Shown here: positions 1-34,797 of the stretch, piece after piece
How positions within the stretch are numbered: position 1 is the first letter of the stretch
How the letters are laid out: each line of letters starts with the position of its first letter
From: Methanobacteriota archaeon
GTDB taxonomy: Archaea; Thermoplasmatota; Poseidoniia; Poseidoniales; Poseidoniaceae
Assembly (NCBI GenBank): GCA_018649825.1
Contig: JABIHC010000107.1
Coordinates: 1 to 34,797, forward strand
Length of the DNA: 34,797 nucleotides
Direction of reading: 5' to 3'
Program-made: the position numbers and the translations under genes
The notes under the pieces: generated by a model
Databases searched by the model: none
The model's input: only the letters and a program-made list of their open reading frames with translations
Told to the model about the DNA's origin: nothing

Positions 1-3000
1 CGAACGTGCTCTCTTGAACAATCCGGTTCCAGAAACTGCTACAGTCGTCTCATCTACATTTCCATCTATGAAAGTCACAATTGATGAACCACCAATATTG
101 AAGTCCTCTGTATTAGCAAAGTTACTGTTGGTGAAATCAAAGGTTCCTTTTCCGTTGAGACTCATACCTACTGTATTCGCAGAAAGACTCAATGAGTCAT
201 AAGTATGATCCTCATGCGTAGCAGTACCATATTCAATCGCTGCTCCGGCACTTCCAGTAATGGTTCCTGCAAAGGATCCAGAAATATCACGGAGGTAGGA
301 TACTCCCGCAATTGATTGACCAGATAATGCAGAATTAGTAACATCCAATCTTCCACCAGATGTTAATCCGACAAGTACGCCGTAATTTCCACCAGTGACA
401 GTTAAGCCATCTACACTTGTAAAGGCTGAACCATCCATTTCCAATCCAGTTGTTGTTGGTGCAGAGACTTCAATATTTTCAAAGTTCGCTGCTGCGAAAT
501 TGCCGCCAATACTGACACCTACATCTGCACCAGTAATGTTTCCATTTGTGAGAAGAGGAGTTCCTGCTTCACGCATCCATTCACCCATGTCTGTAACATC
601 GCTGCTTGAGCGAGCAACAATTTCAATACGGTCTTGGTAATTGTCAGCGCGGTTGTGGAAGAAGTCAATGTTTAGACTTGCACCGACGATATCGCCGGTT
701 ACTGCTCCAGTTACACCGCTATCTCCAGAATTTGTCATGTCAATAATTGGCATGGCTATTCTGAAACCGTCACCTGGGCTTGAGTAATAGGTATATGCAT
801 AATCCATACAAATGTTGTAATTATTCCACATTCCATTGTAACCCTCTGGAGGCATGTTCTTGCCCCAGCCGCCATGATAGGAGGTGTAGTAGTATGCCCA
901 GTAGTGATATGGATAGTATAGAGAACTGGTTGAACTGTCAGCATTTGCTTCCATTCTATATCCGAAGTATCCTGGATAGTCGTAATTACCATTGCTTGTG
1001 TACTTACCACCGTTATAGTAATTATTTCCCATATATCCATAGTATCCGTAGTCTCGGTATGCTGGGTTTTGAGTGTAGCCATACAAGTTGCAGTCATAGT
1101 AATTGTATCCCGCATAATCATCGCTACCACTTGAACCTGCATTAGCTCCATCGTAATAACCTGCAGAACTCCTCATTGCAGAAGTTCGTGTAGATTGATT
1201 GTAGGAAGAATCTGCAACTCCGTCTCCGGTAGTATCAAGATCAAATTCAACCCACATTCTGTCGGTCATCATGTAATACTTTGAGGTTGCATAATTGTAC
1301 AATGGGTGAGCATTTCCACCTTCATATACGCTGTTGTATCCAAGTTGTACGTAGTCTTCTTCAAGGAAAGCACTCAAATCCATTGAGTATGTCTTCCAAC
1401 CAGATGATTCTCCTGATAATGAAGTTGAACGATATAGCATTGGTAAACTCATTCCTCCGTATACATCCACTCCTACAGTACTGCTTGTAACAGTAAAGCC
1501 ATTGAGTTGAGGAGCCGCATTATAGGATTGAATACCTACTGCTGCACCACTAACTCCAAGATTGGACATTCCGGTTTGAGCACTTTCGAACCAAATACCA
1601 GTTCCAGTTTGTTGTGTGTTGAAGATGTTTCCACTATCACCTGCAAGTGTTCCACCATCAATCTTGACAGTTGCCATTGCATCGGAAGTTGCTGCTAATC
1701 CGTAAACTGCTCCAGCGTTTGTCATCTTGAGCGTTGCGCCCTCGCCGATATACAATCCTGAACCTGTTGTTCCAGATTGAGCGTGATCTCGAACGACTCC
1801 ACCATCAAGCCAAAGAGTACCGTCCTGGACATCAATGTGCATAGGGTAAGAACTTGAAACGGCCTTTATTGTACCAAGTTTACTTGTGGTTGATTCGTTT
1901 AGTTGCACTACTCCACCATTACTGATAATTAGGGAAGGACTGTTTGTAGCATCAGACTTTATCTTCATTGAAGCACCCATCAAAGTAATGGTACAACCAT
2001 CAATGTTTAGGTCCGCTGACAAAGTCATTGGAGTTTCATCAAAGAGATATGTATCGTCGCCTTCTGGGTCAAATGCTGAAGTTGTTGCATTATTTTTTAG
2101 CCAGTTACAATCCATGTTAGGTTGGTCAAAGTCAATTGGTGCTGGTTCAAGCCGCAATTCAATCGAGTCGCCAATTCCAAAGGTAATGTCGTAAGATTCA
2201 TTCATTCCTGCGGCACCCCAAGCAAACACATTGTGATTGGTATAGGATGTTGAGGTTAAACTGAGTCCAGAAAGTTGGTTGTTTAGAACCCATGCGTCAA
2301 CAAATCCTGTGGAATCAGTAACATGTCTTCCGACAGTTGTTATAGTTGAGCCAGAACCATCAACAAGTTCTGCAGTTACAACGTGGTTTGGTTTGTATAT
2401 CTTTGTTAAAGTTCCACTCACATTTACCATTTTGAATACTCCAACTTCTGCTAGTCCTCCAAGGTAAATATTACCAGTTGAAGAAGTAATGTCGAGGTCA
2501 CAGTTTGTTGAAATCCATCCGCTTGAGTCAGCGCAACTGTTTCCGCCGTTAGTGACTTCAACAAGAGTGACTTGTCCATTCGTGCTTGAAGTGGCCACAT
2601 TTGTTGGGCTACCGGTAATTGCGACATCTCCGGCAGTTACCTTCGAGTTACGAGCATATATTGCATCGCCTCCACTATTGCCCGTCAAAGCACCACCATC
2701 AATTACGAATGTATTTGGTGCATTGCTGCTTGAACAAGAACTCTTGATATTCAAAGCATCAAGGCCCTTTAATGTGTATAAGTATCCACATCCATATACG
2801 AAAAGTCCACCGGTGGTCAAATCAATATTGGTTCCCAACATTCCATCGGTTGTAGGGCTTCCTCCACTAATCACCATTCCAGCAGCAGTAATATCATCCA
2901 TCATTGGCGCAGTCCTGTACATATTGATGGCACCTGCTTGAACATTGTCAAGAGTTGCATCACTTCCGCTTGGACCAAGCATTGTGTAAGAGGAATGTTG

Positions 3001-6000
3001 CAAAGTTAATGCACCATCGCCCAAATCCACATCTTCAAGATAATAACTATCATCTGCAAAAATATATGAAGTACTGTAGCCACTTGCATCAACATTGAAA
3101 GCATGGAATGTTTCTGTTCCAGTTGCAGTTGCTCTGCTCTGGGCAATTCCAATTCCACTCTGTGCTGATGAAGATCCAGCAGAAACATTTGACAACATTA
3201 CTACTGGTGTATTGAGCAGGAAGAGGTTCACTGAGGAACCAGATACAGATACATTTTCAATTGAATATGAACCTGCAGTTGCTCCAGCAACACTTGTTAC
3301 AGCACCGTCATTTGCTCCACCTGCAGTATTACAGTTAGTCATAGTACCTTCGTATAGAGAAACTACTGAGTCAGTTGGGAAATTGAAACAACTTCCGCTT
3401 GCGGTATCAACAGCAAAGTTGCTGATATCAAAGACTGAACCGTCTCCACTTCCATGCATTACTGCACTACCAACATTGGTGAATGTTACTTCGTTCATTG
3501 TGAAGTTTCCAACATTGGAGTTTGTGCTTGGTGAACTTCCGTGGCGACTGCCTGCTGCAATTGCTGCATCAGTCGTGTTTGCAAAGTCAACATAATCTAA
3601 ACTATGTCGGTCATCGGTACCGGTTGAACAACCTGCTGTGAAAGCAAGGCCCTTCCATGTTCCGCCATTTTGTCCCTCGAAGAGGATGTGGTCTGTTGAA
3701 TTACCCGATGCTATAAATTTGTCACAACTGCCATCAAAGGAAATTCCCTTGCCAGCTCCGACTTGAATTACCACTCCAGGTTCAATATTTACATCTCCGC
3801 CTATTGAGAGATAATCATTACTCGGGTTAATCCGTATTGGACTGTCAATTAAGTCCCAATTAGCACCATTCGGAAGATCAGAGGTAACGTCCGTACCCTT
3901 GCCTTCAAACGGCATTACTCGATAACGAACACTACAATCTGTGTTAGAGTCATCATAGCAATAGTATGAACTGTAATATCCCCACCATGGAGCAATTAGT
4001 CCAGGTCTTGAAAATGTACTCGAAGCATATGGCAGTTCAGGCATTGTAGAATACCATGTAGTCATTGCTCTTTCGGGAGAAGTTGAGGAAGTACTCTTGA
4101 AGTACATTCCACCGAACCTGCTAATCATCACGCGACTATTTGATTGGCTTCCATTGTATGTTGTGCCAAAGTAATCGAAGTTGAAACCATCAGGCATGTC
4201 AATATTTGCGTCACAACCTGCCTTCCAAGTGTTGTAGTAATAGGAAGATGTGCAGTAGTACGCATATGGATATCCATTGCTTGCACCGGTAATTGCTGTT
4301 TGGTAGTTAACGATATCAATTGCACCGAGGTCAAACGATTCCCATCCGTGGCTGCTACCATCTGTTGCTATTCGGTAATTCACCGTGTGTGGGTTGGCGC
4401 CTGCCATGTAGTCGAGAGATTCACGTAATGTATCACCCTTGGTACGAGTTTGGTCTTGATAACCTACTGTAGCATAGTCATAATATGTTTCACAATTTGA
4501 ATCATATTTGAATTCAATTTCGTTAGTTACATCATAGAATACTGCTTGGAAAGTGCATTCATAGATATCATTACGATATCCAAGATCGTGCCATTCAACT
4601 ACAAACATCTTGTTTGGGTCGCCCACTTCGAAAGAAGTGACTGAACTGGTGTTGGAGTTAGGTCCAGCACTGTCAGAATTGACGTCTTTTGCGAATATTT
4701 TGTATTCTATTGTATCTCCACGTGTTAGCGCATCGACTCCAGTCCCACCAAGTTTAGCAGACCATTCACAAGCATTCAATATACAACTACTACGGCCTAC
4801 ACCAACTGGATTCAAATTCTTTGAATCCCATGAAGAGGCACCCGAAACACGATAGTATAGCGTTGGGCCAACTTCACTAACCTGAGAAACATTTAGTCCG
4901 GTTGGAGGCTCACCTTGATCGCCGATAACAACGCTAATTGTTCGCTCACGCGCGTGGCTATCTAATAGAGGGCTATGGTCCATTTTTGGCCCGCTTCGAT
5001 CTGGCTCAGGTGCGACTTTACTTACTTTAGATGAGGTTGCTCCAGAAGCTGCTTGGCTACCGTAATAACCAGTACCTATTGCAAATCCGGTCCACCTGTA
5101 TGATGTTGAGTATGCATAGTAGTATCCACTTGTGCACATTGGGTTAGAAGAAGTGCTGCGGAAGAAGTAAACGAATCCGTTTGTTCCTTGGCATAGCCAG
5201 TTAGCGCGACTTGAACTGTATGAACCGTTAAAGTCAAACTTACCTACTGTACCATAGATATCGTCTAGTTTAATGTTGAAGGCTTTGGTATATCCGTATG
5301 TTGATCTTGAAGACTCTGTTACTCCGCCTGTCATTGGTTCATCAATTCCAGTTGAAGTATCTAGTCCGACCATTGCCCACTTATTTGCGGAGGAATCATA
5401 GTAATAAATCAGATTCATTCCAGGTCCATTGGCTGCAGATATTGACAAATAACCTCCATCGGCCTGCATCATATCCATACTACCGGACAGTGTTCCGCCA
5501 AATCCATTGTATCCGCCGGATGGGCTGGTTGTCCAGCGCATTGTCCACATTTGGTAGAAGTAATAACTGGTGGTGTAGAAACAACTTTGAGCACCAGTTC
5601 CACAATCAGAAGTGTCAAATTCAAACACGAATTCGTCACTGCTATCATAATAGGTCATTAGTTGGTCAAAGTACTTTTGTGGTTGGTATGATGAGTAAGC
5701 ACTGCGGTCAGTAACCGAGACTTGGAATTTCTTTGCATTGCCTGCATTTGCAACATCACCAATATAGAACCAGTGTGGAGACGTGCTTCCACCACTTGGG
5801 GTAGTTCCTGAGTTTGGTCCGTTTGAACCTGCGTTAAGGTCCTGATAAGACCAGTAATACTTTACGTAGTCATCTGCACTTAATGCAGCAGTTGTAGCCT
5901 TGAATTTACAGGTTGCAACTGATGTTGAACAGGTGCCGACTGAGGTTGCACTAGTACTAGAGTAGGTTCCATTGTTGATGCTGTACATCAACTTTGGTCC

Positions 6001-7710
6001 GTTTGTAGAGGTAGAGTCAATTCCTGAGTTGTCCTTCAAGGTGATGAAGAATGTGCGTGCGCCTTCTTTGTATGACGTGAGACCAGTGTAAGCTGCATAA
6101 TCTTGCGCTGCAGGAGGGGTAGTGTCAGAGGCCCCGCCGTATGTTACCTTGAAGTAAGATGCTGAGGAACCTGCGTTGTAGGTATATGTGTAATAGTATG
6201 TTGAGGTTGTGTATTTCATACCCATACCTAATGTTCCACCATTATTTGCTGCATTGAAAATTGTTGAACCTGCACCTGTTGAACATGCAGATTGGGAGTT
6301 ACAAATAGTTGCAGTCTTCCAACCTGTTCCGCTAGGCATTGTTCCTCCAGTAGTTGCACTATTCCAAATTGAGGAAATTAACTTACGTTCATTATAATTG
6401 GAATTTGTTCCCGATAATAATGAAGAAGCGATAGTTCCAGAACAGGATGAAGAAGTTACTCCATAATTGTACCTTTGATCAACACCACAGGTCTGAAGTA
6501 ATGTAGTTTGAGCAACGTTGGATGAATAGGAGTAATAGTATTGACGATACATCTTCCACTCTACTTTAGTTGCGTATGCAGTACTGCCAAAGTTTTGAGC
6601 AGTAAAGGAATACTTATGCCAAGGCAAGTAGTACAAACTACCATAGTAACGGTATAAATAACTGTATGAGTTGTTATAGCAGTAACCATAGTAAATGTAG
6701 CAGTATCCACCGTTTGATTGCTTTACTTGTACAGATGGATCAAGTTGAATTGGATAACTTCGGTTTTCTTCCATCAACCAGTCACTATCTACTGCGGTGG
6801 TCAAACTGATCATTGGACCATTTGCCGAGACGAAGTATGTAGCACCGTACATTTCATGATTATTTATATCAAATACAATAGGTTCAGGGAATTCAACCAG
6901 AACTTCACCAGTTTCAATGTGGCGAACCTGAAGAGATTCCTGTGTCATTACCATTTCACTGGTAATAAGAACTTCACCCATGTACAAGGCGTAATCCACT
7001 GGCAATTGCACAAATTCGGAAAGTCCAAGCCATTCTGCATTTGCATCAAGGGTTGGCTGCTCTCGAATAATGAGATTTTGCTTGACTTGAGTTCCCTCAA
7101 CTTGGTAGTCGAGATCGAAACCTTCAGCCAGTGGGTACCGAATTGTGTTTGCACCAGTTGTTATCTCATCAAGTGCAGGTGCAACTCGATATGGCATCGG
7201 TGCAGTTCCTGTAATATCAAGAGCAACAATTTGGGGCTGAATACCCACAATTATGGGGTCAGCATTTGGGTGTGCTTGAACAGCAATACCATTACCAACA
7301 TCATTACTGAAGTATGTCTTGAAGATATTTTCAGTAACTTCCCATCCACCTGGAGTGGACACGAGGTTCGTATCAATTTCTTCCCAAGCACCCTCATCGG
7401 AAATGAAATGGACAGGATCGCTGTAAGTTAATACTTCGATATCGCCATCTTCACCAATGTATGCCTTTTGATTAAGGGAACGCATTCCCAATAATTCCTT
7501 GGCAGGGTCTAGTTCATTGACACTAGCTTTTTCGTTCTGTTCCTGCGGCAAAGCAAAGGGGTCTTCTTTTGCTTCTGACAGGTTAGACTCCTCAGAGAAG
7601 TCTATTGCGTTCTTTGTATTTTCAACTAATCCGCCCATTGGCATTAATGTCATTAGAAGCACTAAGAAAAGTGCTGCTCCGACTCCGCCCCAAACGGTAG
7701 TTTTATTCAT
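1..7710 (-). CDS. Giant secreted surface protein, Tyr-rich with beta-helix regions (C-terminus outside window)
   Basis: One minus-strand frame stays open from the ATG at 7710 to base 1, at least 2,570 residues; the stop lies outside the window. Residues 1-27 form a signal peptide (MNKTTVWGGVGAALFLVLLM, then Pro-Met-Gly-Gly). Residues about 55-325 resemble the leader seen before DNRLRE/WapA/Rhs-type surface proteins, with a 'PVHFISDEGAWEEIDTNL' block and a closing 'YPIQLDPSV' at 319-327. A Tyr/Cys-rich DNRLRE-like region follows (about 328-480). Residues about 1171-1270 have an 'FNFDYFG..YNGS' then 'LIAPWWG' pattern typical of extracellular beta-sandwich modules. From about 1300 ('VNIEPGVVIQVG') repeats suggest right-handed parallel beta-helix. 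A second Tyr/Gly/Asn-rich stretch lies at about 2185-2320, then more beta-helix-like sequence to the edge. The likely role is adhesion or polymer binding at the cell surface; no catalytic motif was recognised. Domain calls are by eye. Confidence 0.88.
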   Translation of the reverse strand, partial: MNKTTVWGGVGAALFLVLLMTLMPMGGLVENTKNAIDFSEESNLSEAKEDPFALPQEQNEKASVNELDPAKELLGMRSLNQKAYIGEDGDIEVLTYSDPVHFISDEGAWEEIDTNLVSTPGGWEVTENIFKTYFSNDVGNGIAVQAHPNADPIIVGIQPQIVALDITGTAPMPYRVAPALDEITTGANTIRYPLAEGFDLDYQVEGTQVKQNLIIREQPTLDANAEWLGLSEFVQLPVDYALYMGEVLITSEMVMTQESLQVRHIETGEVLVEFPEPIVFDINNHEMYGATYFVSANGPMISLTTAVDSDWLMEENRSYPIQLDPSVQVKQSNGGYCYIYYGYCYNNSYSYLYRYYGSLYYLPWHKYSFTAQNFGSTAYATKVEWKMYRQYYYSYSSNVAQTTLLQTCGVDQRYNYGVTSSSCSGTIASSLLSGTNSNYNERKLISSIWNSATTGGTMPSGTGWKTATICNSQSACSTGAGSTIFNAANNGGTLGMGMKYTTSTYYYTYTYNAGSSASYFKVTYGGASDTTPPAAQDYAAYTGLTSYKEGARTFFITLKDNSGIDSTSTNGPKLMYSINNGTYSSTSATSVGTCSTSVATCKFKATTAALSADDYVKYYWSYQDLNAGSNGPNSGTTPSGGSTSPHWFYIGDVANAGNAKKFQVSVTDRSAYSSYQPQKYFDQLMTYYDSSDEFVFEFDTSDCGTGAQSCFYTTSYYFYQMWTMRWTTSPSGGYNGFGGTLSGSMDMMQADGGYLSISAANGPGMNLIYYYDSSANKWAMVGLDTSTGIDEPMTGGVTESSRSTYGYTKAFNIKLDDIYGTVGKFDFNGSYSSSRANWLCQGTNGFVYFFRSTSSNPMCTSGYYYAYSTSYRWTGFAIGTGYYGSQAASGATSSKVSKVAPEPDRSGPKMDHSPLLDSHARERTISVVIGDQGEPPTGLNVSQVSEVGPTLYYRVSGASSWDSKNLNPVGVGRSSCILNACEWSAKLGGTGVDALTRGDTIEYKIFAKDVNSDSAGPNSNTSSVTSFEVGDPNKMFVVEWHDLGYRNDIYECTFQAVFYDVTNEIEFKYDSNCETYYDYATVGYQDQTRTKGDTLRESLDYMAGANPHTVNYRIATDGSSHGWESFDLGAIDIVNYQTAITGASNGYPYAYYCTSSYYYNTWKAGCDANIDMPDGFNFDYFGTTYNGSQSNSRVMISRFGGMYFKSTSSTSPERAMTTWYSTMPELPYASSTFSRPGLIAPWWGYYSSYYCYDDSNTDCSVRYRVMPFEGKGTDVTSDLPNGANWDLIDSPIRINPSNDYLSIGGDVNIEPGVVIQVGAGKGISFDGSCDKFIASGNSTDHILFEGQNGGTWKGLAFTAGCSTGTDDRHSLDYVDFANTTDAAIAAGSRHGSSPSTNSNVGNFTMNEVTFTNVGSAVMHGSGDGSVFDISNFAVDTASGSCFNFPTDSVVSLYEGTMTNCNTAGGANDGAVTSVAGATAGSYSIENVSVSGSSVNLFLLNTPVVMLSNVSAGSSSAQSGIGIAQSRATATGTETFHAFNVDASGYSTSYIFADDSYYLEDVDLGDGALTLQHSSYTMLGPSGSDATLDNVQAGAINMYRTAPMMDDITAAGMVISGGSPTTDGMLGTNIDLTTGGLFVYGCGYLYTLKGLDALNIKSSCSSSNAPNTFVIDGGALTGNSGGDAIYARNSKVTAGDVAITGSPTNVATSSTNGQVTLVEVTNGGNSCADSSGWISTNCDLDITSSTGNIYLGGLAEVGVFKMVNVSGTLTKIYKPNHVVTAELVDGSGSTITTVGRHVTDSTGFVDAWVLNNQLSGLSLTSTSYTNHNVFAWGAAGMNESYDITFGIGDSIELRLEPAPIDFDQPNMDCNWLKNNATTSAFDPEGDDTYLFDETPMTLSADLNIDGCTITLMGASMKIKSDATNSPSLIISNGGVVQLNESTTSKLGTIKAVSSSYPMHIDVQDGTLWLDGGVVRDHAQSGTTGSGLYIGEGATLKMTNAGAVYGLAATSDAMATVKIDGGTLAGDSGNIFNTQQTGTGIWFESAQTGMSNLGVSGAAVGIQSYNAAPQLNGFTVTSSTVGVDVYGGMSLPMLYRSTSLSGESSGWKTYSMDLSAFLEEDYVQLGYNSVYEGGNAHPLYNYATSKYYMMTDRMWVEFDLDTTGDGVADSSYNQSTRTSAMRSSAGYYDGANAGSSGSDDYAGYNYYDCNLYGYTQNPAYRDYGYYGYMGNNYYNGGKYTSNGNYDYPGYFGYRMEANADSSTSSLYYPYHYWAYYYTSYHGGWGKNMPPEGYNGMWNNYNICMDYAYTYYSSPGDGFRIAMPIIDMTNSGDSGVTGAVTGDIVGASLNIDFFHNRADNYQDRIEIVARSSSDVTDMGEWMREAGTPLLTNGNITGADVGVSIGGNFAAANFENIEVSAPTTTGLEMDGSAFTSVDGLTVTGGNYGVLVGLTSGGRLDVTNSALSGQSIAGVSYLRDISGSFAGTITGSAGAAIEYGTATHEDHTYDSLSLSANTVGMSLNGKGTFDFTNSNFANTEDFNIGGSSIVTFIDGNVDETTVAVSGTGLFKRARS

Positions 7711-7773
7711 TTTTTTATTTTCTAGGTTCACGTCATCACCTCATACGCTCTGTATGCAAAGCATCCGAGGGCC

Positions 7774-7800
7774 TGCACCCCTTATAGGCGTTGGGGTGCA
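7774..7800 (-). promoter_or_regulatory. TATA-like box inside an inverted repeat, upstream of the giant surface gene
   Basis: Two perfect 8-base arms, TGCACCCC at 7774-7781 and GGGGTGCA at 7793-7800, flank an 11-base spacer that reads CTATAAG on the minus strand. The box is about 75 bases before the ATG at 7710, so initiation about 25 bases downstream would give a leader of roughly 50 bases. A Shine-Dalgarno-like GAGGTGATG sits in that leader, but over 25 bases from the ATG. A second TATA-like element (AAGTATATG on the minus strand) lies near 7816-7825. The arms may be an operator for a repressor overlapping the TATA box. The alternative is a 5' UTR hairpin transcribed from the upstream box. 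Confidence 0.45.
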
Positions 7801-8281
7801 TTCGGTTTGAATTGACATATACTTTAGCCATGCAGCATAGCGTTTTATGATGATAAAATACCCGCCCCCATTAGTACAACATGTTTGTATAGAAATAATT
7901 GGACGCTTATATAATGCCGATGCCTCACAGATAAACGGCATACTGCATGACATCAGCCTCAATATGTTAGCAAATTACAGAATGTTATTTTTTGCACATC
8001 ATTTCAATGCTACAATAATATTATTTTTTTATCGCATAATAATTCCAAACTGTCACAAATATTTCCTATTGTTGCCGTTGCATCTTTTGCCCAAAGCGGA
8101 AGATGCCCAATAGTCGATTTTGATACCATTCCAGAACAGAGGAAACAATATCTCACGTGTGTGAAAAAATAATGAATAAGGGGAAAAGGTAACTTTATCA
8201 ATTTGCAGATCTATTATTCTCCACTGAACTACTCATGTAATGAAATCATTTCCCTCTAAGGAAAAATAAGGATAAGAATTT
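7801..8281. other. AT-rich intergenic stretch, no gene recognised
   Basis: Part of the 670-base gap between the two large minus-strand surface genes. It is AT-rich, with short open frames on both strands that lack family resemblance, convincing start signals or composition like the neighbours. No tRNA, repeat array or mobile-element end was seen. It probably holds upstream promoter sequence for the giant gene. Confidence 0.5.
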
Positions 8282-8324
8282 AAAAATAAAAAAGGCCGAG
8301 GACCCCGCACACGAGGCCCCCGGC
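8282..8324 (-). terminator. Strong hairpin plus T-tract terminator after the 1,049-residue surface gene
   Basis: On the minus strand, arms 8324-8312 and 8307-8295 form a 13-pair stem (10 Watson-Crick, 3 G-U) with a 4-base TGTG loop. It is followed directly by a CCTTTTTTATTTTT run. It lies 57 bases past the stop codon at 8381-8383. The form matches a bacterial intrinsic terminator; archaeal RNA polymerase can stop at T-runs alone, so the very stable stem is notable. Confidence 0.75.
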
Positions 8325-8380
8325 AAAATCGCCATCTCTTGGATGGGTTATTGTTGGGATTGGCTAATCAGAGATTAACT

Positions 8381-11300
8381 TCAGTAGTCCCATTCCTTGC
8401 CATCATCGCCTTCATTACCTCGTGAAAGGATGAATGCTCCGACTACAAATGCTAGAACTACTATTCCAATGATTGCTCCCCAAGCCCAGCCTGGTACGCC
8501 ACCATCTTCAACAGTATCTCCGACTGTTCCTGTTCCATCGCCGGTTGAGCCTTCAATTGTGTATGAATAACTGTTCATAGCATTATTTGACTCCTCATTT
8601 CCGACTGAATCTACTCCACCGACTGCCACGTGAATATTGTGGTCACCAGGTGCAGAGGACTTTGCAATAGTGAAACTTGTAGTTGCATCTGTTGTAACAT
8701 CACAAGTCATTGTTCCCAAAGCCATGTTATTTGCATCGAAAGTAGTTGCATCCCAGCAAACCTTCCATGCCACAACATCAGATGCGTCTCCAGCAGTCCA
8801 AGCGACAACAATGTCATCGCCAGATGCGGTGAAGGTTAGACCTTCAGCCTCAGTATTTGGGTCGACTTGTGTGTCAGCAACAATTGTTGCTGAACCAAAT
8901 ACTCCATTTGCACCAGCGGAATTGACTACCTTAACTGTAACACTGTATGATTGTCCATGAGTCGCGCCAGCCATTGTGTAAGTCGTAACAGTTCGGTCGA
9001 GGACTATTGGGTTAGGACATGAGTCAATACAAACTTCAAAACTGTCGCCTTCAACCATTACGCCGTCTGCAGTCCAACTAATTACTACTGAACCACCTGC
9101 TTGCGATACTGCGGAAATACTTCCTACACCTGCTTCTGGAACAGTTGGTTGGTCGCCACTTGCTTCAAATACAGCAATTGTACCTGGGCCGAGGATGTTT
9201 GTTCGGCTTGACATATCTGCAGAAAGCATTACGTGGGTGCTATCAACTGTTGAAAGCGTATTTCCAATCATTTCCCATTGGTTGCTTACGCCATACCACA
9301 TGGAATAGGTTCCGTCACTTGCGCCTTCAAAAGTTAAGTCCATGGATTGCGTCAAGACAGATGCAGTTGCTCCAAGGGTTCCAAGAGAATTGGAGTAGTC
9401 CAATGAAACTACTGAATCGTATGGAATATCTCCTTGGTCAGGCAATAGTTCCTCAACGATTGGGCTTGCATCGGTAATTGTTACTTCAAACAACTGAGTG
9501 GAATCATAAGTTAGTGAATAATTCATTACTGCTCCACTTGCACTTGTTGAAGTAGCCTCAATCATGTTGTACACATGAACATTTGCAGATGCAGGTTCGC
9601 TTTCCAAACCATATCCGTCGGTAACTACCACAGATACTGGAAGTGTTCCAACCCAGTTATCCATAACTGGAATTGCGCACATCATTCCTTGATCGTCACA
9701 GAAGACCATATCATCCATTGAACCATTTGAGGTAGTTCGAGTCCAATTGTATGAAAGAGATTGACCATCAGGGTCATCTGCATCAAAACCACTTGCCATA
9801 AGAGTTATTGTGTCGCCTACAATAATGTCGCCATCGGATTCAACTGCTGCTGATGCAACAGGTCGGTTATTGAAGACCATGAAGGAACCTGTTGTGTCGT
9901 CATTTCGGCTTACCATGTCTCCGCTTGAAGGTGGGTCTACCATACTAACTGTCGCTGTGATATCATATTGGCCGCCACCGGTTGTTCCGGCACCAAAGTC
10001 ATGTTGTGCACATGCAAGGCCGATTAAATTGGCCCCACCTGCACCACCATCGTCTCCGAGGTCCATGTGATTATAAGGCATCATACCTGCTGGTAGGCCT
10101 TCAATACATTCATCAACATCATATGAAGCAACTACTCCACCACCAAAGGTATCGGTGATTTCGATGTTAACTGTCCAATCATAAGTTTCGGTAAGTGTGC
10201 TACCCTTGTGAGTTACTTCAACCAAAATGCGGCTGAATCCAACACCAAGAGATGCCCCGTCTTGAGCTAGCACCGAAGGAGCCCCTACGCCACCAGTTCC
10301 ATATCCTTGAAGAACAGTCATATCAACAACTGCAATATCGTGGAAGTTTTGAATTGAACCAAATAGTTCTGCTTCGTTATTTGCATTATTACCGTCTGAG
10401 ACAGATTCTCCGTCATCACACATGTGGTAAATTGTCACTATCTCTTCAATGTCATCCCCACCGCCAGGTTGGCCATCAGGACCATTGTCAACAATGATTG
10501 TTTCATCAGCCGCACAATCTGGCTTCTGCGCAAATATTTTGTAAGAATTAAGAGTTGCAACTATATCGTAAACTCCATTTGTTACTCCACTATCAGTTTC
10601 AACTGCACCAGAATAGGTGTAAGTATCGCCCCAGTTCAATTCATATCGAGGACCAGTGGTTTGGAAAGCTGAAGAATTAATATCAACATTTTCTGACATG
10701 TTTTGCCATACAAGTGCTGTAGAGTTTAGAACTCCTGCCATTGTTGTTGCTCCAGCGAGTAGATCGTCTGCACCACTGTTACCGGTAGCACTTGTCAATC
10801 CTGAGCCAGTGGAGAGCAATGAAATACTTACATTTCTTGCATCCCAGTTCGTAGAACCATTGAGAGAAACTGTCATGGTAAAGGGATGAGTGCCTCCACC
10901 TGTAATGTGGTCATCATTATTTGAATCCCAAACCATATCAATATCTATATCATACCAGTCAACGACCATTACAAAAGTTGAAAGTGCATTATTTGATTGA
11001 ATACTATCTTGTGTAGTATCCAATTCAACAACAACATCATAGGCACCCACTGGTGGTGTCCAAACAATATCTGCACCTGAACTATCCTTAACTGTATAAG
11101 AACCTCCATTCAAGTATTCACCATATGGTAGGTTATCAACGCCACAACTCATGAGGTCATCGCAAATCGCTGAATCGGTCCACTGCATATTATTGCCTAG
11201 AGCATCCTTGGCAATGTTACCGCTTCCACCTGAAAGATACACTGTCACTTCAATATTCATCTCAGTGATATTTGCATCTCCGGTATTTTGAATGGTAACA

Positions 11301-11530
11301 ACAAAGTTGCTATCCACTCCAGCAAGAATTTCATGGGTATATGTCCCAGGACTCATAGGATCCTCATAGGTTTCGCGAGGGTTGATAACATCAACCAAAG
11401 CGGCCTCAGGCCCAGATCTTGCACTGCTTTCATCATTCATTTTTTCATTTTGTAGCTCAACTAGGCTAATGTTTGCAAGTACACTTGCTAGCATTACCAA
11501 AGTAAGCATTATTGTCACTGTCTTACGCAT
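8381..11530 (-). CDS. Membrane-anchored extracellular protein with CARDB-, PKD- and fibronectin-III-like domains
   Basis: Exported 1,049-residue protein. The ATG at 11530 is preferred over the in-frame GTG at 11536, because AAAGGAGGA (11547-11539) is 8 bases from the ATG but only 2 from the GTG. Residues about 1-25 are a signal peptide (MRKTVTIMLTLVMLASVLA). CARDB-like segments follow: 'FVVTIQNTGDANITEMNI' near the N-terminus and other 'NTGD/NNA' blocks to about 540. A PKD-like domain is at about 550-650 ('GFDADDPDGQSLSYNW'). Two fibronectin-III-like domains lie at about 800-1000 ('VVISWTADG', 'VVAWTAGDASDVVAWKVCW'). A single C-terminal TM helix is at about 1014-1035, followed by a short charged tail ending in Glu-Trp-Asp-Tyr. 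Many Asp/Asn residues suggest Ca2+-stabilised modules. It is probably a surface or S-layer-associated binding protein. Its substrate is unknown. Confidence 0.9.
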   Translation of the reverse strand: MRKTVTIMLTLVMLASVLANISLVELQNEKMNDESSARSGPEAALVDVINPRETYEDPMSPGTYTHEILAGVDSNFVVTIQNTGDANITEMNIEVTVYLSGGSGNIAKDALGNNMQWTDSAICDDLMSCGVDNLPYGEYLNGGSYTVKDSSGADIVWTPPVGAYDVVVELDTTQDSIQSNNALSTFVMVVDWYDIDIDMVWDSNNDDHITGGGTHPFTMTVSLNGSTNWDARNVSISLLSTGSGLTSATGNSGADDLLAGATTMAGVLNSTALVWQNMSENVDINSSAFQTTGPRYELNWGDTYTYSGAVETDSGVTNGVYDIVATLNSYKIFAQKPDCAADETIIVDNGPDGQPGGGDDIEEIVTIYHMCDDGESVSDGNNANNEAELFGSIQNFHDIAVVDMTVLQGYGTGGVGAPSVLAQDGASLGVGFSRILVEVTHKGSTLTETYDWTVNIEITDTFGGGVVASYDVDECIEGLPAGMMPYNHMDLGDDGGAGGANLIGLACAQHDFGAGTTGGGQYDITATVSMVDPPSSGDMVSRNDDTTGSFMVFNNRPVASAAVESDGDIIVGDTITLMASGFDADDPDGQSLSYNWTRTTSNGSMDDMVFCDDQGMMCAIPVMDNWVGTLPVSVVVTDGYGLESEPASANVHVYNMIEATSTSASGAVMNYSLTYDSTQLFEVTITDASPIVEELLPDQGDIPYDSVVSLDYSNSLGTLGATASVLTQSMDLTFEGASDGTYSMWYGVSNQWEMIGNTLSTVDSTHVMLSADMSSRTNILGPGTIAVFEASGDQPTVPEAGVGSISAVSQAGGSVVISWTADGVMVEGDSFEVCIDSCPNPIVLDRTVTTYTMAGATHGQSYSVTVKVVNSAGANGVFGSATIVADTQVDPNTEAEGLTFTASGDDIVVAWTAGDASDVVAWKVCWDATTFDANNMALGTMTCDVTTDATTSFTIAKSSAPGDHNIHVAVGGVDSVGNEESNNAMNSYSYTIEGSTGDGTGTVGDTVEDGGVPGWAWGAIIGIVVLAFVVGAFILSRGNEGDDGKEWDY

Positions 11531-11538
11531 TGTCACAG

Positions 11539-11547
11539 TCCTCCTTT
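11539..11547 (-). promoter_or_regulatory. Shine-Dalgarno site deciding the start of the 1,049-residue surface protein
   Basis: AAAGGAGGA on the minus strand, 8 bases from the ATG at 11530-11528. The in-frame GTG at 11536-11534 is only 2 bases away and is therefore an unlikely start. Confidence 0.75.
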
Positions 11548-11580
11548 AACGGTCGGTGACTTCCGTGAGACAATGTATCA

Positions 11581-11588
11581 TATTTATA
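11581..11588 (-). promoter_or_regulatory. Archaeal TATA box for the 1,049-residue surface gene
   Basis: TATAAATA on the minus strand (context ACTATAAATATG), 50 bases before the ATG at 11530. Initiation about 25 bases downstream would give a leader of some 25-30 bases that includes the Shine-Dalgarno site. Confidence 0.65.
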
Positions 11589-11936
11589 GTATAGGCGAAT
11601 CCACATTGGAAAAATTGTTTCAAAATCTCCAATAATCTGCCTTTTTGTCGAATTATTTTTCTAAAAAAAAATAATAAAAAAGCAACCTTGCGCTTAGGCA
11701 ACAAATTATTATATTTCCAAAACCCAAAATAATTCCTAAATATTTCAACTTCTACACTTGGAAAATTCTAATCGCGCCACAAAATATTATTATGGCTTTG
11801 TTTGAAATGAGCAAAATGCTTGAATCAAAGAGAAATACATACTGCTCACAATTTAGAATATGGAAAATCATAGTTAGGGAAATTATTCGGCGAAGCCTTC
11901 TCATAACACCTCCACGTGGAAGAATGTGGTGGAGAC
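11589..11936. other. Divergent intergenic region, AT-rich, no gene recognised
   Basis: Lies between the minus-strand surface gene and the plus-strand MoaD-like gene. It has long A/T runs near 11660-11690 and short overlapping frames with no family likeness. It presumably holds the promoter for the plus-strand small genes, but no convincing TATA box was picked out for them. Confidence 0.45.
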
Positions 11937-12173
11937 ATGACCCTTGTGCAGATTGTCGCTTTTGGACCTCTTGCGGAAATACTTGGATGGAAAGAAAAAA
12001 CTATCCCTCTTCCTGGGCCCACTACCCCTTTTTTGGTGATTGAATTTTTGGGCATTGAAGATTGGGCAAATGGCGGATTAACCTACTATGTTGATGGTGA
12101 AATGTGTGATGCTCACTCAGTATTGCCCGAAAAATGTGAACTCGCACTATTACCTCCTGTGAGCGGAGGATAA
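11937..12173 (+). CDS. MoaD/ThiS-family beta-grasp protein (ubiquitin-like, C-terminal Gly-Gly)
   Basis: A 78-residue protein. The chosen ATG gives the usual family opening 'MTLVQIVAFGPLAEILG', in which the FGPL segment is typical of molybdopterin-synthase small subunits. An in-frame ATG 21 bases upstream would add an atypical MEECGGD extension. The protein ends in 'CELALLPPVSGG'; the terminal Gly-Gly is the adenylation/thiocarboxylate or conjugation site in this family. In archaea such proteins serve as MoaD (sulfur donor for molybdopterin) or as SAMP-type protein modifiers. No MoaE, MoaB or E1-like partner is next to it, so the role is open. A GGTGG-like ribosome site lies just before the start. 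Confidence 0.8.
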   Translation: MTLVQIVAFGPLAEILGWKEKTIPLPGPTTPFLVIEFLGIEDWANGGLTYYVDGEMCDAHSVLPEKCELALLPPVSGG

Positions 12174-12290
12174 TCAAGAACCTTTTCTCCATTCTTTGTC
12201 GATGCTAGTTTCTTTGTTATTGCATATTTTTACCAGATATTTTCCGAAGCCTTGAACATTAGAAGCCTATCCGGCTACTTGGAGATACAC

Positions 12291-12590
12291 ATGATAGGCG
12301 GACTTGGGTCGGGTGAACTGATAATTATTCTATTCATTTTCTTTTTGCTTTTTGGTGCTGAAAGATTACCAAAGGTTGCTCGCGCACTCGGGCAATCAAA
12401 AGGTGAATTTGCCGAGGGTATGAAGGAAGTAACTGCCATGCCACGCAGCGATAATACTGTTGCAGACCTTGAATCAGAAGGAAGGACTCCAGAGGCAGCA
12501 CTTGCAGAAGAAGCGAAGAATTTGGGGATTGAAACCGAGGGCCGAGATACTGAGGAAATCAAGGAAGATATTGATGCCAAGAAAGAATAA
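12291..12590 (+). CDS. tatA: Sec-independent (Tat) translocase subunit, TatA/E type
   Basis: A 99-residue protein starting at the ATG after GGAG (about 7 bases upstream). It has a short polar N-terminus (MIGGLGSGE), a single TM helix at about 9-21 (ELIIILFIFFLLF), the hallmark Phe-Gly at 21-22, then 'AERLPKVARALGQSKGEF' as the amphipathic helix. The tail is acidic, low-complexity and Glu-rich. TatA oligomers form the passage for folded proteins with twin-arginine signals. TatC is not in the window. The length and motif fit TatA/E better than TatB. The gene converges on nob1, with only 11 bases between stops. Confidence 0.92.
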   Translation: MIGGLGSGELIIILFIFFLLFGAERLPKVARALGQSKGEFAEGMKEVTAMPRSDNTVADLESEGRTPEAALAEEAKNLGIETEGRDTEEIKEDIDAKKE

Positions 12591-12601
12591 TATTGTAATT
12601 A

Positions 12602-13090
12602 TTATTTACTTCGCTTGAGTTTTTGTGGGCTTCCGCAGATTCCACATTCTGGAATATTTTCTGAATCACTGCTTTCTACCTTCGACACAGCCCTGCAACC
12701 GCTACAGAGGAGTATCCATGACCAGGCTGCTTTACTCGCTTTGACACTAACCGCCTTCCAACTTAGTTGCATTTTTCGTGCGACATTTTGCATTCGGTAA
12801 TCATCTGTGTGGAGAGTCCCGTTAAGTTGTTGTGTAAGAGCCAATAGTTCAACATCAACAGGAGAAAGTCTTGGCAAATCACCTGTCAGTGCTGCGTTTT
12901 CCTCAACTATGCTGACTGAGACTGGATCTGGAATAATAAAATCTGGACCCTGATTTTCTAATAACATTGCTCGTTCAGGAGAATGGCGTTCCATCTCAAC
13001 AATCTGACCAAAAACGCAGAAACAACCTAACCATTTTTGCGGCGGCCAAGCCAGCAAAGCCGAAGTGTCCAAGATATTTGGTATCTCCAT
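12602..13090 (-). CDS. nob1: rRNA maturation endonuclease Nob1 (PIN domain plus zinc ribbon)
   Basis: A 162-residue protein. The PIN nuclease domain (about 4-110) starts with 'NILDTSALL' (Asp8), has 'LSPVDVELLAL' (Asp79) and 'LHTDDYRMQNVARKM' (Asp96/Asp97), the usual acidic metal-binding cluster. Glu32/Glu34 are the likely fourth ligand. A C-terminal zinc ribbon has Cys129-x2-Cys132 and Cys149-x2-Cys152 and ends basic (QKLKRSK). Nob1 cuts the 3' end of pre-16S rRNA during small-subunit maturation in archaea and eukaryotes, so this gene is good evidence that the contig is archaeal. It is transcribed away from the DedA-like gene, across a 177-base divergent region. Confidence 0.93.
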   Translation of the reverse strand: MEIPNILDTSALLAWPPQKWLGCFCVFGQIVEMERHSPERAMLLENQGPDFIIPDPVSVSIVEENAALTGDLPRLSPVDVELLALTQQLNGTLHTDDYRMQNVARKMQLSWKAVSVKASKAAWSWILLCSGCRAVSKVESSDSENIPECGICGSPQKLKRSK

Positions 13091-13267
13091 TCAACCGCTC
13101 GCAGAGAATACTCACAATTCACACTACCGGCGCCGAGAATTGGTATTGCAGAAAATATTATTTGATTTTTGGCTACAATGCTGCCTTTCTACCGCTACCT
13201 TACAATCCAATCCTTATACAGACATTCTTAGTCAATCCTCAAATGCACGGAGGCTCAGCCGCCCCAC

Positions 13268-13873
13268 ATGGAGATGTTTGAGGGACTTCAACCTGTTATC
13301 CTTGAATGGTTTGCCGATTTTGGCCCACTTTCCCTTATTGGGTTGTCGTTTACCGAGGCAATTATCCAACCCATACCCCCTGATGTACTACTCCTCCCCC
13401 AACTTCTAAATGCCGAAGGGAATATACCCACTATCGTGTGGTTATGGCTTTCATGCACGCTTTCCAGTGTGTTGGGTTCTCTTGTTGCTTGGTGGATTGG
13501 CAGGAAATGGGGCAGAACTCTTCTAGATAGATATTCCAAGGAAAGTCATTTGATTCGTTTAGAGAACTTAATCAGCCGATATGGGACACTTGGCGTCTTT
13601 ATTGCTGCTTTTTCACCCATTCCCTACAAGGTATTTGGTTGGGTGGCGGGAATGGGTGAGATGAACCGCGCCTCATTCATTGTTTCCGGATTATGGGGTA
13701 GAGGATTGCGCTTCGGTTTGGAAGCAATATTAATTGGAATATATGGGCAGGAAATAATTGATTTCTTACTAGGATGGGGATTTTTCGTTGTTTCCTTTGC
13801 AAGTGCACTTCTTCTTATCCCGTTGTGGTATTGGTGGCAGAGTCTTGCAGAACCAATGCCTCAGGTCGAATAA
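13268..13873 (+). CDS. DedA/SNARE-associated (VTT domain, YqaA-like) membrane protein
   Basis: A 201-residue multi-spanning protein. Family marks include 'FTEAIIQPIPPDVLLLP' (28-44) with the conserved acidic residue and PIP, the loop 'FSPIPYKVFGWVAG' (115-128), and 'GLWGRGLRFG' (141-150) with the conserved Arg. Hydrophobic helices are at about 20-45, 55-78, 105-130 and 165-190. The 'FSPIPYKVF' wording is closest to the YqaA branch. DedA-superfamily proteins act in membrane lipid flipping and envelope homeostasis; the substrate here is unknown. An ATG at 13274 is an equally good start. Downstream is the tRNA-Glu gene. Confidence 0.88.
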   Translation: MEMFEGLQPVILEWFADFGPLSLIGLSFTEAIIQPIPPDVLLLPQLLNAEGNIPTIVWLWLSCTLSSVLGSLVAWWIGRKWGRTLLDRYSKESHLIRLENLISRYGTLGVFIAAFSPIPYKVFGWVAGMGEMNRASFIVSGLWGRGLRFGLEAILIGIYGQEIIDFLLGWGFFVVSFASALLLIPLWYWWQSLAEPMPQVE

Positions 13874-13950
13874 TTGTTTAGAAAATGAGGGCCCTGCCCC
13901 TTATCCAAGAGGCTAACCTTCATCAATGTAAAGCGCGGCGCAGGGTTGTT

Positions 13951-14028
13951 GCTCGATTAGTGTAGCCAGGTCCATCATCTCGGGTTTTCATCCCGATAAC
14001 GCGGGTTCGAATCCCGCATCGAGTACCA
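13951..14028 (+). tRNA. tRNA-Glu (anticodon UUC), CCA encoded
   Basis: Cloverleaf folded by hand. Acceptor GCTCGAT (13951-13957) pairs with ATCGAGT (14018-14024). The anticodon stem TCGGG/CCCGA encloses the loop TTTTCAT, giving anticodon TTC at 13987-13989. The T-arm is GCGGG-TTCGAAT-CCCGC. Discriminator A is at 14025 and CCA at 14026-14028. No intron is visible. Confidence 0.95.
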
Positions 14029-14119
14029 GTAACAACCACTCAGCACTCGTTTTCAGTAGTGCCAACATGGTGTGAACAAAGGCCGCAATTATTCTAAAGC
14101 CCCATCCCATTGAGCCTGT

Positions 14120-14134
14120 CTATTTATCAAATAG
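14120..14134 (+). promoter_or_regulatory. TATA-like element upstream of the sugar-acid dehydratase
   Basis: CTATTTATCAAATAG is a perfect 6-base inverted repeat with a 3-base spacer. It is centred about 32 bases before the ATG at 14159, which would allow a nearly leaderless transcript. It could be a TATA box, an operator, or both. Confidence 0.4.
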
Positions 14135-14158
14135 AACCCTTTGTGCAGTTTGAAAGCC

Positions 14159-15343
14159 ATGCCAACAATATCTACTGCTGAATTGGTGCGATGCCCTCCA
14201 AGATGGTTGCTCGTTAGAATTGAAAGTAGCGATGGAGAAATCGGATGGGGAGAAGCACTTGGCGACTTACACGAAGAAGTTGAGGCAGCCCTGCAATCAG
14301 CATGCAAAAAAATAATTGGACGCAATATTTCCGAAATTGAACGCCTTCGTCAAGAATTACTTTACGGGCGCTTTTGGCGAGATGGACCAGTATTGAATAC
14401 GGTTGCTGCAGCGATTGAAATGGCTTTGTGGGATATCAAAGGAAAGGCCGCCGGCGCCCCTATTCACGAACTATTAGGCGGGAAAATACGTGAAAAAGTG
14501 CAAGTTTACCGTAACATATGGGGGGGTGGAGCCCAAGAATTTGCAAAATCCGCAGTTGCAGCATTAAATGAAGGAATGACTGCTATGAAAGTGAGTCCTG
14601 TTGGCCCTATTCGAGGTATTGTGAGCGATGCGGACCTTTCGGGGATGGTTGAAATTGTTTCTCAAGTCCGTGATGCCATTGGCAAAGAGGCTAAGTTAGC
14701 AATTGACTTGCATGGGCGTTGTTCTCCTTCGGCAGGAAGGAGGGCGATTTCATTAGTTGCACCTTTTGATCCTTGGTTTGTTGAAGAACCAATGCTACCA
14801 GGAGATGCAAAGGCAATGTCTGAATTGCGCAATCTACGTTGTTCTCAACCAATACCAATTGCCGCCGGTGAACGATTCCTTAACCGGCAAATATCATTGG
14901 ATCATCTCTTCCCAACCCCTGCAATTGATATAATTCAACCAGATATTTCCTTAATGGGCTTGAGGGATACATTTGCAGTTGGCCTTGCTGCTGAAACGGC
15001 TCAAGTTCATCTCGCCCCTCACTGTCCATATGGCCCAATCCAAACTGCCGCAAGTTTGCAAATCGCTGCTGCTTGTCCTTCACACATAGCCCAAGAAGTT
15101 CAATCCCTCGGAGGGGCTGGTTTGCCAGGTGGACGTTCAGGTGATGGCTGGAAATGGGCATTTGAATTAATCAAAAAGCCGTTTGAAATTGAAGGAGGGT
15201 TTGTTTCAGTAAGAAGTGGAGCAAAATATGCCGGTTTGGGAGTTGAAATTTGTGAAGAAAGAATCGGTGAATTTGCTGAACAATGGAATCCACACCCCCC
15301 TACTCTTTGGCACACAGAAGATGGTGCAAGAGCCGAATGGTAA
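14159..15343 (+). CDS. Sugar-acid dehydratase, enolase superfamily (D-galactonate dehydratase-like)
   Basis: A 394-residue mandelate-racemase/enolase-superfamily enzyme. The ATG at 14159 is preferred over an in-frame TTG at 14141. The N-terminal capping domain (1-125) precedes the barrel. The DgoD set of active-site residues is complete: 'IDLHGR' gives Asp183 and His185, 'FVEEP' gives Glu209, 'AAGERF' gives Glu238, 'LAPHCPYGPI' gives His288, and 'AQEV' gives Glu313. These match E. coli DgoD with at most a three-residue offset. The expected reaction is Mg2+-dependent dehydration of D-galactonate, or a close sugar acid, to a 2-keto-3-deoxy acid. D-mannonate dehydratases of the same superfamily have different signatures, so the nearby mannosidase does not by itself assign mannonate. 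It heads the sugar island and no aldolase is next to it. Confidence 0.85.
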   Translation: MPTISTAELVRCPPRWLLVRIESSDGEIGWGEALGDLHEEVEAALQSACKKIIGRNISEIERLRQELLYGRFWRDGPVLNTVAAAIEMALWDIKGKAAGAPIHELLGGKIREKVQVYRNIWGGGAQEFAKSAVAALNEGMTAMKVSPVGPIRGIVSDADLSGMVEIVSQVRDAIGKEAKLAIDLHGRCSPSAGRRAISLVAPFDPWFVEEPMLPGDAKAMSELRNLRCSQPIPIAAGERFLNRQISLDHLFPTPAIDIIQPDISLMGLRDTFAVGLAAETAQVHLAPHCPYGPIQTAASLQIAAACPSHIAQEVQSLGGAGLPGGRSGDGWKWAFELIKKPFEIEGGFVSVRSGAKYAGLGVEICEERIGEFAEQWNPHPPTLWHTEDGARAEW

Positions 15344-15608
15344 TTTTCAATTGAAATAATCCTTTTCTAATTGGGATTTTTGCCTACATTATTGCCCATA
15401 TCGGCCTTGCTTCAGTAATAATGCCGAGGATTTCAGTGCCAATTACCAACATAGAAATGCTTATTTTTTGGCGCAAATAATAGTGTCTTTTTCGTCAATT
15501 TTCCTCACAGGTTCGCCATCTTACTGAGCAATTATTCTGGCCCTTTCAAAATCGTTTTTCAATTGGAAAATTCACCAGCCAATAATCATCTTTTTCGGCG
15601 GAGGGGCT

Positions 15609-16436
15609 ATGCCCTACTTACGACTCGCCCCCCTCATGCCTCGCATTATCATCACTGGGTCTTGTGGCCTAATTGGTGGCTTGGTATATGATGCGTTGAA
15701 AGAATTGGGTCACGAAGTTTTTGGCATTGACAGGCCACACTCTGACCGTATTTCTCGTGGCAGGAATATCGATGACAAAGAGGCGCTAAATCGCCTTGAC
15801 CTCGCCTTAGATATCTCCACAATTAGTGTTAATAGTTTAGCAAAAATATTCAAAGGCCATGATCAAATCATTCACTTAGCAGCCGATGCAGACCCTTCTA
15901 ATTGGGGTCGTTCAATGCTTGAAGTTAATATCGTCGGCACCCATACCGTTCTAAAAGCAGCAAAGCAAGTCGGCATTAAACGAATTGTTATTGCATCATC
16001 CGGCCTTTCCCAAGTTACCTTAGAGAGGCAGTTAATTGAGGGAGGTAATCTTCACGGCAAACTAATTGGAATTGAGGATGGAGTCGGAATTGATTCACCT
16101 TATGGCTTGAGTAAAATTGTTGGAGAGGAACTCGGCAGGGCATTTGCATCATCCAGCATGGAAGTAATTTCTGTTAGAATAGGCACAGTTATCCCTGATG
16201 ACACTGAACATGTTCGCCGCGGTGGCCGACTTATGGCAACTGCATTTTTGCAACAGGATGTGATAAATTTCTTCATCGCAGCGACCCACAATGAACTTCC
16301 AGCAAACCAATACTTCCTTCTCACCGCAGCCCAATCAAACTCTCCGACCCGATTCGTAGATTTAGAACCAGGATTGTCCTCACTTGGTTGGACGCCACTT
16401 GATTGGCAAGAATGGTTAAGCGTTTATGAGGGGTGA
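15609..16436 (+). CDS. NAD(P)-dependent sugar epimerase/dehydrogenase, uronate-dehydrogenase-like SDR
   Basis: A 275-residue extended short-chain dehydrogenase. The nucleotide-binding motif is 'TGSCGLIG', followed by 'GIDRPHSD'. Catalytic Tyr-x3-Lys is in 'YGLSKIVGEE'. The following 'VRIGTVIPDD' and the C-terminal 'LGWTPLDWQEW' resemble bacterial uronate dehydrogenase (Udh), which oxidises hexuronates to aldaric lactones. An NDP-sugar epimerase is the main alternative, but the protein is short for that group. Next to a sugar-acid dehydratase, a sugar-to-lactone dehydrogenase fits best. The start is uncertain: the ATG at 15609 follows GGAGGGG closely, while the ATG at 15636 (MPRIIITG) would remove an odd 9-residue extension. 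The 265 bases upstream hold no recognised gene. Confidence 0.75.
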   Translation: MPYLRLAPLMPRIIITGSCGLIGGLVYDALKELGHEVFGIDRPHSDRISRGRNIDDKEALNRLDLALDISTISVNSLAKIFKGHDQIIHLAADADPSNWGRSMLEVNIVGTHTVLKAAKQVGIKRIVIASSGLSQVTLERQLIEGGNLHGKLIGIEDGVGIDSPYGLSKIVGEELGRAFASSSMEVISVRIGTVIPDDTEHVRRGGRLMATAFLQQDVINFFIAATHNELPANQYFLLTAAQSNSPTRFVDLEPGLSSLGWTPLDWQEWLSVYEG

Positions 16437-16477
16437 ATACTTTTGTATTCTTATGCATGTACTCAGCATTCAGCGGC

Positions 16478-16491
16478 AGAAGATATCTTCT
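16478..16491. repeat. 14-base perfect palindrome before the FGGY kinase start
   Basis: AGAAGATATCTTCT is fully self-complementary and ends 14 bases before the TTG start at 16506. It may be an operator for a dimeric regulator, but a single short palindrome can also arise by chance. Confidence 0.3.
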
Positions 16492-16505
16492 TTGGGGGCT
16501 TGTAA

Positions 16506-17909
16506 TTGAGCCTCGTATTGGCTATTGATGTCGGCACAAGTTCTGTTAAACTTCTCTTAACTAACGGAAAAAGATTCGAAAAACTTCATGCCTTTCTCAC
16601 GCCCTTTCCTTCAGAAGGTGACTCCGATGGAATCATTGACTCACGCGATTATCTCGACTCTATTTGGAAGGGAATTAGAGAGTGGCTGATTGAAGCGTTG
16701 CCAAAGGGAAAAAAAATAACCAAAGTTGGAATTACCAGCCATATTCAAAGTGCCCTTCTCGTGACAAAAACTGGTCAGCACTTTGCCCATATGCACCGTT
16801 GGGACCATCCCATTGATTCTGCAGTTACAGATGATTTTATTTCACAATTTAACGGAAAGTGGCCCGGTCTTGGAATGAGTTCTGTTTTGAATCCAAGGGG
16901 AAGTTGGATGCCAATGCGACTTCGCAATTGGGCCTTGACTTATCCCGAAGCCGGAAAAATAATTTATCAGAATGGCGGTTATGCATTACAAGTAAAAGAC
17001 GCATTAAACTACGACCTTTGTGGAGTTTTTGCTAGTGATGCACGTTCAATGCGGGGCTGGCTAAACTTTGAAAATGAAGTTAATGCTCAACTTAGTTCAT
17101 GGGTGGGATTGGGTGATATTTGCCCACCTATTCTTGAACCGCAGGAAACTCTTGGGGAGGTGAATGATTTTGGCAGCGAAATCAGTGGGATTGACGAAGG
17201 AGTGGAAGTAATAGTTGGTTGTGATGATTTTTCCGCTGGAATTCATGGTTTTGCATCCCGCACTGGAACTCTGCTTAATATGGCAAATACAACTGAACAC
17301 TTGGCAGTAACCTTGTCTGATAAAAAATCGTTTGTTGCTCAACAGCACGCTACGGAAACCGGTTTGTCATATCTGCCAAAAAATGGCGATTTAGAAGCCG
17401 TACTATATTGCTCAACCGCAAGTGGAGGGATGACATTAAAAATGTGCTTACCAAGAATCAAGGGGTTTCCATTTGAAGAAGTTGGATGGGATGAAGAAGG
17501 GTATATTGCTGCACTATATTGGCTAATTGATATCATGGGAGAGCGGCCCGAAAACGGTGTTGATGCTGAGATTGGTTTTGATGCTGAGATATTTACAAAG
17601 CGCGGACTGAAGCCATCAGCAAAACATATTGGTGGCTGGGACGGAAACCCTTCCATACTTAACCCAAGAGAGCAAGCATGGATGATTTTTGAAGGCCTTA
17701 TTGATTCGCTACACCCAATTAGAGTCGCCCTTCTGCCATTTACAAATGAGGGCCGACCAGTAAAGATCGGCGGAGGCTTATCTATGATAGGACCCGTGTT
17801 GGAAAGCAGAGCCGCCCGTTGGCCTCAAGGGATTGAGGTTGTGGCGACAAGAGAAATAAGCGCAAGAGGAATTTGTCGATTGTTGGGGATAGAGGTTGAA
17901 ATTGACTGA
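16506..17909 (+). CDS. FGGY-family carbohydrate kinase
   Basis: A 467-residue ATP-dependent sugar kinase using a TTG start; no nearby ATG preserves the ATP-binding opening 'LAIDVGTSSVKLLL' (phosphate-1 loop). Further FGGY marks are 'DALNYDLCGVFASDARSM' (substrate domain), 'VGCDDFSAG' with the presumed catalytic base Asp240, 'NMANTTEHLAVTL', and the C-terminal 'IGGGLSMIGPVLESRAA' (adenosine loop). Length is slightly below the usual 480-520 residues. Members phosphorylate xylulose, ribulose, gluconate, fuculose, glycerol and others; the substrate cannot be read off here. It sits 47 bases before the polyol dehydrogenase-like gene, so kinase and dehydrogenase probably act on connected intermediates. 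Confidence 0.87.
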   Translation: MSLVLAIDVGTSSVKLLLTNGKRFEKLHAFLTPFPSEGDSDGIIDSRDYLDSIWKGIREWLIEALPKGKKITKVGITSHIQSALLVTKTGQHFAHMHRWDHPIDSAVTDDFISQFNGKWPGLGMSSVLNPRGSWMPMRLRNWALTYPEAGKIIYQNGGYALQVKDALNYDLCGVFASDARSMRGWLNFENEVNAQLSSWVGLGDICPPILEPQETLGEVNDFGSEISGIDEGVEVIVGCDDFSAGIHGFASRTGTLLNMANTTEHLAVTLSDKKSFVAQQHATETGLSYLPKNGDLEAVLYCSTASGGMTLKMCLPRIKGFPFEEVGWDEEGYIAALYWLIDIMGERPENGVDAEIGFDAEIFTKRGLKPSAKHIGGWDGNPSILNPREQAWMIFEGLIDSLHPIRVALLPFTNEGRPVKIGGGLSMIGPVLESRAARWPQGIEVVATREISARGICRLLGIEVEID

Positions 17910-17956
17910 AAAATATTATTGTAAACGGCTTACTAAGGAAAGATTGGGGGGGTATC

Positions 17957-19156
17957 ATGAAAGTTGTCATTTTCGGCGCGGGCAAAGTAGGGAGAGGTTT
18001 TCTTGCCGATTTGTTTTCACGAGCAAAATGGGATATTAGCCTTGTTGAAGTAATACCAAACACCCTTAACCTTCTAAATAATGAAGGGGAATGGAACTTA
18101 ATTCGTCTCAAAGATGAACCTGAAATTATTACAATTAGCGCGACAAACATTATTGATGGAAATAATCAAACGGCAGTAGATTTGGCCATTCAGTCGGCTG
18201 ATTTGCTTTGTACCGCAATTGGCGGTTCGCACTTAGAAAAATGGGCTATTTCGGCATTTATGCCACTAATGCAAAGAGTTGAAAGGGGAAAAATCGATAT
18301 CATTTTTGCTGAAAATCATGCACAACCGGCTGAATTAGTTCGCAATACACTGCAAAAACAACTGATGCAATTGTCCGACAAGAATGCCGAGGAAAAATTG
18401 TTTGCAAACCTTGGCCTCGCCCAAGCGCAGATATTACGCTCTTGTATTGAGCCGAGTGCTGAGCAAATTACAGAATATGGAAAGTTAACCTTGCGAGTTC
18501 AAGACCATGATATCCTCCCGCTTGATGCAGATGCCCTTACTTCGCCCGAATTGCTGAAAGATGTTCCTGGACTAAGGCCAACTCACAATTTTTCCCTTGA
18601 ATTAACGCGAAAAGTTTTCACCTATAATGCGATAAATGCAGTAGTTTCCTATCTTGGCTCCATAAGAAACTATGATTTTTTGGCTGATGCAGCAAATGAT
18701 GAAGAAATTGCATTAATTGCCAAAGCGAGTGGTCTTGAAGCGAGTAATGCGCTTATTTCCTCCTTTGGATTTGCGCGTGATGAGCAAATTGCTTGGGCGC
18801 AGCGAGCATTAGCAAAATATCAGGACCGCAGAATTGTTGACCCCATCGACCGCCAATGCCGCGACCCGATTCGCAAACTTGGAGTAAACGATCGTCTTCT
18901 CGGACCGATACTTCTTGCGATAAAATTAGGATTGCCGTGCGCTAATCTTGCAATAGGTATGGCTGCAGCCCTTGCTTATGAGCCAAGCGAAGAGGAGAAA
19001 ATACGTGACCCTACTTATGCAAAACTTTCGGAAATGCGGCAAGAGTCTAACTCAAAAATAGTAGCAACGCTATGTCCCAATGTGTCTGATGTTACAAAAA
19101 AAGCACTTGAAAATGTGCTTGCTGAAGGGCAGAAAAGCCTTACCAATATGAATTGA
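17957..19156 (+). CDS. Mannitol-1-phosphate 5-dehydrogenase-like polyol dehydrogenase
   Basis: A 399-residue member of the polyol-specific long-chain dehydrogenase family. The Rossmann N-terminus is 'MKVVIFGAGKVGRGFLADLF', close to the MtlD opening. The catalytic region 'TRKVFTYNAINAVVSYLG' places Lys219 and Asn224 in the family K-x4-N-x2-H motif, but the final His is Asn227 here. The C-terminal 'RDPIRKLGVNDRLLGPILL' and 'GLPCANLAIGMAAAL' blocks match MtlD. The expected reaction is NAD+-linked interconversion of a polyol (phosphate) and a keto-sugar (phosphate). GGGGGG lies just before the ATG. It directly follows the FGGY kinase gene. The substrate may differ from mannitol-1-phosphate, given the changed residue. 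Confidence 0.85.
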   Translation: MKVVIFGAGKVGRGFLADLFSRAKWDISLVEVIPNTLNLLNNEGEWNLIRLKDEPEIITISATNIIDGNNQTAVDLAIQSADLLCTAIGGSHLEKWAISAFMPLMQRVERGKIDIIFAENHAQPAELVRNTLQKQLMQLSDKNAEEKLFANLGLAQAQILRSCIEPSAEQITEYGKLTLRVQDHDILPLDADALTSPELLKDVPGLRPTHNFSLELTRKVFTYNAINAVVSYLGSIRNYDFLADAANDEEIALIAKASGLEASNALISSFGFARDEQIAWAQRALAKYQDRRIVDPIDRQCRDPIRKLGVNDRLLGPILLAIKLGLPCANLAIGMAAALAYEPSEEEKIRDPTYAKLSEMRQESNSKIVATLCPNVSDVTKKALENVLAEGQKSLTNMN

Positions 19157-19315
19157 AATTGGACAGAAAACAATTGTTGCAACAATTACCTTTGGCAAAA
19201 GAATGCATAAACTGAAGCACACCTCCGCCCTTTGTTGCAAAGTAATACAATTAATGAATGAAAATCTTGCTTTGTTCCGCTGGGTTCAAGAAGCAATGGC
19301 GGGGGTCAGTAGTTG

Positions 19316-22024
19316 ATGACGAAGAAAAGCGCAACCGCTATGCTCGCAGCCGGATTCATGATGTTGGTTCTTAATTTAGCAGTAATTGGCCCCGTTGCAA
19401 CCTCTGCAGTACAGGATGCAGTTGATGATGCAATGGTCAAAACGGCAGAAAATACTTGGGAAAATGATGATTGGATTGATAGTCAAGACAGTAGAACTTA
19501 TTACGCCTTTGGATTAACTAATTTGGAAGAAGTAAATAATGGTTCAGATCCAATTTTTGAGAAGCAGGGGCCTTTTTCTTATGACATTGAAACCCATAGT
19601 ACATTCATTTCTCATGATGAGGTTGAGGGCACGCTAACATACTCTTCCAATTCAATATTTACCTTTGCTGAAGGAGAGGATCCAAGTGCACAGATTACCC
19701 AAATGAATATTCTATATGAGGCGCAAAGAGTTGCAGTATTCCCATCAATGATGAGTACATTTGGCGATATTGCTGGTGCTGGTTTCATGTCTGAAGTGTT
19801 GAAGGAAGACCTCAGTACGACTCAAGCCGCAATACGTACCGGTCAGGTGATTACTCAAGCCATCGCTGATTCCGGCAATTCTTCAAATGTTGGTAATGCT
19901 GCCTTTGTTTCTTGGGCTAATGCAACAAATTACTCCGGCCCAGATGCTGATTTCACCGACCTTGACTACGCATTCCTAAATGCAGACGATGGAGCCGGAG
20001 TTGACATCTCCCTTACCGGCCGAGTTGGAGCAACTTTGTTCATGGGAATGGGTGTGCCAAGCAATGAAACTAGCCCCGCAAGAGCTGCGCTCTTCGGTTA
20101 TGCTGATGTTGATGCAAATCTTACATCTGCACGAGATAACGCCCTATATTCACTTGTAGGAACTAATTATGCTGCCTTCGGAGGGGGAACTTCTTGGGAC
20201 ACAGCATCAGAGGAAGAACTTGAAATTCGCATGGAGGCTCTTTTTGGGGTGCCATTTGGATTGGGTTTTGATAAGACTATTACCAATTTGCTCACTCATA
20301 ATGATAGTACTTCTGACCCAGACGGACTTCTCGCTTGGTCTGAAGACGGCTTATTGCCTGGGTTGGCAACTTTCTTTTCAACCGCTCCAGTAAATCCAGC
20401 ATGGACTTTCCTTGAATTCGGAATAACCTATCCGCAAATCCTAGCCCTTGGAGATTGGGCGACTGCACTCTCAGAGGACTCTACTGGAGTTCCAATGGTT
20501 TTACTCGGAGGTAGTGGTCTATTAACACAATCAGAATGGTGGATTGCGACATGGGGTGGAGTTGACCCTCTGAATGGAGAGATCAATGATATTGGAGTCA
20601 ATAGTTTCACCCGTTTGCCGTGGTATGATTTAGAGCCAGTTTCATGGGATGAATCCACTGTTGATTATGTGATGAATGGACCATTTGGTCTTGCCACTAG
20701 TGCATCAATTTACACAATATATGGCATCTTTGCAAACCGTACTGTACCAGTTGATTCCGACCAGAACTCCTCTACCTACTTACAACCGGTGATTGGTGGT
20801 GATGAACTGCCCTTTACCGATGAAATTATTGGCGCTTATTACAACATTAGTGTTGATGATGCAGCAGTTCTTCGCAATTACATTGAAAATATGTTTGATG
20901 GCGTATTGCCGATGTTCTTGGAGCACTTTTTTGGAGTAACAAAGTGGTCAACTCATTCCGTCAATGAATGGTTATTTGGCTGGCATGACCCACTACTTGC
21001 ATATAGTGCTGCAACTGAAGCAGGAGAAACTAACATGGCTGCTGCAATGGCCGACATGTCAGTTGGATGGGCAAGTCTTGAATCAAACAAAACTTATTTC
21101 GGCAGTGAGCATCTTGACGATGATGGAAACTTAGTCTCTGTAAATCTCAGTGAAAGTGAGCACACAATTTACACCGGAGAAACAGACCTCTCGTTGGTCG
21201 GAGAATATGTCGCTTTCAACGGAAACCCTGAACTGTGGTGGAGGACAACTGAGCACTATAATGCCACATACGGTCTTTCACCAATAGAGATGATGGATGG
21301 CACTACCGGCGGATTCGTTGATGGCACAAATTACGACCCTGAAAACCCCCCTTCTTTCACATTGAACCTTGCGGACTACGCAATTGTTACCGCAAATTAT
21401 GAAGGCAAAGGAGAATTACACGGAATGGAAGTTGAAGTTTGGTCTGCGAACCTTGACCCTACTGAGAGAAGCGTACAACAGAAATTGATTGACAGTAAGA
21501 CAATCATGGATGTATTACCGGGCGGCTTGCCGATATACTTCGGTTCAGAAGTTACTTTGATGACTGAATCGGTGACTGGGAAAATTGTCAGCGGCGACTC
21601 GAAATCTTTCTTTTATCTTGACTTGAGGGGACTTGGGGCTGAAAATCCAACCATGGATGATCTACAACCGGTATTCGAAATCAACCGTTTTGCTCAAGCC
21701 GAAAAAGAAGATGTTGAATTTATTGAGAATAGTTTACATGCAAACCAAGATCCAATGACATATTGGATGAATTTTGACACTGGTGCTGATGCATTCTTTA
21801 TTGACTATATCACATTACTATTCTATCTCGGCGGCATTATTTTGATTGGCCTGAGTGGATGGAAATTTGTCATGATAACCGAAGATGAGGTGAAAAATTT
21901 CACCGAGGCTACCGGTGCAATAATTGATGTTGCAGAGGCGGTAGAAGCGGCAATGAACACAGACGATACTGAAGCCGATGAAGTTGATGAAGAACCAGCA
22001 ATAGACAACTCGGATGATAATTAG
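19316..22024 (+). CDS. Two-TM ectodomain protein resembling the CD36/LIMP-2/SR-B scavenger-receptor family
   Basis: A 902-residue protein from the ATG after an in-frame TTG. Topology is N-terminal TM (about 8-29), a long extracellular part, C-terminal TM (831-854) and an acidic cytosolic tail, the layout of CD36. Blocks in CD36 order: 'AFGLTNLEEVNNGSDPIFEK' then 'QGPFSY' (about 64-89; CD36 has a 'NPEEV...GPYTYR' block), 'EGTLTYSSNSIFTF' (about 104-117), 'SVNEWLFGWHDPLLA' (548-562; CD36 'LRELLWGYRDPFLS'), 'YVAFNGNPELWW' (631-642; 'IDTYKGKRNLSYW'), 'MMDGTTGGF' (659-667; 'INGTDAASF'), and 'ANYEGKGELHGMEVEVW' (CD36 'VNLKGIPVYRF'). An extra segment of nearly 400 residues sits where CD36 has its short apical helices. 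There are no cysteines, so the CD36 disulfides are absent. Several N-x-S/T sequons occur. CD36 proteins bind and pass lipids; the role here is unknown. Its neighbours are sugar genes. Confidence 0.72.
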   Translation: MTKKSATAMLAAGFMMLVLNLAVIGPVATSAVQDAVDDAMVKTAENTWENDDWIDSQDSRTYYAFGLTNLEEVNNGSDPIFEKQGPFSYDIETHSTFISHDEVEGTLTYSSNSIFTFAEGEDPSAQITQMNILYEAQRVAVFPSMMSTFGDIAGAGFMSEVLKEDLSTTQAAIRTGQVITQAIADSGNSSNVGNAAFVSWANATNYSGPDADFTDLDYAFLNADDGAGVDISLTGRVGATLFMGMGVPSNETSPARAALFGYADVDANLTSARDNALYSLVGTNYAAFGGGTSWDTASEEELEIRMEALFGVPFGLGFDKTITNLLTHNDSTSDPDGLLAWSEDGLLPGLATFFSTAPVNPAWTFLEFGITYPQILALGDWATALSEDSTGVPMVLLGGSGLLTQSEWWIATWGGVDPLNGEINDIGVNSFTRLPWYDLEPVSWDESTVDYVMNGPFGLATSASIYTIYGIFANRTVPVDSDQNSSTYLQPVIGGDELPFTDEIIGAYYNISVDDAAVLRNYIENMFDGVLPMFLEHFFGVTKWSTHSVNEWLFGWHDPLLAYSAATEAGETNMAAAMADMSVGWASLESNKTYFGSEHLDDDGNLVSVNLSESEHTIYTGETDLSLVGEYVAFNGNPELWWRTTEHYNATYGLSPIEMMDGTTGGFVDGTNYDPENPPSFTLNLADYAIVTANYEGKGELHGMEVEVWSANLDPTERSVQQKLIDSKTIMDVLPGGLPIYFGSEVTLMTESVTGKIVSGDSKSFFYLDLRGLGAENPTMDDLQPVFEINRFAQAEKEDVEFIENSLHANQDPMTYWMNFDTGADAFFIDYITLLFYLGGIILIGLSGWKFVMITEDEVKNFTEATGAIIDVAEAVEAAMNTDDTEADEVDEEPAIDNSDDN

Positions 22025-22057
22025 GAAGCCTAAGACTGCTCTAACTATGGTGGCGAA

Positions 22058-22088
22058 GGGGTCAAAGCAATTATTGCTATTTGGCCCC
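22058..22088 (+). terminator. Hairpin after the CD36-like gene
   Basis: GGGGTCAA (22058-22065) pairs with TTGGCCCC (22081-22088). Inside it AGCAA and TTGCT pair around a TTA loop, with a 2-base bulge, giving 13 pairs in all. It lies 33 bases past the stop codon and 43 bases before the mannosidase ATG. No T-run follows, so it may be an RNA-processing or stability element rather than a terminator. Confidence 0.4.
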
Positions 22089-22131
22089 TATAGCGACAAG
22101 CCTCATTTAGCCTCGTCCTAATGAGTGGTAC

Positions 22132-25038
22132 ATGGCGAAGGCACCGGCTCGCAAATCTACTGCCTCGGCCAAAGAGAATTTTAGCAACAAAAACAGTGCT
22201 GCACCTTTGATTGGTTATGTCACACCTCACGTTCATTGGGACCGTGCATGGTATCTTCCATTCCAGCAATACCGCTATCGTTTGATTGAATTCGTTGATG
22301 AACTATTGGCATTATTGGAAGACCCTGATTCAAATTATCCCTCATTTGAATTTGATGGCCAAACTGTAGTTCTAGAAGATTATTTAGAAATTAAACCAGA
22401 GAATCGCCAGCGAATTGAAAAACTCGTCAAAGATGGAAAATTAGGTGTCGGGCCTTGGTATGTATTGCCCGATGAGTTCATTGTGGGAGGGGAAGCATTA
22501 GTTCGCAACCTCCAATTCGGATATCGTATTTCAGAGGAATTTGGCGGACGCTGCAATATTGGATATGTGCCTGACCCGTTTGGTCATGTCGGTCAACTTC
22601 CCGCAATATTGCAAGGGGTTGGCTTGGACACTTTCCTTTTTACCCGCGGTGCAGGACAGTGGGTAGGTGAAGCGGGATGCGTTTTTGATTGGATTGCTGC
22701 CGATGGTAAAACCTCTGTATTGGCCGTAAAGCAAACTCCAGATTACCCCTGCCTTATGGCATGGGGGTTTGAGATTCGTCAATTGGACCGGAAGTCTAGT
22801 CCTGATGTAAATGTCGAAAGTGCAATGGGTCGGCTTCAACGCCTCCTTGATGGCCTAGAAAATACCTACAATTGGACCGCACCTGTTGTTCAGTTGGGTA
22901 ATGGATCTGACCATACCGCACCTCAACCAACTTTACCTATGTTGATTGAAAAGGCAAATGAGCATTTCAAGGGAAAAATCAATTTACAGCATGCTCGTTT
23001 TTCAGATTTCTTTGATGCCATAAAAGAGTGGAAATCTCAGCGAATTGCCGATGGCAACCCCCTTGTTGAATTCCAGGGTGAATTGCACCAAGGCTGGGAC
23101 CGTGCATTACTCTCAGGCGTTTACAGTGCCCGCCTCTATCTCAAAAGAATGAACGATGCTACAATGAATGTTCTTTATGACAGAGTAGAGCCATTGGCGG
23201 CACTGGCATGGAATATGGGTGGCCGCCCCCGCCCCGATGCCTTACAGTTGGCATGGCGCGAAGTATTACGCAACCACCCACATGACGACATTTGTGGTTG
23301 CTCAGTGGATGCTACACATCAAGACATGGAGATACGCTACCGCCACGCAAGAGAAATTTCAACGATGCTCGTAGAAGACCTTAGAGAAGATATTCAACCG
23401 TTATTTGACCTCCATCATGAAAACCCAGATGCAGTTCCTTTCCTACTGCATAACCCTAGACCCACAAATTGGTCGGGAACTTTGAATTTGAATCTGGTCG
23501 TCCCAAAGACGGGAGGATGGTTGGAAAGAGATTTTGCTTTTGCCGTATTGGCTGATGGAGATGGTTTACTCAATGCCACTGCAGAAATTACCGCACCTTC
23601 ATGGGGATTACATATTCACCCTGATAGAGTTGCAAATGTTCAATTGCCAAGAGTCAAAGGTTCAATTGAAGTTAGTGGTTTGGAACCCGGTTGGCATGTT
23701 GCCCACTTATTGCCTGGCCTTGAATTCCCACTTCCCCCTGGTGATGCAGTTCGTTGCAGTGAGGGAGATGATTCAGCAAGTCGCTGGATGGAAAATAGTC
23801 TGATAAGAGTAGTTTTCCGAGATGATGGCAGATGGGATATTATTGATTTGTCAACTGGACGTACTTTTGTTGGTTTAGGTCAACTCGAAGATGACGAAGA
23901 AGCCGGAGATTCGTACGACCATAGCCCTGGCGGATATCCAGTAGCAGTTGGTGCTGGAAAGGACGTAGGATTGGATGAGAGGCCAGAACCAGTTGATCGC
24001 AGAAACACTCATACTGTCGAAGATAGCGATATTATCGTTAATTTGGATTGGTCTGTCACCAATCAATGGTCTGCTACAATGCATATTCAAATTGAATGGT
24101 CATTACCAACATATTTTGAAGATGAAACCCAAAAACGCAGTGCTCAACAAGAATGGGTTTCAATTGAGCATTGGGTTACTATGAGGTCGGCATCACCTGT
24201 TCTAGAAATAGAGACCATCATAGACAATAGTGTGGAAGACCACCGGACAAGAATTATTGTCCCTACTGGAGTTAACTCAAAAACCGTCACTGCCGGTGGA
24301 GCATTTGAAATGGTTGAACGTCCATGGTTTTTCCCGCATGTCAAAGAATGGAATCAGCCTGAAGTTCCAACTAAACACATGCATAATCTTGTTCTTGCTG
24401 AAGATGAGGAGGGTGGATTAGCGGCTTTCGCACCAGGTTCAAACGAGTATGAAGCGAGAGAGGGTGAGGATGGAGGGCTTGATTTGTGCCTTACTTTGGT
24501 TCGTAGCGTCGGTTGGCTTTCTCGCGATGGTTTTGCTTGGCGCAGAAATCGTGCTGGACCTTGTTTCCCTGCACCCGGTGCTCAATGTAACGGACAAAAT
24601 ATGATGCGCTGGGGCCTAATGCCCTTTGAAGGTAAATGGAGTAATTCACAATTAACTGCAAATGGAGATGCCGTTCACGAAATTGCGGCTAGTTTTGCTT
24701 CGCGACCCACAATAATCGCCGGACTGCCTAAGCCACAACTCGATGCATCCTTTGACCCATTACCAAACAGTGGAAAACTTGGCACACGACACCAATCGTG
24801 GATTCTTGAAGGGGCAAAACCAAAACCAATTCTGGTATCTTGCAAACCATGTGAAAATGGCGAAGGATATGCGATGAGATTTTTTAACCCAACTGCAACT
24901 AATTGGCATGGAAGTCTTGAAGATAGCAATGGATTATCCACTTTTTGCAGTGACATGCTGGAAAGAGTTACTGAAGAATGTAAAAAGGGGGATATTACAA
25001 TCCCTGCTGGCGGAATTGCCACATATGTCATGAGGTGA
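22132..25038 (+). CDS. Alpha-mannosidase, glycoside hydrolase family 38
   Basis: A 968-residue GH38 enzyme. The catalytic domain starts 'TPHVHWDRAWYLP', giving the zinc ligands His35 and Asp37. 'GYVPDPFGHVGQ' holds the nucleophile Asp148. 'NHPHDDICGCSVDATH' carries the third zinc ligand His384, and its wording is typical of prokaryotic family members. The helical middle domain is at about 310-420 and the beta-rich GH38 C-terminal domain at about 500-960. It hydrolyses terminal alpha-mannosyl residues with retention. The N-terminus is basic and lacks a signal peptide (MAKAPARKSTASAKENF), so the enzyme is probably cytosolic and acts on imported oligosaccharides. It is translationally linked to the DUF2817 gene, which starts 4 bases later. 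Confidence 0.95.
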   Translation: MAKAPARKSTASAKENFSNKNSAAPLIGYVTPHVHWDRAWYLPFQQYRYRLIEFVDELLALLEDPDSNYPSFEFDGQTVVLEDYLEIKPENRQRIEKLVKDGKLGVGPWYVLPDEFIVGGEALVRNLQFGYRISEEFGGRCNIGYVPDPFGHVGQLPAILQGVGLDTFLFTRGAGQWVGEAGCVFDWIAADGKTSVLAVKQTPDYPCLMAWGFEIRQLDRKSSPDVNVESAMGRLQRLLDGLENTYNWTAPVVQLGNGSDHTAPQPTLPMLIEKANEHFKGKINLQHARFSDFFDAIKEWKSQRIADGNPLVEFQGELHQGWDRALLSGVYSARLYLKRMNDATMNVLYDRVEPLAALAWNMGGRPRPDALQLAWREVLRNHPHDDICGCSVDATHQDMEIRYRHAREISTMLVEDLREDIQPLFDLHHENPDAVPFLLHNPRPTNWSGTLNLNLVVPKTGGWLERDFAFAVLADGDGLLNATAEITAPSWGLHIHPDRVANVQLPRVKGSIEVSGLEPGWHVAHLLPGLEFPLPPGDAVRCSEGDDSASRWMENSLIRVVFRDDGRWDIIDLSTGRTFVGLGQLEDDEEAGDSYDHSPGGYPVAVGAGKDVGLDERPEPVDRRNTHTVEDSDIIVNLDWSVTNQWSATMHIQIEWSLPTYFEDETQKRSAQQEWVSIEHWVTMRSASPVLEIETIIDNSVEDHRTRIIVPTGVNSKTVTAGGAFEMVERPWFFPHVKEWNQPEVPTKHMHNLVLAEDEEGGLAAFAPGSNEYEAREGEDGGLDLCLTLVRSVGWLSRDGFAWRRNRAGPCFPAPGAQCNGQNMMRWGLMPFEGKWSNSQLTANGDAVHEIAASFASRPTIIAGLPKPQLDASFDPLPNSGKLGTRHQSWILEGAKPKPILVSCKPCENGEGYAMRFFNPTATNWHGSLEDSNGLSTFCSDMLERVTEECKKGDITIPAGGIATYVMR

Positions 25039-25041
25039 TCC
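25032..25041 (+). promoter_or_regulatory. Extended Shine-Dalgarno overlapping the mannosidase stop codon
   Basis: GAGGTGATCC is a 10-base perfect match to the complement of the conserved 16S rRNA 3' end. It spans the last Arg codon and TGA of the mannosidase gene and serves the ATG at 25043. This argues for translational coupling of the two genes. Confidence 0.75.
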
Positions 25042-25042
25042 T

Positions 25043-26158
25043 ATGTATTGGTCAAGAGACCATGCCGGTGCAACTGGCAAATTAATTGTTGCAATTGATG
25101 GATTGGAGAGCCGTGGTTTTTCAGTGAACCACCAACGACATGAAATAGGTCAACTTGGACCTCATGATGAAAATTTGGCGATCGATACTGTTTGGATTGG
25201 ACCGCCAAATGCAAAGAAATTACTTCTTTCAACTTCTGGAGTTCATGGAGTTGAGGGATTTGCCGGTTCAGCAATCCAATTGAGCCAAATTGCCGACCTC
25301 AAGGCACCAAGTGACATACCGGAGGATACCGCCATTGCCTTTGTCCATGTAATGAATCCGTGGGGAATGGCATGGTTGCGGCGCGTCAATGAGTCAAATG
25401 TTGACCTTAATCGTAACTTCTTAAAGAAAGGTGAAGAATACTCTGGTGAACCGCAAGGATATGCTAAATTAAGCCCCCTTCTCAACATTAAGAAATACCC
25501 TAAACCACTTGAACCATTTATTCTCAAGGCCTATTTATACACTCTAAAAAATGGCTATAATAAAACCAAGCAGGCCTTTGCCGAAGGACAATATAGGCGA
25601 CCAAAGGGATTGCAATTTGGTGGCTTCAAACTGGAAAAAGGGCCACAGATACTCCTCAATTGGCTTGAAGAAAATTTGACCCATGTGGAACAATGTAATT
25701 GTATTGATTTACACACAGGGCTTGGCAAATCAGGCAAGGATACTTTACTTGTTGACATTGATGTTAATTCACCCCGATTCACCCAACTAAAACAACGGTT
25801 TGGAGAAAAAATTACCGGCTTGGATAGTGGTTCTGGTGTGGCTTATAGCGTAAGAGGAGGGATTCACTGCGGAGTGGAAGATAGATTTCCTAACATTGAA
25901 TGGGCTGGAATTACCCAAGAATTTGGAACTATCAAACCATTTCCACTGATAAAGGCGCTACGAGCCGAAAATTGTATCACTTGGTGGTCAGAACTGACAC
26001 CTCAACAATTACTTATTCATAAGAGCAGACAAAAACTGCTCAGCGCTTTTAGAGTAGATGAGTTAAAATGGGAGAGGTCGCTCATTGACAATGGAAAGAG
26101 GCTATTCAACCTCGCATTAGCAGATTTACAAACTCAAAATGAAGGAAAGACTAGGTAA
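25043..26158 (+). CDS. DUF2817 family M14-like zinc hydrolase
   Basis: A 371-residue protein with zinc-carboxypeptidase-like marks: 'SGVHGVEGFAGSA' (His68 and Glu71, first zinc ligands), 'NVDLNRNF' (Asn/Arg substrate-binding motif), 'CIDLHTGLGKSGKDTL' (His224, third ligand) and 'ITQEFGT' (Glu293, presumed catalytic acid/base). This is the pattern of DUF2817 proteins, which belong to the M14 carboxypeptidase/aspartoacylase fold. No signal peptide is visible, so it is presumably cytosolic. It could trim peptides or deacylate an amide. Tight coupling to the alpha-mannosidase suggests a substrate carrying both sugar and amide or peptide bonds, such as glycopeptide fragments; that is inference. 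Confidence 0.85.
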   Translation: MYWSRDHAGATGKLIVAIDGLESRGFSVNHQRHEIGQLGPHDENLAIDTVWIGPPNAKKLLLSTSGVHGVEGFAGSAIQLSQIADLKAPSDIPEDTAIAFVHVMNPWGMAWLRRVNESNVDLNRNFLKKGEEYSGEPQGYAKLSPLLNIKKYPKPLEPFILKAYLYTLKNGYNKTKQAFAEGQYRRPKGLQFGGFKLEKGPQILLNWLEENLTHVEQCNCIDLHTGLGKSGKDTLLVDIDVNSPRFTQLKQRFGEKITGLDSGSGVAYSVRGGIHCGVEDRFPNIEWAGITQEFGTIKPFPLIKALRAENCITWWSELTPQQLLIHKSRQKLLSAFRVDELKWERSLIDNGKRLFNLALADLQTQNEGKTR

Positions 26159-26185
26159 ACAATTCAAACGCTTGGAGTAATTATC

Positions 26186-27067
26186 ATGGCAAAGGAAATA
26201 AAAGTACGCGCACCTGTAAGAGTTGATTTGGCAGGAGGGTGGACCGATTGTGCTCCTTTCACAAATGACAAAGGGGGCGAAGTAGTTAACTTTGCAATTA
26301 ATCAATATATTGAGGCGAATATGAAAATTGATGATGAGGGGCGGCTTTCAGTCGCTTATTCATCAGACTGTCCAGTTTCAAGTGGACTTGGCACCAGTGC
26401 AGCAATGAATGTTGCTTTTCTTTCAGCTATTGCTGGAGAAGGACGCAGTGATGTTGAAATTGCCGAGTTGGCTTATCGATTTGAAGAATTACTCGGCAAT
26501 CGCGGCGGCAGGCAAGACCAATGGGCTGCTGCCGGAGGAGGCTTTCAGCATCTAATGTTCTATGGCGATAATGTCGAAAGACTTCCTTTTGAGCCAGCAC
26601 CCAGCGCTTTGCGCTGGTTGAAAAAACACCTCATTCTCGCTTACACAAATGTCACCCATAACAGTGGAGAACTACACAATAGTATTTGGCAGAGATATGA
26701 CGAGGAAGATGAAGAAGTTCATTCGGCATTAATGACTCTTAGAGAAATGGCAAGGCAAGTTGCAGGAGCACTCAATTCTGACCGCAGAAATGACCTAATT
26801 GATGCAATCAGACAGGTATCAGCAGCGATAGAAAAAATGTCGCCCGAACTTAATGCACCTTATCGAGAAGTCGTTGACCCATTAACCGAAGCAAAATCTA
26901 TTCTTGCGTGGAAAGGCATGGGGGCTGCAGCAGGTGGAACTATCGGGATAATTTCCAACCACGATAAGCAAAAGGAAATAATCGCCGCCTGTGAAAGTGC
27001 TGGATGGACTATTCTAGACTGGGACTATGACTCCGAAGGCTTGATTCGTAGCGAGAATAATTCTTGA
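26186..27067 (+). CDS. GHMP-family sugar kinase (L-fucokinase / heptose-7-phosphate kinase-like)
   Basis: A 293-residue kinase. It opens 'KVRAPVRVDLAGGWTDCAPF', matching the sugar-recognition block of fucokinases and HddA-type heptose kinases ('APxRxxxAGGxTD'). The ATP loop is 'PVSSGLGTSAAMN' (63-75). 'GNRGGRQDQWAAAGGGF' supplies the region with the catalytic Asp, and 'KGMGAAAGGTIGI' is the C-terminal GHMP motif. It should phosphorylate the anomeric hydroxyl or another hydroxyl of a hexose or heptose. It follows the DUF2817 gene by 27 bases and ends the plus-strand sugar island, converging on the next gene with 4 bases between stops. The exact sugar is not determined. Confidence 0.88.
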   Translation: MAKEIKVRAPVRVDLAGGWTDCAPFTNDKGGEVVNFAINQYIEANMKIDDEGRLSVAYSSDCPVSSGLGTSAAMNVAFLSAIAGEGRSDVEIAELAYRFEELLGNRGGRQDQWAAAGGGFQHLMFYGDNVERLPFEPAPSALRWLKKHLILAYTNVTHNSGELHNSIWQRYDEEDEEVHSALMTLREMARQVAGALNSDRRNDLIDAIRQVSAAIEKMSPELNAPYREVVDPLTEAKSILAWKGMGAAAGGTIGIISNHDKQKEIIAACESAGWTILDWDYDSEGLIRSENNS

Positions 27068-27071
27068 GTAA

Positions 27072-28238
27072 TTAATTTTCATGCGCATTCTTTAGGGATT
27101 CAAGAGTTGGACCCAGTTCATCAATTACCAGTTCCATCCAATCACTTAATTCTGCTGAATCCAAACCAACATCGCTTCTTGCCATTAGCAAAGGCCATTG
27201 CTTAAGGGAAGGTGGCCATAATTCTATTTGCCCAGGTAAAGATAATTGGATTTTCTCACCTTTTTGCGCCCAATCATCTTCTGCTCCTTCAGTTCGGGCT
27301 AAGGCGGTAAGACTTCCTCTTGGCCCACACATCAATTCCGTTCGTACAACATCTAATTCATTTTCCTGCGCCTCATCGGGCCGGTCTAACTCTCCTAATG
27401 GGGCTCGCTCGAAAATCAAAAAACCATGTATGTCTAGATTTTTTTCCTTCAATATTGCACACCGTGGAGTCTCCCTAATCGCTTGTTCAAGTGTTTTAGC
27501 CGACCCTTTGACGGCAGAAGAAGTGCTGAGAGTGGCTGCTGCTGCGGTTTTTTCTGGATTCCAACCATAACCCAAAAAAATGGTGAAAAGTGATTTGGAT
27601 TCAGGAGGTGCGCGAATGTACCAGCCTGTTCGGTCAATCTTGTTATCGATCTCCAGATGCCAAGACCAATTAGGCAAATAGGGTGAAAAACGTTCTTTCC
27701 AAAGTGCCAATTGATAGCGCATTTCAACAGTCCCTGCAATACTTTCTGCAGAAAAGTCATCAACATCCCCCATCTTTTGAAAAAATTTATTCAGTGGCCA
27801 AAACCACAGTTCCCCTTTAAACCAGAAAGCCGGTATAGACCACTTGTGCAATTTGGGATTTTTGGCTAAGGCAGAAGGAGAAAACTCAAGTGGGTGGCGA
27901 GAAACTAGCATCATGTGATGCTGGCGTAAATCTTCACCCTCACTGACATTTTCTGGCTTATCTTCCCAGCCTTCTTCACCATACCATTTGTCATATTTTT
28001 CCTGTAATATTTCTGGATAATGCCCTAATGTAAAAATTACCCGCGAATCTCCATAACTGATTACAGTTTCAATTTCGGGATAACTCAATCCACCTACTGG
28101 AATTGGTAAATGATTTCCATTTAGAGGGTGGTCATCAAAGTCAATCTCTTGCCACAATAATTCAAATAATTCGAGTGGATTTTTGGTAGCGGCTACTAAT
28201 TCCCAATCAATTTCAGGTGGTGGAGGGGGTTCTACCAT
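27072..28238 (-). CDS. Protein of unknown function, coupled to the UlaG-like gene
   Basis: A 388-residue soluble protein that I do not recognise. The N-terminus is Pro/Glu-rich (MVEPPPPPEIDWELVAATK). The body is Trp-rich and acidic, with segments such as 'WSIPAFWFKGELWFWPLNKF' and a later 'GWYIRAPPESKSLFTIFLG'. There is no signal peptide, TM helix, Cys cluster or nucleotide loop. Its ATG follows the stop codon of the UlaG-like gene directly (TAA-ATG), with AGGAGGGTGA just upstream, so the two proteins are probably made together in fixed ratio. It may be a partner or regulator of that hydrolase. Confidence 0.85.
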   Translation of the reverse strand: MVEPPPPPEIDWELVAATKNPLELFELLWQEIDFDDHPLNGNHLPIPVGGLSYPEIETVISYGDSRVIFTLGHYPEILQEKYDKWYGEEGWEDKPENVSEGEDLRQHHMMLVSRHPLEFSPSALAKNPKLHKWSIPAFWFKGELWFWPLNKFFQKMGDVDDFSAESIAGTVEMRYQLALWKERFSPYLPNWSWHLEIDNKIDRTGWYIRAPPESKSLFTIFLGYGWNPEKTAAAATLSTSSAVKGSAKTLEQAIRETPRCAILKEKNLDIHGFLIFERAPLGELDRPDEAQENELDVVRTELMCGPRGSLTALARTEGAEDDWAQKGEKIQLSLPGQIELWPPSLKQWPLLMARSDVGLDSAELSDWMELVIDELGPTLESLKNAHEN

Positions 28239-29135
28239 TTATTCACCCTCCTGAATAAGTGAAGGCTCATTGGAAATCGTCAAATCTCCATTTTCAAAGA
28301 ACAAAGCGCGACCAACCTGTGGAATAGTGCAGGGGAAATCAGGTAGACGCTTACTCAATTCTTTGTGGTAAATGAGTGGGTCAACAGTATTATCGGGGTC
28401 CATGCCGTAATGCATTGGAATGGCTACTTTCGGCTTGACAACAGTAATTAGGTCAACGGCCTCAATATGTGACAAATTGTCATTTCCGTTAATGCACAAT
28501 AATGCAATGTCAAGTTGGGCTGACTCGCCTTCATTACTTCTACTACCTTCTTTGGCAGAAAGAGAATTGACTGCTTTTGTTATCGCCGTATGCCAACCGG
28601 GCCACGGCTTTCCATCACCCATATGATACAAGGAAACTCCATCACATTCCAAAACATAACCTACATACCAAGAACAACCATCCTCGTCAAAATCTAATTC
28701 CATATGAGCAGCAGGAATAGCCTTGAAACTTAGCGGGCCGATACTCTGTTGACGGTGCCCGTTACTGCTGATGATTCGCTCGGCCTCAATCCCCCAACTA
28801 AGCAAGAGGTCAACGGAACGAGAGGGGATGATGAACTTTGTATTTGCAAAGGCTTTGGCCATTCGAGGTAAAGTTTCTGGGCAGATGTGATCATCGTGCC
28901 AGTGGGTGCAAAATACATAATCTGGAGCAGGGTATTCCTCAGGAGCAAGGGGGAATTCACCGATTAATTTAGCCCACATATCACCGGCAAATAGGTCCCG
29001 CCACCATGGGTCAATCACAACACTACAACTTGGGAATTTGACAAACCATGATGCTTGGGTTAACCACCATAGGCCTGCTCCGCCATGCTTTGGCTGGAAT
29101 TCTTCAATCTGTGCCGAAAGTTCTTCACTACGCAT
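28239..29135 (-). CDS. Metallo-beta-lactamase-fold hydrolase, UlaG (ascorbate-6-phosphate lactonase)-like
   Basis: 298 residues from the ATG at 29135. Metal motif 'CTHWHDDHICPETL' has His78, His80, Asp82 and His83 in the H-x-H-x-D-H pattern. UlaG-like wording is seen in 'LWWLTQASWFVKF', 'SVDLLLSWGIEAERI', 'SLYHMGDG' and 'VAIPMHYGMDPDN'. UlaG opens the lactone ring of L-ascorbate-6-phosphate; relatives act on other lactones or phosphodiesters (NAPE-PLD is a distant cousin). A sugar-acid lactone would match the nearby Udh-like dehydrogenase. The start is uncertain: the frame is open to an ATG at 29339, with another ATG at 29228, but these add sequence unlike the family and reach towards the divergent gene. 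The gene is translationally coupled to the unknown gene at 27072. Confidence 0.8.
   Translation of the reverse strand: MRSEELSAQIEEFQPKHGGAGLWWLTQASWFVKFPSCSVVIDPWWRDLFAGDMWAKLIGEFPLAPEEYPAPDYVFCTHWHDDHICPETLPRMAKAFANTKFIIPSRSVDLLLSWGIEAERIISSNGHRQQSIGPLSFKAIPAAHMELDFDEDGCSWYVGYVLECDGVSLYHMGDGKPWPGWHTAITKAVNSLSAKEGSRSNEGESAQLDIALLCINGNDNLSHIEAVDLITVVKPKVAIPMHYGMDPDNTVDPLIYHKELSKRLPDFPCTIPQVGRALFFENGDLTISNEPSLIQEGE
28243..28252 (-). promoter_or_regulatory. Shine-Dalgarno inside the end of the UlaG-like gene
   Basis: AGGAGGGTGA on the minus strand lies in the last codons of the UlaG-like gene, 4 bases before the ATG at 28238 of the unknown gene. Confidence 0.65.
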
Positions 29136-29347
29136 GAATGGTTGATTGCGTTTTGTGCCGCGGTTTGAAACTGAGGCAGGAGGATTGTTTGCACAAGCAT
29201 CTGCTTGACTGTCATCTACCCTCCGCATAGATGGCGCAGGGTGGGCCTTGCACAATAGCCTTAGCCTTGGAAAGGTTGGCAATAAACTGTGTTTTGGACT
29301 TCCAAGAATAAGGTCGCTGAATAATAACACATATTGCATAACAGCCC

Positions 29348-32056
29348 TTGGGTTGGTCCGTGTCCAGCAACCGAGTATCCATATTGGCGATGGTGATTTT
29401 ATTCACCTTCTCTCTTGGTTCTGGCTTCGTTGAACCCTCAACCACCTCCCAATGGAGTGAACAACAGGATAATTCAAATCATTATTTTGTTGTAAATGAC
29501 GATGATAACGTTTCAAGAAATACTGGCGGTGAGGTATCGGTTTCTGCAAAAGAAGGGGAAATGCCCGAAGTTTGGCCGGAAGGAGTTAATGCCTACGACA
29601 ATATGGTTAGCATGACCAACTTCGGTTATCGAAAAATAGATACTGCCGCAAATGAAAATGCCCGCAATTGGATAGCAGGTGAATTGACTGACATGGGTTA
29701 TGAGGTTGAACGGCAGCCATTTACTACTGACGAGTGTACGAATTGTGAAAACATTGTGATAACTATCAATGGAAGTCTTAGCGACAGTTGGTATGTAGTC
29801 GGTTCGCACCACGATGCGATTTGTTATTCACCCCCACCTCTTGTAGGAGTGACTTACACGGGTTGTTCTTCATCGGGAGCATATGATGATGGAACTGGCA
29901 GCGGTTCGTTACTTGAAATTGCAAGAGCCATTTCTCAATGGAACGGCACCCCAACTCATACTTGGAAATTAGCATGGTGGGATTATGAAGAATGGCAAGG
30001 CTCATCTTCAAGCGAAGGTGGAGGCAAGGGTAGTCTAAACTTTGTTGAAAATTATATTCCCGAAAACATAAATGTTACCTATGTCAATTTGGATATGTTT
30101 GGACTAAACTGGCCAGTACAGACTCCTTCAGCAAGCCAAATGAGTGGTTGTGACGAGGATTATTGGACCCTATATGAGTTCACCTCACCCACCGATGATT
30201 GGTCCTATTATGAGGACAGAGGTTTGGAAGTCACCGAAGAAATGCAAAGCCGAGCAGAATGGTTTCAGGGTGAATTAAGAGATGTAAATACTAATCTTTC
30301 TCACCCCGAGCCTTGGGTAAATGTTATTGATGATACAAAGGGGAATTCTGATCATTTCAATTTTATTATGAACGGGCACACTGCCACCTGGCTGCGCGGC
30401 CAACATCAATACATTATGGAAGAAGGTGATTCTTGCGAACAGACACCTAAACACGCTCAAACCGATTCTGTGACCACTATCAATACGATGGCCGGTGGGC
30501 GTGCGAATGTAGAAGCTGGACTTCAAACGGGAATAGATATTGTTGCCACTTTAGCTTGGTGGGATTGGTCAAATCAAACAACTGATGATAACGGAACAAT
30601 AACCGATAGCGCTGCTGGCACTTCTGAAATCGGCCTTACCACCATTGCAATATCATTATTGGTAATTATTGTTGCACTAATCGCCATGACCGATATCACC
30701 AAAAAACGCAATATTCAGCCCTTTGATTTGGGCGAAAATGAACGCTTCCGCACACTCTGGTTCCTCATTTTTTACCTCGGATTCTCAATGCCATTTGCAT
30801 TCTTTGGTTATTGGGGTAGAACTCTAGGCATGGCGGAATTTGGCCTTGACAAATTCACCGTTATGGCAATGTTCATGGTTGTGCAAATTCCGTTCTTCAT
30901 GCGCCCACTATGGGCCCAACCTGTTGACCGAATGCAAAGTCTGCCAATGGGTAAGCGTCGCACTTGGATGCTATACGGCTCAATTGGCCATATGATTCTA
31001 TTATTGCCTCTTATTTTCATTGACATTTCCAATCAGCCTTGGATATGGATTGGTTTCCTAATGATTGCTCTAATACCTCGACTATTCGCTGAGCAAGCGG
31101 TTGCGGCGATGATGGCTGAAAGTGTACCGCAACTGGGTAAGGCCAATTCTATGATTAATTTGTCATATAGAGGAGGTGGGCATCTTGTCCTCATTCTATT
31201 GGGTTGGTGGATTGCAGGTGGTGAATCATCTCCTTTCATCACTGATGGAGTTACCAATTTCGCCGCCGTTCAGTATGCAATGTTTGTAGTATTACTTCTC
31301 GCAATGATTGGTGGAATTGCTATTACCCACATGATGCGAGAAGGTGAGGAATTACCGAAAGCCAAAAAGAAAGATCCATTCCCCGAAGGAACTTCTTTCA
31401 AAGATAAAGTCTTAGCAGCAATGCAAACTAAAACCGCTTGGTTAGTCTTATTTGGCTGTATATTACTTCCACTAGGAGATGGTTTTGAGGCTTGGTTTTC
31501 GGCATACTTGGTCGAGGTGCAAAATATGGATGGGGCAGAAATAACCCGCTGGTGGAATATTTTTGCCGTGGTAAATTATCTTGGACTTGCTGGACCTTGG
31601 GTTTCAGACATTTTTGGGCGAAAGCGAATGCTTCGCCTCTATGCGCTAGGCTCTGTTGTTGCATACCTAGCCCTTGGATTCAGCATGTTAATGGGAATGT
31701 CGGGTATCATTACCATAATGATTTGGATTCCAACATTAGTTCTTACCGATTGGATGATGTTCACCTTCATCACCACTTGGGCAGACATTGCCGACCCACG
31801 CCTTGGCGCCACACACATGTCGGTATTCCAAACCGCCCATGCCCTTTCTGCAACATTCGTAATGGTTGGCTTGGGCGGTCTGCTCCTCGTAGCGAGTAAT
31901 GATGCTTATTGGTTATTATTCATGCTCGCTGCCGCTGGACCTGCTCTTGGGTGGTGGATATTTAGCAACCTCAAACTTGCCGATGAAGATATGGGCACTG
32001 ACCAATGGCAACCCAATTTCCTACGATTATCTACTGAGAATGCGAAAACTGAGTGA
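29348..32056 (+). CDS. M28-family metallopeptidase fused to an MFS-type transporter
   Basis: 902 residues counted from a TTG at 29348; GTG at 29360 or ATG at 29390 are possible starts. A signal/anchor helix (about 10-28) precedes an extracellular M28 peptidase domain (about 90-400) with all five zinc ligands and the general base: 'GSHHDA' His154, 'AYDDGTGSG' Asp180, 'DYEEWQ' Glu214 (base) and Glu215, 'NLDMFG' Asp249, 'KHAQTD' His369. A TM helix at about 432-454 leads into a transporter-like half (about 463-885) of some 10-12 helices, with 'PVDRMQSLPMGKRRTW', an MFS-style basic loop, and a second 'VSDIFGRKRMLR' loop after the central cytosolic linker (about 660-690). The likely role is aminopeptidase cleavage outside, with the product handed to a permease. 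ERMP1-type M28 multi-TM proteins are an alternative comparison, but the two DR-x-GKRR loops favour MFS. Confidence 0.87.
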   Translation: MGWSVSSNRVSILAMVILFTFSLGSGFVEPSTTSQWSEQQDNSNHYFVVNDDDNVSRNTGGEVSVSAKEGEMPEVWPEGVNAYDNMVSMTNFGYRKIDTAANENARNWIAGELTDMGYEVERQPFTTDECTNCENIVITINGSLSDSWYVVGSHHDAICYSPPPLVGVTYTGCSSSGAYDDGTGSGSLLEIARAISQWNGTPTHTWKLAWWDYEEWQGSSSSEGGGKGSLNFVENYIPENINVTYVNLDMFGLNWPVQTPSASQMSGCDEDYWTLYEFTSPTDDWSYYEDRGLEVTEEMQSRAEWFQGELRDVNTNLSHPEPWVNVIDDTKGNSDHFNFIMNGHTATWLRGQHQYIMEEGDSCEQTPKHAQTDSVTTINTMAGGRANVEAGLQTGIDIVATLAWWDWSNQTTDDNGTITDSAAGTSEIGLTTIAISLLVIIVALIAMTDITKKRNIQPFDLGENERFRTLWFLIFYLGFSMPFAFFGYWGRTLGMAEFGLDKFTVMAMFMVVQIPFFMRPLWAQPVDRMQSLPMGKRRTWMLYGSIGHMILLLPLIFIDISNQPWIWIGFLMIALIPRLFAEQAVAAMMAESVPQLGKANSMINLSYRGGGHLVLILLGWWIAGGESSPFITDGVTNFAAVQYAMFVVLLLAMIGGIAITHMMREGEELPKAKKKDPFPEGTSFKDKVLAAMQTKTAWLVLFGCILLPLGDGFEAWFSAYLVEVQNMDGAEITRWWNIFAVVNYLGLAGPWVSDIFGRKRMLRLYALGSVVAYLALGFSMLMGMSGIITIMIWIPTLVLTDWMMFTFITTWADIADPRLGATHMSVFQTAHALSATFVMVGLGGLLLVASNDAYWLLFMLAAAGPALGWWIFSNLKLADEDMGTDQWQPNFLRLSTENAKTE

Positions 32057-32102
32057 AACAGGGCGCCACAAGTATCTTGAGAGCAGGCATAGTGGCAAAA
32101 AT

Positions 32103-32372
32103 ATGGGCCTAGTAAACGACCATGCTGATGAAGCAGATACCGACTTCCTGATTTACACCGCAACTTATTGCCCATTTTGTACTGGACTGAAAGGTTTTCT
32201 TAAGGGAAAGGGCTTGACCTATACCGAATACAACTTTGACCAACAGGAAAATATTCGCCGTGACATTGTTAATGAAACTCGTCACCAAACCGTTCCAGTA
32301 GTTATTGACATCCGCGGAGAGCAACCAATCTTCATCGGTGGATTTGATGAGACAAGAAAATATTTTAGTTAA
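32103..32372 (+). CDS. Glutaredoxin-like protein
   Basis: 89 residues with thioredoxin fold. The active site is 'ATYCPFCTGLKGFLKGKG' (Cys-Pro-Phe-Cys), followed by 'HQTVPVVIDI' (cis-Pro) and 'IFIGGFDET' (glutathione-binding Gly-Gly). It reduces disulfides or glutathione-like mixed disulfides in the cytosol. An in-frame ATG at 32042 would overlap the end of the peptidase-transporter gene and add a basic 20-residue stretch; the ATG at 32103 fits family length better. It converges on the alpha/beta hydrolase gene. The 68 bases between them hold a weak GATTG-TTG-CAATC hairpin near 32388 and T-rich sequence. Confidence 0.9.
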   Translation: MGLVNDHADEADTDFLIYTATYCPFCTGLKGFLKGKGLTYTEYNFDQQENIRRDIVNETRHQTVPVVIDIRGEQPIFIGGFDETRKYFS

Positions 32373-32440
32373 TCATTATTTTCAAATAAAGATTGTTGCA
32401 ATCAGCATCAATATCTTTTCAGTTTTTGAGGAATGCAGAA

Positions 32441-33043
32441 TTAACTGTTGAATTGGTTAAGCCAATGTTTAACTTCCTCATGATATTCGAGAGGGATCAT
32501 ATGTCCCTTTGGATGAATAATTCGAGTGACATCCCAGCCGGCTTCTTCAAAAATTTCTGCAACTTCAATTCCGGCTTCAAGTGGCACACGTTGGTCCTTT
32601 TCACCGTGCATCCAAAGCATTTTTCCGGGCATTGCATTATCTAAGCGAAGGCGTAATTCCAAGGGCCTAACTGCCCTTGTACCAATACAAACCACCCCTT
32701 CAACCATATCTGCCAAACTAGTTTGCAATAGTTCCTGTGCCACCACACCACCTTGTGAAAAACCGCCAATAATTACCGAGCCAAGAGAATCCATTTCTAT
32801 TTCTTCGGCGAGAGGGCCAAGACTCGCATCGAGGTCATCTAATTCACGACGTGACAGATGTATTCGCTTCGGCGAATTCTCATCTTCTTCTTCGTATCGC
32901 CACCAAGTGAGCCCCCGACGCGGGTGCTCAAAAACTGCTTCAGGTACCTGCAAGGTCCAACCATCGGGGCAGATTTTCTCTGCAAATGGCATCATCATCT
33001 CGGAAGTACCTGTCATACCATGCAGCATTACCAGGGTATTCAT
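32441..33043 (-). CDS. Alpha/beta hydrolase, phospholipase/carboxylesterase type
   Basis: 200 residues from the ATG at 33043 (MNTLVMLHGMTGTSEMMMP), which follows GGTGTGG. The frame is open to 33100, but this adds sequence overlapping the upstream gene. Catalytic triad: Ser96 in 'GGFSQGGVVAQ', Asp150 in 'HGEKDQRVP' and His181 in 'HPKGHMIP'. 'LVMLHGMTG' supplies the oxyanion-hole strand. This is the arrangement of small carboxylesterases/lysophospholipases (Abhydrolase_2), active on short acyl esters. There is no signal peptide. It sits 28 bases after the lipoprotein gene, on the same strand. Confidence 0.9.
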   Translation of the reverse strand: MNTLVMLHGMTGTSEMMMPFAEKICPDGWTLQVPEAVFEHPRRGLTWWRYEEEDENSPKRIHLSRRELDDLDASLGPLAEEIEMDSLGSVIIGGFSQGGVVAQELLQTSLADMVEGVVCIGTRAVRPLELRLRLDNAMPGKMLWMHGEKDQRVPLEAGIEVAEIFEEAGWDVTRIIHPKGHMIPLEYHEEVKHWLNQFNS

Positions 33044-33056
33044 CAAACCACACCGC

Positions 33057-33065
33057 AAAAAAAAA
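33057..33065 (-). terminator. T9 tract between lipoprotein and esterase genes
   Basis: Nine consecutive T on the minus strand, 7 bases past the lipoprotein stop. T-runs can stop archaeal RNA polymerase, so part of the transcripts may end here. The tract also lies in the leader of the esterase gene. Confidence 0.35.
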
Positions 33066-33071
33066 TACCTA

Positions 33072-34049
33072 TCAAAGTATCCACTGTGTACGCAAGCCAC
33101 CGGCCATTTTCAAGTGTATTATTGAACTGCCACCATTCAAAGTGACAGTAACTGAATATTCTCCACTATTGGAAGGTATTGTCCCCAAAGATCCTTTTTC
33201 AGTTGAGGACGGACCCCATGCACGGGCCAGAGGCGTTACACCTGAATGGTCCTTGACGCTAAGAGTTCCTTGGCTTGAACCACTATCAATTTCCACATCT
33301 AAATACCAAACTAGGAAATTAAAATCTCCATCGCTAGGATGACCACTATCAAAGAAAGTGTCATAGGCTTCACCATCAAAACCCTCATACTTCTCATCAA
33401 AAAGGTCAATTGCTCGTATGAAAAATACATCGCCAGTGAATTCATTACCATAATTATTCAATTGCATACGAAGACGCTCTACAGAATCTGAATCAATCCA
33501 AGTTAGAACATTAAGGAATCCCGCATAGCCATCAAATGTGTAAATAAGTTCACCACCTGTATCGGAACTCGCTTGAACAGAAGTAAAACCACTATTTGTT
33601 GAAGTTACTTCAGCATCCCATGAATGACCCCAAAGAGAAAATTGCCATGTATTTCCTACAGCAAAGGGAAAGGAGAATACCGGTTGAGGTTCTCCATTTT
33701 CAAACACCGAGAGATTTTCCCAAGCCATCCTTCCGAGGAATGGATTGTGATTGATTACTGCGTGTCGTTGAGCTTCCTGTTCACTTGAGATTCCAAGCAT
33801 CCACGCCGAATCCTCAGTACTATTATTCCCGACAACTAATCGGGCTGAATCCTCGCCAAATTCGGGGGTTACAAAGGTGTATAACCACCAATCTCCAACT
33901 TCCCAAATCGGGTTTTCAAGTGGGTCAGTAGATGAAGAATTATTACCATCGGAATCGCCATCATTACCCAAGCAACCTACGAAAGCCGAAAGCACGAAAA
34001 TCGTGCATATCCCCGTAGCAATCACTCTTCCCATGTTACCCTCACCCAT
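33072..34049 (-). CDS. Predicted lipoprotein of unknown function
   Basis: 325 residues. The signal peptide ends in a lipobox-like 'LSAFVGCLG' with Cys26. An Asp/Asn/Ser-rich linker follows ('NDGDSDGNNSSSTD'). The mature part has aromatic beta-rich motifs: 'WEVGDWWLYTF' (a pattern common in archaeal surface lipoproteins), 'GNTWQFSLWGHSWDAEV' and 'NEFTGDVFFIRAIDLFD'. Residues about 245-325 form a further beta-domain with a 'GEYSVTVTLNGGSS' end. The ATG at 34034 (MGRVIATG), with GAGGGT upstream, is an alternative start. It probably stays on the outer face of the membrane; the ligand is unknown. It lies 31 bases downstream of the pyrophosphatase stop. Confidence 0.82.
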   Translation of the reverse strand: MGEGNMGRVIATGICTIFVLSAFVGCLGNDGDSDGNNSSSTDPLENPIWEVGDWWLYTFVTPEFGEDSARLVVGNNSTEDSAWMLGISSEQEAQRHAVINHNPFLGRMAWENLSVFENGEPQPVFSFPFAVGNTWQFSLWGHSWDAEVTSTNSGFTSVQASSDTGGELIYTFDGYAGFLNVLTWIDSDSVERLRMQLNNYGNEFTGDVFFIRAIDLFDEKYEGFDGEAYDTFFDSGHPSDGDFNFLVWYLDVEIDSGSSQGTLSVKDHSGVTPLARAWGPSSTEKGSLGTIPSNSGEYSVTVTLNGGSSIIHLKMAGGLRTQWIL

Positions 34050-34080
34050 GTGCCCTACCCTAAGGCTGACGCATTGTTGT

Positions 34081-34797
34081 TCAGAGCAATCCAGTCAAGG
34101 TTAGACTTGGAGCGATAACCACTGCAACAATTGACATCAACTTGATGAGAATGTTTAGAGAAGGACCGCTTGTGTCCTTGAATGGGTCTCCGATTGTGTC
34201 GCCAATGATTGCGGCATCGTGAGTAGCATCTCCCTTCTTTGCGCCTTCAATGTGACCCTGTTCGATTGCTTTCTTGGCATTGTCCCAAGCGCCACCGGCG
34301 TTAGCCATGAATAGAGCCATTAGAACACCGGTTACAAGAGAACCTGCGAGTAATCCACCAAGTGCTTCTGCGCCGAGAACATAACCAACAATAACTGGGG
34401 CGGAAACGGCAACTACGCCAGGCATAACCATTTCTTTCAATGCAGCATTGGTTGATATTTCAACACACTTTGCACTGTCTGGCTTTACTCCTTCCCTGCC
34501 TTCGAGAAGACCGTCAATTTCTCGGAATTGACGGCGAATCTCATCGACCATTTCACCAGCAGCCTTTCCTACTGAAGTCATTGTCATTGCAGCGACTACG
34601 AATGGGAGTGAACCACCGATTAGAAGTCCGATTATTACCATTGGATTATCAAGACTCAAAGACATTACATCACCTGCTGAAAGACTACTTTCGACTGAAG
34701 TCTTGAAAGCAGCGAATAATGCGAGTGCAGTTAATGCAGCACTACCAATTGCGAATCCCTTGCCGATTGCAGCAGTTGTATTTCCGATGGTGTCAAG
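34081..34797 (-). CDS. hppA: Membrane-bound ion-pumping pyrophosphatase (C-terminal part; N-terminus outside window)
   Basis: 239 C-terminal residues are visible; the frame is open to the window edge. Family blocks are '[20 protein letters not shown]' at the edge, '[17 protein letters not shown]' (pyrophosphate/Mg2+ site) and '[20 protein letters not shown]' followed by '[15 protein letters not shown]'. The enzyme couples PPi hydrolysis to H+ or Na+ pumping. The '[10 protein letters not shown]' wording, with Ala where K+-independent enzymes have Lys, marks the K+-dependent type. Which ion is pumped cannot be decided because the relevant helices are outside the window. A complete protein would be about 700 residues. 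Confidence 0.95.

Follow-up and report, generated by a model that had tools for sequence, protein, structure and literature searches.

A CD36-superfamily protein with an enlarged apex domain in Poseidoniales archaea

The stretch of DNA analysed here (the window, 34,797 nucleotides) carries a run of co-directional genes on the plus strand between 14141 and 27067 (Table 1). Inside this run lies an intronless open reading frame of 902 codons, unbroken from the ATG at 19316 to the stop at 22024, with an in-frame TTG three bases upstream of the ATG. Its product is a CD36-superfamily protein, and the gene sits in a conserved sugar-catabolic cluster. The gene order from the epimerase to the GHMP kinase is kept in the source genome (G000) and in G125, G027, and G457, which together are four species from two genera. 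In g7 the kinase and dehydrogenase regions make up one ORF. No ABC transporter was found in the run. The N-terminus of the GH38 protein has no evident signal peptide, and thus this enzyme is likely to act inside the cell. Between the two genera, the CD36 proteins are about 50% identical while the GH38 proteins are about 67–68% identical, indicating that the putative receptor evolves faster than the enzyme.

Other ORFs in the window were also recorded. At 29348–32056 (+), an ORF of 902 aa joins an N-terminal M28 peptidase (PF04389) to a C-terminal MFS-like half and is an apparent peptidase-transporter fusion; its relatives adjoin the focal cluster in G125 and G027. At 1–7731 (−) there is a surface-protein ORF of at least 2577 aa, rich in Tyr and Ser and with a TM-like N-terminus, which is cut by the contig end.

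Table 1. Genes of the co-directional run and parts of the focal protein, in positions of the window.
Feature	Position	Strand	Evidence
Enolase-superfamily sugar-acid dehydratase-like, nearest galactonate dehydratase	14141..15343	+	PF13378/PF02746; NF010624 1.6e-86, below cut-off
NAD-dependent epimerase/dehydrogenase	15609..16436	+	PF01370; syntenic in G125, G027, G457
FGGY-type sugar kinase	16506..17909	+	PF00370
Mannitol-1-phosphate 5-dehydrogenase-like	17957..19156	+	PF01232/PF08125; NF002646
CD36-superfamily protein (focal), 902 aa, TM–ectodomain–TM	19316..22024	+	PF01130, PDB profile search, Foldseek, dN/dS
N-terminal transmembrane helix, aa 5-33, preceded by MTKK (inside)	19328..19414	+	Hydropathy; model helix 2-30
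N-terminal CD36 block, aa 47-140, GP(F/Y)xY, first barrel strands	19454..19735	+	PF01130 positions 3-134; LIMP-2 and CD36 in PDB
Apex insert, aa 141-504, mostly helical	19736..20827	+	Model; Poseidoniales-wide conservation; no PDB relative; dN/dS 0.17
Middle CD36 block, aa 505-660	20828..21295	+	Second PF01130 stretch, profile 159-257; PDB block match LIMP-2 only, E 0.13
C-terminal barrel block, aa 676-815, five long strands and a membrane-proximal helix (predicted)	21341..21760	+	Model strands 690-794; dN/dS 0.02
C-terminal transmembrane helix, aa 825-852	21788..21871	+	Hydropathy; model helix 824-852
Acidic cytoplasmic tail	21872..22021	+	Model confidence low toward its end
GH38 alpha-mannosidase/mannosylglycerate hydrolase-like	22132..25038	+	PF01074 3.2e-37; NF007331 3.4e-112, below NCBIfam cut-off
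DUF2817 (M14-like) protein	25043..26158	+	PF10994 1.1e-78
GHMP sugar kinase, heptose-7-P kinase/fucokinase-like	26186..27067	+	PF00288; NF049969

The focal protein matched Pfam PF01130 in two stretches (E = 5.1e-20, 71.8 bits, cut-off 26.5), and all 36 family members sampled matched this profile individually. The only other Pfam match was a sub-threshold one to PorA/LmcA (PF11271, 18.6 bits, cut-off 29.5) at aa 691–779, within the C-terminal barrel block; weak PF11271 matches were seen in 4 of the 36 members. When the single focal sequence was searched against the PDB with phmmer, LIMP-2 was found at E = 0.25 only. A profile of 72 archaeal proteins (A2), searched against 177,635 distinct PDB sequences, found LIMP-2 (1.4e-5) and CD36 (2.3e-4) in two colinear blocks, and nothing else in that set at E ≤ 1. 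By sequence, significance is reached for the N-terminal block. The SVNEWLFGW block stands where the CD36 order predicts it, and a profile of the middle block alone found no PDB protein other than LIMP-2 (E = 0.13). The C-terminal block had no match in a general PDB search. When this block was compared directly with the C-terminus of CD36, with the letters of the latter taken as in the PDB record, it scored 5.7 bits. Scores as high came from 3 of 5000 shuffles (p about 6e-4) and from 3 of 1482 real decoys, and the alignment falls at the expected place, just before the second transmembrane helix. The assignment of the C-terminal block rests mainly on the structure and on this directed test.

The AlphaFold2 model of the focal protein was built with 72 sequences (pLDDT 81.5, pTM 0.71). 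Foldseek matched it to 13 PDB entries at E ≤ 1e-3, and all of them were LIMP-2 or CD36. The best match was LIMP-2 (E = 3.5e-8, probability 1.00, TM-score 0.60–0.62 on target). The LIMP-2 alignments span 810–820 columns (about 815), and thus extend across the apex insert. In the structural alignments with LIMP-2, those of the second model below included, sequence identity is low (about 9–16%). The next four matches were Mycobacterium LmcA (E about 5e-3, probability 1.00), with nothing credible after them, and no viral fold matched the focal protein. The homologue encoded on the MG-II chromosome CM001443.1, which is 32% identical to the focal protein, was modelled as well (pLDDT 86.2). This second model matched the same two families first, over about 300 columns only and with TM-scores of 0.36–0.41 on target.

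The low identity to LIMP-2 and the weak single-sequence phmmer result could speak for another explanation, namely that the protein is not a CD36 relative and the similarity is chance or convergent, or that the contig is a eukaryotic contaminant in the MAG. However, profile, predicted fold, and block order agree and point to no other family, and therefore membership in the CD36 superfamily stands. The focal ORF encodes a member of this superfamily in the SR-B arrangement, with a large ectodomain between two TM helices, and its barrel core is CD36-like in the predicted fold. The original prediction had claimed a CD36/LIMP-2-like homologue in an archaeon, to be checked by a PF01130 search and a structure superposition and to be given up if there were no profile match and no CD36 core. 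The claim held. Both checks were favourable with LIMP-2/CD36 as top matches, and the refuting outcome was not met, although the tunnel was not measured. The two terminal transmembrane helices that it had named (about aa 5–33 and aa 825–852) are supported by hydropathy and the model, and the two strings that it had quoted, SVNEWLFGWHDPLLA (aa 548–562) and FNGNPELWW (aa 634–642), are both present inside the middle CD36 block. Its claim of at least six ectodomain blocks in CD36 order held only in part, with the N-terminal block significant, the middle one in order at the E value given above, and the C-terminal one mainly structural. The apex insert had gone unmentioned.

This insert of about 365 residues separates the first and second CD36 blocks, where LIMP-2 has about 25 residues. 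CD36-type proteins have a three-helix apex bundle, and the apex modelled here is largely helical but enlarged. Its mean column identity across Poseidoniales is 37%, and a PDB sequence search found no relatives of it. Since lineage-specific apex expansions are known in eukaryotic SR-Bs (PMC10715195), the archaeal insert may, by analogy, be an archaeal version of the same tendency.

Relatives of the focal protein were found in 168 of 194 Poseidoniales genomes and in 18 of 21 genera, so the survey of this order that the original prediction had called for found the gene in nearly all genera. Neither PF01130 nor the 72-row profile found relatives in the rest of the Thermoplasmatota sampled, and six genomes from another family of this class were likewise negative with the 72-row profile. 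The 14 named control genomes all stayed below the PF01130 cut-off, and other phyla were covered by these controls only. The family is absent from genera g6 (4/4 genomes) and g18 (5/5 genomes). The simplest reading is that it was present in the Poseidoniales ancestor and was lost later in these two genera. A scan of one genome per species gave 225 relatives. The best of them were retained (78 loci) and confirmation was by the focal protein, so remote relatives could not show. The titles of these loci are nearly all Poseidoniales or Euryarchaeota, with one Rhodobiaceae. The latter (L105, CALDQY010000126.1) is a MAG titled Rhodobiaceae bacterium with a Poseidoniales contig, and is probably mislabelled or mixed.

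Carriers include the MG-II chromosome CM001443.1 and several records without a MAG label (AH-287-P07, AH-273-O19, AH-273-F07, and AG-404-A19), which we take to be single-cell genomes from their names. Eukaryotic contamination was ruled out because the family is spread over so many genomes and the gene order is conserved across species. With the chromosome, the apparent single-cell genomes, the conserved flanks, and the lack of introns also against it, the explanation by chance likeness or contamination is all but excluded. A viral origin was ruled out as well, with no relative on a viral contig and no viral fold match. No plasmid-borne relatives were found.

A maximum-likelihood tree of 41 proteins groups the focal gene with those of G125 and G027 in a deep clade (support 100/99), which also takes in the long-branched G145 protein (support 97/96). 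The focal gene thus stands apart from the rest of the family as a deep paralogue. The source genome also has a standard paralogue, apparently split over two contigs (C49 and C175). The remaining tree largely tracks the two GTDB families, except for a second copy in g14. In this Thalassarchaeaceae genus (L042, L043, and L048), the second CD36 copy is of the Poseidoniaceae type and lies head to head with the resident copy, an arrangement that suggests a transfer between Thalassarchaeaceae and Poseidoniaceae.

Two further claims of the original prediction concerned composition. The focal protein has no cysteine, as predicted, and none is found in its clade (G000, G125, G027, and G457). The archaeal family has a mean of 8.9 Cys with conserved Cys columns, so the lack of cysteine is a trait of this paralogue clade only and not of the archaeal family. 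The sequon-rich surface held weakly. The ectodomain has 13 sequons while shuffles have 7.7 ± 2.4 (p about 0.03), which is only a slight excess.

Compared with its nearest orthologue (Guaymas_26, 96% identical), the focal gene has a dN/dS of 0.115 over 838 codons. The C-terminal barrel block has the lowest ratio (0.02), followed by the middle block (0.07), the N-terminal block (0.14), and the apex (0.17). Purifying selection thus acts on the gene, with the barrel most constrained and the apex least. The Guaymas_26 orthologue (G125, L077 8400–8680) has a short deletion and a frameshift at the second transmembrane helix, which may be real or an assembly error. The protein might be an adhesin or a receptor without transport, in which the variable apex would hold cells on particles or phytoplankton and the barrel would be a mere scaffold. 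The apex evolves fastest, its size varies within the family, and in eukaryotes ligand sensing has been linked to it (PMC10715195). However, the strongest constraint is on the barrel, which is more than a scaffold seems to need, and we consider this explanation unlikely.

The neighbours of other CD36 genes differ. Many Thalassarchaeaceae have a TctA-type gene, an HGSNAT-like acyltransferase, and an M60 (enhancin-type) peptidase nearby. In L052, L060, and other Thalassarchaeaceae loci, the acyltransferase and the peptidase occur near CD36 in conserved order. In some Poseidoniaceae the neighbour is a pyruvate kinase, and further loci have AIM24 or an acyltransferase together with CO-dehydrogenase-type genes. 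The sugar link is therefore limited to the focal paralogue, and other clades have unrelated neighbours. An MMPL/patched-like transporter gene with a sterol-sensing-domain match lies near CD36 in L065 (12833–15598, −) and L074 (4008–6596, −). A systematic MMPL link was dropped since it was seen in two loci only.

We propose that the focal protein is a surface receptor that captures an amphiphile and delivers it to the membrane by way of a tunnel, and that its ligand here is probably a mannosylated glycolipid or glycan. We favour this reading with a probability of about 0.6. Homology, predicted fold, architecture, distribution, selection, and synteny are established; the tunnel, the ligand, and the direction of transport are inferred. 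Anchoring in the membrane at both ends would place the ectodomain outside the cell, and the enlarged helical apex would capture the ligand from seawater or from a particle. The beta-barrel core would form a hydrophobic tunnel down to the membrane, by analogy with LIMP-2, SR-B1, and CD36 and with LmcA/PgfA. Cholesterol transport through the LIMP-2 tunnel has been published (PMC6684646), and in the bacterial relative PgfA/LmcA cavities as well as binding of a trehalose monomycolate analogue have been described (PMC8972800, PMC9678360). For the focal paralogue we suggest a glycan or a lipid with a sugar part as the ligand, with mannose the most likely sugar, because the gene sits in the conserved sugar-catabolic cluster with GH38, and this mannosidase-like enzyme would process the sugar inside the cell. 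For Marine Group II, degradation of proteins, of fatty acids, and partly of algal oligosaccharides has been described (PMC6336850), a substrate range that fits a glycolipid or glycan. The nearby MFS-type protein (29348–32056) counts against the receptor reading, as it could possibly be the true sugar importer. The original prediction had suggested lipid or glycolipid scavenging, which remains plausible without ligand data; the distribution of the gene is not matched by that of acyl-CoA dehydrogenases. Genera without the family retain these enzymes, which argues against a simple tie to fatty acids and against an essential role in the envelope, and a link to beta-oxidation is unsupported.

Another possibility is envelope-lipid trafficking as in LmcA/PgfA, in which the cell's own lipids or lipid-linked glycans would be moved through the space beyond the membrane without nutrient uptake. 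In favour of this, LmcA ranks directly behind LIMP-2/CD36 in the structure searches, the weak PF11271 matches occur in the family, the family is near-universal in Poseidoniales and mostly outside substrate operons, and the MMPL/patched-like gene close by in two genomes recalls PgfA-MmpL3. On the other hand, the family is missing from all sampled genomes of g6 and g18, whereas PgfA is essential. Moreover, an MMPL gene is not a regular neighbour, and the focal paralogue keeps company with catabolic genes. We consider envelope trafficking less likely than the uptake receptor.

The CD36/LIMP-2 family is not confined to eukaryotes, which bears on its origin. A bolder reading, which we regard as no more than possible, is that the CD36 tunnel fold predates eukaryotes and that LmcA-type proteins, archaeal SR-Bs, and eukaryotic SR-Bs form one prokaryotic lipid-handling family. 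The SR-Bs of eukaryotes would then be of prokaryotic origin, or would go back to an exchange with marine archaea early on, and the Poseidoniales paralogue would have become a receptor for glycan or glycolipid catabolism. The opposite, a single ancient transfer from a marine eukaryote to the Poseidoniales ancestor, is not excluded, and the present data do not decide the direction of transfer. The Poseidoniales family provides an outgroup or a transfer partner for the origin of these receptors. Poseidoniales have no cultured isolates and have been described as the archaea that are most abundant in surface seawater (PMC8821943), and for them the family offers a candidate uptake receptor. It also brings a new apex domain, and the two genera without the gene amount to a natural experiment. 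In the open-access literature that we searched, no PF01130-positive branch from archaea with two TM helices and an apex of its own is mentioned; an earlier mention elsewhere remains possible, and these proteins may well already carry automatic Pfam labels. The fold and the family themselves were already known.

Among known systems, LIMP-2/SCARB2 and CD36 are closest, sharing the TM–ectodomain–TM layout, the N-terminal and middle blocks in the same order, the predicted barrel, and the best PDB match. The focal protein differs in being archaeal, in its length of about 900 aa (theirs is about 480), and in an apex domain without relatives. Its clade has no cysteines, and thus the conserved ectodomain disulfides of metazoan SR-Bs are not in the focal protein; moreover, the archaeal C-terminal block is unrecognisable by general sequence search. 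The original prediction had described the family as known mainly from animals and other eukaryotes, which must be qualified, since a bacterial structural relative, LmcA/PgfA (MSMEG_0317, PF11271, formerly DUF3068), was already known from mycobacteria and corynebacteria. LmcA/PgfA also has a CD36-like asymmetric barrel with cavities, but it is smaller, has no helical-bundle apex, and works with MmpL3 in mycomembrane lipid traffic. Corynebacterium glutamicum, the only LmcA/PgfA carrier among the control genomes tested, has a PF11271 match and no PF01130 match. The SR-Bs of oomycetes, ciliates, and Dictyostelium (PMC10715195) likewise combine a conserved barrel with lineage-specific expansion of the apex, and the focal ectodomain is within the length range reported there for non-metazoan SR-Bs (413–2294 aa). 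That survey is of eukaryotes only and does not mention archaea in its text, and the archaeal apex has a conserved sequence of its own.

Follow-up and report, generated by a model that had tools for sequence, protein, structure and literature searches.

Gene organization of the locus

The window, by which we mean the whole 34,797-nucleotide stretch of DNA analyzed, belongs to a metagenome-assembled genome (MAG) of Candidatus Poseidoniales (Marine Group II, MGII) that is closest to Guaymas_26. On its forward strand, an open reading frame at 29348..32056 starts with TTG and is uninterrupted for 902 codons. The encoded chain consists, in order, of a signal peptide, an M28 peptidase domain with all metal ligands, a single anchor helix, and a 12-helix permease of the major facilitator superfamily (MFS). 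Hydropathy places the N-terminal signal peptide or anchor at residues 1-28 (29348..29431), the choice of start codon being uncertain. Hydropathy and the structural model together place the transmembrane anchor helix at residues 426-447 (30623..30688), after which lies the fusion junction. The lysine- and arginine-rich segment that follows this helix is compatible with an M28 domain outside the membrane and an MFS N terminus inside. A promoter and terminator scan gave results equal to those for shuffled sequences, or worse.

Upstream on the same strand lies a cluster of sugar-related genes. It comprises a galactonate-type dehydratase of the MR_MLE family (14141..15343; named from the equivalog match of relatives), a 265-bp intergenic gap (15344..15608), a member of the NAD-dependent epimerase/dehydratase family (15609..16436), an FGGY carbohydrate kinase (16506..17909), a mannitol-dehydrogenase-family oxidoreductase (17957..19156), a GH38 α-mannosidase in which no signal peptide was seen (22132..25038), a DUF2817 protein (25043..26158), and a GHMP kinase (26186..27067). 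The fusion gene itself has two conserved neighbors, a divergent metallo-β-lactamase-fold gene on the reverse strand (28239..29339) and a glutaredoxin gene on the forward strand (32049..32372, start approximate). Two further frames stand out. The forward frame at 19313-22024 encodes a 903-residue protein that matches the CD36 family in Pfam (E = 5e-20), here in an archaeon; it has no sequence match in the PDB, and related frames occur on contigs L032 and L085. The reverse frame at 1-7731 is open-ended, encodes 2577 residues, and has no Pfam match.

An AlphaFold model of the fusion protein, built on a 28-sequence alignment, had a mean pLDDT of 69 and a pTM of 0.51 and left the relative placement of the two halves unfixed. 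When the model was used for Foldseek searches, one half matched aminopeptidases and the other MFS transporters.

The M28 peptidase domain

The predicted extracellular zinc-peptidase domain, delimited by Pfam, AlphaFold, and Foldseek, spans approximately residues 75-405 (29570..30562) and contains six cysteines. Pfam Peptidase_M28 (PF04389) covers residues 135-359 with an E value of 1.2e-16 and scores 61.4 bits, the cut-off being 21.3. The five ligand positions were assigned by motif relative to the Streptomyces griseus aminopeptidase. They are His-154 (29807..29809), the bridging ligand Asp-180 (29885..29887), Glu-215, which adjoins the general base Glu-214 (29987..29992), Asp-249 (30092..30094), and His-369 (30452..30454). 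All six residues are invariant across 22 fused and 32 stand-alone homologues, and the complete five-ligand site proposed in the initial annotation is thus confirmed. The M28 half matches the S. griseus aminopeptidase with a target TM score of 0.72; the fold search returned both peptidases and glutaminyl cyclase.

The permease domain

The permease domain, which we call MFS-B, occupies residues 461-876 (30728..31975), as judged by Foldseek and by hhalign alignment to a set of AmpG-like permeases. Two loops, located where MFS motif A normally occurs, had been described as being of the DR-x-GKRR type. Both are real but they are unequal: loop 1 reads VDRMQSLPMGKRR (residues 526-538, 30923..30961), whereas loop 2 reads SDIFGRKR (residues 753-760, 31604..31627) and is only motif-A-like. 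Foldseek values for the membrane half were 0.69-0.73 with FLVCR2, 0.63 with FucP, and 0.48 with AmpG, and the AlphaFold model and Foldseek together assign it to the 12-helix MFS fold with moderate confidence.

A Pfam scan of the fusion protein gave no MFS_1 match, while a relative (L093) scores above the cut-off of that family. NCBIfam returned just a weak RhtX/FptX match, the AmpG model TIGR00901 (cut-off 350 bits) did not match the window protein and gave 36 bits for a relative (L082), and searching PDB sequences with the MFS-B profile gave no match. In hhalign, the profile alignment of MFS-B with the AmpG-like permeases shows only 25% identity (probability 97). The AmpG-like set in turn matches AmpG structures at 9e-18, and the AmpG and RhtX models below their cut-offs. 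The membrane half is thus an MFS domain by fold search and is predicted to be distantly AmpG-like. No ERMP1-type transmembrane domain was found in the Pfam scan at E = 1e-3, so this identity was dropped, and the transporter-type membrane half of the initial annotation holds.

Recurrence and origin of the fusion

The same fusion is present at 96% identity in another genome (G005, contig L032) and at full length and approximately 70% identity on contigs L033-L035 and L040. Because these are independent Poseidoniales assemblies, the fusion is neither a chance product nor an assembly merger, and a sequencing merger is ruled out. With the 902-codon frame, the Pfam M28 match, and the MFS fold, this recurrence bears out the single-chain M28-permease originally proposed. 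On contig L044, M28-MFS-B appears as two overlapping frames (7854-9458 and 9422-10522) in one MAG, probably through a frameshift or assembly error.

It had also been suggested that separate genes in close relatives would betray a merger. Separate genes do exist: the cluster of genome G030 is collinear with the window, and its M28 (431 residues) and a related permease (744 residues) are encoded apart. Given the recurrence of the fusion in independent assemblies, this reflects evolution, not artifact. The G030 permease gene lies between the epimerase and dehydratase genes, at a site that, by collinearity with contig L203, corresponds to the 265-bp gap in the window, where MFS genes are absent. 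A direct move of that very gene is not established because its product is merely 38% identical to MFS-B.

We refer to such unfused relatives of MFS-B as MFS-D; in MFS-D proteins the outside domain is C-terminal. A survey of 390 genomes from the phylum detected MFS-B or its unfused relatives, at an E value no worse than 1e-10, in 13, every one of them a member of Poseidoniales. On contigs L091 (1-2151) and L093 (2-3751), frames for large CARDB-repeat exoproteins overlap the start of the MFS-D gene by 4 bases.

M28 homologues were surveyed in 146 sampled genomes of the window genome's family together with genome contigs. They are mostly 70-80% identical and either stand alone with an anchor of their own or are joined to MFS-B or to an AmpG-like permease. 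Depending on the genome, the position flanked by the GHMP-kinase gene on one side and the u33072/pyrophosphatase genes on the other is occupied by M28-MFS-B, M28-AmpG, M28 alone, S8-AmpG, or an unrecognized domain joined to AmpG. Divergence of an AmpG-like permease in place is an unlikely source of MFS-B, since G001 and ETNP1_MAG_25 each have an M28-AmpG fusion and a separate MFS-B relative. On the M28 tree, one origin for all fusions was rejected, though only weakly (p-AU 0.036), whereas neither a single origin of the MFS-B fusions (p 0.22) nor, on the permease tree, a single clade of M28-bearing AmpG-like permeases (p-AU 0.11) was rejected. Contig matches led us to take families f1 and f2 as Poseidoniaceae and Thalassarchaeaceae; f3 is another family of the class. 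The window MFS-B is 75% identical to that of the f2 fusion (L202), while neighboring genes are approximately 35-57% identical, which suggests that the fusion was transferred between f1 and f2.

Exchange of outside domains

In the AmpG-like permeases the outside domain precedes a conserved anchor helix. The domains found there are M28, a cupredoxin (Pfam Copper-bind), two domains not recognized by Pfam, whose class labels come from simple motif matching, and, in families f2 and f3, an S8 subtilisin. Seven changes of outside-domain label are required on a 48-sequence permease tree, and at the level of sequence the exchange itself is evident. The S8 fusions (L174, L175, L177, L179, L180, and L182-L185) are approximately 1170-1340 residues long where complete; cupredoxin fusions occur in L111/L131, L136, L148, L152, L153, L156, L161, and L178.

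M28 on two different permeases and the unrelated S8 on the AmpG-like one, at the same locus, amount to recurrent coupling between secreted peptidases and permeases. A modular family of single-chain hydrolase-permeases may exist in Poseidoniales and a further lineage of their class, in which exchanged outside domains would pass product straight to the permease, a generalization we offer tentatively. The outside domains need not be enzymes, because some AmpG-like relatives carry non-peptidase ones such as cupredoxin.

Genomic context bearing on the possible substrate

Among 18 genomes with MFS-B or MFS-D, 17 have the GH38 mannosidase and 12 the galactonate-type dehydratase; of the other 18, one has the mannosidase (Fisher p = 7e-8) and none the dehydratase (p = 3e-5). 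These counts are not independent because the 36 genomes are a non-random set, related to each other and partly picked by MFS-B status. GH38 may go with M28 or with the locus and not with MFS-B, since the GH38 locus also has M28 alone or fused to an AmpG-like permease. Unfused MFS-B/D members adjoin genes for a galactonate-type dehydratase, an aldolase, and a sugar kinase; the f2 fusion faces a dehydratase with a galactonate dehydratase equivalog match, a KDPG-type aldolase, and a PfkB kinase. M60 peptidases adjoin MFS-D on L082, L124, and L127.

Proposed function

The initial annotation envisaged the cutting of a peptide or glycopeptide. That the permease family tracks the GH38 mannosidase, the galactonate-type dehydratase, and M60 peptidases favors the second substrate and makes the first less likely; the substrate is probably not plain peptide. 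From the sugar-catabolic neighbors, this co-occurrence, and the M60 adjacency we propose, at about even chances, that the protein is a single-chain ectopeptidase-permease that trims glycopeptides outside the cell and imports the product. The M28 domain, held outside on its anchor helix, would trim amino acids off its substrate, more likely a glycopeptide than a peptide. The MFS domain would then bring in a small product (a glyco-amino acid, a sugar, or a sugar acid), perhaps coupled to protons, and cytosolic enzymes of the cluster (GH38 mannosidase, dehydrogenase, kinase, and galactonate-type dehydratase) would degrade it. The fusion may have arisen when a permease gene from the cluster, or one related to it, became joined behind an anchored M28.

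A system in which M28 frees amino acids from plain peptides and the permease imports amino acids or small peptides would agree with the closest folds of the M28 half, which are aminopeptidases, and with the description of MGII as protein degraders (PMC6461757, PMC9723583). We consider it unlikely, given that the MFS-B/D family tracks sugar-catabolic genes and that its unfused members neighbor the dehydratase, aldolase, and sugar kinase. Alternatively, the permease could import a sugar or a sugar acid with no connection to the peptidase, the fusion just holding M28 at the membrane. The M28 of many relatives works without a fused permease, and M28 is fused to two different ones, as might be expected of a mere tether. 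Yet the stand-alone M28 already has an anchor helix of its own, so that tethering needs no permease, and S8 as well as M28 became joined to permeases, which makes this account improbable. The cupredoxin and the two unrecognized domains, which occupy the corresponding place on AmpG-like permeases, would suit a non-catalytic outside domain that serves the permease in binding, as for capture, or in folding or trafficking; with the M28 ligands and general base invariant in all fused forms, such a role is very unlikely here.

Coupled trimming and import, the reading we prefer, would bear on a central problem of plankton, the loss by diffusion of the products of extracellular digestion. Because peptidase and importer share one chain, and this arrangement recurs for two folds of peptidase and for two permeases, coupled cutting and uptake, with possible channeling of product, becomes a testable case in a marine archaeal group that is among the most abundant. 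The findings point to glycoproteins, not bare peptides, as food.

Comparison with known systems

We found no description of peptidase-MFS fusions in the openly licensed literature, and the words fusion, fused, and AmpG are absent from the main texts of the MGII genome papers searched. Membrane proteins of the ERMP1/Pff1 type combine M28 with a polytopic membrane domain. The present fusion shares this plan but differs in that its membrane half is MFS, with no ERMP1 domain found in the Pfam scan. The S. griseus aminopeptidase and Legionella LapA have the same catalytic fold and ligands as its M28 domain but are secreted and lack a transporter.

We know of no bacterial AmpG with a fused peptidase. 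The window permease is a 12-helix MFS protein like AmpG (TIGR00901; PDB 9j9z and 8zbb) and most of it can be aligned with the AmpG-like proteins of Poseidoniales, a set that itself matches AmpG; however, it does not match the AmpG model and lacks the LQDVxTDA stretch of that set.

In Lactobacillus casei, the MFS permease AlfH imports a glyco-amino acid (PMC6960285). Like the window cluster, the alf-2 system, which serves a glyco-amino acid, combines an MFS permease with a peptidase, a glycosidase, and a sugar kinase, but there the components are separate genes and the glycosidase is a fucosidase, whereas here peptidase and permease are fused and the glycosidase is a mannosidase.
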